The translations under genes and the position numbers were made by a program. Below are positions 1 through 54,454 of a stretch of 54,454 nucleotides of DNA, piece by piece (position 1 is the stretch's first letter; each line of letters begins with the position of its first letter). Below the pieces are notes generated by a model. It had not been told where the DNA came from, did no database searches, and saw only the letters and a list, made by a program, of their open reading frames with translations. The stretch lies in IMG/VR virus record IMGVR_UViG_3300032892_000002, positions 1 to 54,454 of that record. One strand, written 5' to 3'. The stretch is from a virus.

Positions 1-492
1 CGTAAGGAGGGTGGGGAATCATACCGGCCTAGTGTTGGAACTTGTCGGTCAATTGACCGACAAGTTCCTTCCAATGGTTCTGCTCCAGCTCCCATCCCCT
101 TGGCACCTGCGCCGAAGGCGTCTCATGCCGGGTGGGAGGACCGGGCCGCTAGGAAGCTCGGGAATTTGGCCAGCCCCAAGACGATCAGACGTTTTGATGA
201 GGGCAGAGTAGCCGATGCACCTGAGACTCTCGCCAAGGTCGAGTCAGGCGAGATCACATCAGTTCAAGGGGCAGTCAGGGCGGCAGCGGCCGAGCTGGGT
301 ATCTCTGAGCCTGCCCCCATCCCCAAGTCGACTCTCAGTCGGCTCAGTCAGGCTACGTACGCCATCCGGCACGCTCATGAAGAACTGGATAGCCAGCTCG
401 GCGGTGCGACGATCAAAGAAGTGGTTTCGCAGCTGGACATACACGCCGAGGCTGTAGACGCATTCCGGGCTGCACTACAGGAACGTATCTAA
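1..492 (+). CDS. ParB-like protein, C-terminal part (probably cut by window edge)
   Basis: The frame is open from base 1 to a stop at 492, with no ATG or GTG in it before a TTG at 100, so the gene either enters from the left or starts at that TTG. The segment from about codon 55 (KTIRRFDEG, then a Lys-Val-Glu-Ser-Gly-Glu motif and an Ala-rich helix) resembles the end of the DNA-binding region of ParB/KorB-type proteins from phages and plasmids. The remainder is helical and acidic. Codon third positions are less GC-rich than in the next genes, mainly in the first 100 bases, which also hold a perfect palindrome. A role in partition or transcription control is inference; the nuclease/N-terminal domain is not in the window. 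Confidence 0.45.
   Translation, partial: RKEGGESYRPSVGTCRSIDRQVPSNGSAPAPIPLAPAPKASHAGWEDRAARKLGNLASPKTIRRFDEGRVADAPETLAKVESGEITSVQGAVRAAAAELGISEPAPIPKSTLSRLSQATYAIRHAHEELDSQLGGATIKEVVSQLDIHAEAVDAFRAALQERI
37..68. promoter_or_regulatory. 32-bp perfect palindrome, operator-like
   Basis: Each arm is 14 bases (GGAACTTGTCGGTC and its exact complement) around a central AATT. Perfect dyads of this length and shape are typical operators for dimeric regulators such as TetR-like proteins. It sits just upstream of the possible TTG start at 100, so it may control that gene. If the frame open from base 1 is translated, the palindrome would lie within coding sequence. Confidence 0.55.
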
Positions 493-505
493 GGCATCCC
501 GTCCG

Positions 506-658
506 ATGGATGACGACTCTCTCTGCGCCGAACGCGACCGCCTTCGGCGCGAAGCGAACGACGGCACCACATGCCGGGCCTGCACTCAGCACGTCCAGGT
601 CCACTGGCGCACCATCAACGGACCGATTAGAAGGTCTCATGGCATCCTGTGCATGTGA
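506..658 (+). CDS. small Cys-rich protein (50 aa)
   Basis: ATG at 506 opens a 50-residue frame ending at TGA 656-658. It is charged at the N-terminus (MDDDSLCAERDRLRRE) and carries a CRACTQH segment that could hold zinc with the following His. Third positions are mostly G or C, as in a translated actinobacterial gene. It overlaps the next gene by 20 bases in another frame, consistent with coupled translation. No function is recognised; small treble-clef or zinc-finger proteins of this kind are common among actinophage early genes. Confidence 0.55.
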   Translation: MDDDSLCAERDRLRREANDGTTCRACTQHVQVHWRTINGPIRRSHGILCM

Positions 659-911
659 CTTCGGTCATGGCTTGCGCACCTGCCATTGTGCGGCCTGCCA
701 TGAGACCTTCACTGGAGTCACTGCCTTTGATGCGCATCACGTCGAGAACGAAGACGGTGTCACCGTGTGCCTGGATCCAGCTACGGCGCTGAAGCCTGAC
801 GGATCTCTGAAATTCGCTGCCATCAGGCTCACGCCGGAAGCCAGCCTCGTCTGGGGCCGAGCGGCTGCGAAGGGCGGACCGGCCGCCCCGTGGGGCAGGG
901 GCGAAAAATGA
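639..911 (+). CDS. FDXHR-type putative zinc-binding protein
   Basis: The ATG at 639 is preceded by AGAAGG and gives a 90-residue protein. I prefer it to an earlier in-frame start at 510, which would cover the gene before. The core has CDFG, then CHCAACHETF and a phenylalanine-aspartate-x-His-His (FDAHH) motif, matching the FDXHR family of small phage zinc-binding proteins. That family has no established biochemical role; nucleic-acid or protein binding is a guess. The stop overlaps the next start as ATGA (908-911), so this belongs to one operon with the HTH gene. Confidence 0.75.
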   Translation: MASCACDFGHGLRTCHCAACHETFTGVTAFDAHHVENEDGVTVCLDPATALKPDGSLKFAAIRLTPEASLVWGRAAAKGGPAAPWGRGEK

Positions 912-1147
912 CACAGGCGCTGTCCCGCGACGAGGTGCTCGCGCTGCCACCTGTGATCGGCCTTCCAATGCTCGGCAAAGTCCTCGGCCTGTCCGAGGCG
1001 ACCGTCCGCGAGCGCGTCCGCCGTGGCGAGGTGCAGGCAATGGGTATCCGCGTGGTGAAGCTCGGCGCCCAGTGGCGCGTGATCACTGCCGACCTGCTCA
1101 CGGTGCTCGGCCTGGTGGACGTCCCTGACCCCCCTTCGCGCGTGTAA
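908..1147 (+). CDS. excisionase-like helix-turn-helix DNA-binding protein
   Basis: A 79-residue protein starting at the ATG inside the ATGA overlap with the previous gene. Residues about 18-60 (LPMLGKVLGLSEATVRERV, then a wing-like segment with VKLGAQWRVI) fit the HTH_17/MerR-like fold of excisionases and small phage regulators: a helix entering at 'LGLSEATV', a recognition helix, and a short hairpin reading a site. It could act as a recombination directionality factor or a transcription regulator. No integrase is visible, so the excisionase label describes the fold only. Confidence 0.7.
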   Translation: MTQALSRDEVLALPPVIGLPMLGKVLGLSEATVRERVRRGEVQAMGIRVVKLGAQWRVITADLLTVLGLVDVPDPPSRV

Positions 1148-1156
1148 GAAGAGACC

Positions 1157-1672
1157 ATGAACAAGTCTGAGACGGCGATCCTGCTCGGTGATCTGGCCCG
1201 CTACGACCTGCGCCGGTTCGGCGACGACGACGTGCTCGCCTGGCAGGAAGCCCTCCACGATGTCGCCTACGAAAACGCCCGTTCGGCTGTCGTCGCCTAC
1301 TACCGGGACCACCGGGACCGGGCCATGCCGTCGGACATCCGCAAAGCCGCACAGCTGGCCGCCGACGACCGCGCCGCGCACGCATCCTGGTCCGGTGACG
1401 GCGGCGCCGGCTGCGGTCTCAGCGGCTGCCGCTGCACCCACACCACACCCTGCGATCGCGGCTGGATCGACGCGTCCACCATCATCCATGAGATCGTGGA
1501 CCACAAGACGGGTGAGGTGAGTTCGCGCCGCGAGTACGATGCGGTGCAGCCGTGCCCTATCTGCAAACCGGCGCGGGTGGTGAATGACGGCGAGTCGCGG
1601 GACGCGTGGCTTGGGCGGCTGCGGTCGCAGAACATGTCGTGGCAATCCCGCCAGCGGCAAGGAGCAGCTTAA
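1157..1672 (+). CDS. phage replication-like protein with Cys-rich C-terminus
   Basis: 171 residues from ATG 1157. The N-terminal 75 residues form a helical unit (DLARYDLRRFGDDDVLAWQE, later YYRDHRDRAMPSDIRK) of the kind found in actinophage proteins resembling helicase loaders or replisome organisers (G39P-like). The second half has several Cys/His groups (CGLSGCRCTH, CDRGW, CPICKPAR) that could bind zinc. A role in phage DNA replication is inferred from this architecture and early position. No helicase or primase partner is in the window, so it may lie to the left. Confidence 0.55.
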   Translation: MNKSETAILLGDLARYDLRRFGDDDVLAWQEALHDVAYENARSAVVAYYRDHRDRAMPSDIRKAAQLAADDRAAHASWSGDGGAGCGLSGCRCTHTTPCDRGWIDASTIIHEIVDHKTGEVSSRREYDAVQPCPICKPARVVNDGESRDAWLGRLRSQNMSWQSRQRQGAA

Positions 1673-1741
1673 GCCATGAGCCGTACCTAGCCGCGATGAC
1701 GGCAAGCTGAATCGACGACTGCGGAGGAAGGCGAAACCGGG

Positions 1742-2089
1742 ATGGTAAGCACATCGGGAAGCGTTTCATCTGACCGCCTACGCGAGGCACGCGAGTACCT
1801 TGGCTTCCACCTAGAAGACGTCGCCCAGGCCACAGGCTGGCCGCAAGCCCGGATCGCTGCACTGGAAGACGGCACGTCGACCCGTATCACCGGGGCGGAG
1901 CTGCGGAAACTGAGCCGTCTTTACCGCCGCCCCGTTACGTGGCTCCAAGGTGAGACCACGTTCACACCGGATGCCGGTTTTCTGCAGAAGCTCGAAGACC
2001 TGACCGACGGTGACCGTGAGGCGGTGCTGAGTTTCGCGGAATGGCTTCAAGGTGCGGGACCGCCGGGACCGCCGGATACGCGGCGGTGA
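1742..2089 (+). CDS. XRE-family transcriptional regulator
   Basis: 115 residues. Residues about 11-60 form a helix-turn-helix of the Cro/CI (XRE) type: DRLREAREYLGFHLEDVAQ, ATGWPQARIAALEDG, then AELRKLSRLYRRPV, which is typical of repressor/antitoxin-like regulators. The C-terminal helix (LTDGDREAVLSFAEWLQ) resembles the tail of small repressors. It probably acts as a dimeric repressor of a phage promoter. A GGAGG lies 14 bases before the ATG, rather far but usable. It is translationally coupled to the next small membrane-protein gene. Confidence 0.8.
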   Translation: MVSTSGSVSSDRLREAREYLGFHLEDVAQATGWPQARIAALEDGTSTRITGAELRKLSRLYRRPVTWLQGETTFTPDAGFLQKLEDLTDGDREAVLSFAEWLQGAGPPGPPDTRR

Positions 2090-2247
2090 GTGTGCTTGCG
2101 GCGGCTGGTCATCAGTCCGGCACCAACGAGGTCGTGTTCATCGCCGTAGCCGCCGCGGCAGCGCTCGCCTGGATCTTCGGTCGCCGCCGCCGTGTCAAAG
2201 TCAAGGCACATACGAGGAAAGCGCCGCGCCGTAGATGGCACTGGTGA
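2086..2247 (+). CDS. small single-pass membrane protein
   Basis: I chose GTG at 2086 because it overlaps the previous stop as GTGA; an in-frame ATG at 2041 lies inside the upstream gene. The 53-residue product has a hydrophobic helix (VVFIAVAAAAALAWIF) followed by a strongly basic tail (GRRRRVKVKAHTRKAPRRRW), predicting one membrane span with the basic end in the cytoplasm. No family is recognised. Confidence 0.55.
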   Translation: MSVLAAAGHQSGTNEVVFIAVAAAAALAWIFGRRRRVKVKAHTRKAPRRRWHW

Positions 2248-2264
2248 GCATGGTAAGGTCAACC

Positions 2265-2492
2265 ATGACCGTCGCTGAGCTTGAAGCCCGTATCTGGGCC
2301 ATCACCGGCCGTGAACTCACCGGCACCCAAGTAGACGCCATCGTCGCCGCAGTGCAGGAGTACGCCGCTGATCTGGCGCCGAAACCGTCGCGGCGGGTGC
2401 TGCATCACAGCGGTGATGTGGACTTGCACCCGCTGATCGGCGCCCTCGCCGACGCGATGCTCAGCGAACCAACGCCGCAACTGGAAGGATGA
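2265..2492 (+). CDS. hypothetical protein (75 aa)
   Basis: The start at 2265 (MTVAELEARIWAITGREL) follows a GTAAGG seven bases upstream; in-frame starts at 2235 and 2250 are possible. The N-terminal half is a helical unit and the C-terminal half is His/Asp-rich (LHHSGDVDLHPLIGALADAM). Not assigned to a family. It follows the small membrane-protein gene closely and is the last clear gene before the terminator at 2570. Confidence 0.55.
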   Translation: MTVAELEARIWAITGRELTGTQVDAIVAAVQEYAADLAPKPSRRVLHHSGDVDLHPLIGALADAMLSEPTPQLEG

Positions 2493-2497
2493 CCATC

Positions 2498-2554
2498 ATG
2501 CAGATCAACAAGGAAACCGGCGAAGCCGCTCAGGTGTGGCCCTCGCTGATTTGA
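2498..2554 (+). CDS. possible 18-codon ORF
   Basis: ATG at 2498 gives an 18-residue peptide (MQINKETGEAAQVWPSLI). An AAGGA lies about ten bases upstream. It sits directly between the previous gene and the terminator. Too short to judge by composition; it may be a real small protein or chance. Confidence 0.25.
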   Translation: MQINKETGEAAQVWPSLI

Positions 2555-2569
2555 TGCCAGCAACGACAA

Positions 2570-2606
2570 GGAAGCCCCCCAGGGCTGAGCAGCCTGGGGG
2601 GCTTCC
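2570..2606. terminator. strong bidirectional stem-loop terminator
   Basis: Perfect 14-base arms (GGAAGCCCCCCAGG at 2570-2583 and its complement at 2593-2606) enclose a 9-base loop. It lies between the convergent plus-strand early operon and the minus-strand protease gene and could end transcription from both sides. No T-run follows, as is usual in high-GC actinobacteria. Confidence 0.85.
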
Positions 2607-2630
2607 GAACATCGCCGCTAGGTTAGCGGA

Positions 2631-4499
2631 TCAGGGAACGGTGTAATGCTCGTTCGGGGTGTTCACACACGACCAGATGATCTGCTGCACCCCCGCCGCC
2701 GTGCTGTACCCCGGATCGTTCAGGCATTTACCTGAGTGCGGGTTCCGGATCTCACCGTTGGCAAGATGGACCCACACATCGTTCCACGGCACCGCACCCG
2801 ACGGGCACGACCACACGATCACCTTGGCGCCGTTCACCACGGACGCGTACTGGATGTTCATGCAATGACCCAGAACCTGGTAGGTGCCGTTAGCGGCGAG
2901 GGTCCACCGTTGCGCGCCGGTGCCGTCGCACCACCACAGGTTGACCTTGGCGCCGGGTCCGCCGCTGAAGTAGTCGTCGAGGCATTTGCCGCCGTATCCG
3001 TGGATCGGACCGACCGGCGGCGGTGGGGTGGTGTAGGTGAAGTGGTCCGCTGCGACCGGCGCTGAGGTGCCGCCCGAAGTGGTGACCCGCACATCGACGG
3101 TCCCTGCTGTGTGTGCCGGGGATGTCGCCGCACACGACGTCGCCGAGCACGACACCCCTGCGGCTGGGGTGGTGCCGAACTGCACCGACCCAGCCGCGAG
3201 GTTCGTCCCGGAGACTGTCACGTGAGTACCGCCAGCAGACGGCCCCGACGTGGGGGTGACACCGGTCACGACAGGCGCAGGGGTCACGCACCCGGTTGCG
3301 GTGAATGCGCACACCCCTTCCGGTGTGCCCCACCCCGTCGGCCCGTCATACCCGGTCGTCCCGGTGCACAGATACGCGGGGGAACATGACCCGTTCGACC
3401 CTGTGGTGATGTCGTTGATACTTGCCGCAGTGTGGTTGGCGTACGGATAGCTGGCCGGGTTCGCCGACGGCGCCGGCGGCCCGGCGAGCGCGTACACGGA
3501 CGCGATGATCGGCGACGCGGCGCTGGTACCGCCGACCACCATCCACGGCTCAGGGAACCCCAGCGTGTTCGGATACGAGTCATACACCGCAACCCCCGTG
3601 TCGGGGTCCGCGACCGCCGCCACATCGGTGTCGGTCCGGTTTGAGCAGCCGCTGTCATGCTGCCACGACGGCTTCGTTTCCTGGCTCGAGCAGCCGGACC
3701 CGGTGCCGGTCCACACCGTTTCGGTCCAGCCGCGTCCGCCGCCACCTCGGGTCAGCGATGTGCCGCCGACCGCAACCACCCCGGGTGATGCGGCCGGGTA
3801 GGTGGTGCCGTAGCCGCTGTCACCTGCGGATGCGGTGACCGCGACACCGGGGTGGGTGTAGAACGGGTCGAGGGTTGTTTCGCCGGGGAACTCGCCGCCG
3901 CTGGCGCCGTAGGAGTTGGAAACGTATTTCGCGCCGAGCGTTGTCGCAGCGGTGTCCGCTGCGGTGGCGAGGTCGGTGAGCCCAGCGGAGTCAGCTTCGA
4001 CGAGGTCTATGGTGCATAGTGGGCAGATCGCGGACACCATGTCGACGTCGAGGGATTCTTCGACTTCCCACCCTCCGGACGGATCCACCGCCGCTGGTGG
4101 CGGTCCGCCGGTCTGGCCGTACAGGTGGACGCTGGTGGCGGGGAGCCCGTAGGTGGACCGGTAGGTGTTCAGGTCGGCCTGGGCGTTTGGGTTGTGGTAG
4201 GCGTCGACGATCGCGACGGCCTGCCCGGCGCCGCCGGCTGGCAGGGCGTACGCGGATTTGAGGTCGGCGGGGCCGTATCCGGCTGGGACGCCGGGGGTGG
4301 TGGCGGGGACGGCGGTGGTGCGGACCAGGACGAGGCAGTCAGCGATGTGCGCAGCTTTGCTGGTGCACGCGGGTTTGTAGCTGACTGGCAGATGCGCAGT
4401 GGTGGTCGCGGCCATCGCGGTTGCCGTGGTCGCAGCTACGGCAACGACTAGCAGCAGGACGGCGGCGGCGGCTGTTTCCCTGAGGAACCTGTTCAACAT
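2631..4499 (-). CDS. secreted S53 (sedolisin) peptidase with IPT and ricin-B-type lectin domains
   Basis: Start ATG 4499 is preceded by GGAAGGG and gives 622 residues beginning with a signal peptide (MLNRFLRETAAAAVLLLVVA...). The peptidase domain (about 70-400) shows the S53 catalytic set: Glu147 and Asp151 in EESLD, the oxyanion Asp227 in SAGDSGYG and Ser326 in GGTSAASP. The long activation propeptide usual in the family looks short or missing. A TIG/IPT immunoglobulin-like domain follows (about 410-490; VTPTSGPSAGGTHVTV), then a Cys-rich ricin-B/CBM13 domain with QRW-type repeats (about 497-622). It is probably exported and binds glycans while degrading protein at acid pH. It is a host-type exoenzyme, standing alone on the minus strand between two plus-strand operons, so probably acquired. 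Confidence 0.9.
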   Translation of the reverse strand: MLNRFLRETAAAAVLLLVVAVAATTATAMAATTTAHLPVSYKPACTSKAAHIADCLVLVRTTAVPATTPGVPAGYGPADLKSAYALPAGGAGQAVAIVDAYHNPNAQADLNTYRSTYGLPATSVHLYGQTGGPPPAAVDPSGGWEVEESLDVDMVSAICPLCTIDLVEADSAGLTDLATAADTAATTLGAKYVSNSYGASGGEFPGETTLDPFYTHPGVAVTASAGDSGYGTTYPAASPGVVAVGGTSLTRGGGGRGWTETVWTGTGSGCSSQETKPSWQHDSGCSNRTDTDVAAVADPDTGVAVYDSYPNTLGFPEPWMVVGGTSAASPIIASVYALAGPPAPSANPASYPYANHTAASINDITTGSNGSCSPAYLCTGTTGYDGPTGWGTPEGVCAFTATGCVTPAPVVTGVTPTSGPSAGGTHVTVSGTNLAAGSVQFGTTPAAGVSCSATSCAATSPAHTAGTVDVRVTTSGGTSAPVAADHFTYTTPPPPVGPIHGYGGKCLDDYFSGGPGAKVNLWWCDGTGAQRWTLAANGTYQVLGHCMNIQYASVVNGAKVIVWSCPSGAVPWNDVWVHLANGEIRNPHSGKCLNDPGYSTAAGVQQIIWSCVNTPNEHYTVP

Positions 4500-4607
4500 G
4501 TGCCCTTCCGGTAGCGGGTGTGTTGCGTGCATATCCTGACACTCGCGCGGAAGTTCTGTGCGGCCAGCAGATGACATCCCAGGACCGCAGTCGTGCGGGG
4601 CTGGTTC

Positions 4608-5051
4608 TCAGCGGCGGCGGGACCGCCCGGGGATGTTGAACCGGCGGTCCACCGGCTGCGGGCAATCCACCCCCGGATCACCCGCGAACCACGCCCACAA
4701 CGCCTCAGTCAGCGCGTTCAGGCTCGGGAACCCGGCCGCTTTCGCGGCGCTGGTCGCCCGCTGGTCCACGTTTTCGGTGTGGAACGTTACCGTCCGCCGC
4801 CAGCTAGCCGACCCGTCACGGCGGCGGTACGCAACCGACGCGCCGTTCTCAGCGACCGGGGTGTCGGCGAGGAATTGAGCGACGGCGCGTGGGTTGGACG
4901 CGAGGATCTGCCAGAACACAATGGTCGGTTCTGATAGTCCGGAGTATCCCGCTTCGCGGGCAGCGGCCCGGGCGGCGTCGGTGAGGCTGGTGTCGAGGTC
5001 CCGGCCGCGTACAAACACCCCGTAGGGGTTGTGGTGCCTTTCGGTGGCCAC
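4608..5051 (-). CDS. hypothetical protein with possible ribbon-helix-helix C-terminus
   Basis: GTG 5051 follows AAGGGGA at a good distance and gives 147 residues; an in-frame ATG at 5081 lacks a ribosome site. From residue about 85 a short strand (RRTVTFH) is followed by two helices (VDQRATSAAKAAG and SLNALTEALWAWF), the order expected of a ribbon-helix-helix DNA-binding domain. The N-terminal part is unassigned. If it is a repressor, the CTAG/AGCT-rich divergent region just upstream would be its likely target. Confidence 0.5.
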   Translation of the reverse strand: MATERHHNPYGVFVRGRDLDTSLTDAARAAAREAGYSGLSEPTIVFWQILASNPRAVAQFLADTPVAENGASVAYRRRDGSASWRRTVTFHTENVDQRATSAAKAAGFPSLNALTEALWAWFAGDPGVDCPQPVDRRFNIPGRSRRR

Positions 5052-5188
5052 GGCAGGTCCCCTTTCGTCGCGGATAGCCACGATGCTAGCATTTAGCTAA
5101 CCTGCCTAGCTGTTCGCCGACCCCCCCACGGCCGTGACCATCCCTCAGCAGCTGGGCAGGCTTCTATGTGCGGCGAAGGAGGCATGTG
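5052..5188. promoter_or_regulatory. divergent intergenic region with CTAGC/TTAGCTAA dyads
   Basis: This gap separates the minus-strand 147-residue gene from the plus-strand WhiB gene, so it should hold two promoters. It is locally less GC-rich and contains the dyads GCTAGC (5085-5090) and TTAGCTAA (5093-5100), with a further CTAGC around 5106. On the minus strand TAGCAT could be a -10 element. The closely spaced dyads look like operator sites. Promoter positions are not certain. Confidence 0.4.
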
Positions 5189-5527
5189 GTGGCTGTGTTC
5201 AGCCCGGAAGGCGACCGGGTGCCGCATCCTGATGTGTGGAAGCATGCTGCGGCGTGCCGCGACGCTGATCTGAGCCTGTTTTTCGGGGTTGATGGGGAAC
5301 GGCGGACGGTGCGGCGGGCGCGGCTGGCGGAGGCGCTGACGTTCTGCGGCCGGTGCCCGGTGGTGGTGCAGTGCCGGGAATGGTCGATGTGGTCGCCGGA
5401 GAAAACGGGTGTGTGGGGTGGGCTGGACACGGACGCGAAACCGGATGACGGGTCGGTGGAGAATGAGTGGCAGCGGATCCGGCGGAGCCGTCAGCGGCGG
5501 GCGTTGTATGCGGCGGAGGCGTCGTGA
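5189..5527 (+). CDS. WhiB-family iron-sulfur transcriptional regulator
   Basis: A textbook AAGGAGG (5176-5182) favours GTG 5189 over an upstream GTG at 5168. The 112-residue product has the WhiB signature: a first Cys in 'AAACRDAD', a Cys-x2-Cys-x5-Cys group in FCGRCPVVVQC, and the GVWGG turn, followed by a basic tail (RIRRSRQRRALY). In this family four Cys residues hold a [4Fe-4S] cluster and the protein partners the primary sigma factor. Phage-borne WhiB proteins can alter host gene expression or superinfection. The next gene overlaps its stop by GTGA. Confidence 0.93.
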   Translation: MAVFSPEGDRVPHPDVWKHAAACRDADLSLFFGVDGERRTVRRARLAEALTFCGRCPVVVQCREWSMWSPEKTGVWGGLDTDAKPDDGSVENEWQRIRRSRQRRALYAAEAS

Positions 5528-5730
5528 CGTCGCCGCTGTGGGTCACCGCGGCGGCGTTTTTTGCGGGTTGCTGCTGGGTGGTGTGGACGGCAGCGGCGTC
5601 GTATGCGGTGCTGGCAGCGGACCGGGTGTGGCGCCGCAATCGGTGTCAGCGGACTGGTTTGGTGTATGCGGCGGAGCTGGATGAGGACCTGGCGATCCTG
5701 CGGGCCCGGCGCAGGTTCCGGGGCGGTTGA
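5524..5730 (+). CDS. small membrane protein
   Basis: GTG 5524 overlaps the WhiB stop as GTGA, which sets the start. The 68-residue product has one hydrophobic helix (LWVTAAAFFAGCCWVVW, continuing into a short Ala/Tyr-rich stretch) and a basic, helical C-terminus (YAAELDEDLAILRARRRFRGG). It is co-transcribed with the WhiB gene. Family not recognised. Confidence 0.6.
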   Translation: MTSPLWVTAAAFFAGCCWVVWTAAASYAVLAADRVWRRNRCQRTGLVYAAELDEDLAILRARRRFRGG

Positions 5731-5760
5731 CATCGGCGCCGGGGTGGTAAATCCTACCAA
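5727..5760 (+). promoter_or_regulatory. candidate promoter with small overlapping dyad
   Basis: A perfect TTGACA (5727-5732) overlaps the stop of the previous gene. About 15-17 bases on lies the AT-richer TAAATCCTA, which could serve as a -10. A dyad TGGTA-N5-TACCA (5745-5759) covers that point and could be an operator. It would drive the operon beginning at 5851. Confidence 0.4.
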
Positions 5761-5784
5761 GTGGATAGCCACACACCTGTAGAC

Positions 5785-5833
5785 GTGCGGGCCCGGCCCA
5801 TTCCGTTCCCCCGGGCGGTCCCCGGGCCCGCAC
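5785..5833 (+). promoter_or_regulatory. leader stem-loop before the 5851 operon
   Basis: Perfect 12-base arms (GTGCGGGCCCGG at 5785-5796 and its complement at 5822-5833) enclose 25 bases. The second arm ends 17 bases before the start codon at 5851, near the ribosome site AAAGGGA. It may be an intrinsic terminator/attenuator, or a hairpin controlling translation. Confidence 0.55.
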
Positions 5834-5850
5834 CCAAGAAAGGGAAGATC

Positions 5851-6048
5851 ATGGATTCGGTTGTGAGCTGCGGCGAATGCGGCAACGAAGCCCCAGCGCA
5901 GTCCGATGAGATCCGCTACGTCGCGGACCCCGACGAAGCGCACTGGGAATGCACCGACTACGACGCATGCGCCGACCGCCAGCTCGACGCCATGCACCAG
6001 CCGCACCCCGGCGAGATGGATGACCTGTTCTCCGGCGAGATCATCTGA
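5851..6048 (+). CDS. small Cys-rich protein, zinc-ribbon-like
   Basis: ATG 5851 is preceded by AAAGGGA and gives 65 acidic residues. A CGECGNE knuckle near the N-terminus, followed about 30 residues later by two more Cys (WECTDYDACADR), suggests one zinc site. No enzymatic motif. The stop overlaps the next start as TGATG. Binding to nucleic acid or to a host protein is possible but not shown. Confidence 0.6.
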   Translation: MDSVVSCGECGNEAPAQSDEIRYVADPDEAHWECTDYDACADRQLDAMHQPHPGEMDDLFSGEII

Positions 6049-6164
6049 TGGCCACCAACAAGGGTGTCGCCTGGCCCGACGGTGAAGACAAGGCGATCCG
6101 GGTTCTGTACGACAAACAGCAAAGCCAGTCACAAACTGGCACCACCGGGAAGGACGGAAAGTGA
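6048..6164 (+). CDS. small hypothetical protein (38 aa)
   Basis: The start is in a TGATG junction with the previous stop and the end is in a GTGA junction with the next gene, so this 38-residue frame fills the operon without gaps. The product is hydrophilic (MATNKGVAWPDGEDKAIRVL, then a Gln/Ser/Thr-rich tail). Function unknown. The tight coupling on both sides is the main evidence that it is translated. Confidence 0.6.
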   Translation: MATNKGVAWPDGEDKAIRVLYDKQQSQSQTGTTGKDGK

Positions 6165-6580
6165 CCAACAGCCCACAGCATGTGTCGCGTGGCTACCGCT
6201 GGTACCTGGCGAGCGGCGTGATCCCCGGCCGGAACTGCCCGCACCTGGACTGTGTCGAGTTCGCCGCCGACGGCGCCGAGGTGCTGATCTCGGACACGAA
6301 GGTACGCGAGGAGCACATTCTGCGGGTGCCGCGTCACATCGCCGCCGAGTTCCTGGCCGACATCAAGAACGGTCACTACGACGGGAACGGCTATATCACG
6401 ACCGGTGAGCTGAACGTGGAGCTGCGGGACAGTCCAAACCGGCGGGCGGTGCTGTTCATGTTCCCGAGTTTCGACCGGACGCGGTTGGTGTTCGACCGGG
6501 CGGAGTGGCTGGTGTTCACGGGTGGGGTGAAGTCCGGCGAGTTCGACCATCTGGTGATGGCTGAGGACGCGTACGCCTGA
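6161..6580 (+). CDS. protein with two DUF397-like domains
   Basis: 139 residues from GTG 6161 (GTGA overlap). The second half (FDRAEWLVFTGGVKSGEFD) matches the hallmark end of DUF397, a small domain abundant in Streptomyces and encoded near XRE regulators of the WhiJ/BldB systems. The first half (CVEFAADGAEVLISDTKV, then FLADIKNGHYD) reads as a second, more divergent copy, so the protein looks like a tandem duplication. DUF397 proteins probably act as small partners of XRE regulators; here a candidate XRE protein is encoded at 1742. Ends just before the second terminator. Confidence 0.65.
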   Translation: MTNSPQHVSRGYRWYLASGVIPGRNCPHLDCVEFAADGAEVLISDTKVREEHILRVPRHIAAEFLADIKNGHYDGNGYITTGELNVELRDSPNRRAVLFMFPSFDRTRLVFDRAEWLVFTGGVKSGEFDHLVMAEDAYA

Positions 6581-6593
6581 CCCTGGAAAAGCA

Positions 6594-6639
6594 AGATAGG
6601 CCCCTAGCCTAGCGGTGATGCCGGGCTAGGGGCCTATCT
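6594..6639. terminator. strong bidirectional stem-loop terminator
   Basis: Perfect 16-base arms (AGATAGGCCCCTAGCC at 6594-6609 and its complement at 6624-6639) with a 14-base loop. It lies between the plus-strand DUF397 operon and the end of the minus-strand late region, and probably closes both. Confidence 0.9.
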
Positions 6640-6649
6640 GTGTTTGTGC

Positions 6650-7612
6650 TCAGTTGGCGGGTGGGGGGAAGCTGAGTTTCAGCTCGCTGAGGACCTGTTC
6701 GACGCCGGCGACGACGGTTGCTTCGTCCACGGTGCCGCCGGGAAGCGCGGCGACGACAGCGGCGGCGATCGCGGCAGCAGATGGGATGTCGGGGATGAGG
6801 GATTGGAACGCGGCGTGCGCGGCCTGGATGCGGGCGACTTGGGTGGGGTTCATCGAGGGGGTGGTGGCGCCGGTGATGGCATACGGGAGCCACCAGAGTG
6901 CGGTGACGGGTTCAAGATCGCGGTAGTCGGCGGCGGTCTCGAGCTGGACGAGGAAGCCGCGTATCGCGGCCCAGTCGGCGGTGTCCCAGGATGCGGGGCC
7001 GGTTGCGGACACAGGTACCTCCGGTCTCGGCCATTGGCCGTAGTCGGCGCAGTTCACGGTGTCGACGTCCACGGTGACACCGCCGACGTTGACGGTGGCG
7101 GTCTGCTGCATGATGTGCGGTGTCCAGCCGCAGCTATCCCAGTTGGTCCCAGACCAGGCATAGGTGCCCCACCAGAACGCAGCTTTCCCGGCGGTACGGG
7201 CGCGGGAGAGGGGCCAGTAGCCGCCGTAGAGACCGGTGCAGTCCAGGCCGAGGTATCCTGCTGCTGCGTCGAGGTAGGCGTTGATCGCGGGCTGGTCGGT
7301 TTCTGGGGCGTCGTAGTCGCAGGCGAAGTAGACGACGACCGGGTCGGTGAGCCCGCAGGCGCGGGCCTGGGTGATGGCAGCCTGCGCGTCGGCGAGCCCG
7401 GCTGCGGATCCGGCGGTGATCCGTTCAGCGGTGGATTCCCAGACGAGCACGATGGCGATCCCGGCGGCGCGGAGCTCTGCGGTTTCGGCGGCGGTGAGGT
7501 TTTTGGTGGGGTCGGGGGACAGATACCGGCAGACGAAGGTGTGCCCGGCGGCGGTGATCGCGGCGGGGGTCGGGTGCGGCGCCCAGGCGTAGTCGATTCC
7601 CGTCGTGGCGAT
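6650..7612 (-). CDS. DUF1906-type glycoside-hydrolase-like endolysin
   Basis: The first 220 residues form a DUF1906 (Rv2525c-like, TIM-barrel) domain: IDYAWAPHPTPAAI, VCRYLSPDP, AGIAIVLVWES, VVVYFACDYD, YGGYWPLSRA and a closing D-x-D-x-x-N segment. Such domains serve as muralytic lysins in actinophages. The tail is helical with repeated Ala/Ile and may aid multimerisation. The domain begins well upstream of the first ATG/GTG/TTG in frame (GTG 7450). The only well-placed start is ATC at 7612, six bases after a GGAGG, which gives the expected beginning (ATTGIDYAW). It is the last gene of the late region, next to a terminator, as lysis genes often are. Function as lysin is inferred from family and place. 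Confidence 0.75.
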   Translation of the reverse strand: MATTGIDYAWAPHPTPAAITAAGHTFVCRYLSPDPTKNLTAAETAELRAAGIAIVLVWESTAERITAGSAAGLADAQAAITQARACGLTDPVVVYFACDYDAPETDQPAINAYLDAAAGYLGLDCTGLYGGYWPLSRARTAGKAAFWWGTYAWSGTNWDSCGWTPHIMQQTATVNVGGVTVDVDTVNCADYGQWPRPEVPVSATGPASWDTADWAAIRGFLVQLETAADYRDLEPVTALWWLPYAITGATTPSMNPTQVARIQAAHAAFQSLIPDIPSAAAIAAAVVAALPGGTVDEATVVAGVEQVLSELKLSFPPPAN

Positions 7613-7625
7613 AGCGCACCTCCGG

Positions 7626-8105
7626 TCAGTCGAGCGGTAGTTTCACCTGCGCGCCGACGTCCCCGGATCCGATGCCGAAACATTCCAGGTTCCCGGTCGC
7701 GTACAGCACGAACCGGGGGCCTTTGCTGGCGGCAGGCACATCGCAGGACACCGGGAACAGTTTGTCTTTCACTGGGACGTAGGTTCCGGTGAGCGTGGCG
7801 ACGATGGTCGCGTCGGTGACGGTGCCCGCTGTCAGCCACAGATCGAGCTGGATTTCGTTCTGCGGGGTGAGCCGGTACCGGGCGACCCGGCCGCTTGAGA
7901 CAGCCCACCCGGCGAGCAGCGCGCCGGACAGGTCATGCCACACCTCAGCCGCCGACGGCGATGAGGCGGGTTGCACCGCCTGGATCTGCCCCAGGTAGGG
8001 GGCGCCGAGGGTGAACAGCCGGGCTTCGGTGACTTTGAGGCGGCGTTGCAGGTCCGCGATCGTCGACGCCGTCTGCCTGGGGACGGGGACTGGGAATTTG
8101 GTCAC
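7626..8105 (-). CDS. minor tail protein, fibre-like
   Basis: GTG 8105 overlaps the previous stop as GTGA; the longer frame to 8582 is an antisense-like Arg-rich artefact inside the next gene. The 159-residue product starts with a helix (TIADLQRRLKVTEARLF) followed by an all-beta region (YRLTPQNEIQLDLWLTAG, CFGIGSGDVGAQVKLPLD). This helix-then-beta layout is common in small trimeric tail-tip or fibre proteins encoded after the baseplate genes in actinophages. No enzymatic motif is visible. Confidence 0.6.
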   Translation of the reverse strand: MTKFPVPVPRQTASTIADLQRRLKVTEARLFTLGAPYLGQIQAVQPASSPSAAEVWHDLSGALLAGWAVSSGRVARYRLTPQNEIQLDLWLTAGTVTDATIVATLTGTYVPVKDKLFPVSCDVPAASKGPRFVLYATGNLECFGIGSGDVGAQVKLPLD

Positions 8106-9565
8106 AGCGACACGCTTTGCAAGCCGCCGAGTTGCAGCGTGGTTGTTTCGGCTTGGCCTTGGGCGGGGAAGGTGAGGGTCCAGCCGGTGATGCGGAACAG
8201 CCCGGTGACGCCGGGGGCGCCGGTGACCGGCTGCGCGGGGTGCAGCGGTGAGGTGGCTGCGACAGCGATCTGGTCGCCGAGGGTGATGTCCCTGACTTTC
8301 GGGTAGGCGGTGGCGCCGAGGGTGAAGGTGGGGGCGATCTGGGCGAGGATCGCGGTGGCGGCGACGTACCCGTCGGCGTAGGTGTCGACTTGTGATTGCG
8401 CGGTGATGGTGTTCGGCAGCGATACGGAGTCTTCGAGCAGTGGGTAGCCTTCGCTGAGTTCGGCGGTGGCTTGGCCGTGTGGGAGCGCGGACACCCATGT
8501 GGTGGCGGTGGAGGTGGCGGCGGAGGAGCCGGTGACGAGGACCTGGTTGGCGACGGTGCCGCTGCCCGCACCGCGCTGCCACCCGTAGTCGATCATGTCG
8601 CGGCCGGGGAACACCAGCGACAGGCCGGTTGAAGCGTACGACCGGCCCATCGTCGGCAGCCCCACCTGCGCCTGGGTGGCGAGACCACCGGACGTCGTGA
8701 GAACCGGGGTCAGCGCGTACTCAAGCGAGTACGCGGATACCAGGTCGTTCCAGGCATCGTAGATTTTTTTCAGCGTCTGCTGTTCGGTGACCGACGCGAA
8801 CGTACCGCTGAGCGCGGTGGTGGGCAGCAGACCGGCGATCGCGCCGTACGGTTTGCCGGTGGCGTACGCCATCTCCTGGGTGAAGATCTGGAACACATCC
8901 ACCCCGTCGAAGATCAGGTTGTCGCTGATCTGCCGGTGTTTGAACATCTCTTCCATCGACGCGGCCTGGATCTGCGCCTGCCCGTCGGTGATGGTCTGAT
9001 TCGGCTGCCCGGCGACCGGCCCATTCCACACCGGTACACCGTCTTGCAGTACCCACAGCACGCTTTTCCACGGCTCGAGCGCTTCCATCCATTGCCGTAC
9101 CTGGTAGGCGGATTGGGCGGTGAACGCGAGCATCGTGATGGTGTCGCTGGCGGACAGGAACTGCCCGGTCAGCAGCGGAGGCGCGAAGTTGATGTTTGTG
9201 TAGCCGAACGCCGACGCCCCCACCGACGTTGCCGTGTACACGGTCCCCCCGGCCGCGGCGCCGGAGGTGATCTGGAACAGCTGCCCGGGGGTGATCAGCG
9301 CGGCGTCGGAGTTGGTGACGATGAAATATGACGATGTGACGGGTGTGCCCTGGTTGAGGATGGTGAACCCGCCGTAGGTCATTTGGTAGGCGGTGGGCAG
9401 GGCGATGGACCCGGTGAACGACCCGACTGAGTTGATCTGCCGGGTGCAGGATTGGCCGACGATCGGCAGCGTGTCCGCGAGCACCGCGCCGGTCAGCAGG
9501 TTGGTGCTGAGGAACCGGTAAGTGCTGGCCGCAGGGGTGCTGGGAGCATCTGGGGGGGTGCCCAT
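8102..9565 (-). CDS. minor tail protein (tail-tip/hub type)
   Basis: 487 residues. Position directly after the tape measure, Dit-like and baseplate genes, and the segments CTRQINSVGSFTGSIAL, WMEALEPWKSVLWVLQDG and FRITGWTLTFPAQGQAETT, match the ReqiPepy6 Gp37-like/hub group of siphophage tail proteins. A helical middle (SMEEMFKHRQISDNLIFD) is flanked by beta regions. It probably forms the base of the tail tip that contacts the tape measure end. It starts one base after the preceding stop and overlaps the following gene by GTGA. Confidence 0.7.
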   Translation of the reverse strand: MGTPPDAPSTPAASTYRFLSTNLLTGAVLADTLPIVGQSCTRQINSVGSFTGSIALPTAYQMTYGGFTILNQGTPVTSSYFIVTNSDAALITPGQLFQITSGAAAGGTVYTATSVGASAFGYTNINFAPPLLTGQFLSASDTITMLAFTAQSAYQVRQWMEALEPWKSVLWVLQDGVPVWNGPVAGQPNQTITDGQAQIQAASMEEMFKHRQISDNLIFDGVDVFQIFTQEMAYATGKPYGAIAGLLPTTALSGTFASVTEQQTLKKIYDAWNDLVSAYSLEYALTPVLTTSGGLATQAQVGLPTMGRSYASTGLSLVFPGRDMIDYGWQRGAGSGTVANQVLVTGSSAATSTATTWVSALPHGQATAELSEGYPLLEDSVSLPNTITAQSQVDTYADGYVAATAILAQIAPTFTLGATAYPKVRDITLGDQIAVAATSPLHPAQPVTGAPGVTGLFRITGWTLTFPAQGQAETTTLQLGGLQSVSL

Positions 9566-9566
9566 G

Positions 9567-10613
9567 TCAGAGGGTGACGGGTTTGACCCGCAGAACGATG
9601 GGTTCGTACGACGCGGCGGGCATGGTCATCGTGACACCACCGCCGGCGACGGTTCCCCGGAACGTGATGCTGTGCGCACCAGCGGATGGGGTAGTGCCTT
9701 GCGCGGACGAGGTGAAGTACGAAAACGATCCGCCGCCCTGGAACGTGCCGCCATTGGTGGGGACCCCGTACACGGCGTCGAGCTGGGCGCCGTCGATGAA
9801 CACGCCGAGGATCGCGACACCGTTGCCGCCGGACGAGGTGATCGCGGTCCATTTGGCGTAGATTTCGATGTCCGTTGACCCGTCGGTGGTGATGGACGCG
9901 GTGGCGATCGTCACGGTCGCGCCGGTGCTCGGCAACGTGGGCCCCACGGTGACGACGGAGATGACAGGGGTGAACGGCAGGACGTGTGCCTGCACCACCC
10001 CTCCGCCGGCGTTTTGCCGCAGGCTGTCGGTGGTGTAGTCGTGGATGTACATGCCCGCGTACCCGGCCGGTGCGGACGCGGCAGCGACCGGGTAGATCCC
10101 ACCGGCGGCGGTGGTGAACAGCCTGCGGTCGGAAATGTTCCCGGCGACGATCGACGACACCCCAGCGGCGACAGCGATCTGCGCAAGCAGGATCGCGTTC
10201 GACGGCGTGGCCGGGGCCGACGGAGACGGGGCGGCGGTGCCGGTGATGATGGACACCGCGCCGGTCGGCGGTGACGTGGCGAGGATCTGCACCACCACAA
10301 TGTCGATACGCGGGTTCGTCGGGTCCGACGCTGCGACGGTGAGGGTCTGGCTGGCGCTGTTCTGCACCCGGTACGCCCCGTCCGTCGCCCCCGACGCGCT
10401 GGGGATCACAGCGGCGCCTTTAGCGACGGTGATGTTCATCCCCGACGACGCGGCGACCACCAACGGTGTCGCTTCGTTGACCATCACGCCGCCGCGTGTG
10501 TCACCGGCGTAGGTCATGGCGGACACGTCGTGGAGGCGGCCACCGGCGTCGGTGAGGACGTTGGTACCGGCGACCCACCACGGGTAGCCGGTGAGGGTCA
10601 CGCTAAGCGGCAT
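9567..10613 (-). CDS. minor tail protein / upper-baseplate-like
   Basis: 348 residues starting at ATG 10613. The N-terminal half has beta segments typical of baseplate or fibre anchors (SGMNITVAKGAAVIPSASG, then PRIDIVVVQIL, SNAILLAQIAVAAG and NISDRRLFTT). The C-terminal half is a Gly/Thr/Ser-rich beta region, probably a receptor-facing module. It is similar in organisation to BppU-like proteins that attach receptor-binding domains to the tail tip. No catalytic motif is visible. Confidence 0.65.
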   Translation of the reverse strand: MPLSVTLTGYPWWVAGTNVLTDAGGRLHDVSAMTYAGDTRGGVMVNEATPLVVAASSGMNITVAKGAAVIPSASGATDGAYRVQNSASQTLTVAASDPTNPRIDIVVVQILATSPPTGAVSIITGTAAPSPSAPATPSNAILLAQIAVAAGVSSIVAGNISDRRLFTTAAGGIYPVAAASAPAGYAGMYIHDYTTDSLRQNAGGGVVQAHVLPFTPVISVVTVGPTLPSTGATVTIATASITTDGSTDIEIYAKWTAITSSGGNGVAILGVFIDGAQLDAVYGVPTNGGTFQGGGSFSYFTSSAQGTTPSAGAHSITFRGTVAGGGVTMTMPAASYEPIVLRVKPVTL

Positions 10614-10628
10614 ACCTGTGCCTTCCTG

Positions 10629-11573
10629 TCATAGATATGCGCTGCGGTAGGCGCAGACCATCTGCAGCCCAGCGCCGGCGACTTCGAGGGTGCTGTACCC
10701 GGGCCAGATGACCCACCACGAGGAGGTGATGTCAGCGGGCCGGTACGCGCCGTTGTAGTACCCGGCGCGCTGGTCGAAGTCGGCGTACAGCACATCCCCC
10801 GGCTGCAACGTCAGCGACGTCCACGACACCAGCTGCCCGGTGGTGGCGTTCAGCAGCCCAGGTGACGCGACCGCCCCGCCTGAGACGTTGGTGACGGTGA
10901 TTTGCGGCCGGGTTTCGAAGGTGCCCGAGTTGTACGCCATTATCGACCCGGGCGACGATCCGGCGGGGATGGTCGCGGGGATCGTCGCGGGGATGGTGAG
11001 CCCGAGACCACCGACGGCGGTGGTGGTCTGCGATTGCAGCATGGCGGAGTATTTACGCGGATCCGGTGCGATCAGCACACAGGTGAACGTGACGTCGTAC
11101 AGCGTGGGGTAGGTTTCGGTGAGTTTCCCCGACCGGCGGACCTGCGCCTGGGTGGCGACGGGTTCGTTGTACACCATTGTGGCGAGGTCGTTGACGGGGA
11201 TCACTTGCTGCAACTGGGCGCGGGCGACGTCGCGGAGCGCCTGGGTGGGCGCGGAGGCGGTGATGCTGACGGTGATAGCTCGGGGTGCGTAGTATTGCGC
11301 GGCGGGCCAGCCGCCGTGGTCGGCGGCGCGTTGCAGCACCTGCCCGGACACGTCGGGGCCGTCCCAGCCTTGGATGCTGTTCCAGATCCACGCGATGCCG
11401 TTGCTGTCAGGTCCGGTGCCGACCGACACTGTGACCGGGATGCCGGACCATGTGGGGGTGTAGGTGAACGATCCGGTCCAGTAGCCGATGTCCGGTGACG
11501 ACGGTGTGAGCGATGACGGCGACACAGCGGCCTCGTAGGTGGACGTGTACAGAAGGGTGTAGGCCCCGGCCAT
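10629..11573 (-). CDS. distal-tail-protein-like tail component
   Basis: 314 residues. It has the two-part plan of siphovirus Dit/tail-component proteins: an N-terminal region with an LRDVARAQLQQVIPVND helix and a TLYDVTFTCVLIAPDP strand, as in the 'phage tail family' fold, then a C-terminal galectin-like beta region (RPQITVTNVSGG, LQPGDVLYADFD). It lies between the tape measure and the tail-tip proteins and probably makes the first ring of the tip. The start overlaps the previous stop as TGATG. Confidence 0.7.
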   Translation of the reverse strand: MAGAYTLLYTSTYEAAVSPSSLTPSSPDIGYWTGSFTYTPTWSGIPVTVSVGTGPDSNGIAWIWNSIQGWDGPDVSGQVLQRAADHGGWPAAQYYAPRAITVSITASAPTQALRDVARAQLQQVIPVNDLATMVYNEPVATQAQVRRSGKLTETYPTLYDVTFTCVLIAPDPRKYSAMLQSQTTTAVGGLGLTIPATIPATIPAGSSPGSIMAYNSGTFETRPQITVTNVSGGAVASPGLLNATTGQLVSWTSLTLQPGDVLYADFDQRAGYYNGAYRPADITSSWWVIWPGYSTLEVAGAGLQMVCAYRSAYL

Positions 11574-12763
11574 CAGGCGCTGTCAGCGACGAGGGTGATC
11601 GCGGACGGGGAGGTGATCGACCCGGTGCGGGTGGCCAGCGCCCGGTAATTCGTGATCGTGCCGTTGGTCCCTGCGGTGACACCGTGGAGCAGCGTGTTGG
11701 ACACGGCGACGTAGGTGACGCCGGTGCCGACACTCATCCCGTACTGGGGGGAGTCGTTGCCGGTGCTGTCGTCGTTGACGCCGGGGTACACCGCGCAGCC
11801 GTCGACGATGACCGGGTTGGTGACGTTGCTGGCGATGGTGATGCCTGCGTATCCGCCGGAGACGGATCCGGCGCCGTCGCGGTGGCACACCATCCCGGTG
11901 ATGACGATCGGGTCGTTCGACGTGGCGGTGATCAGCACCCCGTGCTGGGTGGACCTGTCGGTGGAGCAGCCGGTCATCCGGATCCCCAGCCCGGCGTTGC
12001 CGTCGATCTGCCAGCCGAAATTACCGGACCATTCGGCGCGGCAGCCGAGGAATGTGCAGTTCCCGTTGCCGTACACGTACCAGCCTTGCCCGGCTGCGGC
12101 GAGGGTGTAGCAGTCCGTCCAGGTGGAGTCGACCATGTTCGCGACGTTGAACGCGGCGCCGTTGCCGGTGTGGTCGACGGTGACGCGGCGCATCCGCCAC
12201 GACCCTGGTGTGCCGCTGTGGGTGCCGTTCCCGACGCTGAACCCGCCCCTCGGCGCGTACCGGATCATCACGTCGTGGATGTATCCGTTGACCGCTGTGT
12301 CGGTCATCGCGATCCCGTCGATCGCCGCCGCCGGGGACAACGCGGAACAGTCGAGAGTGAAACCGGACAGTTCCTGTTCCTGCCCGGCAGCGAGACCGAT
12401 GACCTGCGATCCGGTGAACGACGCGGACGGTGTGATGACGGGGCCACCTGTGGTGCCGTTCGCGGTCCGGCCGTGTTCACCCGCGAACGTCACCCCCGTC
12501 GGCACCGACAAAGGGAGCGACGTCGTGTAAACACCGGTGGGCAGCCACACCGTCGACCCGGGGGTCGCAGCGTTCAGCGCAGCCTGGATCGGGGTGGTCG
12601 AATCCGCTATGCCGGTGCGGTCAGCGCCGCCGCTGTAGGCGGTGCTGAGAACGTTGTACCGGATGACGCTGTTGCCGGTGAGAACGTCGGCGATGTTGTT
12701 GACATCACCTGGCGGGTCGGGGGTGCCGACCGCGCGGGTATCAGGGGGAATCGTGTACGGCAT
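11573..12763 (-). CDS. right-handed beta-helix tail spike (pectate-lyase-like)
   Basis: 396 residues. The segment TTPIQAALNAATPGSTVWLP followed by GVYTTSLPLSVPTGVTF is the standard N-terminal cap of pectate-lyase-3-type beta-helix proteins. The middle repeats short strand-turn units ending in Gly/Asn (IHDVMIRYAPRGGFSVGNG, FLGCRAEWSGNFGWQIDGN). Such spikes bind or cleave polysaccharides of the cell surface. Catalytic residues cannot be assigned from the sequence alone. It is encoded directly after the tape measure, in the tail-tip cluster. Confidence 0.75.
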   Translation of the reverse strand: MPYTIPPDTRAVGTPDPPGDVNNIADVLTGNSVIRYNVLSTAYSGGADRTGIADSTTPIQAALNAATPGSTVWLPTGVYTTSLPLSVPTGVTFAGEHGRTANGTTGGPVITPSASFTGSQVIGLAAGQEQELSGFTLDCSALSPAAAIDGIAMTDTAVNGYIHDVMIRYAPRGGFSVGNGTHSGTPGSWRMRRVTVDHTGNGAAFNVANMVDSTWTDCYTLAAAGQGWYVYGNGNCTFLGCRAEWSGNFGWQIDGNAGLGIRMTGCSTDRSTQHGVLITATSNDPIVITGMVCHRDGAGSVSGGYAGITIASNVTNPVIVDGCAVYPGVNDDSTGNDSPQYGMSVGTGVTYVAVSNTLLHGVTAGTNGTITNYRALATRTGSITSPSAITLVADSA

Positions 12764-12793
12764 CGGTGATCACACCCCGATCGGCTGTGGGCC

Positions 12794-15700
12794 CTATTGC
12801 GCGGTCCCGACCGCCAGCGCCAGCTCAAGCCGCATCTGCGACTTCTGCTCCGGAGTCGGATACGCCGGGCCGTAAAAGTTCTGCGTGATCGCCCCCCCGG
12901 TTTTCCGGCCTATGGCGTCGGCGATCGCCTCACCCAGCTTCGTGTACTCCCCAGCCGGGACCATCAGCTCCGGTGATGCGGTCATGTTCACCGCCGCGTC
13001 GCCGGGCATCAGCATCCCACCGTCGTCGGCTTTCGGCAGCTTCGACTTGGGCACCTTGAACCACTTCGCTGCTTCCTGCGCCAGGACCTGCCCCTCATGC
13101 TTGAACACCGCATCCAGTTGCGCCTGCTGCGCCTTCAGCCCGGCTAGGAAACTCGCACCCGTCCCCGACAGCCCGTACACCGCGTTCGCAGCCGTCTGAC
13201 CGACCAGCGTTTCTGCAGCCGAAATCTGCGTCTCCGTCGACGACAACGCCTTAATCAGCGAAGGGCCGCCGGCGAGGATCTCGTTCGCGTACTGCAGCCC
13301 CTGATCCGGGCCGAGCGCCACGATCTGCTGAATCAGACCCGTGTTCACCTTCGACGTCTGCAACCTCCGCAGCACCGCCGCGAACGCTTTCAGATTCGTC
13401 AGCTTCTGCGACATCTGGTACTGCAGATACTGCGGCCCTGTCATGAACTTCGTACCGCGCGCTGTCCCCACATACGCCGACCCGAGCGCGGCGGTCGAAA
13501 TGTCCGCATACCCGGCCAGGTTGCCCGTAGTGGTCGATGCGTAGGACTGCGCTGCGGCCATTTTGTTGTCGACGGCGGTGATTTTCGCCAGCGTGCCTTC
13601 CATGGCTTTGACCTGGCGGGTGACCATCGCGTCCCGCCACTTCGCCGACGCGCCTTTGTAGTTTTCGTTGACGATGCTGACGAAATCTTTCAGCATCTGC
13701 GCCAGCCCAGCGGGGCTTTCGATCCCTGCCGGGGACGCGAACGTGGCAGCGAGCCACGCACCCTGGGATTCTTCGTGCGCGAGCGCGGCGCGGGATGCTG
13801 CGCGGGCGGCGGCCCGCTGCCGTGGCGTCGCAGCCGCGTGATGAGCCGCCGGATGCCGGGCGGGGGGTGTCCGGTCCCGCCACCGCCACTTGCCATCAGA
13901 CGACCGGCGGCACACCAGATTCCCATGAACCCGGTTATGCTCGGACCGGGAGCAGAACTCACCACCCCGAGGCGTCCCCGCCGCGTAACCCGCCTCAACT
14001 CCCGCCATCGCCGACGTCGCAGCGTCCATCACCTGCTCACCGCCGAGCATATGCACCAACTCGGGACCTTCTTCACCGACAACCGCCCACCCCGGCGCCG
14101 CCCCCCCGACACCGTGCTGATACCAGTGGTACGCCATCTCATGAGCCTCAGCAGCATCAGGCGAACCGTACGTGCTGTTCCCGGTTAGGAACACCTGACG
14201 TCCCTGCCGAGCCGTCCACGTACCTAGTCCAGTGGTGGGGCACCAGACCCGTGCGGTTCCAGCGTCCTCACGTCTGATGGCCTTACCGCCTATGAACGGT
14301 TTGGTTTCCGCGATGTTCGCACCGGAACGCCGCGTGACCGGGTTCCTGGTCCACTGGTGAAACGCTGGCCGTTTGCCGCTGAGGTATATCATCACGGCGA
14401 TAGCGTCCTGCTGCGGCCCGTCGGCCTGCGCGTAGCTGATCTTCCCGGGATAGGGACCTTTCCCGCAGATAAAGCCGGGGCGTGCCTGGTGACCGTCGGC
14501 GCCGAAAACGCCGCGCATGAACGCGTCACGTTGCGACGGTGAAATGGACAGCACGAACGGCACCGGATCGCTGTGATCGTAGCCGCTGCGCTTGAGCAAC
14601 TCGGCAGAATACGGGCGGCTCAGATGCCAGTAGATCATCGGAGCCCCTGGCTGCCCGTCCGGCGTTTTGCCGCCGGTGCGGGTAGTGCGGTTGACGACCA
14701 TTTCGGCGGTGAGATCGTCGATCCGCTGCACGTGATCTGGTTTGCTTGTGGACTGGCACAGGTTGATTTGCACCGATTTGCAGCCTCGGGCGGTGCGCCA
14801 GTGCTTGCTGTCAGGGGTGCGTGACTTCAGGTACTGTACGTGCCCGTCGCCGAGGATCCAGCCGAGCAGTTCCGCCTCGATCTCGCTGATCGCGGGGCCG
14901 TCGCCTGTGCTGGCAGGTGCTGCTAGCCGGACCGAGTCATGCGCTGTGGTGATCTTATCCGCTTGGACAAGTTCGTCTGTCCGGCAGGACGGGCTGTATC
15001 CGCTCAGGCGGGTGCCGTGGCCGTCGCTGCGGCGCCCGTCGATCTGGTGCAGCCGGGAGACAGCCCAGCGGTGGTTCGGTGTGCATGTCACGTCCCACGT
15101 TTTGTTCCGTAGCCTGATCAGCGGAGCGTCGTCGTAGACGTGAACGTCGGTGATGGGCGTCCATTCGCTTTGCCTGGTTTTAGGGTTGTATCCGATCGTT
15201 TCATCACCTGGGACGACGCGATCGCAGGTTTTCCAGCCTTCCCGCGTGAGAATCTGCGTATCCGTATCCATACAGGCGATATAGGACATCATCCATCTGA
15301 GCTGTGTCTGCGGGTTGGTCCGCCAGTCCGCGCCTGCTGACGCCATCTTCGACGCCGGCAGGGCTTGGGGGATTCCGTACGCCCCCGATGAAGGGTTCAT
15401 CGCGCTGGGGTTCCAGCCCGACTCTGCCATGACCAGGGCGTTGAATGCGTCCCATTGGCCGGACCAGCCCATTGCGGCGAGCAGCGCCCGGGCCATCTGC
15501 TGGATCGGGCCGTTCGGCACCGAACCGGGGATGCCGCCCATGGCCTGCGCCTGCTGCTGCGCCGTTTTGGCGGCCTGGTAGACGGCGTTTTCCAGCCCGG
15601 AGATCATGTCGGCGGATTCGGCGTTCAGATTGCTGATCGACCAGTTCGCCAGTCCCCTGACACCGCTGGGGCCGCTGCCGGAGTAGTCGGGCACGATCCC

Positions 15701-18700
15701 GCCACCCTGGAACCCGGGGATGCCGAGGGCTTTGAAAATGTGCGCCAGCAGCGACGTGTGTTCTTTCGGGACGACCGTCTCGCCGGGTTCGGCGAGCAGC
15801 GGCACGACATCGCCGCCGCCCCAGCCGGGGATCCGGCCGCCTTTCGCCATCCCGGCCCGCGCCGCTGTTCCGGGTGCCAGCCCGGACGGGCCGGTGAACT
15901 TCTGCGCGATCGACCAGCTGCCGGTGGCCGACATCTGCAGCTTGGTGAAATAGTCGGGCCGGATTTTGCTTTCCGATTTGGCGAACGCATCCACCGCGCC
16001 GGTCAGGTTGTTCACCCATGTGTTGGCTGTCTGCGCGTCGATGCCAGCTTTTTCGAGATCCTTCAGCAGGTGGGTGCGGGCGCCTGCGGTCTGGCTGGAC
16101 TTGTCCCCGGTTTTCTGCACCGCACCGGCGAGCTTGTCTATATCCCCCGACGCGGACGGAACTGTATTCAGGATCGTCTGGGCATCGTCGTTGAACTTTT
16201 TCCGCGCCGCGTCCGTGCCGGTAAGCGTGCTGCCGTATTTGGTGACGTTGCCGGTCAGCGTGGTGATCCCGGCGGCGCCCTGCGCGACCAGGCTGTTCGC
16301 ATCGTTCTGCGCCTTGTTGACCGCCTGCAGTGCACTTTGGGTGGCCTGAGCGTTGGGCCCGTACTGCTTCAGGTCCTGCAGATATGTGAGGGTTTTCGCG
16401 GACACCCCAGTCAGCTGCTCGGCCTGGCTCACCAGCGTCTGGTTCAGCGTCGACTGGATCACCTGGGCCAGGTTCTGCGCATCCACCCCCAGGTTGGCCA
16501 GGGCTTTGCCTGCCTGCCCGGTCAGCTTATCCAGTGTCCCCATTGGGTTGGCGACCTTACCTGCCCACAGGGACAGGTTCCGCAGCGCGTCGGGGCCTTT
16601 GTAGTCTGCTTCCTGCGCGAGCGCGTAAATCTGGTCCCGCGCCTCACTGCTTTTACCGGCCAGCGGGATCAGTGCCACCACCGACGCCTGGATCGCTTTG
16701 ACCAGCGGGCCGCCGTCGCCGGTGACCAGCGCCGCTGTGCGCAGCGAATCCAGCATCGGCTCGATTGAGCTGACGACCGAGTTGAAATCGGTCCGCAGCT
16801 GGATCGCGGCGGTCGTCATGTGCTTGGCCACCGGCTCGGCCTTGGTTCCGAGGCCGCTCAGCGACGCGCCCGCCGCTCCGGCGTCAGCGGAGAACTGCAC
16901 CATGTTGCGGGCGAATGTCAGAAACGACGTGCTCGGCGCCTGCACCGTCTGGATGAACGTGTCCCACGCCTGGTTCAGCTGCGACACTTTGCTGCTCTGC
17001 AGTTCGGTGGCGACGGTGACTGCCTGCTCGTCGGCGCCGAGCGTCCCCATGACAGCTTTCAGGCCACCGTAACCGGCGGCCAGGTTCTGCACCTGCTGCC
17101 ACATTTCTCTGAACGACTCACCGACCCGCAGGTTCGCCAGGTTCGCGACCGCCAGCGCCTCCGGGTAGCTCACCCCGTACGTCTGGGACAGCTTCCCGAT
17201 CAGCCGCCCCGCCGTCGCTACGTCCCCTTCCTGCTGCTGCGCGCTGGCATGGTAGGCGTCGGCCTGGGTTTTGAACATTTCCGCGTTCTGCCGCATCGTG
17301 AACGCGAACTGCGAGTTTTTCTGCCACGTCTGCGCGGCGACGTTGCTGTAATGCTGCGCCGACGCCGCCGCCTTGTCCTGCTGCTGGGTCAGCAACGTAA
17401 CGTTACTGATCGCCTGGTCGAGGCCGGTGCTGAAGTTCACGTTGGACAGCGCCTGCTGCATCTCGGCGCCCATCTGCCCGGCCGCCTGCTTGCCCTGGCG
17501 CATCAGCTGGATGATGCCGATCAGCGCGCCGCCGACAAGCCCGGCACCGACCAGCGTGGCCGGGTCGGCGATGCCTAGCAGCGCCGCTTTGAACCCTTCG
17601 ATCCCGGCGCGGCCCGCTGCCGCGTTTTTCACCGCCGTCTGCACGGCGCTGCCCCACGCGCCGATCGCGGTGGTTTCGGGCATCAGGTCGGCGAGGCGGC
17701 TGATCGGCCCGAGCAGCCCCGTCAGCGCCGTGGTCGCGAGACCGCCCCAGCGGTTGAACCCTTCGATGGCGAGCCCCGCTTCGACGAACCATCTGCCGAC
17801 CGGGTTCTGGGTGATGCTTGTGACAACGGCAAGAAGGTGGCTGAACCCGTCGAACACGTCGAGGATGACGTTCGCGATCCCCGGCATGGCGCGCAGCAGG
17901 TTGGAGAACGCGACACCGAGGTTGCCGAGGATCTGCCCGAACTTGGTGAGATCGGGAATGCCTTCCTGCTGGATGACATTGATGAACCCGCCCGCACCGG
18001 ATTTTACCCACAGGTCGATTTTCGCGGCCCACTGGTCGAACACGGTGGTGGTGCCGATCGCCAGGGTGCGGAACACGCCCATCGAGTTGCCGACCGCGTT
18101 CAGCGCGCCGCCGTAGATTTCCAGCACCCCAGGTGCGACAGCCTGCGCGACTTTGTCGAACGCGACGTCAACGGCGGTGAGGTCCTGTTTGGTGGCGTTG
18201 GTGACGGTGCTAAGGGCGATGAAATGGGTGAGGATGTCCTCGATCGCCGGTGTCGCGGCGGCGGCGGCGGCGGCGGCGGCGGCACCGAGGGCGATCATCG
18301 CGGGGACGGCGACGGCGCTGAACTCGAACGCGGCAGCGGTCAGCAGATGCCACACGGGGGTGGCCGCGCCGAGCGCACCGCCGAACAGTGACACCCGCGT
18401 GGTGAGGAAACCGAACGCCCCGCCCGCTCCCTGGGCGGCGATCCACAGGCTGCTGGTGCCCGCCGCCGCGTCACGGGTGGCCGTGGCGGCGGTTTCAGCT
18501 TCCGCCGCCAGCGCCCTGGTCGCGATGGTCGCCGACGCGATGGCGCCTGAATCGACGTCGAATTTCAGCCCGACCCGCTGCCCCGGTTTCGACGCGGCGA
18601 GCGCCGCGTCGATCGCCGCGTCGGCTCTGGCGACGCTGGCCATGTCCGGGGATACGTCAAGTTTTATCTTGGCGTCCGGAAGGTCCTTCAGTTTGGCGGC

Positions 18701-18802
18701 GATCTCAGCCAGGTCGCGGTCGAGTACGTCCTGATCAGCGCGGACTTCGACGTAAATACGCCGAAGCGATCCGGAAACCTTCCGGCGGCATCGGCGGACC
18801 AC
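12794..18802 (-). CDS. tape measure protein with SLT transglycosylase domain, interrupted by an intein
   Basis: 2002 residues before splicing. N-terminal helical region with polyalanine; central hydrophobic segments and long coiled-coil-like stretches; the GWGGGDVVPLLAEPGETVV motif found in many actinophage tape measures; then a lytic transglycosylase domain (MAESGWNPSAMNPSSGAYG with the probable catalytic Glu). Intein residues 1177-1542 split that domain between SYIA and STYGSP. After it comes a Cys/His group (CSRSEHNRVHGNLVC) and more helices. The spliced protein would be 1636 residues; at about 0.15 nm per residue this implies a tail near 245 nm. It sets tail length and may locally open peptidoglycan. 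Start GTG 18802 is likely but has no strong ribosome site. Confidence 0.92.
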   Translation of the reverse strand: MVRRCRRKVSGSLRRIYVEVRADQDVLDRDLAEIAAKLKDLPDAKIKLDVSPDMASVARADAAIDAALAASKPGQRVGLKFDVDSGAIASATIATRALAAEAETAATATRDAAAGTSSLWIAAQGAGGAFGFLTTRVSLFGGALGAATPVWHLLTAAAFEFSAVAVPAMIALGAAAAAAAAAATPAIEDILTHFIALSTVTNATKQDLTAVDVAFDKVAQAVAPGVLEIYGGALNAVGNSMGVFRTLAIGTTTVFDQWAAKIDLWVKSGAGGFINVIQQEGIPDLTKFGQILGNLGVAFSNLLRAMPGIANVILDVFDGFSHLLAVVTSITQNPVGRWFVEAGLAIEGFNRWGGLATTALTGLLGPISRLADLMPETTAIGAWGSAVQTAVKNAAAGRAGIEGFKAALLGIADPATLVGAGLVGGALIGIIQLMRQGKQAAGQMGAEMQQALSNVNFSTGLDQAISNVTLLTQQQDKAAASAQHYSNVAAQTWQKNSQFAFTMRQNAEMFKTQADAYHASAQQQEGDVATAGRLIGKLSQTYGVSYPEALAVANLANLRVGESFREMWQQVQNLAAGYGGLKAVMGTLGADEQAVTVATELQSSKVSQLNQAWDTFIQTVQAPSTSFLTFARNMVQFSADAGAAGASLSGLGTKAEPVAKHMTTAAIQLRTDFNSVVSSIEPMLDSLRTAALVTGDGGPLVKAIQASVVALIPLAGKSSEARDQIYALAQEADYKGPDALRNLSLWAGKVANPMGTLDKLTGQAGKALANLGVDAQNLAQVIQSTLNQTLVSQAEQLTGVSAKTLTYLQDLKQYGPNAQATQSALQAVNKAQNDANSLVAQGAAGITTLTGNVTKYGSTLTGTDAARKKFNDDAQTILNTVPSASGDIDKLAGAVQKTGDKSSQTAGARTHLLKDLEKAGIDAQTANTWVNNLTGAVDAFAKSESKIRPDYFTKLQMSATGSWSIAQKFTGPSGLAPGTAARAGMAKGGRIPGWGGGDVVPLLAEPGETVVPKEHTSLLAHIFKALGIPGFQGGGIVPDYSGSGPSGVRGLANWSISNLNAESADMISGLENAVYQAAKTAQQQAQAMGGIPGSVPNGPIQQMARALLAAMGWSGQWDAFNALVMAESGWNPSAMNPSSGAYGIPQALPASKMASAGADWRTNPQTQLRWMMSYIACMDTDTQILTREGWKTCDRVVPGDETIGYNPKTRQSEWTPITDVHVYDDAPLIRLRNKTWDVTCTPNHRWAVSRLHQIDGRRSDGHGTRLSGYSPSCRTDELVQADKITTAHDSVRLAAPASTGDGPAISEIEAELLGWILGDGHVQYLKSRTPDSKHWRTARGCKSVQINLCQSTSKPDHVQRIDDLTAEMVVNRTTRTGGKTPDGQPGAPMIYWHLSRPYSAELLKRSGYDHSDPVPFVLSISPSQRDAFMRGVFGADGHQARPGFICGKGPYPGKISYAQADGPQQDAIAVMIYLSGKRPAFHQWTRNPVTRRSGANIAETKPFIGGKAIRREDAGTARVWCPTTGLGTWTARQGRQVFLTGNSTYGSPDAAEAHEMAYHWYQHGVGGAAPGWAVVGEEGPELVHMLGGEQVMDAATSAMAGVEAGYAAGTPRGGEFCSRSEHNRVHGNLVCRRSSDGKWRWRDRTPPARHPAAHHAAATPRQRAAARAASRAALAHEESQGAWLAATFASPAGIESPAGLAQMLKDFVSIVNENYKGASAKWRDAMVTRQVKAMEGTLAKITAVDNKMAAAQSYASTTTGNLAGYADISTAALGSAYVGTARGTKFMTGPQYLQYQMSQKLTNLKAFAAVLRRLQTSKVNTGLIQQIVALGPDQGLQYANEILAGGPSLIKALSSTETQISAAETLVGQTAANAVYGLSGTGASFLAGLKAQQAQLDAVFKHEGQVLAQEAAKWFKVPKSKLPKADDGGMLMPGDAAVNMTASPELMVPAGEYTKLGEAIADAIGRKTGGAITQNFYGPAYPTPEQKSQMRLELALAVGTAQ
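14177..15274 (-). mobile_element. intein with LAGLIDADG (DOD) homing endonuclease
   Basis: 366 residues inside the tape measure frame. It starts with Cys1 in CMDTDTQILTREGW (block A), has TPNHRW at 65-70 (block B, with the conserved Thr and His), two dodecapeptide motifs LLGWILGDG (136-144) and FMRGVFGADG (252-261) with their acidic residues, and ends VFLTGN followed by Ser as +1 nucleophile. The usual penultimate His is replaced by Gly, a variant seen in some phage inteins. All parts needed for splicing and homing look intact. The site is the conserved end of the SLT domain, where removal of the intein restores SYIASTYGSP. Confidence 0.95.
18255..18283 (-). repeat. GCC triplet run coding polyalanine
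   Basis: About nine to ten consecutive alanine codons (GCC on the coding strand) within the tape measure gene, read on the plus strand as GGC repeats. It is a simple-sequence tract that could vary in length by slippage; alteration by multiples of three would keep the frame. Confidence 0.7.
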
Positions 18803-18817
18803 CCCCGATCGGCGGAC

Positions 18818-19210
18818 CTACGCCTGCGTGCTTGCGGGGACCCTGCTGACCGTTCCGTACATGCCGACACCGGGCGCCGGGGCGATCAGCCGTTCCAGCT
18901 CATCGGTGGTGACTACGGGCTGCTGCTGCGCCAGCCGGTGATACCGCAACGGATCATCCTCCGCCGGTGGCGGGTAAGAAGGACCTTCGCCGTCTTCCCG
19001 TTCCTGCTCGGCCATCTCGGCTTTCAGCCGCATCTGCACCGCACCCTGATACGACGGCAGCAGCAGCGCCATCCGCACAAACACGGCAGCGTCCAGCGCG
19101 GAAACATCGCCAACCCGGTGGAACGTGGAAAAATCGGAGACAACCTCGTCTAGCGCTTGCGAGATCCACCGGGTTTGCGCGTACCATTCTGCCCACTGCT
19201 CACGCCAGTT
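18818..19210 (-). CDS. tail assembly chaperone, -1 frameshift extension (T-like part)
   Basis: This frame overlaps the end of the upstream chaperone gene and continues to 18818. It is open back to the slippery site and, joined there, reads KNWREQWAEWYAQTRW, continuing FVRMALLLPSYQGAVQMRL, typical of the G-T fusion form of tail assembly chaperones. Base 19210 would be read twice. The only start inside this frame with any claim is GTG 19084 (88 residues), which would discard the conserved part, so expression by frameshift is much more likely. The fusion protein is thought to coat the tape measure during tail assembly. It stops 16 bases before the tape measure start. Confidence 0.85.
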   Translation of the reverse strand, partial: NWREQWAEWYAQTRWISQALDEVVSDFSTFHRVGDVSALDAAVFVRMALLLPSYQGAVQMRLKAEMAEQEREDGEGPSYPPPAEDDPLRYHRLAQQQPVVTTDELERLIAPAPGVGMYGTVSRVPASTQA

Positions 19211-19623
19211 TTTGGGACCAGTTTGTCCGGGTCGCCGCCGAGCCCATGTTTCAGGACCACATCCATCAACTGCGCCAGCTGTTCTTTGCTGATGTCCTCA
19301 CAGTCGAGCGCCGCCTGCCACGTTTCCTCACCGAGCACTGTCACCATGACATGCTTGACGGCGACGTCGACACCCCGTTCGGCGACGATGGCCATGTACT
19401 GCAGCGGCAGGTTCCCCGGCGGGTGCGCGAGCATCGTGTACATGTCGGCGCCGATGGAGAAAATGTCGACCCGTTCCTCGGCTGCCGCCTTGTCCCGGGG
19501 CACGATTTTGATGATGTCTGGCACGTGTTTACGCCACCTGAAGTCTCGCAGGGTGAGGATGAAACCCTTCCTGGCGAACAGAAACGCTACGCAGAGCAGG
19601 GGGATGATGCTGGTGATGGTCAA
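19150..19623 (-). CDS. tail assembly chaperone (G-like)
   Basis: The core (DIFSIGADMYTMLAHPPGNL, then YMAIVAERGVDVAVKHVM and a Cys-Glu-Asp helix LSKEQ-like end) is a small helical acidic protein directly upstream of the tape measure, as in lambda G. The longest frame begins TTG 19623, overlapping the previous stop (TTGA), but its first 20 residues are hydrophobic and unusual for this family. GTG 19524 (MPDIIKIVPRDK) may be the true start, or the peptide FILTLRDF may be kept from a weak start after AGGAAGGG. The slippery CCCAAAA near the end gives the longer fusion. Confidence 0.75.
   Translation of the reverse strand: MTITSIIPLLCVAFLFARKGFILTLRDFRWRKHVPDIIKIVPRDKAAAEERVDIFSIGADMYTMLAHPPGNLPLQYMAIVAERGVDVAVKHVMVTVLGEETWQAALDCEDISKEQLAQLMDVVLKHGLGGDPDKLVPKTGVSSGQNGTRKPGGSRKR
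19210..19216 (-). other. -1 ribosomal frameshift slippery site CCCAAAA
   Basis: On the minus strand the 0-frame reads C CCA AAA; slipping back one base gives CCC AAA A, a canonical X XXY YYZ heptamer. Continuing in the -1 frame yields KNWREQWAEW and the full T-like segment down to 18818. Position before the tape measure gene matches lambda G/GT. Confidence 0.9.
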
Positions 19624-19745
19624 CGCTGCGGCTCTGGTGGGCGTCTAGGTTGCATCGGTTGCCAGCGGGCGGCGCATTCGGCGCACATCGCTGCAGAGTC
19701 GAGGTCGCCGCTGTCGATGCCGCATTTGAAACAGTAACCGGTCAC
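19620..19745 (-). CDS. small zinc-ribbon protein (41 aa)
   Basis: GTG 19745 follows a G-rich stretch and gives MTGYCFKCGIDSG, then CAECAARWQP: two Cys-x2-Cys knuckles 18 residues apart, a probable zinc ribbon. The frame is also open upstream to GTG 19799. Its stop overlaps the TTG of the chaperone frame (TTGA). No family name can be given. It may be a structural or regulatory small protein of the late region. Confidence 0.6.
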   Translation of the reverse strand: MTGYCFKCGIDSGDLDSAAMCAECAARWQPMQPRRPPEPQR

Positions 19746-19818
19746 AGCGGCCCCCAGCGGTCGGTTGGGAAGTTGGGGGGTGGGTCGCCGTTGACGCACC
19801 CCAGCCGGTCAGCGCGGG

Positions 19819-20400
19819 CTAGCAGCCGTCATAGGGAGCCCAGGGTGCGGTGCCCTGCTCGGCGTAGAGCTTCCAGAATGCTTGGTTCTGCTCCCATACC
19901 GGGGCATTTTCCGGCAGTCCGGAGTACCCGAGTGCAGCGAAAGTTGACGGCAGGAACTGGTACAGGCCACCGGCGCCGGATGTGGGGTTGACCGCAGTCG
20001 GATCGCCGCCGGATTCGTGCTGGATGACACATTCCTGGAAGCCGGACGCACCGGACGAGGTTGAGGCTGAGGTCGCGGGGATGATCGCGGCTTGTGGTGT
20101 CACCGCGATCGCGCCGCTCAGGCTGACCTGCTGGCCGGGGTAGATCAGGTTCGGGTTGGCGATCTGCGGGTTGGAGGCTTCGACGGTGGCCAGCGGCAGC
20201 CCGTTGCGGGCCGCTATCCCGCTGAGCGTGTCACCGGGCACCACGATGTAGCTCGCTTCGCCGTACGCTGCGGGCCGTGTCTGCGCGGCGGTGTGGGCGG
20301 GGGATGCGGTGGCTGCTTGCGCGGGCAGCACGGTCAGGGTGGCTGCGGACGCTGCCGCAGCGGCGGAGGCAGCCAGGGCGGCTGCGATACGTTTACTCAT
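19819..20400 (-). CDS. secreted LysM / Rpf-type transglycosylase-like protein
   Basis: ATG 20400 gives 193 residues with a signal peptide (MSKRIAAALAASAAAAASAA... to about residue 30), a LysM domain (about 50-95; YIVVPGDTLSGIAARNGLP) and a C-terminal transglycosylase-like domain (about 120-193; CVIQHESGGDPTAVNPTSGA with the putative catalytic Glu, then GLYQFLPSTFAALGY). This is the layout of Streptomyces resuscitation-promoting-factor-like exoproteins that cut peptidoglycan. In a phage it could assist lysis from outside or entry, or be a moron gene from the host. It lies between the tail tube and chaperone genes, an unusual place for a secreted enzyme. Confidence 0.85.
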   Translation of the reverse strand: MSKRIAAALAASAAAAASAATLTVLPAQAATASPAHTAAQTRPAAYGEASYIVVPGDTLSGIAARNGLPLATVEASNPQIANPNLIYPGQQVSLSGAIAVTPQAAIIPATSASTSSGASGFQECVIQHESGGDPTAVNPTSGAGGLYQFLPSTFAALGYSGLPENAPVWEQNQAFWKLYAEQGTAPWAPYDGC

Positions 20401-20467
20401 AACGGGCAAACGTAACGGGACGATAACGAGCCTGTATGGTGAACGGCGCAAAACAGTCCGCTAGGGT

Positions 20468-20863
20468 TTACTCCCCGCCGTGTTCACGCTCCTGTTCCTC
20501 TTCGACATGTTCGACGTAACGGCGGTCGTCTTCCATCTGCCGTTCCTCCCGCCGCCGCTGCCTGCGGGACATCTTGTCCGCGCGGCGCCGCGCCACATCA
20601 TGCACATGATGTTCGTGGTCGAGTTCCCGTTCCGTCGCGTCCCGGTGGTGCAGTTCCCGGCGCTGCGACCACGGCATCAGCCACCACGGGATCAGATGCC
20701 GGACCCAGCCCGGTGTCTGCGGCATAGCGGCCCTCCGTCGGCGTTCCCGGGCTGCGTGCCGCCGCAGCATCGCCGCCGCCAGCTGATTGTCCCGGTGATC
20801 CTGCAGAAGCGCGGCCAGCCACAGTGCAGCCCGGCCGGTCAGCCGCCGCAAACTCGCCAGCAT
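20468..20863 (-). CDS. hypothetical highly charged protein
   Basis: 131 residues from ATG 20863. A hydrophobic-aromatic middle (GWVRHLIPWWLMPW) lies between a basic N-terminal helix and a very charged, helical C-terminus (RRADKMSRRQRRREERQMED, then repeated Glu/Arg). It may bind nucleic acid or a membrane. No homologue recognised. It lies between the major tail protein and the LysM protein, in the place where some siphophages encode accessory tail proteins. Confidence 0.55.
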   Translation of the reverse strand: MLASLRRLTGRAALWLAALLQDHRDNQLAAAMLRRHAARERRRRAAMPQTPGWVRHLIPWWLMPWSQRRELHHRDATERELDHEHHVHDVARRRADKMSRRQRRREERQMEDDRRYVEHVEEEQEREHGGE

Positions 20864-20888
20864 GGCACCGAACCAGGAGGTATGTAAG

Positions 20889-21467
20889 TTAACTCAACTG
20901 ATCGACGATGTGGAACGGCGCGATCGACGTCGAAATGTAGTAACTAGTGAACGTCACCGCGAACTCGGCACGGTTCGGCTTGTCGTACTTGACCGCCAGC
21001 TTCGTCTCCGCGAGCGTTTTACGGATGATGATCCGCCGCCTGGCGGCGAGCCCCGTGTTCAATGTCGGCGCCCACCCGTCGATCAGCAACGCCGTGTACG
21101 TCGGCTGGGTCGCCGAGTTCGTGGTCAACGGGTCCAGCGTCAGGTACGTCGACTGGGTGTTCGTTGTCGCCAGCAGGTTCATCACCTGGTACATGTTGGC
21201 GACAGTGATTTCGTTGAGCGTCGCGACGCAGGAGATCGCGCGGGCGGTCAGACGCGCGCCGACCGGGTCGACGAGCTGGTCAACGGTCAGCGGGGTGTAG
21301 GTCTGGTCGAGTTCGAAGGTGACGCCGCCGTTGGTGGCGCCGAAGTCGGTCCACGACGACGACGCTGGCGGGATCGACACGTTCGCGTCGGACGGTTCGG
21401 TCGCCCCGAACACACCGAAGTACAGTGTCGCGGGTCCCTGAACAAGATTGGATGGGGTGACGGCCAC
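20889..21467 (-). CDS. major tail protein (tail tube)
   Basis: 192 residues starting MAVTPSNLVQGPATLYFGVF. The sequence has the expected all-beta signature: strand pairs GGVTFELDQTYTPLTVDQL, ARLTARAISCVATLNEITV and AEFAVTFTSYYI, with a central loop. Its order relative to the tail terminator (upstream) and chaperones and tape measure (downstream) agrees with a siphophage tail-tube gene. It should polymerise into hexameric rings. Stop TAA is 25 bases before the next gene's start. Confidence 0.85.
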   Translation of the reverse strand: MAVTPSNLVQGPATLYFGVFGATEPSDANVSIPPASSSWTDFGATNGGVTFELDQTYTPLTVDQLVDPVGARLTARAISCVATLNEITVANMYQVMNLLATTNTQSTYLTLDPLTTNSATQPTYTALLIDGWAPTLNTGLAARRRIIIRKTLAETKLAVKYDKPNRAEFAVTFTSYYISTSIAPFHIVDQLS

Positions 21468-21491
21468 GGTTGTCTCCGTTAGATGTTGTGG

Positions 21492-21514
21492 TCAGCGCCG
21501 TCTCCCAGCGCTGA
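21492..21514 (-). other. intergenic stem-loop after the decoration-like genes
   Basis: Seven-base arms (TCAGCGC and GCGCTGA) around nine bases, lying between the 21531 gene and the major tail protein gene. It could moderate transcription or protect the mRNA of the highly expressed tail tube gene. Confidence 0.4.
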
Positions 21515-21530
21515 TCGATGCGGCCGGGGG

Positions 21531-21920
21531 TCAGTACACGCCGGGGATCTGGATGACGCCGACGGTTGTGGTGCCGCCGCCGGTGAACGTGAAGTCGACC
21601 GTCACGGTCGTGGTGCCGGGGGTGTCGAGCGCGGCGTGGAACGGCCCGACGACGCTGATCGCGCTGTTGTTCAGCGGCACCGAGAACGACGTCACGGACT
21701 GGCCGCCGATGGTCTGGCCGATGAACACTGTCGCGGTGCCGGCGGTGCCGTTGGCGGTGGCGTTGACCAGCAGCAGCACCTGCCCGAGGGGGGCGTTGTT
21801 GAAGGTGCAGCCGTTACCTGCGCCGGTGGTGACGGTGCCTGCGGCGCTGACGCCGTTGGTGAGGTTGGTGGCGGAGCCGTCGGCGCTCAGCAACGTGGGG
21901 GTGAGAGCTACGCGTGCCAT
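21531..21920 (-). CDS. structural protein, paralogue A of a tandem pair
   Basis: 129 residues, ATG 21920. It shares its plan with the next gene: start MAR-x-x-LTPTL, GAGNG-(C/V)-x-FNNAPLGQVLL, a central Gly-Gln-Thr segment, GPFHA, and the identical ending VGVIQIPGVY. The sequence is beta-rich with no catalytic features. Such small beta-sandwich proteins often decorate the head or tail surface. It sits between the tail terminator and major tail protein genes, so a tail-surface role is possible. A third, more distant relative lies beside the capsid gene (46665). Confidence 0.6.
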   Translation of the reverse strand: MARVALTPTLLSADGSATNLTNGVSAAGTVTTGAGNGCTFNNAPLGQVLLLVNATANGTAGTATVFIGQTIGGQSVTSFSVPLNNSAISVVGPFHAALDTPGTTTVTVDFTFTGGGTTTVGVIQIPGVY

Positions 21921-21935
21921 GGGGTGGACCCTTTC

Positions 21936-22325
21936 TCAGTACACGCCGGGGATCTGGATGACGCCGACGGTGACGGACGTGTTGGCGGTGAAGTCGACGC
22001 CGACGAGGAAGGTGCCGGGGGTTTGCATGAACGCGTGGAACGGGCCGACGAGCGCGACGCCGGTGGTGGCGAGCGGCCCGACGGTGTAGCCACCCTGGTT
22101 GGCGGTACCGACGGACTGGCCGAGCAGCGTCTGGCCGATGACCACGGTCAGCGTCGTCGGGGTGCCTGCGGTGACGACGACGAGCAGCACCTGACCGAGG
22201 GGGGCGTTGTTGAACTGGACACCGTTGCCCGCGCCGGTGGCGGGTGTGGCCGTGGCGGCGGTGCCGAGGGTGGTGAAACTGCTGTCGGCCGTCATCAGCG
22301 TCGGGGTGAGCGTGGTCCGCGCCAT
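21936..22325 (-). CDS. structural protein, paralogue B of a tandem pair
   Basis: 129 residues, ATG 22325 (joined to the previous stop as TAATG). Clearly homologous to the next gene downstream by length, by FNNAPLGQVLLVV and GPFHAFMQTPGTFLVG, and by the shared C-terminus VGVIQIPGVY. The pair therefore arose by duplication. The proteins have diverged in the middle, which suggests different partners or ligands. Surface decoration is an inference. Confidence 0.6.
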   Translation of the reverse strand: MARTTLTPTLMTADSSFTTLGTAATATPATGAGNGVQFNNAPLGQVLLVVVTAGTPTTLTVVIGQTLLGQSVGTANQGGYTVGPLATTGVALVGPFHAFMQTPGTFLVGVDFTANTSVTVGVIQIPGVY

Positions 22326-22486
22326 TACGGGGCCTTCCTGTCAGCGGCTGGTTTGGATCCGTTATCCGCCTTGGTGTCAGGCGGTTTCCAGGTGGCGTCG
22401 ACCAGCCCCTGCGATGCGAGGGTGGCGATTTCGTCATCGGGGATGTCGACGGGGTCGTCGAACAACGTGAGTTTGATCAGCGGCAT
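22325..22486 (-). CDS. small hypothetical structural-region protein
   Basis: ATG 22486 gives 53 residues (MPLIKLTLFDDPVDIPDDEI, then a Lys/Asp-rich tail). The start of the longer frame (22528) would overlap the upstream gene. It ends TAATG with the next gene. Acidic and possibly disordered at the C-terminus. Small proteins of this sort appear in many actinophage tail regions, but I cannot name this one. Confidence 0.45.
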   Translation of the reverse strand: MPLIKLTLFDDPVDIPDDEIATLASQGLVDATWKPPDTKADNGSKPAADRKAP

Positions 22487-22491
22487 GAGGG

Positions 22492-22977
22492 TTATCCGTT
22501 CACCCCTATCGGGGACAGGGTGATCCAATGCATCTGCATTTCGCAGATGTAGCGGGCGTAGTCACCGGCGTCGGTGTAGCTGCGTCTCGGCTCCTGCATG
22601 ATCCACGCGGACATGACCCGGACCGGCGGATAGGTGACGCCGCGTGACACGACGGTCAGTGGGCGCATCAGGGTGCCGCTGTAGCGGATGTCGTAGCAGG
22701 CCATCCGCACCTGCTCCAGCAGGGTCGATGCTTGCCACCACGGCGGTTTCGATGATCCGATACGGACGGCCCAGCCGTCGATCTGCAGCACGGGCTGCCG
22801 GATCGGGTTGTACTGGTCGGGGGATCCGCCGACGACGGACACGGTGATGAACCCGTTCGTTTCCCATTTGGTGGCGTCGTCGGGGAGCTGGGTGGCGACC
22901 CCGGCGTTCATCCCGCCGATCGTGGAGATCCACGAGGTGGCGACCTGTTCGGCGGACGGCAGCAACGTAACCGGCAC
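22492..22977 (-). CDS. tail terminator-like protein
   Basis: GTG 22977 follows an AGGGGGG and gives 161 residues starting MPVTLLPSAEQVATSWI. The alternating helices and strands (PVLQIDGWAVRIGSSKPPWW, STLLEQVRMACYDIRYSG, PVRVMSAWIMQEPRRSY) fit tail terminators, which cap the tail tube and join it to the head. The gene lies immediately before the tail tube region, as expected for this function. Assigned from fold-like pattern and position, not from a direct match. Confidence 0.65.
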   Translation of the reverse strand: MPVTLLPSAEQVATSWISTIGGMNAGVATQLPDDATKWETNGFITVSVVGGSPDQYNPIRQPVLQIDGWAVRIGSSKPPWWQASTLLEQVRMACYDIRYSGTLMRPLTVVSRGVTYPPVRVMSAWIMQEPRRSYTDAGDYARYICEMQMHWITLSPIGVNG

Positions 22978-22993
22978 AGGCCAGCCCCCCTGG

Positions 22994-23341
22994 TTAGAGG
23001 TCGTTGATTTGCAGGAGGCCGAACATGGCGGTTTTTTTCTGTCCACCTGCGATGACGTCGACCCGCCAGAACCGGGTTGCCGGTGTCTGCAGATCGACGG
23101 TGGGGATGGTGACCGTCGCGAGCCCCGCCGTAGGTGGAGACGTGACAACGACGCCGCCGCCGGTGGTGGACAGTTTGATGACGTCGATGTCGGTGTCTTC
23201 CGACGCTGCCGACGGTTTGATGTAGAAGTCGACCTCGGCGGATGTGAGGTCGTACGGAGTGATGCCGTCTGGTTGCAGCAGGGTGAGGTTGATGGTTTCG
23301 TCGTTGCGTTCGTTGAGCACCAGGTTGATCTGCGCGGTCAC
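22994..23341 (-). CDS. beta-sandwich structural protein (BppU-like)
   Basis: 115 residues from GTG 23341, preceded by AAGGGA. The pattern NDETINLTLLQPDGITPYDL, AEVDFYIKP, then RFWRVDVIAGGQKKTAMFGLL resembles the N-terminal domain of BppU-like upper baseplate proteins that hold a receptor-binding partner. Its place next to the giant repeat gene suggests it may anchor that protein. Inference from strand pattern only. Confidence 0.5.
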   Translation of the reverse strand: MTAQINLVLNERNDETINLTLLQPDGITPYDLTSAEVDFYIKPSAASEDTDIDVIKLSTTGGGVVVTSPPTAGLATVTIPTVDLQTPATRFWRVDVIAGGQKKTAMFGLLQINDL

Positions 23342-23354
23342 CGGCGGTCCCTTC

Positions 23355-26300
23355 TCATCCCGGGGTCGCGGTTCCGGTGATGTTCTGCGGGACAGCGCCG
23401 CCGGTAACGTTCTGCGGGACAGCGCCGCCGGTAACGCCGGGTACGATCAGCGGTTTCAGGTTGACCAGGCCGTGGACCCCGCCGAACCTGGCGCGGGTCA
23501 GCGGCGGTGGCCGTCTGCCCGGTACGACCGGTACCGCGTATTGCGGCGCGCCGAGCTGGGTGACGACGCGGCTGGCGTAACCGGCGGCACATTGCCAGCG
23601 TGGGCCGATCCGTGACCGTGCAGGCAGCGGCGGCCGCCACACGAATGGCCGCACCGGAACAGCGGTGACCGGCTTGTTGTACAGCCCTGCGGACCCGCCG
23701 GCGGCCTGACCGCGTGGGCCGCATCGGCCCCTAGCTGGGAGCGGGGACCGCCAGATGAACGGTTTCGGTGGCCCGAGCGCACCGAGCGGCGGGTGCGGTA
23801 CCGGGATCCCGGCGCCGGCGGTGCCGCGTGGGCCGATCCGGGCGGAGGCGTGCAGCGGGGACCGCCACACGAACGGTTTCGGTGGCCCCAGCGCGCCGAA
23901 TTGGGTGAGAACTCCGCCGCGGCCCGCTGCTGCGGTGCTGCGTGGCCCGGTGACCGCCCGGTACGGTCCTGGTCGCCGTATCTGCGGCGCTGGGCGCTGG
24001 TATGTGGTGGCGAGCGGGATCGGCGCCGGGCCGGTGGTGCCGCCGGCGGTGGTGGTGTGCCCGGTGGTGGCGCGGGTGTGTTTCGGCGGGTATTGCGGGA
24101 CTTTCCGCGCGGGTGGCAGGGCGCCGAGCGGGACCGGTGGGGCGGTGTAACCTGCCGCGCATGTGCCGCGTGGCCCGAGTGTGGCCCTCGCCGGTGCGGG
24201 CCGGCGGATCTGCGGCGGGGTCCGCTGGTAGGCGCCGGGTGTGCCAGGGAGGACGGGTGGTGCGGGTGCTGCGGCGCCGTGCCATACCGCCCGGGCGGGT
24301 GCGGGGCGCTGGGCTTGTGGTGGCAGCGGGCGGTGCAGGACAGGCAGCGTGCCCAGCGGCACCGCCGGTGCTGCTACACCGTGCCAGAGCCCTCTTGCGG
24401 GCGCCGGGCGCCGGATTGCCGGTGCTGGCCGCTGGTAGGCGGTTACGACAGGTGGTTGCGCGGGGTAACCGGCGCCGTGCCACACCACCCGGGTCAGCGG
24501 CGCGGGCAGCCGTCCCGGCACCACTGGGACGGTGACCTGCGGCGGCCCCAGCAGCGGCAGGTTGTACAGCCCAGCAGTGCCTGCGCCGACCGCACCGGCA
24601 GGCCCTAGTTTGGCGCGCGCTGGTCCTGGCCGGCGGATCTGCGGCGAAACCCGCTGATACGCACCGGGGGTACCGGGGACCGGCGGGATGTACGGGCCAA
24701 GGACCGCGACATCGACCCAGTAGTTGGTCGCGTTGAAACTCGACGCCGGGTAGGTGAGAATCCCGCCGAGGTTGAATGTGTCCTGGCCGCCGTCGGCTGC
24801 GGCGTTGTCCGGCGCGAAGATGATCCCCGACGTGATCCCCGCTGCGCCGGGACCGGTGTCCCAGTAGTGCGTGGTCGCTGAGTACCAGCCGACGGCGGCG
24901 GACTGGCAGACGACCGCCTTGTACGGCACCCCGGCGGTGATGGTAACCGGGCCAGTGGCGGCTGCCAGGATCCAGCCGGTGGCGGCGGTGACCGGGAATG
25001 TGACCGCCGAACCCGCCACCGGGGTGCCGGTGCCGGGGCCGGTGACCTGGAACAGTTCAGCGCTGGTCGGCAGCGCGTCCCCGGCGGTGGCGCGCCAGAA
25101 CCAGATGCCGGCGAAGGTTGCGTTGACGCTGAGGGTGAACTCGACGCCGAGGGAGTAGGCGCTGGGGTCACCGGAACTGGTCGCGGGGCCGGGGGTGGAT
25201 GGCCAGATGCGGTAGGCGACGACCAGCGGCGCCGGTCCCTGGATCCCGGCAGCGCTCGTAGCGGGTCCGGTGACGGCGCGGCTGACCCGCCGCTGCCCGA
25301 TGATGATCGGGATTACCGGCTGCGCGGCTCCGGTGGGGGTGACAACCGTTGACGCGATCCCGGCTGCGCAGCCGCTTGCGGGTCCGACGACGGCGCGGGC
25401 CCGGGCCGGTCGTTTCACCGTCAGCGGCGGCAACCCGACCGGCGGTGCCGCAGGCGGTACCGCTGCTACGGCGGTGCCATGCCACAGTCCACGCGCTGGC
25501 GCTGGCCGGTATCTGTGGACAGGTGCAGCCGTTTGCGCGGCCGGTGGCAGCGGTCCTGGCAGGTTGACCAGCGCGGCGACGCCCGCGCCAACGGCACCGG
25601 ACGGACCGAGCTTGGCGCGCGCTGGTCCTGGCCGGCGGATCTGCGGCGAAACCCGCTGATACGCACCGGGGGTACCGGGCAGCGCGATCGGTGCTGGGCC
25701 TGCGGCGCCGTGCCACAGCACCTGGGCGGCCGCTGGGCGGCGGATCTGGGGCGCCGGCCGCTGGTAGGCGGTAACGACCGGCGGGGCGCCCCTGGCCGCA
25801 CCCGCAGCGCAAGCTACCGCCGGTCCGACATGGGCCCGCGCAGGGACCCTGCTGCGGGCGATGAACGGCCTCGCCGGCAGCAGGGTCCCCAGCGGAACGC
25901 CGCCCGCAACGCCGCCGTACGGGCCAGGTCGCGGACCCACCCACGCCCGCGCGGGTGGGCGGCGGGTGATGACCGGCCGCAGCTGCGGGGACGGTGCCGC
26001 GCCTGCCGGGTAGTGCGGAGCGGCGTACCCGCGCCACAGCACCCGCCGTGGCGGCAGATGCTGGATGACTGGGCGGGGGGCAGGCTGCGACGGTGAACCG
26101 AGCGGGGGTGCCGCGCTCGCGACACCGCCAGCAGCCTGACCTCGGGGCCCGGTGTGTGCCCGCGCAGGTGGCCGGTGAACGATGACAGGGCGGGGCGGCG
26201 GCTGGGTGAGATACCCAAGCGACAGCGACGGCCCGACCTGCCCGGCAGCGACGTATGTTCCGGGGCCGACTTTCGCCCGCGGCGACGCGGGCCGGAACCG

Positions 26301-27473
26301 GTGAACAGGCGCTGCTGCCTGCACCGCCGGCGGCAGCGGTCCTGGCAGGTTGACCAGCGCGGCGACACCGCCGCCGGTCTTACCGGACGGTCCGACCCGG
26401 GCGCGTGCCGGGGCCGGGCGGTGGGAAACGAATCCTCTGGCGCTGGCGGCTACCGGAACTGCTGGGGGCGGGGCGGCGATCCCGGCGCCGGTTTGCTGGT
26501 TTCCGGTGGTGGCGCGGCGCGGCGGCGGTGGGGGCCGATGACCGGGTGGCCGCTGCTGCAACGTGATCGCAGCAGCAGCGATCGGTGGGGACGGTGGGGA
26601 GATTCGCTGGCGGTGGCGGTTAAGACGCCGCCAGGTGGGGCCGCCGATGTGGGGGTAGTTCGGCGACGGAGCCGACGTGGCGCCGGCGTTTTCGATTTCG
26701 ATGCCGAGCAGGGTCCAGGTCTGCCCGGTCGGTGAGGTGATGCCGAGAGTCTGCGACCCTGGCGCGGTGGCGATCTGGTACGCGTAATAGGCGGTGTACA
26801 GGCCGCTCTGGGTGGTGTAGCCGTCTTGGGTGGGGACCGCTGATGTGCTGTTGTAGGTGGGGGTCCCGGATATGGCCGCCCAGTCGCCGTTGAGCCACGA
26901 CACAACGGAACTGGCACCGACGGTGGTGATCGTGGTGGACGGTGCGCCGGACCCGCGTGTGTCGACGGTGGCGGGGGTGGTCGCGAGTTGCGCCCCGGAC
27001 CAGCGTTCCACCACGATCGAGTTGGCGCCGTTGCCGGTGTGCGCCACCGTGACGGTCATCGACGCTGACGCGGTGACCGGCGCGGTCCAGATTTTGCAGC
27101 CGGTGTGGGATGAGGTTACATCCGACACCCACAGGGTGTAGGTGAACCCGCCGCCGGTCGGGGTGGACTGGACAATGCTGGAGGCATCTTCGGTGATGCC
27201 TTTGACGACGAGGATTTCACCGACAGCAGGGGTGAACGAACCGGTGACCGCGCTGCCGGTGCCGCCGGCCACGTACACCGGGTAGGAGGCGACCAGCAGC
27301 GGCGGGTCCGGCGGTATGCCCAGCCCACCAGCGCACACCGCCCCAGCGCCGACCCGCGCCCGCGCGGGTGCCGGGGGGCGGGCGACGAACGGCCGGACCT
27401 GCAGCGCGGTTGTGACGACCGGTACTTGCCGGATGTACGGCTGGCCCGGGAATGCGCGCCTGAAACGGGCCAT
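23355..27473 (-). CDS. giant Arg/Pro-rich repeat protein with two inserted beta domains
   Basis: 1372 residues from ATG 27473, with a strong GAGGAGG seven bases upstream. About 24 units of 35-40 residues repeat the core [RP-x-x-x-R-P-x-PARA-x-x-GP-x-G-x-x-A-A-G], for example RPFVWRPPLPARSRIGP and PQIRRPGPARAKLGP. The units carry few acidic residues. A domain of about 210 residues (roughly 60-270; GGTGSAVTGSFTPAVGEILV) resembles a module in nearby genes, and a DUF4082 domain (about 745-935; LGVEFTLSVNATFAGIWFW) also occurs at 30390. The C-terminus has a 9-residue tandem repeat. Probably an extended, strongly basic, proline-rich fibre. Enzyme activity is not indicated. Function unknown. Confidence 0.75.
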   Translation of the reverse strand: MARFRRAFPGQPYIRQVPVVTTALQVRPFVARPPAPARARVGAGAVCAGGLGIPPDPPLLVASYPVYVAGGTGSAVTGSFTPAVGEILVVKGITEDASSIVQSTPTGGGFTYTLWVSDVTSSHTGCKIWTAPVTASASMTVTVAHTGNGANSIVVERWSGAQLATTPATVDTRGSGAPSTTITTVGASSVVSWLNGDWAAISGTPTYNSTSAVPTQDGYTTQSGLYTAYYAYQIATAPGSQTLGITSPTGQTWTLLGIEIENAGATSAPSPNYPHIGGPTWRRLNRHRQRISPPSPPIAAAAITLQQRPPGHRPPPPPRRATTGNQQTGAGIAAPPPAVPVAASARGFVSHRPAPARARVGPSGKTGGGVAALVNLPGPLPPAVQAAAPVHRFRPASPRAKVGPGTYVAAGQVGPSLSLGYLTQPPPRPVIVHRPPARAHTGPRGQAAGGVASAAPPLGSPSQPAPRPVIQHLPPRRVLWRGYAAPHYPAGAAPSPQLRPVITRRPPARAWVGPRPGPYGGVAGGVPLGTLLPARPFIARSRVPARAHVGPAVACAAGAARGAPPVVTAYQRPAPQIRRPAAAQVLWHGAAGPAPIALPGTPGAYQRVSPQIRRPGPARAKLGPSGAVGAGVAALVNLPGPLPPAAQTAAPVHRYRPAPARGLWHGTAVAAVPPAAPPVGLPPLTVKRPARARAVVGPASGCAAGIASTVVTPTGAAQPVIPIIIGQRRVSRAVTGPATSAAGIQGPAPLVVAYRIWPSTPGPATSSGDPSAYSLGVEFTLSVNATFAGIWFWRATAGDALPTSAELFQVTGPGTGTPVAGSAVTFPVTAATGWILAAATGPVTITAGVPYKAVVCQSAAVGWYSATTHYWDTGPGAAGITSGIIFAPDNAAADGGQDTFNLGGILTYPASSFNATNYWVDVAVLGPYIPPVPGTPGAYQRVSPQIRRPGPARAKLGPAGAVGAGTAGLYNLPLLGPPQVTVPVVPGRLPAPLTRVVWHGAGYPAQPPVVTAYQRPAPAIRRPAPARGLWHGVAAPAVPLGTLPVLHRPLPPQAQRPAPARAVWHGAAAPAPPVLPGTPGAYQRTPPQIRRPAPARATLGPRGTCAAGYTAPPVPLGALPPARKVPQYPPKHTRATTGHTTTAGGTTGPAPIPLATTYQRPAPQIRRPGPYRAVTGPRSTAAAGRGGVLTQFGALGPPKPFVWRSPLHASARIGPRGTAGAGIPVPHPPLGALGPPKPFIWRSPLPARGRCGPRGQAAGGSAGLYNKPVTAVPVRPFVWRPPLPARSRIGPRWQCAAGYASRVVTQLGAPQYAVPVVPGRRPPPLTRARFGGVHGLVNLKPLIVPGVTGGAVPQNVTGGAVPQNITGTATPG
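23382..23435 (-). repeat. two tandem 27-bp perfect repeats
   Basis: Bases 23382-23408 and 23409-23435 are identical and encode VTGGAVPQN twice near the C-terminus of the giant repeat protein. Such units could change copy number by recombination. Confidence 0.9.
24610..24677 (-). repeat. 68-bp exact repeat, copy 1
   Basis: Identical to 25612-25679. It encodes the unit PGTPGAYQRVSPQIRRPGP and following residues, just after the DUF4082 domain in the protein. The two copies flank the DUF4082 domain and three repeat units. Confidence 0.9.
25612..25679 (-). repeat. 68-bp exact repeat, copy 2
   Basis: Second copy of the 68-base block found at 24610-24677. In protein order it precedes three repeat units and the DUF4082 domain. 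Recombination between the copies would remove about 1 kb (1002 bases, a multiple of three) in frame. Confidence 0.9.
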
Positions 27474-27499
27474 CCCGCGCCTCCTCTAACCCGGCGCCG

Positions 27500-28045
27500 C
27501 TACCCGGCGGTCAGCAGGTACGACCCGCCGCTGTGGGTGTGCCCGGTCACCGCCGACGCGGTCCAGTTCACCACCACACCCACGGCGTCGACGTTCACCG
27601 TCGACGCCGTGGTCAGATATTTGGTGGCGACCAGCTGCACACCGAGCCCAGCCATGTTCGACCAGGCGGCGACGCCGGTGAACGGGACGACGGTGCTGTT
27701 CGAGGTGGACGTGGCCAGCGTCATCGCGGTCGAAGAACCGAGCGGTGTGCCACCGTCGGTCAGTTGCGCCGTCACGGACGACCAGCGGGTGGTCGCGCCG
27801 GTCACGTAGTAGTACACGATCGCGTTGACGGAGTCCACGGAGGCGGGGATTTCGGATCCCATCGCGGTGTCCGCGCCGTACCCGGTGCAGGTGATCGTCC
27901 CCGCTTCACCGTTGGTCGCGCTGGCGTACGTGGCGCGGGAATTGTCGTTCGCCCCAGCGGCGCGGGCCGGGTTCGACCAGCTGTCGGACCCGCTCGACGC
28001 GGTGGAAGGTGTACCTGTCGCCCACAGGGTCGCGGTCGCAGCCAC
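27500..28045 (-). CDS. beta-rich structural protein
   Basis: GTG 28045 gives 181 residues (MAATATLWATGTPSTASS...); the longer frame to 28408 would be antisense-like and Arg-rich over the neighbour. It is all-beta with Ser/Thr/Gly and two Cys, for example VNAIVYYYVTGATTRWSSV and YLTTASTVNVDAVGVVVNW. These look like a carbohydrate- or protein-binding sandwich of a virion surface protein. It is encoded between the giant repeat gene and other fibre genes. Family not recognised. Confidence 0.55.
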   Translation of the reverse strand: MAATATLWATGTPSTASSGSDSWSNPARAAGANDNSRATYASATNGEAGTITCTGYGADTAMGSEIPASVDSVNAIVYYYVTGATTRWSSVTAQLTDGGTPLGSSTAMTLATSTSNSTVVPFTGVAAWSNMAGLGVQLVATKYLTTASTVNVDAVGVVVNWTASAVTGHTHSGGSYLLTAG

Positions 28046-28050
28046 CAGAG

Positions 28051-28539
28051 TTACTCTTCGTAGATGACGTAGACGAGGGCGTTGCAGGTGACGTTCGACG
28101 TGACCCTGGCCCGGACAAACGTCGAGTAGTTGGCCTGCGGTTCCCGGCCGAGCGGCCACAGCTTCACATACTGCGCCGGGGGGACGATCAGCTGCAGATC
28201 GAAGGTGCGGTACGCGGCGACGGTCCCTTCGGTGCCGGGACTCCAGCAGGTAAGCGCCGCACCACCGGCGCATTGGGACGCGATACCGGTGAAACTTGAG
28301 TATTCCGACGGTGTGATCGACGTGCCAGTGCTGGCGGCGCCGGTGCAGCCGAACAGCTCCGCAGTGATGATCGCCGCCGAGGCGGGGGTGTCGAAACTGA
28401 TCCCCCATTCGACGATTTTGATCGCCACCGTGGACGGGACCCCGATCTGCAGCAACGTTTTGATCGACGTTCCGGTCGCGACTTTCACCGGCGCTGCGGT
28501 CGTCGGGAAAGCGGCGTTCTGCACCTGATACAGGGTCAC
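28051..28539 (-). CDS. beta-sandwich structural protein
   Basis: Start GTG 28539 overlaps the previous stop (GTGA), giving 162 residues. Strands such as AIKIVEWGISFDTPASAAI and YRTFDLQLIVPPAQYVKLW and the closing FVRARVTSNVTCNALVYVIY resemble the jelly-roll pattern of virion decoration proteins; genes at 36299 and 39324 have a similar length and texture. No catalytic motif. Likely a surface protein of head or tail. Confidence 0.55.
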   Translation of the reverse strand: MTLYQVQNAAFPTTAAPVKVATGTSIKTLLQIGVPSTVAIKIVEWGISFDTPASAAIITAELFGCTGAASTGTSITPSEYSSFTGIASQCAGGAALTCWSPGTEGTVAAYRTFDLQLIVPPAQYVKLWPLGREPQANYSTFVRARVTSNVTCNALVYVIYEE

Positions 28540-28799
28540 GCCGACGCCCCCCACACCAGCAGATATGCGGCGTCAGCGTTCAGCCCAGCAGGGATGGTCG
28601 CGACCGTCCCATCGACGGACACCGTTTCGGTTCCGGCGACCGTGGTACCCAGAATGGTGCCCTGCTTGACGACGGAAAAATCAGCGGCGAGATTAGCGGT
28701 GTCGCCGCTGGTGACGTTCCGCAGCGCGTACAGGGCCGCTTTGTCGGACAGCCCGTTCGACCACACCTGCACGTAGTGATCCGGGGTCAGCTCTGCCAC
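28536..28799 (-). CDS. small structural-region protein
   Basis: 87 residues from ATG 28799: MAELTPDHYVQVWSNGLSDK, then NVTSGDTANLAADFSVVKQG and a Val/Thr-rich beta region. No motif of known function. Overlaps the next gene by GTGA, so the two are translated together. Confidence 0.5.
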   Translation of the reverse strand: MAELTPDHYVQVWSNGLSDKAALYALRNVTSGDTANLAADFSVVKQGTILGTTVAGTETVSVDGTVATIPAGLNADAAYLLVWGASA

Positions 28800-28809
28800 G
28801 GAAAGCTCC

Positions 28810-29514
28810 TCACCATAGGGATGCGCGCCGCACAGCCTGCGCGGTGACAGATGTCTGCGTGTAGACGGGGACGTAGGCGACGGCGGGAACTTGCGCGATC
28901 CACACCCCCGCGTAGTCGGAGGAGGAGACGTTGGCTTTGACCGGTTCCGACCAGGATAGGCCGCCGCCGGTGTCGGTGACCGACATGGTGGTGATCCCGG
29001 AGCCGCCGTCCGACGACACCAGCGCGACGAGCAGCGACCCGGCCGGAGGGGTGAACGATGCCGTTGTCACCGTCGTCACACTGAACACCCCGGCGTTGTC
29101 GGCCAGCGGCGGCGCGGACGCGTCTTCTGTGATCGTCCCGTTCGGCAGGACTTCCAGCGCGCAGCAGCCGCCGGACTGTGCGCTGTCGAACCCGTGCAGC
29201 GTCGGGCCGGGTGTGCCGGTCGCCGACGTCGATTTGAACGTCAGGTACTGCTCGTTGTTGGTGGCGTCGTTGATGTTGTCGATCGCGGTGGACAGCGGCT
29301 CTGCCGTATACGCGCTGGCGCTGTGCGGGGATGCGACCGCCGCGCCGTACACCTGGCTGCCGGTGACAGTAGTGGTGATCGTCACCCGTTGCGCGGCGTC
29401 CGCTGTTTTGACGGCACCGTTCTGTGTCGCCGCGCAGTTGGTGAGCACCATGACGCGCAGCGCCATGCCGTTGGCTGGGTGGTTGACCTGGGTGGCGGTG
29501 ACGGTCATCGCCAC
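28810..29514 (-). CDS. fibre/surface protein with shared 'GSLLVAxV' module (copy 1)
   Basis: 234 residues. The C-terminal half has a module (SFTPPAGSLLVALVSSDGG, SVTDTGGGLSWSEPV, YAGVWIAQVP) found, with variation, in the genes at 35569, 29527, 32427 and the N-terminal domain of the giant repeat protein. The 35569 protein is a close paralogue over its length (TLLEDPSSPPAVTASGT versus TITEDASAPPLADNAGV). A beta-sandwich for glycan or protein binding is likely. Confidence 0.6.
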   Translation of the reverse strand: MAMTVTATQVNHPANGMALRVMVLTNCAATQNGAVKTADAAQRVTITTTVTGSQVYGAAVASPHSASAYTAEPLSTAIDNINDATNNEQYLTFKSTSATGTPGPTLHGFDSAQSGGCCALEVLPNGTITEDASAPPLADNAGVFSVTTVTTASFTPPAGSLLVALVSSDGGSGITTMSVTDTGGGLSWSEPVKANVSSSDYAGVWIAQVPAVAYVPVYTQTSVTAQAVRRASLW

Positions 29515-29526
29515 AATGTCACCGCC

Positions 29527-30390
29527 CTACGGGTGGAACGCCATGACAGCGGTCGCGTACGGCTGCGCCCCCCAGGTGCCCCAGGTGGGGGTGTAGCTGC
29601 CGGTGACACCGGGGAACCCGTATCCGGTGTACGGCAGGTTCGGCAGCAGCAGCGTCCACCCGGCTGGTGGGGCGGCCACGTAGTAGAACGCGGCGCCGAT
29701 CACCAGGTCACCGGCGTTGGTGAGGGTCAGCGACGGCGCCGGTGTCCCAGTTCCGGACGCTGCCGCACCGGTGTCCGCTGCGACGATACCGGCCCATTCG
29801 GTGACCGAGACACACCAGAAGTTCAGCCCATGTGACAAGGTGTCACCTGATGCGATCGGCGCCGATGCGGCGGGGGTGAAGTCGACCGGCGTGTTTCCTC
29901 CGGACGGGACGCCGAAGCTGGTGACCGTGTACGACGACGGCAGCACCTGGCCGGGGCCCAAGTCCTGAAAAATGTCACCGACGGTGATCCCCGCTGCGGC
30001 GGCGGTGGTGACCACGAACTGGGTGCTAGTTCCGGTCGCGGTCGTCGCCGCCGACCAGGGCAGCGGGTCCTTCACCGTGATTGACGTGACCGGGTTCGCG
30101 GCGATGACCCATCCGACGGTGACAACGAAGTTCCCGAAGATGCTGGTTCCGCCGAAGATCCCGCCTGTGTTCGCCGCCGACGGCGGGTTCTGGCTCGCTG
30201 CGGTGGACACCTGCCATGTGTTCGCTGCGCTGTCGGTGACCGATGCGATACCGGTGAGCGGCTGCTGGGCGCATTCGATGATGACCGCCACCAGTGTGTT
30301 CCCAGCCGCCGACGTGTACGGGATCGTCGGGCCGGATGCTGGCTGGCTGATGTTCTCAAACACAGCAGACCCGGCCAGTGTGATCGCCAT
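29527..30390 (-). CDS. fibre/surface protein with the shared module (copy 2)
   Basis: 287 residues, ATG 30390. The module appears near the N-terminus (AAGNTLVAVIIECAQQPLTG, SVTDSAANTWQVSTAASQNP, FVVTVGWVIAANPVTSITVK). The C-terminal half ends with aromatic Gly-rich strands (GVTGSYTPTWGTWGAQPYAT). Start overlaps the previous stop as TGATG. Probably a virion surface protein. No enzyme motif. Confidence 0.6.
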   Translation of the reverse strand: MAITLAGSAVFENISQPASGPTIPYTSAAGNTLVAVIIECAQQPLTGIASVTDSAANTWQVSTAASQNPPSAANTGGIFGGTSIFGNFVVTVGWVIAANPVTSITVKDPLPWSAATTATGTSTQFVVTTAAAAGITVGDIFQDLGPGQVLPSSYTVTSFGVPSGGNTPVDFTPAASAPIASGDTLSHGLNFWCVSVTEWAGIVAADTGAAASGTGTPAPSLTLTNAGDLVIGAAFYYVAAPPAGWTLLLPNLPYTGYGFPGVTGSYTPTWGTWGAQPYATAVMAFHP

Positions 30391-32195
30391 CAGGTGGTGA
30401 TCCGGTAAAGGTGGTACTGGTAATCGGAGGTGAAACCGTCGGTGAACACCCCGCCGGTCACCGCGATGGTGCGGGACTCACCAAGCACCGTGACCGTTGT
30501 CCCGGTTATCCCGGTCAGCGTGAACGTGCCGGTCGTGATACCGGGATTCCCCGCGATCGCGAAAATGTAGGTGAACCCGTCACCCGGTTGCCGCACCGTG
30601 GTGTCGATCTGCACACCGGGGCCTTTGCCGTAGAACAGCACCGTTTCGGTGAACGCGGTCAGATCCGCCGGCGGCGCCTGCGACGTGTTCGACGACCCCA
30701 CCGTCAGCACACCAGCCACAGCCGGCGCGTTCAGCGCCGCCGCGAGAGCAGCGACCTGAGCGTTGATCCCCGACACTGCGCATCCCGTGCCGGGATAATT
30801 GGAGCTGCTGAGCGAGTTGAAATCACCCGGCGGCCAGAACAGATGATCGAAATAGATGATGCCCCGGGCACCGTGGATCAGCATCATCCACACCGCCTGC
30901 GTCATCTGCGTCGGGGTGATCGCCGCACCACCGTTGCCTGCAACGCATTCCACGAACCCCCACACCGGTTTCGCGTAATTCACCCACTGCAGCATCCGGT
31001 CGATCACCCGGCCATACACCCAGATCCCCGGATGGGTGGGCACGGTGTCGGTCTCGCTGACCGCGTACATGTCGCAGGACACGATGTCGGCCGCCACGAA
31101 CTGTTCCATGATGTCGGCGTGAGTAAGTCCGCTGCCTGGGAAGGTGAGCATCGACCAGCCGGACAACGCGAAGTTCAGGTACGCGGGACGGGTCGAATCG
31201 TAACTGTGCACGATGTTCGTGTAGCCCTGCACCACCGGCCCAGGGGTCGGGGTGGTGGAGTCAAGCTCATCACCGATGGTGTAAGACCTGGAGATCTGCG
31301 ACACGGTCGGGTTGGTGACGTAAAACTCGGCGGACTGGTGACCGCCGTTGTTGTCACCACCGGCCATCATGTTGAACCCGACCGCGTAGGCACCTTCCAT
31401 GTTCCCGTTATCCGGCGGCCACCCGAAGATCGTCACGTCCGTGTTGAAATTCATCGACTGGTAGCGGAGCGGCGCGATGGAGTAGGTGCCGCTTTGCTGC
31501 CACACGCCGATCGGGAAAAACGTGGCCCCGGTGGGGAAACAGTTCACCCACCGGGAGTAGTAACCAGGCCCGACCGGCGGGTTGACCTGGTTGGTCATCT
31601 CGAACACGACGTCGACGCCGTAGATCTCGCTGTTGTTCCCGGTGTTGGGGAACGTTCCGGGGGTAGTTGAGTAGAACCCGGCGCCGAACGGTGAGACGGT
31701 GAACACGCCAGGCAGGATCAGCGGCCATACGGGGATCGCGGACTGGCTGCCCATGATGTGGTTGGTGGATTCCATGTAGCCGGTACTCGCGGACACCGAC
31801 ATGCGGTACACCGCAGGGAACGGGCTGATCGTCACCGGGGTACCGAAGGTGGCGGTGTTCCAGGTGCCGCTGGTTTCGGCGCCGAACGCTGCCGTCGCAA
31901 GCAGGGTGCCTGTGTCGGTCCACAGGTTCGCGTTCCGCGACGGGTCGGTGTTTCCGGGGTCTTTCCAGAACCGGATCCCGGTGACCTTGCCGGGTTGCAG
32001 CGTGAAGAACCGCATCCCGATCTCAATCGGCGTGCTGTCGGCGTTGAACACGGTGTCCATCGCCGCCGCCGAGCCCCACAGTGTACTGGACGTGGTTGTG
32101 AACGCTGCCGTCCCAGCCAGGGCGAAGGTCTGTGACAGCGATGATTGCAGGTTCCGCTGATCAACAACATTCGCGGTGAACGTTACCGATGTCAC
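30390..32195 (-). CDS. DUF4082 plus glycoside-hydrolase-like (TIM barrel) tail protein
   Basis: GTG 32195 overlaps the previous stop (GTGA); an earlier GTG at 32213 would overlap it further. 601 residues. The first 200 have DUF4082 (IEIGMRFFTLQPGKVTGIRF, NLWTDTGTLLATAAFG). A barrel-like domain follows with GDELDS (a possible acid/base Glu) and VWGFVECVAG (a possible nucleophile Glu), IIYFDHLFWPPG and a C-terminal beta domain, as in GH5/GH39/GH42-type enzymes. Probably cleaves or binds a surface glycan at the tail. Assignment is from pattern; the catalytic pair is tentative. Confidence 0.6.
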   Translation of the reverse strand: MTSVTFTANVVDQRNLQSSLSQTFALAGTAAFTTTSSTLWGSAAAMDTVFNADSTPIEIGMRFFTLQPGKVTGIRFWKDPGNTDPSRNANLWTDTGTLLATAAFGAETSGTWNTATFGTPVTISPFPAVYRMSVSASTGYMESTNHIMGSQSAIPVWPLILPGVFTVSPFGAGFYSTTPGTFPNTGNNSEIYGVDVVFEMTNQVNPPVGPGYYSRWVNCFPTGATFFPIGVWQQSGTYSIAPLRYQSMNFNTDVTIFGWPPDNGNMEGAYAVGFNMMAGGDNNGGHQSAEFYVTNPTVSQISRSYTIGDELDSTTPTPGPVVQGYTNIVHSYDSTRPAYLNFALSGWSMLTFPGSGLTHADIMEQFVAADIVSCDMYAVSETDTVPTHPGIWVYGRVIDRMLQWVNYAKPVWGFVECVAGNGGAAITPTQMTQAVWMMLIHGARGIIYFDHLFWPPGDFNSLSSSNYPGTGCAVSGINAQVAALAAALNAPAVAGVLTVGSSNTSQAPPADLTAFTETVLFYGKGPGVQIDTTVRQPGDGFTYIFAIAGNPGITTGTFTLTGITGTTVTVLGESRTIAVTGGVFTDGFTSDYQYHLYRITT

Positions 32196-32425
32196 GGCGC
32201 CGTCCAGGTCCACACGGACGGGTCAGCGGTGGGCTGCGGCGCAGGGCCGGTGCTCGCCGCCAGAGTGAACGCCATCACCCCGGCGCTTTGCGCGTTGATA
32301 TGGATCGTCGCGGTCGCGCCGGACGGCACCGGGTCGGGGAACACTGTGATAGCGACCACTTGCGGCGCCGGGCCGATGGGGGTCTGCTGCTGTGTCACCC
32401 ATACCGGGTTCTGCATCATCGGCAT
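32192..32425 (-). CDS. small structural-region protein
   Basis: 77 residues from ATG 32425 (MPMMQNPVWVTQQQTPIGPA). It has one short beta region (SGATATIHINAQSAGVMAF) and a Pro/Thr tail ending TWTAP. It overlaps the next gene by GTGA. Nature unknown; possibly a linker or chaperone for the neighbouring fibre protein. Confidence 0.5.
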   Translation of the reverse strand: MPMMQNPVWVTQQQTPIGPAPQVVAITVFPDPVPSGATATIHINAQSAGVMAFTLAASTGPAPQPTADPSVWTWTAP

Positions 32426-32426
32426 G

Positions 32427-33143
32427 TCAGCTCCACATCGAGATCCCCCGGGTGAACCGCTGCCCCGGCACTACCGGTGTTCCGGGTGATATCTGCGGAT
32501 TGACCCCTGCGGTGGACGCGAAGTTGATGTAACTGTTTCCTGGGGTGAACACCCCTCCGCCGATCACCGTACCCGCAGGCCCCACGGGGGCGGCGGTGTC
32601 GACGACGGCGACGGCGACGCCGCTGCCGGGGGTGCCGTCTGACGCTGCCGTCCGCGGCGTTCCCGTTGGTGGGGTCAGGGTGCTGGACGCGTACGTGGCC
32701 GCCATCTGCACAGCCCAGTCGCCGGGGACGGTTGTCACCACCGATGGGGCGGTGATCGTGGCGGCGAAATTCCCGGTGCTGCCGTACCCGTCCACACCCG
32801 CCGCGCCCGTGTACGCGGCCACCGCAATCGCGAACCCTGTCGTGTCCGCCGTCCACGTGACCGTGATCATCGCGCCTGGGTCCGCCGCATCGGCGACCGC
32901 CCAGAACAGGCCGTACTCGAAGGTGTAGAACGCATCCTGCCGCTGCGTAACCCCAAGCTGGGTCAGCGGTGTCCCGCTCGAGGTGACTGTCATGTCTGAC
33001 GGCGGGAGCCGGTTGTGACCGCCTGTGGCGGCGATGAGAAGCACGTCGCCGGGCAGCACCCCCGCCGGGATGGTGAGGGTGAACACGCCGGTGCCGGATG
33101 ATTGGGTGGCGGCGGCGGCGCCGGTGTTGTAGGCGATGGTCAC
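32427..33143 (-). CDS. fibre/surface protein with the shared module (copy 3)
   Basis: 238 residues from GTG 33143, in the same frame-and-spacing pattern as its neighbours. LTIPAGVLPGDVLLIAATGG, MTVTSSGTPLTQLGV and YEYGLFWAV-type strands match the module in copies 1 and 2. A long antisense-like frame across this gene (to 34131) is Arg/His-rich and not real. Confidence 0.55.
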   Translation of the reverse strand: MTIAYNTGAAAATQSSGTGVFTLTIPAGVLPGDVLLIAATGGHNRLPPSDMTVTSSGTPLTQLGVTQRQDAFYTFEYGLFWAVADAADPGAMITVTWTADTTGFAIAVAAYTGAAGVDGYGSTGNFAATITAPSVVTTVPGDWAVQMAATYASSTLTPPTGTPRTAASDGTPGSGVAVAVVDTAAPVGPAGTVIGGGVFTPGNSYINFASTAGVNPQISPGTPVVPGQRFTRGISMWS

Positions 33144-34727
33144 CTAGTACAGCACCCACGCGGTTGACAGGGTTCCGGTGTAGGTGACCGTGTACGACTT
33201 CCCTGACGGCACCGCTACCGGCCCGACATCGGTCCCGGCGGTGATCGGCAACGTGAGACCACCGACCGACACAGCGGTGATCGACCCGCCAGACGTGGAT
33301 AGCCACACTTGGGCGTCGCGGTAGTACCAGTTGAATTGCGGCACGGTCGACGCCGGCGCGGCTGGTGCGCCGGCGGTCTGCGGCCCTGGTGGCATGTTTT
33401 TCTGGATGACCCGAAGGTTCGCGCCGCCGGTGCCGATCCCGCCGTCCTGGTAGTGGCCTGAGCCGTTGACCCGCCAGCCGATGGTGCCGATGCCGTAGTT
33501 GTTCGGATCGAAAAACGCGCCGGCGGATTCGACGTCGAGGGTCTCCACGTCGATGTTGATGGTGTTGTCGAGGAAACCGATGGCCTGCTGGCACACTTCG
33601 GCGCTGACGTAATTGAGCTGACCGGCGTGCGGCATCGGGGTGCCGGCCCCGGAGTATGTTTCGACACCGATGATGCAGTACACGGCCCGGATCGAGTCGG
33701 CGGCCGTGTGCTCGGACGGCATCACCCCGTAGCACAAGCCTTCCGCTGACCACCAGCCGATGTTGCAGTTGTCGTTGTTGTTGAACGACGGCATCCGCAG
33801 CCCGAACGTCCACTGGTTCGAGATGTTCGCCGAGTTCACCATCGTCGGCACTATCGGCGTCGGCGGCGGCACAGCAGCGGCCATACACGCCCCGGTGATC
33901 ACGTTTGCTTCGGCGAGGCCCCAGAAATCCCACCCGCAGTACGTCGTGTTGTACGGCACCAGCATCGAGATACCGTCGACAGTGACCAGCAGATTGGTGA
34001 CAGTTCCGCCGCCGTAACCGTTGTACGGCCCACCAATGACCGACGCTGGGCCGTTCGCTATATCGTTGGTGCCGTCGGCGCGCATACAGGCCAGCACGGT
34101 CCCCGACGCCTGCGGGGTCTGCTGCAGCCAATGCGGCAACGCGGTCACATCCAGCACACCCCGGTACACGATGGTGATTTTCTGCGACGTAGGCACGATG
34201 ATCGGCAGCGGGATCTGCGCGTTCCCCAACGTGGCGCCCCCGATGACCGGCGCCCCGGCGATGCAGTACATCAACGGGTCGAAGATTATCTCTGCGTACC
34301 CGTTGCCTGCCTGCGCATAGGCGACAGCGGCAGCCTGCGCAGCCGCGATCGCAGCAGTGTCGTCAGTGCCGTAGTACGCGACCGCCTGCGACACCGACGA
34401 CGTGGCCGCCGCTGCGAGGGTCGCCGACCCGGCCCCAGCTGAGGAGATCGTCGTCGCCAGCGGCGTGAACGCGCCGCCACCCGCCCCGGACACGACGATC
34501 GCTTTTCCCGCGTCGGCGGCGGTGATCGACGCCGACGTGAACGTGTGGCTGCCGATCGTCATCGCGCCGTCGCTGACGACTTTGCCGTTACCCACCGCAC
34601 CGTACGTCGACGCGACGAAGCCGCCGACGTAGAACTGGTACGGGAAAAAGTACGGTGCAGGCACTTCCGGTGTCACCGCCCCTTCTTCTTGCAGAGCGGT
34701 CCACAGCGGGTTCAGCCGGGTACGCAC
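33144..34727 (-). CDS. tail spike/fibre, pectate-lyase-like beta helix
   Basis: 527 residues from GTG 34727. An opening STYGAVGNGKVVSDGAMTIG and the YYGTDDTAAIAAAQAAAVA step is a typical beta-helix tail spike cap; QKITIVYRGVLDVTALPHWL and CNIGWWSAEGLCYGVMPSEH are helix coils. It has a Ser/Gly/Thr C-terminal beta domain. It probably recognises or cleaves polysaccharide. Catalytic acids cannot be placed. This is the second beta-helix protein in the window, unrelated in detail to the one at 11573. Confidence 0.65.
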   Translation of the reverse strand: MRTRLNPLWTALQEEGAVTPEVPAPYFFPYQFYVGGFVASTYGAVGNGKVVSDGAMTIGSHTFTSASITAADAGKAIVVSGAGGGAFTPLATTISSAGAGSATLAAAATSSVSQAVAYYGTDDTAAIAAAQAAAVAYAQAGNGYAEIIFDPLMYCIAGAPVIGGATLGNAQIPLPIIVPTSQKITIVYRGVLDVTALPHWLQQTPQASGTVLACMRADGTNDIANGPASVIGGPYNGYGGGTVTNLLVTVDGISMLVPYNTTYCGWDFWGLAEANVITGACMAAAVPPPTPIVPTMVNSANISNQWTFGLRMPSFNNNDNCNIGWWSAEGLCYGVMPSEHTAADSIRAVYCIIGVETYSGAGTPMPHAGQLNYVSAEVCQQAIGFLDNTINIDVETLDVESAGAFFDPNNYGIGTIGWRVNGSGHYQDGGIGTGGANLRVIQKNMPPGPQTAGAPAAPASTVPQFNWYYRDAQVWLSTSGGSITAVSVGGLTLPITAGTDVGPVAVPSGKSYTVTYTGTLSTAWVLY

Positions 34728-34751
34728 AACCGCCCTCCCGGATACACGGCG

Positions 34752-35552
34752 TCAGCGGGCCGCCAGAGCCGCAGCCTCCGCTGGCAGGTACGCCGCCTGG
34801 TAGCCCCACGGGTTACCGGCCCGCGCGTCCTGGTCGGTGACGTAGATGTTGCCGATGTTCGCGGCCTGCGCCTGAACGAGGACCTGCTGCATGAAATACG
34901 GCGACGGGCAGTTGTACACCAGCGCCGCAAACCGTGACGCCGGGTAGTTCTGCACCCACGACGGCAACGCGGCCAGGAACGCCGCCCACGCCCCCGCCCC
35001 GTAGTCGTTCTCGTGGATGATCACAATATCGGCGAACGTCATGTACCCCGGGTCGGACGCTGGGACCGTGCCCCAGTTCAGCACCGCGACCGCCCCGCCG
35101 ACTGTGTGGACCTGGTTGCACAGCGTCTGGTAGTAGCTGGCGTTCCCGGCCGTGTCGTCGGCCCGGTCGAAAAAGATCGACGTCACTGCCGGCGGCCCTG
35201 GATAGATAACGGGCCATGATCCTGCGCCGGACACCTGCGCCTGCGCGGTCGCCAGCGGAACCGCTGTGTAGTTGGTGTCCACATAGCCGAGCACCGTGAT
35301 CCCTGCCGTGAACGCGGCGCTGATCGCGGTCGTGTAAAACGCGTCCCCGGCGCCGGGCCCGGATGCCGGGTCAGCGATCGCGTATTTGACCGCCCCACCG
35401 GTCCCGGTGCCCGCCCCCGCCGCGAGCCCAGCTGAATAGGTGCCGCAAAGCTGCCAGAATATGCCCAGCGCAGGATGCTGGTACACGGGCACCAGCATCG
35501 ATGTCGCCGCCTGCTTGTACGCCACCCACGGTGGGCTCATCGCCGCATGCAT
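34752..35552 (-). CDS. spherulation-specific family 4 (GH-like) protein
   Basis: ATG 35552 gives 266 residues; the frame to 36044 is an artefact in another gene. The order MLVPVYQHPALG, YAIADPASGPGAG, AFTAGITVLGYVDTNY, TSIFFDRADD, YYQTLCNQVHTVGG, VLNWGTVPASDPGY and IVIIHEND follows the Spherulin4/GH114-like TIM barrel (related to GH135), with putative catalytic acids in VDTNY and FFDRAD. Such enzymes cut galactosaminoglycan-type polymers. In the virion it could act as a depolymerase. Expressed with the fibre cluster. Confidence 0.75.
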   Translation of the reverse strand: MHAAMSPPWVAYKQAATSMLVPVYQHPALGIFWQLCGTYSAGLAAGAGTGTGGAVKYAIADPASGPGAGDAFYTTAISAAFTAGITVLGYVDTNYTAVPLATAQAQVSGAGSWPVIYPGPPAVTSIFFDRADDTAGNASYYQTLCNQVHTVGGAVAVLNWGTVPASDPGYMTFADIVIIHENDYGAGAWAAFLAALPSWVQNYPASRFAALVYNCPSPYFMQQVLVQAQAANIGNIYVTDQDARAGNPWGYQAAYLPAEAAALAAR

Positions 35553-35568
35553 CAGGCCACCGTTCCTT

Positions 35569-36291
35569 TCAGCCGCATACCACCACAGCGGCCCACACCC
35601 CCGCGTACCCGCCTGTCGGTGACGAGTACCGGCACAGTTCGGTCCACTGCAGCATGCCGTTGTCGTCGCACAACTGGACACATGCGCCGGTGCCCGCAGC
35701 GGCGACCATGGCGACCAGTAGCGACCCCATCGGCGGGGTGAAATGCGCGGTCGACACAGACGTACCCGAGGCAGTGACTGCCGGCGGTGATGACGGGTCT
35801 TCGAGCAGGGTCCCGGATGCGGGGATTTCGACGGCTGCGATACCACCGGCGGTTTTCGGCGCCATGTCCGATGCGCCGACGGTGATCGGTGTCCCGGCGG
35901 TGGTGTAGCCACCGGCGCCGTCGTCCGAGGACCGGAACGTTCCGTAGGTGGCGTTGTCTGTGGCGTCGGCGACGTTCTGGCTGAACGTGGTCCCCCCCTC
36001 GGGGGTCCACGCCGACGCCGCGTCGTTGCGGCACACCGCCCCATACACCAGCGACCCCGTGTACTCGGGGACCAGCGTCACCGCTGGGATCGCCGCATAC
36101 CGGGCGCCGGTCGCGCCGGGGGTGAACGACGACTGGTACTGCGGCCCCGACACCGTGATCACCACGCCGGTGAGCGCTTTCACGGTCAGCGCCATCCCGT
36201 TCGCCGCACCCGCCCCCCACTGGTACGCGGTGACCGCTGGGCTCACGCTGTTGCATTGCCGCCACGGCATGATCGCCTGCCCGGTGAACAT
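35569..36291 (-). CDS. fibre/surface protein with the shared module (copy 4)
   Basis: 240 residues; ATG 36291 is chosen because GTG 36309 overlaps the previous stop further. It is a full-length paralogue of the gene at 28810: PAVTAYQWGAGAANGMALTV, DATDNATYGTFRSSDDGAGG, FTPPMGSLLVAMVAAAGTGA, GYAGVWAAVVVCG. The two flank the fibre block, which suggests duplication at its ends. Likely a beta-rich surface protein. Confidence 0.6.
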   Translation of the reverse strand: MFTGQAIMPWRQCNSVSPAVTAYQWGAGAANGMALTVKALTGVVITVSGPQYQSSFTPGATGARYAAIPAVTLVPEYTGSLVYGAVCRNDAASAWTPEGGTTFSQNVADATDNATYGTFRSSDDGAGGYTTAGTPITVGASDMAPKTAGGIAAVEIPASGTLLEDPSSPPAVTASGTSVSTAHFTPPMGSLLVAMVAAAGTGACVQLCDDNGMLQWTELCRYSSPTGGYAGVWAAVVVCG

Positions 36292-36298
36292 CGGCCGG

Positions 36299-36880
36299 TC
36301 AGTCCTCACCAGCCAGAGTCAGATATTCGGTGGTGACCGTGTTCCCTGCCGTCGCCGCGCTCAGCGACAACGCCGGCCACAGGAAATACTGCTGATCACT
36401 CGCCCACGTCGCCAGCGGAGTGATCGCCCCCGACGCGGGCAGCGGGACGATACCGAACGTCGCAGTGGGGAACCCGATCGACGTGAACGACCCCTGCGCG
36501 AGAACCGTCGACGCGCCGCCGAGCGCCAGGGTCCGCAACCCGATACGGATCGACGACGTCCACGGGGCGCTGGTCTGCGCGGTCGGCGTGAACGTTCCGG
36601 TCGACCCGAGCGTCAACGTGGTGCCGAACGCGTTGGTGGTCGTCAGATACAGGAAAAACTGCCACGTCGGGATCGTCGCCGTGGCAGTCATCAAGCCACC
36701 AATCTCCAGCCTCAGCGACGATGACCGCGACCCCACCGACCCCATGATCCCACCAGGAATCACGATCGCCGGATACGTCAGCGTGATACTCGACCCCGGC
36801 GACGTCGTTGGAGTACTTGTCGTCGCCGCGCCGTAAAACGAGTACAGCAGCTCCGTCTGGGTGCCGAAAAAACCGCTCAC
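36299..36880 (-). CDS. beta-sandwich structural protein
   Basis: 193 residues from GTG 36880, which overlaps the previous stop (GTGA). Strands: LLYSFYGAATTSTPTTSPGS, LTYPAIVIPGGIMGSVG, SLRLEIGGLMTATATIPTWQ and QQYFLWPALSLSAATAGNTV. Jelly-roll-like and similar in pattern to genes at 28051 and 39324. No catalytic motif; a head or tail surface protein is likely. Confidence 0.55.
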   Translation of the reverse strand: MSGFFGTQTELLYSFYGAATTSTPTTSPGSSITLTYPAIVIPGGIMGSVGSRSSSLRLEIGGLMTATATIPTWQFFLYLTTTNAFGTTLTLGSTGTFTPTAQTSAPWTSSIRIGLRTLALGGASTVLAQGSFTSIGFPTATFGIVPLPASGAITPLATWASDQQYFLWPALSLSAATAGNTVTTEYLTLAGED

Positions 36881-37578
36881 CGTTCACCACCGCCCCGCCG
36901 CAGAGCCCGTATCTTCGCCACGTCCCCAGCCATCCGCTCCGCCCGCCACACCTTGTACGCCTGCTCGTCATGCTGCACATGCGGCCACGCGTCCCGGTAC
37001 GTCGCGTCCCACTGCGCTTTCCCGGTGACGTGATGCTTATGCGGCACCAGCACGTCCCGCAGATACGCAAGGCACCCTGCCGCTTCGCCGAGGTCGTGGA
37101 CCACGTTGTCGACCCACCAATGGTTCAGCGACGGCTCACACATCCATCCCAGCGCTTCCGCGATGTCCGACGACTGGATCCACGCTTCACACACATCGTC
37201 GCGGATCTGGTCGTTCGGGTACGCGAACCCCGTCCCCCCCATCCCCGCGACCGCTTCCAGTAGCAGCTTGTCCCAGCCTTCGGTGACTGGCACATGGTCG
37301 TCGCCGAACGACCCCAGATGGCGGAACGACCCAGCCGCATACGACGCCACGTAGTTCGTCCACCCGGCCAGCCCTTTACGCGGGCCTGTCACCACCGACC
37401 CGGGGAACCCGCCCGCTTTCGCCGCCGCCCGGTTCTGTTCGAGCGCGGGGTCGTCGTCGTCGAAACAGAACACCACATCGGTGCGGGCCCGCGATGTGGT
37501 TTTGACGGTGCGGGCGAACCGGGCCACGTTCCCTGGCCGTCCCCGCGACGGGACGATCAGCAGCAGGTCAGGTCGCAT
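36877..37578 (-). CDS. glycosyltransferase, GT-A fold (GT2-like)
   Basis: ATG 37578 (MRPDLLLIVPSRGRPGNVAR) is preferred to 37584. 233 residues. Motifs: LIVPSRGRP at the start, FCFDDDDP (a probable DxD for a metal-bound nucleotide sugar), GWTNYVASYAAGSFRHLGSF with GDDH, and a later Trp/His-rich stretch. It could add sugar to a phage or host target. It is paired with the GT-methyltransferase fusion upstream (11-base overlap), so both probably work in one pathway. Confidence 0.8.
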   Translation of the reverse strand: MRPDLLLIVPSRGRPGNVARFARTVKTTSRARTDVVFCFDDDDPALEQNRAAAKAGGFPGSVVTGPRKGLAGWTNYVASYAAGSFRHLGSFGDDHVPVTEGWDKLLLEAVAGMGGTGFAYPNDQIRDDVCEAWIQSSDIAEALGWMCEPSLNHWWVDNVVHDLGEAAGCLAYLRDVLVPHKHHVTGKAQWDATYRDAWPHVQHDEQAYKVWRAERMAGDVAKIRALRRGGGER

Positions 37579-39274
37579 CAGCAAACGGTACTGTGATCAG
37601 GCCGAGGCCGAATTCGCCGCCCATCTCCTCCCACACCAGCCCCGTCTCCGCGCAGTACGTGTCCAGCGCCCGGGCCACCGGGAACCCGTCACCGGGCTCG
37701 AACTTCGTGTCGTGCGCCAGTACCGTCCCGCCGGGCCGGACCAGCGGCACATACTGCCGCAGCTCCGCCAGCGTCTGGTCATAGGAATGGGGGTCGACGT
37801 CGAGGAACAGCACCTCCACCTCAGACGGCAGCTGCGCGATCACGTCGGGGTCGAGGTCGTCGCCTTTCACGAAGGTCCACAGGCCGCTGCGGGCCCAGTT
37901 CGCAGGTACCTGCGGGCCGGTGATGTCGACCGACCACACGTGCCCGCCGCACATCTCGGCCGCGGCCAGGAACGCTGACGTTGAGTTGCCGGACCGAACC
38001 CCCAGTTCGATGATCCTCGGCCCGGCGTATTTCAGCGCCGTGTCCCGCAGCACCGGCAGGCTGTCCCGCATGTCGGACCACTCACCCAGCCGCCGCTCGT
38101 AGTCGTCGCCGATCGGTTCCGCTTTGGCCGCCATCTTGTCTTCGAGCGCCGCCAACGCTGGGAGCCAGAACTCGTGGAACACCCGGTCAACGTCGTACCC
38201 GGCGGCGAACTCGCGGGCCTCTTTGCGGCGGGTGTCGTTCATCGGCCACTCAGCGAACGCCTCCTCATACGCGGCGATGATCCCCGACACCGACGGGCAC
38301 ATCCACCACGCCACATGCCCCGGCGCCCAGATCGGCTGGCCTTTCACCTTCCACCCAGCACCGCACAGCTCCGACATTGCGGACCCGTCGGTCACCACCA
38401 CCGGCGTCCCGCACGCCTGCGCCTCCAGGATCGGCAGCCCGAACCCTTCAGCGAGAGAACAGCACGACAGCACATCCAGCACCTGATACCACTGCGCCAT
38501 CAGGTCCCGCCCGACCATGCCGCACACGTAGGCATGCTGGTCCGGGTACATCACCGCGTCGGTGATACCGAGCCGGTCGGTGATTTTTTTCAGGTTCAGC
38601 CCGCCGACCGGCTCCGTGTTGATCGTGGTGTGCAGCACCAGGCGGCTGTTTTCGTGCCGCTCATGGAACTTCGCGAACGCCAGCAACTGTTCAGGGAACG
38701 CCTTACGGTTCCCCGACTCCTTGTTGATCGCGTTGATGCCGATCAGGAACGTGCTGGCCCCGACGCCCATCGATTCGCGGACCTCGTCCCGTTCCGCCGG
38801 GTCAAGCGGGCGGAACAGGGTGGTGTCGACGCCGTGGGGGATGTACAGCGGGTCGTATCCGGCGTCGCGTAGCTGGGTTTCGCCGAACCGGCTGAACGCG
38901 ATCGGCCAGCCTCCGGATGCGTCGAGTTTGGTCCGGTCCCCGTCGCCGAGGGGGGCGCAGTCGACAGGCATCCAATGCGCCACGTTCAGCTCTTTGAGTG
39001 GTTCCGCGTTCATCGCGAACACATCACACAAGGTGATCATCAGGTCGGCGCGGCTGTACCGGTAGTGCGACGCGATGACGTCGGAGCCGTAGGGGTCGAG
39101 ACCGCCGGGCAGGATGGTGAACCCCTCCCAGCCGAGGACGCTGCCGGTCATGCTGTACGGGGCGCTGATCGTTACGTCGTGGCCGGCCGCCTTGAGCCGT
39201 GGCACCCACAGAGCGGTCTGGGTACCGTACCCGCTTGTTATCATCGGGGCGTTGGAGTTCCACAAAATGCGCAC
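37568..39274 (-). CDS. glycosyltransferase family 4 / class I methyltransferase fusion
   Basis: GTG 39274 is chosen by aligning with the related gene at 46288 (both begin GTG-x-x-ATT/ATC-x-TG-TGG after AGGAGGTGxTG); GTGs at 39283/39286 are also possible. About 568 residues. A GT-B domain (SNAPMITSGYGTQTALW; later CSLAEGFGLPILEAQACGTP with the Glu-x7-Glu motif) is joined at about residue 400 to a Rossmann-like SAM-dependent methyltransferase (IIELGVRSGNSTSAFLAA, VLFLDVDPHSYDQTL). It resembles cephalosporin-hydroxylase-type methyltransferases. It probably glycosylates and then methylates the same glycan. Confidence 0.85.
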   Translation of the reverse strand: MRILWNSNAPMITSGYGTQTALWVPRLKAAGHDVTISAPYSMTGSVLGWEGFTILPGGLDPYGSDVIASHYRYSRADLMITLCDVFAMNAEPLKELNVAHWMPVDCAPLGDGDRTKLDASGGWPIAFSRFGETQLRDAGYDPLYIPHGVDTTLFRPLDPAERDEVRESMGVGASTFLIGINAINKESGNRKAFPEQLLAFAKFHERHENSRLVLHTTINTEPVGGLNLKKITDRLGITDAVMYPDQHAYVCGMVGRDLMAQWYQVLDVLSCCSLAEGFGLPILEAQACGTPVVVTDGSAMSELCGAGWKVKGQPIWAPGHVAWWMCPSVSGIIAAYEEAFAEWPMNDTRRKEAREFAAGYDVDRVFHEFWLPALAALEDKMAAKAEPIGDDYERRLGEWSDMRDSLPVLRDTALKYAGPRIIELGVRSGNSTSAFLAAAEMCGGHVWSVDITGPQVPANWARSGLWTFVKGDDLDPDVIAQLPSEVEVLFLDVDPHSYDQTLAELRQYVPLVRPGGTVLAHDTKFEPGDGFPVARALDTYCAETGLVWEEMGGEFGLGLITVPFADAT

Positions 39275-39323
39275 TTTCAGCACCACCTCCTCTCGTGTGG
39301 CCGAAACGGACCTGTAATGGAAA

Positions 39324-39842
39324 TTACTCGCTCCAAATCAGGTCAACGTTGTAGGTGGTCGACACGGTGGACGACTGGGTGACGAACACATGCAGACCCG
39401 CGTTCGCGGTCTGGTTCGCGATCGCCGGGACCTGCCACTCGTACCCTGCCGGGGGGAACTCTTCCCACGACGAGCCGGTGGTCTGCGGAAGTTCCTGCTC
39501 CCACAGCACGGTGCCGACCGCTGGCGGCGCCGAGGTCCACGACGTCGCGACCTGGCCGAGGGACGGGGCGTTGACACCGGCGTAGTAGTCGTGCGCGTTG
39601 CCGGACACCAGGTTCGCCGCGGTGCTCGCCCCTGCGGTGTTACGGGCAAGCTGGAACAGCACGTTGTTCCCGGCGACCGCGGTGGTGGTGATAATGTCGA
39701 CCCGGATCCCGACGACGTATAGCCGCTTCAGGAACGCGGTGCCCGCTGTGCCTGCTGCCAGCAGCGACAGGATCGGGTTGGCGGTCGATACGGTGACAGC
39801 GGTGCCTGACACGCGGCCGGTGTAGATGTCGCTGATTGGCAT
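39324..39842 (-). CDS. beta-sandwich structural protein
   Basis: ATG 39842, preceded by AGAGGGAG, gives 172 residues starting MPISDIYTGRVSGTAVTVST; the frame to 39890 has no ribosome site. Strands FLKRLYVVGIRVDIITTT, VGTVLWEQELPQTTGSS and VSTTYNVDLIWSE fit a jelly-roll or sandwich. Similar in length and texture to genes at 28051 and 36299. It precedes the head-tail connector genes, so a head-surface role is possible. Confidence 0.55.
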   Translation of the reverse strand: MPISDIYTGRVSGTAVTVSTANPILSLLAAGTAGTAFLKRLYVVGIRVDIITTTAVAGNNVLFQLARNTAGASTAANLVSGNAHDYYAGVNAPSLGQVATSWTSAPPAVGTVLWEQELPQTTGSSWEEFPPAGYEWQVPAIANQTANAGLHVFVTQSSTVSTTYNVDLIWSE

Positions 39843-39866
39843 GGCTTGCTCCCTCTTGTCGTTATC

Positions 39867-39892
39867 GCATGCCGGGCGGAATGAGGGCATGC
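39867..39892 (-). other. intergenic stem-loop
   Basis: Arms GCATGCC (39867-39873) and GGCATGC (39886-39892) with a 12-base loop, in the gap between the connector gene at 39921 and the 39324 gene. It might be a weak terminator or processing site in the late transcript. Confidence 0.4.
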
Positions 39893-39920
39893 CAAAGTAA
39901 GGCCGCCCTGGGGTGGTGGG

Positions 39921-40268
39921 CTATTCGGTGCGTATTTGATAAAGTGCGGCCCTCAAAAATGGGTTCGGTGGGAAGACGTATGGGCCGCTGGCCACGTCGC
40001 CGCTGGCGGCGGTCACGAATTTGCCGTGCACGTTGCGCCAGTTGACGTGGCCTTCTTCGACGTACAGGGCGTACGGCGCGGCGGCGTACACGTACAGCAC
40101 CTGATCTTCGACGGTGAAGCCGATCGACCTGGCTAGTTCACCGGTGTTTTCCGGCGCCAAATAGGTCGCGTCGGTGGCGATCTGCGGGCCGAGACGGGTG
40201 CGGAAAAACGTGTCGATCGCGGCGTCGATTTCTGCGGGGTAATCCGGGTCGAAGATGACACGGGCCAT
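39921..40268 (-). CDS. HK97-gp10-like neck/head-tail connector protein
   Basis: 115 residues from ATG 40268. It shows the family pattern: a helix (AAIDTFFRTRLGPQIATDAT), 'YLAPENTGELARSIGF', an alternating strand segment with VYAAAPYALYVEEGHV, then PPNPFLRAALYQIRTE. HK97 gp10-like proteins sit between the portal/adaptor ring and the tail tube. Position between the head-closure-like gene (40337) and later genes agrees with this. Confidence 0.75.
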   Translation of the reverse strand: MARVIFDPDYPAEIDAAIDTFFRTRLGPQIATDATYLAPENTGELARSIGFTVEDQVLYVYAAAPYALYVEEGHVNWRNVHGKFVTAASGDVASGPYVFPPNPFLRAALYQIRTE

Positions 40269-40336
40269 GCGAAGCCACGCCCTCTACGGTGGTGACTTGG
40301 GACCAGCCAGGCATCGTCTGCGGCTGTGGAAACTAA

Positions 40337-40696
40337 TCAGGTGGACGGGCCGGTGACCCGTCTCAGTGTGATCCGGTAGTCGGTGGGGGCACCGATGATG
40401 GTGGGTACCGCGACGACTGATTCGACGTAAAACACTTCGCCGGTGGTTTCGTCGAGGATCTGCTGCGATTCGAAACCTGCTTCGATGGGGAAGAACGGCT
40501 GCACCCGCAGGGTGATGTTGCGGACGGTGCGGGGCATCTGGGTCGCCGGGTCCCATGTGGTCTGGCGGGTTTCGGCGAGGAACGCGGGGATGTGGCTGGT
40601 CTGCGGGGTCCCGGCGTCGGCGAGGTTCCCCCACGCGTCGGTGCTCTGACCGGTCAGGAACGTCACGTAGGTGTTGGCTATTTCGGCGACCACCAT
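40337..40696 (-). CDS. head closure / connector-like protein
   Basis: ATG 40696 follows AGGAGG closely (a GTG at 40693 is equally well placed), giving 119 residues. It has a beta-barrel-like pattern (AFLAETRQTTWDPATQMPRT, ILDETTGEVFYVESVVAVPT, DYRITLRRVTGPST) found in stopper/head closure proteins. The neck gene at 39921 follows. Assigned from this pattern and from its place between adaptor (42963) and neck protein. Confidence 0.6.
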   Translation of the reverse strand: MVVAEIANTYVTFLTGQSTDAWGNLADAGTPQTSHIPAFLAETRQTTWDPATQMPRTVRNITLRVQPFFPIEAGFESQQILDETTGEVFYVESVVAVPTIIGAPTDYRITLRRVTGPST

Positions 40697-40703
40697 CGGC
40701 CTC

Positions 40704-41465
40704 CTAGTCGCCTGATGCGGCGGCGAGCCGGTCCGCGAACTCCCCAGGCACGTAGCCGGGTTCTGTTTTCCCGTACACGGTCGCCAGGTCACGGGCCAGT
40801 TCTTCACCTGCCGGGGTGAGCCGCCAGCCGAGGACTTTATGCGGGGGCCGCCATGTGCTCGGGGCGGGTTCGCCGCGCACCGGACGGGACGGCAGATCCC
40901 CGCCGGCGGTGAGCGCGTCCCAGTCGTGGCGGACCATCCGGTCGTCAGCTTTTCCCATCAACCGCGAAATCGCCCGCGATGACGGGACCTGGCCGGTTTC
41001 GCCGACTTTCGCGAGAACGAGGCGGCGGACCCGTTCCCGTGGGGTCATCCGGCCGATCTGGCAGAAATGCTCATGGCCGCAGCCGGGGCATTGGACCGCT
41101 TCGACGATCGCGGACACCGGCTCCGCCGCTGTGTGCGTGACAAGCGGTTTGGTCAGCCCTTCGCGGTGCATAGCGGTGAACGCGTCAGGCACCAAAGCGG
41201 TGAAACGGTGGTCTTTGACGCAATGCCGCAACGCGTCTTCGGTCATGACTCTGCCGTGGCGGCCGTTTGGGATCAGTACCGTGCATACCCGTGGCACATC
41301 CCACCGGGTGTCGATGACACCGGTGTCGTCGAACAAAACGTGGAGCAGTTCCCGCGCCACCTCGACGGGGTTGGGTTGCTGCAGCGCGTGTCCGGCGGCG
41401 GTGAGAGCGGCTTCCGCGATGTCGATTTCGGTGTTCGCTTCACGGATGGCCTCGGTTAAGGTCAC
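40704..41465 (-). CDS. hypothetical zinc/winged-helix-like protein
   Basis: 253 residues from ATG 41465. An N-terminal helical region is followed by a CPGCGHEHFC cluster (about residue 125-134), which could bind zinc, and by a segment with RVRRLVLAKVGETGQVPSSR and AISRLMGKADDRMVRHDWDA, the outline of a winged helix. A tail of about 40 residues (WRPPHKVLGWRLTPAGEELA) looks like a second winged-helix unit. It may bind DNA. It lies among head-tail connector genes, which is odd for a regulator, so it may be an acquired gene. Confidence 0.5.
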   Translation of the reverse strand: MTLTEAIREANTEIDIAEAALTAAGHALQQPNPVEVARELLHVLFDDTGVIDTRWDVPRVCTVLIPNGRHGRVMTEDALRHCVKDHRFTALVPDAFTAMHREGLTKPLVTHTAAEPVSAIVEAVQCPGCGHEHFCQIGRMTPRERVRRLVLAKVGETGQVPSSRAISRLMGKADDRMVRHDWDALTAGGDLPSRPVRGEPAPSTWRPPHKVLGWRLTPAGEELARDLATVYGKTEPGYVPGEFADRLAAASGD

Positions 41466-41474
41466 CTGCTGATT

Positions 41475-41807
41475 CTATGTGAAGATCTCTGGGGGGAGTG
41501 TGGTCCCTGATTTGCGGATGAACGTTTCCAGCACCGCGATCCGCCGCTCAAGATGGGTGATCTTCTCATGCAGGTCAGCGATCATGTGTTCCTGGTGGGA
41601 CAGCGCCGACTCGTAGATCTGCTGCGCCCGCCGGTACGCCGCCGACTCTGCTTCCTCACCGGCAGCGGTCTGCTTGTCCCGGGCCCGCTGTTCGGCTGCG
41701 CGCCGGTCACGGCCGTGCGCGCGGAGGGAACTGGTGTACGCCACCACCGCGACCGCGAAACTTGCCGCGCCGACGATGACACTGCCCCATGCCGCGTCGA
41801 TGCTCAT
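41475..41807 (-). CDS. membrane-anchored coiled-coil protein
   Basis: 110 residues from ATG 41807. One N-terminal span (WGSVIVGAASFAVAVVAYTS) then a charged coiled coil (RAHGRDRRAAEQRARDKQTA, HEKITHLERRIAVLETF). This layout is similar to phage accessory membrane proteins (holin-like or DUF2746-like). Overlaps the next gene in ATGA. A role in lysis is possible but unproven. Confidence 0.55.
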   Translation of the reverse strand: MSIDAAWGSVIVGAASFAVAVVAYTSSLRAHGRDRRAAEQRARDKQTAAGEEAESAAYRRAQQIYESALSHQEHMIADLHEKITHLERRIAVLETFIRKSGTTLPPEIFT

Positions 41808-42202
41808 GGGTCACGGGCCTCAGGCCATCCGCTGATCAGCACCACCAGCGCTGCGATCCCAGCCCATGCGACCGCTGCAGTCCAGCCGCCGGGGATGGAC
41901 CGGTGGATCCAGGCGACGGTGATGAACGTGGCCCACGCTGCTTTCATCAGCGCGGCGGCGGCGTACTGGAACTGGTCCCGGCTGAGCGGCACACCGGTGA
42001 GGCAGACCACGCCGACCGCGATCCATGCCCAGCCCCACGCGGTGAGCGGCAGTTGCGGGGTAAGCTGGTCAGCGAATGCGGGGACGTATCCTGCGGCGAG
42101 ACCGCTGCCGTAGCCGAAGTCGATCGCCGCGAACAGCGTCAGCGCCGCGCCGCGCCGCCCGGATCGGCGTTTCAGCTCAGCCCAGGCAGATCGCCACCCC
42201 AC
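41804..42202 (-). CDS. multi-span membrane protein, holin-like
   Basis: 132 residues from GTG 42202 after a G-run. It has about four hydrophobic segments (LTLFAAIDFGYGSGLAAGY, WAWIAVGVVCLTGV, AAWATFITVAWI, AAVAWAGIAALVVLI). Size, topology and pairing with the neighbouring membrane protein recall holins, but it stands 34 kb from the lysin gene and within head genes, so the assignment is uncertain. Confidence 0.5.
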   Translation of the reverse strand: MGWRSAWAELKRRSGRRGAALTLFAAIDFGYGSGLAAGYVPAFADQLTPQLPLTAWGWAWIAVGVVCLTGVPLSRDQFQYAAAALMKAAWATFITVAWIHRSIPGGWTAAVAWAGIAALVVLISGWPEARDP

Positions 42203-42220
42203 CGCCGCCCCCCATCAGGT

Positions 42221-42925
42221 TCAGGCGATCCGCTGCCCGTACCCGCCGGTCGCGTTCAAGGTGTTACTTTTCGCCGACCAGGTGAGGGTCGTGATGAACC
42301 CGGTGTCCTCCGACGTGTCGACACCGGTGATCGGTGACAGCGGTCCCGCCAGATACGGTGTCGACGCCCCAGTGGTGGAGTCGGTGGAAAGGTTCAGCCG
42401 GAACCCGCCCGCGATGCTCGACGTGGAGTAGAACTGCAGCATCGCGGTGATTTCCCACAGGCACCCGGTTTCGGTGCCGATGAGCGGGACCGGCTGCAAC
42501 GTCCCGACCGCTGTGCCGGAATCGATGGTCCCGTAGTAGGAGGTGAACACCATCGACGGGGCCTGCCCGGTGGCGGTGTAATCACCCCAGATGTGCAGCA
42601 GGTAGATCGAACCGGCTGCGGGTTCCCCCCCAGCGACCGTGTAGGACAGCAGTATCGTTTCGGTGTCGTCGGCGACGGTCACCGGGGTGGTCATGCCGTT
42701 ACGGGCGCCGTTGAGCAGATTCGTGGAACCGTTGGCGCGTTTCGTCCACATCTTGCCCTGGTAGACGTAGATCGCGGCGCCGTCCGCCGGGCAGTTCGGT
42801 GCGTACGCCTGAGTGGAAAGACACCCGCCGTCGACCGTTATCGCCATGTCGCCGACATATGCGGCGACCTGCCCCAGCGTGGCAGGGGAAGAGAACGACG
42901 CGCCGGACATGTCGTAACGGGTCAC
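42221..42925 (-). CDS. structural protein, fibre-like
   Basis: 234 residues from GTG 42925 (an ATG six codons in is also possible). Mainly beta, with SIYLLHIWGDYTATGQAPSM, GCLWEITAMLQFYSTSSIAG and FRLNLSTDSTTGAS strands, like a receptor- or sugar-binding sandwich. Not enzymatic by any motif I can see. It lies between the adaptor gene and the membrane genes. Confidence 0.5.
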   Translation of the reverse strand: MTRYDMSGASFSSPATLGQVAAYVGDMAITVDGGCLSTQAYAPNCPADGAAIYVYQGKMWTKRANGSTNLLNGARNGMTTPVTVADDTETILLSYTVAGGEPAAGSIYLLHIWGDYTATGQAPSMVFTSYYGTIDSGTAVGTLQPVPLIGTETGCLWEITAMLQFYSTSSIAGGFRLNLSTDSTTGASTPYLAGPLSPITGVDTSEDTGFITTLTWSAKSNTLNATGGYGQRIA

Positions 42926-42962
42926 AGCAGCCCTCCCATGAGGTTCGACGCCGGAACCCGGC

Positions 42963-43724
42963 CTACCAGTTGATCAGCGCGGCGCTGCCGAGCACACCCG
43001 CGACATGCAGGATCTCCGCTGCCCTCGGGCACAGCAGCGGGAACGCGTTCGTTGTCATGTTCCGCGCCCGCGTGTACGAGATCCCGCCCACGTTCAGCGA
43101 CACGTACTGCCGTTTCATCCCCGCAGGGTCGTTGTCGGCGAGCAGATACTGAGTCTGCGCGCAGGTGGCCCGCGCAAACGCGTTGATCACATACGGGTCG
43201 GTGGGCAGCCCGTTCTGGTTCACCGGATACACCGCCGCGATGATCGCGTTGTCGATGTCTTCCGACGCCCGCTGCACCGCCGTCACCACAACCTGATCCG
43301 GTGTCGACTGGTCCCCCGACCAGGCCCGGTACTGCCCCGCCGTCGCATACAAGCCAGGTGCGGGAGCGCCGGTAAAGTTCGGTGAGACGGTGACGGTCTG
43401 CTGATACGTTTCGGTGACCGCGCCGACTGTCCCGGTCCAGGTGACCAGATAATCCCCGGTGATCATCAACCAGGGCGCGGTCCACGTGTAGTTATACGTC
43501 ACCCCATCAGGGGTGGTCACACCCGCCGATGTGGCAGGGACCGGGGTGCCGAACCCCGCACCGGGGGTGTTCAGCGTGGACGCGTCTATGCCCACCGTCA
43601 CGTTCGCCGCCGGCGCCCCCGCGTAGCTGGCGCGGAACGTCTCGAACATCTGCGACAGCACAACCTGGCCGCCCTGCACCACATCCGACTGCCGGGCACC
43701 GAGCAGAACCGACACCGACGACAT
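42963..43724 (-). CDS. head-tail adaptor-like protein with Ig-like N-terminus
   Basis: ATG 43724 (MSSVSVLLGARQSDVVQGGQ) gives 253 residues; the frame to 43814 lacks a ribosome site. The N-terminal 110 residues look like an Ig-like/BIg sandwich (TFRASYAGAPAANVTVGIDA). The C-terminal half (GLYATAGQYRAWSGDQSTPD, AVQRASEDIDNAIIAAVY, YVINAFARATCAQTQYLL) fits helical head-tail adaptors of the gp6/gp15 type, which attach below the portal. Combination of the two is unusual. Confidence 0.65.
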   Translation of the reverse strand: MSSVSVLLGARQSDVVQGGQVVLSQMFETFRASYAGAPAANVTVGIDASTLNTPGAGFGTPVPATSAGVTTPDGVTYNYTWTAPWLMITGDYLVTWTGTVGAVTETYQQTVTVSPNFTGAPAPGLYATAGQYRAWSGDQSTPDQVVVTAVQRASEDIDNAIIAAVYPVNQNGLPTDPYVINAFARATCAQTQYLLADNDPAGMKRQYVSLNVGGISYTRARNMTTNAFPLLCPRAAEILHVAGVLGSAALINW

Positions 43725-43751
43725 CAGCCCACCACCTCTACAATCAGCGGT

Positions 43752-43964
43752 GTGGACAACCCATTCGGCTGCCGGTGCAACGCCATGGGCGCCGGCTACC
43801 CATGTATCCGCCACGCTGACGCCGAGGACATGCTCTGCTCACGCTGCCGCACATCTACGACATGCAGCTACTCACGCGCATCCCAGGTGGCCGCGGCCGA
43901 AGCGGCGGCGCCGCCGAACAGGTCGCCGTCGCGGACCCGGATAACACCCCAGCCGAACCGCTGA
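43752..43964 (+). CDS. possible small Cys-rich protein on the opposite strand
   Basis: GTG 43752 begins a 70-residue frame (MDNPFGCRCNAMGAGYPCIR, then HADAEDMLCSRCRTSTTC) with a possible zinc site: CRC, C-x2-H and CSRC. The first 38 codons have high GC in third positions and lie in a gap on the minus strand, but the last 97 bases overlap the tail end of the minus-strand fusion gene. If real, it is the only plus-strand gene inside the late region. No strong ribosome site precedes it. Confidence 0.4.
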   Translation: MDNPFGCRCNAMGAGYPCIRHADAEDMLCSRCRTSTTCSYSRASQVAAAEAAAPPNRSPSRTRITPQPNR

Positions 43965-46288
43965 GCCTCCCCAGACACGATCTCCGACGTGTCGAACCTG
44001 GCCACCAGTTCCGGCCACAACCGCCACACCTCAGCCCGGTCGTCGCCTTCGCTGGCGATGTCATGCACCAGAATCAGCCCACCCGGGCGGACAAGCGGCC
44101 CATACATCGCCAGATCCTGCCGCACCCCCGCCACCCGGTGATCCCCGTCCACAACCAGAACATCCAGCGACCGGCCCTCAAGTTTCGCGGCCAGCCAGTC
44201 TCTGCTTGACAGGTCATGTGAATCACCGACATGCACCACAGCGCCGTGCGCCGCCAGCTTCGCGCCGGTACCGCCGGTTTCGTACGAGTTGTCCGCCAAA
44301 GTGATGCCGTACACCTCGGCACAGATCTGCCGCCACGCGTACAACGTGCCGCCCTGATCGCAGCCGATCTCCGCCACCACCTGCGGCCGGGTGCGGTGCA
44401 GCAACGTCAGCACCTCGGTCAGCTCATCCAGGCACTGCGACGCGCCGTGCGCCATCGCCGCCGCCGCTGCCGTGTGCGCGTTGAACCCTTCCGGCCGGGC
44501 GATCACATAGCCCTTGTACACCGGCAAATCACGGAACGTGTACCCCAATTCGGCGAGCAGCCCGTCGAGGTCTTCACGGTCGTAAAACCCGTACACCGAA
44601 TGATCTTCGATGAACAGCACCGGGCGGCACCGGTCCAGCGTTTCCCGCATCCCCCGCAGCGCATGCAGATCCGCGCCCTCAACGTCGAGTTTCACCAAAT
44701 CGACACGCGGTTCGTCTTTCAGCACCGCGTCCAGCGGCACACCGGGGACTTTCCGCCCATCAGGGCCCCCGGTGTCGCGGACCATGTTCGACCCGTCGCG
44801 GGCGAACCCGTTGGGGCTGTGCAACGTCAGCATCGTGAAATCGTCCCAGGCCGCCACATTGTGCACCGTCGCGCAGGTGATGCTGTTCAGCTCAAGGTTG
44901 CGTTCCAGCTGCTGCACCGTTTCGGGGCTCACTTCGACGGCGATGACTTTGGATGCTTTCGCGGAGGCCCGCACCGTGTAATGCCCGACATGGGCTCCGA
45001 CGTCAAGGAAAACCCCGCCGGAGGGGAGGAGCCGCAGCACCGTCTGGTCGATCAGCGCCTCATGGCCGAGGGCCAGCCCGTCGCCGCTGGGTTCGGTGCC
45101 GCCGATCTGCCAGCGGAACCCGCCGTACCGGATGATCCCATCAGCCGCATCGCCGAGCCCTTCCTCAAGGTCAGCGAGCACCGGTTCCATGTACTGCCCC
45201 GCCACCACGTCCGCGTCGTACTGCAACGCGAACTCGCGGCATTCCGCCGAATACGTCCGCTCGAGGGTGCCGTCTTTCCACGCCCGGTACGCGTCTTCGT
45301 AGGCGGCGGCGAGGTGACCCACATACGGTTTCGTCCACCACGCGTGGAACGGCCCCACCCAGTACGGCTCCCCCGCGACTTTCCACCCAGGGCCCGCCAG
45401 TTCCGACATGGCGGAACAGTCGGTGACCACCGTCGGAATCCCGCAGGCCTGCGCTTCGATGACCGGCAGGCCGAACCCTTCACCCCACGTCGCCCCGGAG
45501 TACAGGTCAAGGGCGTTGTACCAGGCGGCCATGTCCGCAGCGGTGTACGACCCTGCGACATAGGCGTACGCGTCGGCCCAGCCGACCGCTTCGTCGATCC
45601 CCAGGTTCGCCGCCAAAGCCCGCAGATCGTCGCCGCCGCTGACCGTCGATGACAGGGTGTGGCACAGCAGCATCGTGTCCGGGTATTTCGCGTGCAGCCC
45701 AGCGAACGCGGCGAACTGCTCCGGGAACCCTTTACGGTTGGTGTCCTTGTTACACGCGTTGATCCCGATGACGAACTTGTCCTGCGGGAGGCCGAGCGCC
45801 CGGCGGATCGCGGCCCGGTTCCCCATCCGCCGGAACACAGTGGTGTCGATGCCGTGCGGGCAGTACAGGGCGCCGTGGCCGCCGCTGTCGAGGACCCGTT
45901 TCCCGAACCGGCTCATCGCGATCACCCTGGCGGTGGTCCCCGACAACGCCGCCTGGTCAAGCTCGCCCAGCGGTTCCCGGTCCACCGGCGTCCACATCGC
46001 CAGGTTCTGCCCCCGCAGCAACGCCACATCCTGCGCGAACGGGTCCAGCAGGGTGAACGTCAGATCAGCGCCGAAATGCTTCGCGTGGCCACCGATCACA
46101 TCGGATGAGAACGGGTGCAGCCCACACGGATACACGGTGATCCCGTTCCACCCGGTGCGGGCGCCCTGCAGCCCCCAGATCGCGGCGACCGCTACTTCGT
46201 GGCCCATTTTCTGCAGCCTCGGCGCCCAGATCGCGGTCTGCTGCCCGTAGCCGGTAAAGTGCCGACCCACGGGGCGTTGCTCACCCAC
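43868..46288 (-). CDS. triple fusion: glycosyltransferase 4, FkbM-type methyltransferase, second methyltransferase
   Basis: The continuous frame starts GTG 46288 and gives 806 residues. About 1-380: GT-B (WGEGFGLPVIEAQACGIPTV with the Glu-x7-Glu site). About 395-600: FkbM-type methyltransferase (VFLDVGAHVGHYTVRASAKA, VDLVKLDVEGADLHAL). About 610-790: class I methyltransferase (VVAEIGCDQGGTLYAW, LDVLVVDGDHRVAGVRQDL, GGLILVHDI). The expected first strand (KILWVSNAPWVG) is encoded from GTG 46299 in a different frame after AGGAGG, so a one-base loss (or sequencing error) near 46250-46265 has split the N-terminus. Whether an active protein is made is unclear. Related to the GT-methyltransferase gene at 37568. 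Confidence 0.8.
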   Translation of the reverse strand: MGEQRPVGRHFTGYGQQTAIWAPRLQKMGHEVAVAAIWGLQGARTGWNGITVYPCGLHPFSSDVIGGHAKHFGADLTFTLLDPFAQDVALLRGQNLAMWTPVDREPLGELDQAALSGTTARVIAMSRFGKRVLDSGGHGALYCPHGIDTTVFRRMGNRAAIRRALGLPQDKFVIGINACNKDTNRKGFPEQFAAFAGLHAKYPDTMLLCHTLSSTVSGGDDLRALAANLGIDEAVGWADAYAYVAGSYTAADMAAWYNALDLYSGATWGEGFGLPVIEAQACGIPTVVTDCSAMSELAGPGWKVAGEPYWVGPFHAWWTKPYVGHLAAAYEDAYRAWKDGTLERTYSAECREFALQYDADVVAGQYMEPVLADLEEGLGDAADGIIRYGGFRWQIGGTEPSGDGLALGHEALIDQTVLRLLPSGGVFLDVGAHVGHYTVRASAKASKVIAVEVSPETVQQLERNLELNSITCATVHNVAAWDDFTMLTLHSPNGFARDGSNMVRDTGGPDGRKVPGVPLDAVLKDEPRVDLVKLDVEGADLHALRGMRETLDRCRPVLFIEDHSVYGFYDREDLDGLLAELGYTFRDLPVYKGYVIARPEGFNAHTAAAAAMAHGASQCLDELTEVLTLLHRTRPQVVAEIGCDQGGTLYAWRQICAEVYGITLADNSYETGGTGAKLAAHGAVVHVGDSHDLSSRDWLAAKLEGRSLDVLVVDGDHRVAGVRQDLAMYGPLVRPGGLILVHDIASEGDDRAEVWRLWPELVARFDTSEIVSGEAQRFGWGVIRVRDGDLFGGAAASAAATWDARE

Positions 46289-46333
46289 AGGATCTTCACT
46301 TAGGCATCACCTCCTCTGCGCGAACGGGCCCTT

Positions 46334-46660
46334 TCACTCGATGGAAGCCCGGTCGTCGTAACTCATCGCGTCGATGATCTGCGCCTTGGTGAGCTTCCTC
46401 ACGTCATCGGCGTCCATGCCCTGCGCGACCGCGTACTCTTCCCACACATGCCGCAGGTCCGCTGTTCTCGGCAACGGCGGCATATCCGCAGGCGCGGCCG
46501 AGTCGTCGACATCCGGTTCGACCGGATCCCCGCCGGGGCCGCCGACCTGGATCAGCTCACCCTTTTCCAGCCGGTCCAAGACGCCGGGGTGCAGCGGCAA
46601 CGACATCTGCATGACCGCACCGGATTCACCCCGGATCCATACCAGCTCCAGCTCAGGCAC
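46334..46660 (-). CDS. small acidic head-region protein
   Basis: GTG 46660 gives 108 residues; the longer frame to 46822 is Arg/Cys-rich and lies over the decoration-like gene. It has LVWIRGESGAVMQMSLPLHP, GVLDRLEKGELIQVGGPGGD, and a short helical end (DVRKLTKAQIIDAMSYDD) like the small SAP/HeH or Rho-N motif sometimes found in phage head proteins. It may be a head-tail or capsid accessory factor. Confidence 0.5.
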   Translation of the reverse strand: MPELELVWIRGESGAVMQMSLPLHPGVLDRLEKGELIQVGGPGGDPVEPDVDDSAAPADMPPLPRTADLRHVWEEYAVAQGMDADDVRKLTKAQIIDAMSYDDRASIE

Positions 46661-46664
46661 CGGG

Positions 46665-47108
46665 TTAGACGACCACGAACGGCAGCTCGTAGACGTTGAA
46701 CACCGCGCTCTGGTCACCCGCCCAGTCGAGGTAAATGTTCCCGTCGGTTTGCAGGAACCGGTCGCTGGTGAACGGCCCAACGATCGTCGCCACCGCCGTC
46801 GAATACACCACCGACAGATCACCGACCGACCCCTGGGTGAACACCGCGTTCGACGGATATGGGCTGGTCTGCGCCACCCCCGCCACGTTCGAGCCGCTGC
46901 CTGTGGCCCGGACCGTCAACGTCCCCGCCGTCGACGCCGCACCGATCGAAATGATGAACTTCCGGGCATCCAGCACCGCCGCGCCGGTCGCGGTGCTAGC
47001 ACCCAGAATGTAATGCCCTGTCGCTGTCGCCGCCGTGCCACCAGTCGGGGACACAGCGACGCTGCTGTCCCGGACAAGTGTCGTCACCGACGCTGCCGTA
47101 CGTGCCAT
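46665..47108 (-). CDS. capsid decoration-like protein
   Basis: 147 residues, ATG 47108 preceded by AGGAG. MARTAASVTTLVRDSSVAVS, GHYILGASTATGAAVLDA, IVGPFTSDRFLQTDGNIY, VFNVYELPFVVV; a beta-sandwich-like pattern. It is encoded directly after the major capsid gene, where decoration or minor head proteins are usual. Similar in outline (MAR start, GPF motif, aromatic ending) to the tandem pair at 21531-22325. Trimer formation on the capsid is an inference. Confidence 0.6.
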   Translation of the reverse strand: MARTAASVTTLVRDSSVAVSPTGGTAATATGHYILGASTATGAAVLDARKFIISIGAASTAGTLTVRATGSGSNVAGVAQTSPYPSNAVFTQGSVGDLSVVYSTAVATIVGPFTSDRFLQTDGNIYLDWAGDQSAVFNVYELPFVVV

Positions 47109-47149
47109 CTGCGCTCCTCAGAAAAAGTCGCCGCCGCTGCGGACCTGGA

Positions 47150-48097
47150 TCAGATGCCTACCGGGCGGCCGACCTGAACACAGGCGATCGCGTCCGGCCG
47201 GACCAGCTTCGCCCCGTACACATGCAGCCCACGGACACCGTCAGCGAACGTTGTCTGCAGCCGCAACGCTTCGGTCTGCACGATCTGCTCGGCGTACGTC
47301 AGCGCCATCGGATGCCCAGCCTGCACAATCCAGTAGCCGTTGTTCCCCGCCACACCAGTGCCGGTCGCCACCGTCTGCACAGCGTTGTTCGACACGTAAA
47401 TGTCGAACCCCGCGCAGCGGCCGATCATCCCGGTCTGGAACACCTGCGACGCCTGGCCCTGCATGTCCGTGATCGCGATGAACGCCTGGGTCTGCTCAAG
47501 CAGCGCCTCAGCCCACGGCGGCACCACAACATAGCGGCCCGCCATCGGGATGTTCGACTGGGTGAGCAGCACCTTGAGCGGCAGCAGTATCTTCTGGTAG
47601 AAGTCCGCTGGGGTGCTCGACGTGTATGTGCCGGGGAAGATCGCGTTCGCTGTGCCCGCGAGCGACGACGTCCCACCCGACAAGATGATGTTGCTCGTTG
47701 AGACGCCTGTGTACAAACCGGCGATGTACTGGTCAGCGGTGTCGGCAAGCTTGTAGGAAGCACGTTCTTCCAGGTACGACTGCATGTCCCCAGCAGCCTG
47801 CCGGCGGTCCACATCGTCGACGGAGAAACTGAACGATTTCGCCTGGTCGATGTTCAGGTCCAGCCCGGCGTCGGACAGCGCCTGATACGTGAGCGTCGCG
47901 CCGGGCGTGTATGTGCTGATTGTGGGGTCGCCGAACTGGGTGATGTGGACCACATTCCCGGGTCCGCTGATTTCACCTTCGTAGTCGGCGTTGGCGACAC
48001 CGGGGCCGCCGAACACAAGGTTCTTCTGGAGCGCAGCCAAGATCACTTTGCTCCATATTTCCGGTTTGAATGCAAGTACGCTGATTGTACTCACCAC
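47150..48097 (-). CDS. major capsid protein
   Basis: 315 residues from GTG 48097 (AGGTGG lies just upstream). KPEIWSKVILAALQKNLVFG, GPGNVVHITQFGDPTISTYT, SVDDVDRRQAAGDMQSYLEE, ASYKLADTADQYIAGLY, PLKVLLTQSNIPMAGRYVVV and ALTYAEQIVQTEALRLQTTF are the conserved elements of HK97-fold/P22-type coat proteins, with N-arm, spine helix and P-domain order. The scaffold gene lies directly upstream, the arrangement expected for head assembly. Confidence 0.88.
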   Translation of the reverse strand: MVSTISVLAFKPEIWSKVILAALQKNLVFGGPGVANADYEGEISGPGNVVHITQFGDPTISTYTPGATLTYQALSDAGLDLNIDQAKSFSFSVDDVDRRQAAGDMQSYLEERASYKLADTADQYIAGLYTGVSTSNIILSGGTSSLAGTANAIFPGTYTSSTPADFYQKILLPLKVLLTQSNIPMAGRYVVVPPWAEALLEQTQAFIAITDMQGQASQVFQTGMIGRCAGFDIYVSNNAVQTVATGTGVAGNNGYWIVQAGHPMALTYAEQIVQTEALRLQTTFADGVRGLHVYGAKLVRPDAIACVQVGRPVGI

Positions 48098-48186
48098 CTA
48101 ACGTTTGACCGTTTTGCACGGATCGGTGAACGGATGGCACTACTCCGGCCACCACGCCCGGTGGTGCGTACCGAATCGTCGGAAAA
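48098..48186 (-). other. leader region of the major capsid gene
   Basis: Non-coding gap of 89 bases. It holds a hairpin (CACCAC/GTGGTG arms near 48152-48168) and the ribosome site for the capsid gene. It may set the high translation rate of the capsid protein. No definite promoter seen. Confidence 0.4.
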
Positions 48187-48990
48187 TTAACGCGCGTTGA
48201 CTCGCCGGTCCCGGCCGCCACGCGGCCCGGCGCCAAGCTCATGCAACAGACCCTGCTGCATCGCCTCCACCACCTGCTGCGGCGACGCCCGCGCCACATC
48301 ATCATCAGTCCACTGCCGGGGCTGCTGCGGCGCACCGGTGAACTGGCCGTTAGCCCGGGCGATCGTCGGTTCCGGCCGCGGCGGCGGTGCTGTCGGCGGC
48401 GGCTCAGGGGTAGGTGACGGCGCTGCCTTCCACTCCGGGTGCGTATCCAGCGCCGCGGTGATGGCGTCTTTGACCTGTTCCGCGAAATCGTCCGCGCCCG
48501 GGTCGAGCCCCTCGATCGCGTGGACGAAACTGCGGGAATCCAGAAGCGCGTTGCCGTCCGCGCCGAGGGTGGCAGCCGCGCGGTAGGTGGCCAGCTCCAC
48601 CGCCGCCTGCCGGGCCCGGCTCCGTTCTTCGTCGGCGCGGGCTTTCTCCGCATCCCGTTCCGCAGCGATCTGCTCCGGGGTCGCCTCGTCCGGCTCCAGG
48701 CCGAGAGCTTTAGCGATCCCGGAAAGCTGCTGCTTGTGGGTCTGCTCGAAAGCGGACAGCTTCGTTTCGAGGTCTTTCGCTGTTGTACGGTGTTTCGCCG
48801 CCTCGTTACGGGTGTCGCGGAGCAGTTTCTGCGCCCACGGGGGAAGGTCGTCGACGCTGTCCGCGTGAGCTGGTTCCGGCTGCGGTTCCGGTTCCGCTGG
48901 CTGCGCAGGCTGCGGAGCTGGTTCGGGTGTGGCCGGTGGCGCTGCTGGTTCCGGCGCGCCAGGCGCTGGTTCCGTGATGGTGTCGGTCAT
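48187..48990 (-). CDS. scaffolding protein
   Basis: 267 residues, ATG 48990, preceded by GGAGGG. Pro/Ala/Glu-rich N-terminus (PEPAPQPAQPAEPEPQPEP), then a coiled coil (AQKLLRDTRNEAAKHRTTAK, TPEQIAAERDAEKARADEER, QAAVELATYRAAATL), then a variable linker and an Arg-rich end (RGGRDRRVNAR) likely to bind the capsid shell. This is a typical actinophage scaffold. It lies immediately upstream of the capsid gene. Confidence 0.85.
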   Translation of the reverse strand: MTDTITEPAPGAPEPAAPPATPEPAPQPAQPAEPEPQPEPAHADSVDDLPPWAQKLLRDTRNEAAKHRTTAKDLETKLSAFEQTHKQQLSGIAKALGLEPDEATPEQIAAERDAEKARADEERSRARQAAVELATYRAAATLGADGNALLDSRSFVHAIEGLDPGADDFAEQVKDAITAALDTHPEWKAAPSPTPEPPPTAPPPRPEPTIARANGQFTGAPQQPRQWTDDDVARASPQQVVEAMQQGLLHELGAGPRGGRDRRVNAR

Positions 48991-49049
48991 GAAGGCCCTC
49001 CAGGGACCATCGGGTTCTCGGGCCCACGCCAGGCGGGCGGTATCATAGG

Positions 49050-49066
49050 CGCGCCCCTGGGGCGCG
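49050..49066. other. short GC-rich dyad in the scaffold leader
   Basis: CGCGCCCC (49050-49057), a single T, and GGGGCGCG (49059-49066). A TATGAT (minus strand, 49047-49042) next to it resembles a -10 sequence without a clear -35. The region 48991-49137 may hold an internal late promoter. Weak evidence. Confidence 0.35.
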
Positions 49067-49137
49067 TGCAGCGGTCAGGAATGGCGAAGCTACGCAGGAA
49101 CCACCGCCGGTGATGGCGCGTCCCGGCGGCGCGGGTC

Positions 49138-50253
49138 CTAGAAAGCTGACCCTGGGGGCGTGTGACCGGTCAGCGATGCGAGCCGGCGCCCGAGCAGGGC
49201 CAGGTTCCGCTGCGCGTCCCCGTGGGCTTTCGGGGTGACCGCGACGGCGGCCATCCGGCGGCCGGTGCGGATCGCCCGCTGCACCGCCCGGATTTCCTGT
49301 TCCAGCGCGTACCGCTGCTCATCGCTGCCGTCCGGCGGATTGAGATCGGGTGCTGTGCCGGTCATCGGCAGAAACGACGCGCCGTCGGTGAACGGCACCA
49401 TGCCATGGCGGCACTGCGGATGGAACAACCCAGCGGCGATCGCCCCATCGACGGTTCCGGCGACGGTCGCCTGGTGGCTTATCCCGTCGGCGGTGACCGC
49501 CGCCACCGCCGCGCCTGCCGCCGCGTTCCCGCTGATCGACAGCACCGCACCGAGCCACGGCCGGCATTTGCTGCACGGCGGCATCCCGGTCAGCCCGTAC
49601 ACCACCACCAGGTCGAACCCTTGCGGCGCGATCGCCTGCAGGTACAGGTTCAGGTGCAGCCGCGACGCGGCGGTCCGGACCGCCATCTGCGCCCACGACG
49701 GCAGCGGCCACGTCCGGGCGCCGTCGGTGAACGCGGGTAAACCTGGTTCCGCTGCCGCGTTCAGGGTCTGCTGCACGGCCGGTAGCCGGTTCTGCGGCGG
49801 GATGTCGCGGATCTGCGCAGAGGCGGCGGTGAATTCGTCGTCGGCGGCGGCGATGACGTTGAACCCTGCGGTCCGCAGCAGCGGCGGCAACGCCCGCCAC
49901 GTCCTGGCCAGCGGAACCCCGTGTACCGCTGCTGCTGCGCGGGACCCCAAACCGGGTGGCAGGTCAGCGAGGATGACCCGTTCGGCGCTGGCTCGGACCG
50001 CGCGGGCGATGCCGGACAGGATCGGCCCGGTCCGCGCATGGGCCGCGTCCATCACCTCGGTCATATGCGCACGCATCTGCCGCTGCACCATGCTGCGGAT
50101 TTTCCGCCCGGCCGCTATGTCGTGGACCGCGGCTGCGAGGGTGGCGAGGATCTGGTTCTCGGCGTCCGACATGACACCCAGCACCGAAACCCCCGCCGCC
50201 ACGGCGAGATCTTCGCGTATGTCCCCGTGGCTGCGGGGCCGCTGACCCGTCAC
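49138..50253 (-). CDS. minor capsid protein (Phage_min_cap2-like / MuF-type)
   Basis: 371 residues from GTG 50253. The helical first half and the segments YGLTGMPPCSKCRPWLGAVL, GLFHPQCRHGMVPFTDGASF and DEQRYALEQEIRAVQRAIRT match phage minor capsid protein 2, with a Cys-x2-Cys and Cys/His pair. It is thought to bind to the inside of the head, near the portal, and may enter the cell. Encoded downstream of the portal, as usual. Confidence 0.8.
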   Translation of the reverse strand: MTGQRPRSHGDIREDLAVAAGVSVLGVMSDAENQILATLAAAVHDIAAGRKIRSMVQRQMRAHMTEVMDAAHARTGPILSGIARAVRASAERVILADLPPGLGSRAAAAVHGVPLARTWRALPPLLRTAGFNVIAAADDEFTAASAQIRDIPPQNRLPAVQQTLNAAAEPGLPAFTDGARTWPLPSWAQMAVRTAASRLHLNLYLQAIAPQGFDLVVVYGLTGMPPCSKCRPWLGAVLSISGNAAAGAAVAAVTADGISHQATVAGTVDGAIAAGLFHPQCRHGMVPFTDGASFLPMTGTAPDLNPPDGSDEQRYALEQEIRAVQRAIRTGRRMAAVAVTPKAHGDAQRNLALLGRRLASLTGHTPPGSAF

Positions 50254-50264
50254 CAGGCCGGGAA

Positions 50265-50630
50265 TCAGCGGCCCCTGTTGCCGTTGGCGGACGCCAGCGT
50301 GTCCGCGCGGATTTTCTGTTCCTGCTGCTGCAGATCGGCGATGCTGTCGGCGACGATACGGCGCAGCGTGTCCCGGGACGGTCCTTCGGCTATGCCGACG
50401 AGTTCGGGTTTGAGGAGCACCGCGCAGTACAGGTCCGGCTGCCCGATCAGCGGGTTACGGCAGGTGAATTCGATCTGCCACGCGGGGACCATCAGCGGGT
50501 CCGGCTGCCCTGCGACCTGCGCGGGCAGGAATCCCCACGCGACGTTGAACCCGATGTCGCCGAGCGCTGCTTCGCGGATCAGGTCATGCAGGTCGGCGCG
50601 GACCCGGGCGTCGTGGTCAATGACTGGCAC
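50265..50630 (-). CDS. hypothetical head-region protein
   Basis: 121 residues from GTG 50630, overlapping the next gene by 14 bases. A helix (VRADLHDLIREAALGDIGFN), strands (WQIEFTCRNPLIGQPDLYCA) and a C-terminal helix (DTLRRIVADSIADLQQQEQK). No family recognised. Place between the minor capsid protein and other small head proteins suggests a virion or assembly role. Confidence 0.5.
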   Translation of the reverse strand: MPVIDHDARVRADLHDLIREAALGDIGFNVAWGFLPAQVAGQPDPLMVPAWQIEFTCRNPLIGQPDLYCAVLLKPELVGIAEGPSRDTLRRIVADSIADLQQQEQKIRADTLASANGNRGR

Positions 50631-50964
50631 GGCGGTACCCCGTTGCTGCGTTGCGCCGCTTTTTCGGTTTCGGGGTGAAAATAGCGTTCCTCCCGTCAGC
50701 GGATTCGAAGATGCCGTTCCCTGTAGCTGCCTGCCGAACCGTGGCGCGGCGCCTAGCCGCCTGTGGGCCTTTTTTCATCGGCACCGCAGCGCCGCTCGTT
50801 GCGCCGGGTTCAGCGAGACCTGGTTTCGCGGCAGTGGCGGCGCGTTTACGGCCTTTCGACGGTTCCGCGTCCGTCGCGCTCGGCGTTTTCCGTGGCGGTT
50901 TCCCAGGGTTGCTGCCGGGCACCCGGGCGGGGTTTTTGTTAACCAGCTTCGCCTTGCGCGCCAC
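50617..50964 (-). CDS. basic disordered head-region protein
   Basis: 115 residues from GTG 50964 after AGGAGAGG. Lys/Arg/Pro-rich and low complexity (MARKAKLVNKNPARVPGSNP, GRKRAATAAKPG, KPKKRRNAATGYRRASH). Such proteins may bind DNA in the head or act as an internal head protein. It has no fold prediction by eye. Related in style to the genes at 51025 and 52312. Confidence 0.5.
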   Translation of the reverse strand: MARKAKLVNKNPARVPGSNPGKPPRKTPSATDAEPSKGRKRAATAAKPGLAEPGATSGAAVPMKKGPQAARRRATVRQAATGNGIFESADGRNAIFTPKPKKRRNAATGYRRASH

Positions 50965-50983
50965 GACGGTATCCTCTCCTGCA

Positions 50984-51022
50984 AGCCCGCACCCTGCGGC
51001 CGGTACTGTTCGGGTGCGGGCT
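50984..51022 (-). other. intergenic stem-loop
   Basis: Perfect 11-base arms (AGCCCGCACCC at 50984-50994 and its complement at 51012-51022) with a 17-base loop, between the 51025 gene and the 50617 gene. Possible weak terminator or RNA processing point in the late transcript. Confidence 0.6.
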
Positions 51023-51024
51023 GT

Positions 51025-51420
51025 TCAATATCTGGCACCCGACGGCACCCACGCGGTCCCTTCCGAATACGCGCCCGGTGTCGCCGACGTCGGGGCCTGC
51101 TGCTCCGACCGGACCCTACGGCGGCGGCCTTTCCTGCGGCCCACCGGCAGCACCTCAACGGTCAGGTTTTCCTGCGACCCCGGCGAACCGGTCATCCGCG
51201 CGTCGTTACCGGCGTAGTGCCGCTGGATGCTTTGCGACAGGTTCGACCTTGGGCCGGGACCGCCGGTGTAGTAGTCCGGCTGCCGCCGGTCCGGCTGCAT
51301 CCGCGCCATCTGCGGCGTCGTGCCGGACGTAGCCCCAGACATGATCCGCTGTTTGCGTTTCGACGGCAACGGAACCGTGTTGCTGGTGGTGCCTCGCGGT
51401 GTGCGCCGTTTAGCAGCCAT
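51025..51420 (-). CDS. basic head-region protein
   Basis: ATG 51420 (MAAKRRTPRGTTSNTVPLPS) gives 131 residues; the longer frame to 51456 overlaps the neighbour. Rich in Arg, Gln and Gly (PQMARMQPDRRQPDYYTGGP, VGRRKGRRRRVRSEQQAPTS). Likely disordered and nucleic-acid-binding. Overlaps the upstream gene by 11 bases, in a cluster of small head proteins. Confidence 0.5.
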   Translation of the reverse strand: MAAKRRTPRGTTSNTVPLPSKRKQRIMSGATSGTTPQMARMQPDRRQPDYYTGGPGPRSNLSQSIQRHYAGNDARMTGSPGSQENLTVEVLPVGRRKGRRRRVRSEQQAPTSATPGAYSEGTAWVPSGARY

Positions 51421-51685
51421 CGCTTCGGCCGCGCATGTTCGGCGCGATCGGCGCATCGTCCCAGTCGTGGTCGTTCTGGTACATCCGGACGGCGTGACCT
51501 TCGTCGCCGGGAGTGCGGGTCGCGCCGCCGGCCGCGCCGCCGCCGGGGAACCGGCCAGCGCCAGTGAAATGCTCAGTGATCTTCCCGGTTGCGTCGCCGG
51601 GGGCCTGGTTGAACTCGCCGTGGCCGTGGTTCAGCGACTCGTGCGCCCCAGCCATGACGTGCTTCGGGCCGGATGGCATGCTCAT
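51410..51685 (-). CDS. small acidic/His-rich head-region protein
   Basis: 91 residues from ATG 51685, preceded by GGAG six bases upstream. Mostly Gly/Ala with His and Asp (MSMPSGPKHVMAGAHESLNH, MYQNDHDWDDAPIAPNMRGR). The composition suggests an unstructured chain. No family is recognised; encoded between two small head-region genes. Confidence 0.45.
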   Translation of the reverse strand: MSMPSGPKHVMAGAHESLNHGHGEFNQAPGDATGKITEHFTGAGRFPGGGAAGGATRTPGDEGHAVRMYQNDHDWDDAPIAPNMRGRSDGC

Positions 51686-51703
51686 CGGATACTCCTCAAC
51701 GGG

Positions 51704-52315
51704 TTAGGGTGCCGCGAACAGATACGGGATGGCGGTCACAGCGGTCGGCGCGATCAGCGCCGACCCAAGCGCCGGCGGCGACGCCTGCGCTGTCGACGAC
51801 GCGCCGCCGAGCAGCGACCCTGGAACCGATGTGCCGGTGACAAACGTCGCCTGCGGCGACGCAGCGGCAACCAGCGTCGGCAACGTCGTCGCTTTGATCA
51901 TCAGGCCGAGGTAATACTGACCCGTGTACGCCGCCGTATACGCGGTGCCGACCGCGAAACTCGCCCAGGTGGACGCCGGGATCGCCGCCGTCCCCTGATC
52001 CGCCGTGACCGCCCGCACTGTGCCCTGCGAATCGGCTAGGCACATCCACTGGTTCGCCATCGTGGTACCCGCCGTCGTATAGGTCAGATACCCGACATGC
52101 CCGACCACAGTGCCGATGTCGAGCCGCACCGAATAGATGTACGCGATCGCAGTAGTGGGGGTGAACGTGGTCGCGCAGCCCCACGCCGGGACCGTCTCCG
52201 CGACCGCCGTCGCCAGCGCCGAGCTCTGCGACGGCTGCGCCGCAGCAGCAGCGACCGCGCTGTAAATCTGGCTGATCGTCGCCGGCGACGACGCCGACGG
52301 CATCGGGGTCGTCAT
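51704..52315 (-). CDS. structural protein, beta-rich
   Basis: 203 residues from ATG 52315 (ATGA overlap with the previous stop). Strands AIAYIYSVRLDIGTVVGHVG, YLTYTTAGTTMANQWMCLAD and AYTGQYYLGLMIKATTLPTL suggest a surface sandwich. Lies among head genes. May be a head fibre or decoration protein. No catalytic motif. Confidence 0.5.
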   Translation of the reverse strand: MTTPMPSASSPATISQIYSAVAAAAAQPSQSSALATAVAETVPAWGCATTFTPTTAIAYIYSVRLDIGTVVGHVGYLTYTTAGTTMANQWMCLADSQGTVRAVTADQGTAAIPASTWASFAVGTAYTAAYTGQYYLGLMIKATTLPTLVAAASPQATFVTGTSVPGSLLGGASSTAQASPPALGSALIAPTAVTAIPYLFAAP

Positions 52316-52641
52316 GACTTCTTCTTCCCGAACGGCGGCGCTTGCTTCCCGCCGAACGGCGCCTTCTTCCCCGCCGGTTTCTTCCCCGCCGGCTTGCTCC
52401 CGGCGACCTCCATACCGGGGTAGGCGCGTTTCACCGCAGCCCGGATCTTCGCCTGCTGCGCAGGCGACGCGAACCGCTTCGACTTACCCAGCGCGTTCTG
52501 CGCCCGCCCAGCCGTATCGATCGGATACGCGTCCCGGCCACCCGGACCCCCGCCCGGCAGGGCGAACTTGCTCTTCGGGATCGGCTTACCGCCCGCGAGA
52601 CGGCGGCCTTTCTTCTGCGTCAGCTTCGGTGATCCGGCCAC
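52312..52641 (-). CDS. small basic head-region protein (capsid-maturation-gene-like motif)
   Basis: GTG 52641 follows GGGAG and gives 109 residues; the frame to 52689 is less likely. It contains FALPGGGPGGRDAYPIDTAG, then ARAQNALGKSKRF-type and SPAQQAKIRAAVKRAYPG segments, a pattern that recurs in phage proteins near head proteases and portals (YPI-D, then a helix with A-x-N-A-L, then an AxxxxPG end). The Lys-rich tail (GKKPAGKKAPFGGKQAPPFG) may bind DNA. Function not established. Confidence 0.5.
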   Translation of the reverse strand: MAGSPKLTQKKGRRLAGGKPIPKSKFALPGGGPGGRDAYPIDTAGRAQNALGKSKRFASPAQQAKIRAAVKRAYPGMEVAGSKPAGKKPAGKKAPFGGKQAPPFGKKKS

Positions 52642-52704
52642 GGCACCCGCTCCCACTGAATAGGCACGGTCAAAAACAGCTGTTCCCACACGGCCCAGGC
52701 CGTG

Positions 52705-54435
52705 TCACTCTTCCACGTCTTCGCTGCCGCCCGGCGGAACACCCGTCCCCGGCGGCACCGGCACAGCAGCAGCCAGCTGCTCGATGTCTTCGGTCAACGT
52801 GGGCGGCGGCAACGGCGAACCATCCGGCCCCACCCCACCAGACCCGGCAGGCAACGTGATCCGCGCCCTGCCGATCAGCGACGTACCCAGCTCAGCGAAG
52901 ATCTGCCGCACTTCCTGATCCACCTGTTCCGGAGTCCAATCCGGATGCAGGATCCGGACCAGCGTTTCTTTCGACGCCGCGTCCGCTGTCGCCACCGCCT
53001 GCGCTGTCTGCGCCAGCACCAGCTCATCCGGCGGCAACGGCTCCACAAACGTGATATCCGGCCGCTGCGGCGTGATCGTCTTGTCGCCGAAAATTTCCGC
53101 CTGAATCGTCAGCAGCCCGTACATGATGTCCCGCAACGCCGGACGCCAGTACAGCACCTTCTTCTCCCTGGTGATCAACGATCGGCGTTCCCTGGCCTGC
53201 ACCTCAGTCGCGGTCAGCGCCCCCGTCGGGTCGTACTCACCGAACGTCTGACCCGAATACCCCGCACCCCGGACAATCTGGTTGATCAGCCACCCGCAGG
53301 TCGCCTGATGCTCCTGAAACCGGATCTTGAACTGGTTCACCAGGATGTCCGACGTACCGCCCCCCGTGGTGAGCATGTTGATCGGCGAATACACCTCACG
53401 GTCCGGGTCGAACACCGCGCCCTTACCCCGGCCGATGTTGTCCAGATACTGCTGCGGCACGATCAGCCGCGACTTCGCCAAAATGATGTCCCGCTGCCAC
53501 GAGCTGAAGTCTTCGTCGAGCGCGTCCATCAGCACTTCGACACCGGAGTAGTCGCTGCGGCCAAGCGGCTGCGCCTGCGGCCCCAGGTCCCGCCAGATCC
53601 GGTTCGGCCGCTGATTCGGGATGTACACCACCGTCGACGCGTCCAGCGGCTGATCAGGGAACACGATCGTGTTCCCCTCCGTTACATACTGCGCGAACTG
53701 CGCCGTCTCCGGGAAATCAGTCAACGGCAGAATCCGGCCAAGATCCGACTGGTCACCCGCGTACAGGGAATGCTGGATCGCGTTCTGGCTCGGGATGTGG
53801 GTCTCAAGATGCCGCACCACTTCAGGGCCGCTGTCATACAGCACCCGCCAGAACGTCACAGCGACCAGCTTGTTGTACGAAAAATGCGGCACCGCCGCGT
53901 CAGCGGGCACCACGTCGATCCACGGGTAGTCCGACAGATCCGAATCCCACACCGTCCGCAGGAATACCCCACCGAGCGCGGAACACAGCTCCCCCGCTTC
54001 TTCAAGGGTGGCGTGCATCCCGTCTTCCATCAGCCGGGTAAACGCGTCCTGATTCCCAGGGTTCCCCGATTTCACCACCGGCGCTTTGCTGAACAGCAGA
54101 TCAGAGGATGTTTGCGCGATATCACCGGCCAGCGGTACGTGGTACTTTTGCCGCTTTTCCCCCGGAGGGACTGGCTGTCCCCAGAATGTGCGGGTGATGC
54201 TGCCGAGCAGACCTCCCCTGAACTGGCCAGGGCGGGGGATCGGGAGCCCGGGTTCGCCGGTGGTCGCGAAGTAGCTACGGCCGACCGGGCTATTCGCCCC
54301 AAGATTGTAATGCACCCACGATAGCCGCTGCGGATCACCGCTGAACCACGCGTCCCATATCCGCATGGCGTACGTGATCGGGTTGAACTCAGGCGGCGGC
54401 CACGGCTGCCCTGCCACAGGCAACCGGGACATCAT
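52705..54435 (-). CDS. portal protein (5' end at the window edge)
   Basis: 576 residues from ATG 54435 or 54432. Segments YFATTGEPGLPIPRPGQFRG, AGDIAQTSSDLLFSKAPVVK, MEDGMHATLEEAGELCSALG, VFLRTVWDSDLSDYPWIDVV, FSSWQRDIILAKSRLIVPQQ, ALTATEVQARERRSLITREK and the helical end match SPP1/HK97-type portal proteins of actinophages. Twelve subunits form the DNA entry ring. The frame stays open upstream to 54454, so a start beyond the window is possible. Terminase should lie to the right. Confidence 0.88.
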   Translation of the reverse strand: MMSRLPVAGQPWPPPEFNPITYAMRIWDAWFSGDPQRLSWVHYNLGANSPVGRSYFATTGEPGLPIPRPGQFRGGLLGSITRTFWGQPVPPGEKRQKYHVPLAGDIAQTSSDLLFSKAPVVKSGNPGNQDAFTRLMEDGMHATLEEAGELCSALGGVFLRTVWDSDLSDYPWIDVVPADAAVPHFSYNKLVAVTFWRVLYDSGPEVVRHLETHIPSQNAIQHSLYAGDQSDLGRILPLTDFPETAQFAQYVTEGNTIVFPDQPLDASTVVYIPNQRPNRIWRDLGPQAQPLGRSDYSGVEVLMDALDEDFSSWQRDIILAKSRLIVPQQYLDNIGRGKGAVFDPDREVYSPINMLTTGGGTSDILVNQFKIRFQEHQATCGWLINQIVRGAGYSGQTFGEYDPTGALTATEVQARERRSLITREKKVLYWRPALRDIMYGLLTIQAEIFGDKTITPQRPDITFVEPLPPDELVLAQTAQAVATADAASKETLVRILHPDWTPEQVDQEVRQIFAELGTSLIGRARITLPAGSGGVGPDGSPLPPPTLTEDIEQLAAAVPVPPGTGVPPGGSEDVEE

Positions 54436-54454
54436 CCGGTCGTCGAGAGCGAAG

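Follow-up and report, generated by a model that had tools for sequence, protein, structure and literature searches.

A polycationic tandem-repeat protein from an exchangeable surface-gene cassette of a probable actinobacterial phage, a candidate virion-associated adhesion scaffold

A single open reading frame of 1372 codons, located at positions 23355-27473 on the minus strand of a 54,454-base IMG/VR virus record (the whole stretch of DNA analysed, hereafter the window), encodes a large protein, P0001, composed mainly of tandem Arg/Pro-rich units that contain no acidic residue. On balance, P0001 appears to be a probable, though far from certain, virion-associated adhesion scaffold, whose presence in the virion, extended shape and ligand we infer. 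The initial annotation, made from the sequence alone, had described one giant gene here, and its coordinates and length proved exact; it also pointed to a strong ribosome site, which is indeed found as a Shine-Dalgarno sequence (AGAGGAGG) about 7 nt upstream of the ATG start codon.

Read from its N-terminus, P0001 begins with a segment (residues 1-55; 27308-27473, minus strand as for all parts of the gene) that contains the first unit, matched by the unit profile at residues 25-54 with 24.9 bits. Two beta domains interrupt the repeats, as had been proposed. The first is a putative beta-sandwich (residues ~55-265; 26679-27311), recognized from its homologues and from an all-beta model of low confidence, and the second is a DUF4082 domain (residues 764-920; 24714-25184), which scores 58.5 bits against Pfam PF13313 (curated cut-off 28.4; E 9.7e-16). 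Between them lies a block of 12 units (residues ~300-750; 25224-26576), and a further block of 11 units (residues ~929-1335; 23469-24689) follows the DUF4082 domain, both delimited by hand anchors, the unit profile and composition, and both devoid of Asp and Glu. The translation ends in a G/T/P tail (VTGGAVPQNVTGGAVPQNITGTATPG; 23358-23468), and similar short G/T-rich C-terminal tails are present in the repeat proteins of contigs L002, L221, L239, L240 and L245 and in gp13 of the cultured phage Hiyaa.

The estimate of about 24 degenerate units was borne out by two routes: hand anchors give 24, and a profile built solely from the units of other contigs, with the window left out against circularity, yields 24 matches above 0 bits, 19 of them above 5 bits, for a total of 267 bits. 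By comparison, 500 shuffles of the unit regions of P0001 produced at most one match above 5 bits, and no other open reading frame of the window has more than one match to the profile. The units are spaced at 32-42 residues and take two forms, a long one of 37-42 residues (...RSPAPARAxxGPxGxxAGG...) and a short, W-H-G one of 32-35 residues (YQRPAPQIRRPAPARAxWHGxAxPxPPVVTA). Conservation across 122 units of the family is concentrated in R, A, G and P columns, with the Arg of column 15 present in 117, the Ala of column 16 in 98 and the Gly of column 19 in 78. The description of the protein as strongly basic with nearly acid-free repeats applies in full, since none of the 857 residues in the unit regions is Asp or Glu, Lys and Arg make up 11-12% of them, and the net charge is about +98; P0001 therefore carries tandem units with a conserved R-A-x-x-G together with a near absence of acidic residues. 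Instead of forming clusters, the basic residues are Arg separated by Pro. Ser and Thr are scarce in the unit regions (8-9% by one figure, 8-13% by another), with few lower values in the window, and the threonine of the TPLG motif, common in the L220 and L235 proteins, has mostly been lost in P0001.

An AlphaFold model of three units, computed from 21 aligned segments, shows no helices, longer strands or other regular secondary structure (pLDDT 62, pTM 0.16). This modelling of units, suggested in the initial annotation, is consistent with an extended, non-globular stalk, low confidence being no proof of one; because the models are of low confidence, the term extended draws on composition and on the absence of a predicted fold. 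The N-terminal beta domain, modelled as all-beta at low confidence (pLDDT 47), is homologous to a stand-alone gene of L220 (E 4e-41) and to the N-termini of proteins in L221 and L001. In L001 (730-2631, plus strand) the same domain is fused to an apparent baseplate-type tail protein. A fold search of the domain model in the PDB returned nothing below E 0.1, and one in BFVD gave four matches below 0.001, all to unnamed or uncharacterised phage proteins; the sixth-ranked match, a weak one, is to a minor tail protein from a Mycobacterium phage (E 1.4e-3). No domain anchoring P0001 to capsid, neck or tail was recognized.

Searching with the repeat as a profile, another step proposed at the outset, combined with coding-pattern scans, showed that the repeat family spans at least ten contigs and that its inserted domains are exchangeable. 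Beyond the window, nine IMG/VR contigs belong to it: L220 (also L091/L222/L068), L235, L224, L245, L237, L239, L240, L221/L076 and L002, the last being the most divergent (profile E 7e-4). The DNA pattern for GIASxIVTPLG was productive in these scans, the first DNA pattern gave mostly chance hits among the matches listed, and the short-form unit pattern added no further contig. The relatives carry from 6 to more than 30 units per protein, and the charge has evidently been maintained, since Asp and Glu amount to 0-1.4% of the units in the nine relatives, compared with none in P0001. The repeat frames of L235 and L220 comprise 1133 and 1668 aa, respectively. The latter, the largest relative, is split inside a unit by a frame change (4391-5839 and 5841-10847, plus strand), the start of the first unit lying in a preceding 482-aa frame, which may reflect a sequencing error, a broken gene or a frameshift. 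The window, L220 and L235 proteins place some unit types in a common order, for example KVGPGTYVA... ahead of PPPRPVI..H and SPSQPAPRPVI, which suggests that these three proteins are true orthologues. Inserts differ within the family, with DUF4082 in the window, a LamG-like domain of the phrog_14065 type in L220, Gly_rich_2 (PF21722) in L245 and, by reading of the sequence, a beta domain in L239.

The repeat gene is embedded in a block of virion genes. On the minus strand of the window, the portal, minor head protein, major capsid protein and head-tail connector are followed by a glycosyltransferase/methyltransferase fusion, the head-tail adaptor, a neck protein and a second glycosyltransferase/methyltransferase, and then by a run of beta proteins that includes a Spherulin4 protein, a pectin-lyase-like spike and a DUF4082 protein; next come the repeat gene, a gene of the phrog_1084 family (22994-23341, minus strand, from PHROGs), an Ig-domain/major-tail-like gene, the tape measure and Dit. 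The repeat gene adjoins the phrog_1084 gene and lies downstream of the genes for adaptor and neck1, in the interval that separates the neck genes from the tail-tube genes. Its earlier placement in the tail region is correct as to the virion gene block, but the interval is that of the head-tail junction and neck, upstream of the tail tube, whereas tail-fibre genes usually come after the tape measure. Beside the tail tube gene are two adjacent, apparently paralogous genes for 129-aa beta-type proteins (21531-21920 and 21936-22325, minus strand), and the 2002-aa tape measure protein (12794-18802, minus strand) contains an apparent intein in its transglycosylase region, running from CMDTDTQILTREGWKTCD to ...RQVFLTGN, immediately before STYGSP.

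Several neighbours recur together with the repeat gene (all minus strand in the window). Two stand-alone beta genes are counterparts of N-terminal domains that L002 and L240 carry fused to the repeats: the gene at 28810-29514 matches the repeat proteins of L002 (E 2e-64) and L240 (E 2e-50), and that at 35569-36309 matches an L220 cassette gene (E 2e-73) and the L240 repeat protein (E 1.6e-36). A beta domain may stand by itself in one phage and be joined to the units in a second, which connects the repeat protein with the remaining beta proteins of the cassette. Homologues of the gene at 39324-39890 (E 1e-24 to 1e-47) are found just upstream of the repeat gene in L221, L224, L239, L240 and L002. 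Glycosyltransferase genes accompany the repeat gene in the window, L220, L224 and L239, the cassette genes of the window being one judged by eye to be GT-A-like (36877-37584; E 5.5e-98 to L220, no Pfam match) and a glycosyltransferase and methyltransferase fusion (37568-39286; Pfam, E 6e-117 to L224). A second such fusion (43868-46288; PHROGs, E 7e-180 to L224) also belongs to the virion operon, and both fusions match the same L224 gene. The cassette further includes a pectin-lyase-like spike and a Spherulin4 hydrolase-like protein. The glycan hydrolase-like module of the latter, Spherulin4 (E 3e-24), is encoded among the virion beta genes at 34752-36044; this frame overlaps that of 35569-36309, so its real start probably lies further in.

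The placement of this gene set differs among its carriers. The repeat gene is directly upstream of the head-tail adaptor gene phrog_442 in L002, L237 and L245, is separated from a downstream phrog_442 by one tailspike-like/beta-helix gene in L221 and L239, and precedes a protease-like gene in L220, while the capsid belongs to phrog_267 in the window and phrog_10 in L002. In the relatives' contigs nothing matches the window's genes for tape measure, tail and neck. Because capsid families, neighbouring genes and placement differ, the cassette moves between phages and between operon positions, and the repeat gene belongs to a set of virion-operon surface genes that is exchanged in this way. The window represents a soil phage whose host is probably an actinobacterium, given that its portal is nearest to those of Streptomyces and Gordonia phages, with the cultured Hiyaavirus among the closest relatives, and its capsid to that of a Streptomyces phage.

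If P0001 acts as an adhesion scaffold, its tandem units would form a long, non-globular, Pro-rich stalk with a charge of about +100 and no acidic residue, holding the N-terminal beta-sandwich and the DUF4082 domain away from the particle. Beta domains of that sort occur in phage tail proteins and in glycan-binding modules. The polycation might bind reversibly to polyanions in the envelope of the actinobacterium or the surrounding matrix, such as teichoic acids and acidic exopolymers, to which the inserted domains would contribute specificity. By arithmetic and not measurement, the 857 residues would reach about 265 nm if fully extended in a polyproline-like form, taking 0.31 nm for each. The differing inserts of the relatives fit such a display scaffold, and among the options in the initial annotation, an extended fibre or glycan-binding scaffold agrees best with the evidence, its shape and binding being conjectural. 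More speculatively, the family could represent a new class of adhesion device, a modular, acid-free, polycationic and unfolded stalk reaching up to hundreds of nm with interchangeable glycan-binding domains, exchanged among phages of unrelated capsid types in a cassette with its own glycosyltransferases and effecting charge-based capture on polyanionic walls ahead of specific receptor binding; we regard this wider proposal as tentative and rather doubtful. If true, soil phages would possess a long charge-only tether with swappable binding heads, undescribed for virions in the databases and papers searched. Such a modular, sequence-defined display stalk would account for the large basic repeat genes at the actinophage head-tail locus, and R-A-x-x-G units lacking Asp and Glu would offer a clean test case for net charge alone driving attachment to teichoic-acid-rich walls.

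The rival hardest to separate from an adhesion scaffold without microscopy is a neck or capsid accessory (collar, whisker or head fibre), in which the basic repeats would pack on the negative capsid or tail surface, with the inserts as passengers and adhesion not the main role. It gains from the adaptor-adjacent gene in several contigs, the proximity of neck genes in the window and the same location of Hiyaa gp13, but the shift of the cassette relative to capsid genes and its crossing of capsid families, behaviour unexpected of a component that has to suit a single capsid, and the wide range of unit numbers speak against it, and we consider it unlikely. The cassette glycosyltransferases could instead decorate the repeats and thereby build a sugar coat on the virion, a view favoured by their regular company with the repeat gene. 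It corresponds to the earlier idea of a glycosyltransferase substrate, of which the association stands and the substrate role is weak: the low Ser and Thr content, the loss of the TPLG threonine and the lack of a conserved Ser or Thr place it low, the beta-sandwich domains (28% Ser and Thr) would be better substrates, and a glycoprotein backbone is improbable.

The charge invites comparison with protamines and histone tails, and a nucleic-acid binder, ejected together with the DNA or serving to condense that of phage or host, would suit a polycation without acidic residues. Nothing beyond this charge speaks for the DNA-binding scaffold considered in the initial annotation, however; P0001 has no nucleic-acid-binding Pfam match, its Arg residues are dispersed among Pro, the beta and DUF4082 domains would have no obvious place, and the neighbours are surface-type beta and glycan-active proteins, all of which makes this function quite improbable. 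An artefactual frame in GC-rich, low-complexity sequence, encoding no real protein, is refuted in practice. GC of up to 75% does open long frames, and GC1 exceeds GC3 in the unit blocks, but the frame is open in ten contigs over 630-1670 codons, recognisable domains are embedded in it, and the ribosome site is strong. In addition, 29 ungapped 45-aa segments from pairs of relatives give a dN/dS of about 0.25 (dS 0.65, dN 0.16), a value biased low because the segments were selected at ≥72% identity, none of them coming from the window protein; segments were used after whole-length alignments had been discarded for slips in repeat register. The protein frame is the frame under selection, with conserved stretches that look purifying.

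Searches beyond the family located the unit nowhere else at the sensitivity used. The view that the repeat has no named family was upheld in that the units match nothing in Pfam, PHROGs or the PDB, and P0001 as a whole has no PHROG match. With P0001, P0002 and the 1668-aa L220 protein as queries, tblastn against INPHARED returned nothing on the units; since distant relatives are masked by the low-complexity filter, this absence is firm only for close ones. A distant blastn search of INPHARED and a search of PLSDB were likewise without a match. The GIASxIVTPLG pattern gave 101 single matches in genome_contigs, none with tandem units, and a three-unit profile found none among up to 14 candidates scored per genome in about 590 actinobacterial genomes drawn by phylum and class around G010. 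The literature searched contained nothing on the PARA-unit repeat, on the function or ligand of DUF4082, or on Hiyaa gp13. The PARA unit is accordingly new to Pfam, PHROGs, the PDB and the papers searched, and absent from cultured phage and plasmid records at this sensitivity.

Among known systems, collagen-like (GXY) phage fibres are Pro/Gly-rich, long and repetitive, as is P0001, but it shows neither GXY periodicity nor a Pfam collagen match, and its unit is one of 32-42 aa on RPxPARAxxG. T4 Hoc and other capsid fibres, in which strung Ig or beta domains modulate surface contact (PMC10385173), would work in a comparable manner; Hoc, however, is acidic (pI ~4-5) and made of Ig domains, with no homology found to P0001, a polycation with unfolded-looking units. 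A Hoc-like string of Ig domains with a capsid-binding domain was rejected for P0001, which has no Ig-like Pfam match. Its residues 764-920 are a bona fide DUF4082 domain, yet this is one insert among 24 units. The nearest counterpart is Hiyaa gp13 (Galactica gp11), a 1110-aa member of phrog_14065 annotated as a minor tail protein and encoded by the gene before the head-to-tail adaptor. Like P0001, it combines N-terminal beta domains, many basic tandem repeats and a short G/T-rich tail, and the insert of L220 is a homologue of its LamG-like domain (E 8e-10, as a phrog_14065 match), which links the two kinds of protein directly. Its repeats, in contrast, are of ~20-22 aa (KxRxLGxA...), 5.7% acidic and 4% Pro, without a PARA unit, and membership of P0001 in phrog_14065 was rejected, the sole profile match being the insert of its L220 relative. 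P0001 hence resembles Hiyaa gp13 in build and, less clearly, in setting while standing outside phrog_14065, and the general kind, a large repetitive minor structural protein at the actinophage head-tail locus, is already known.
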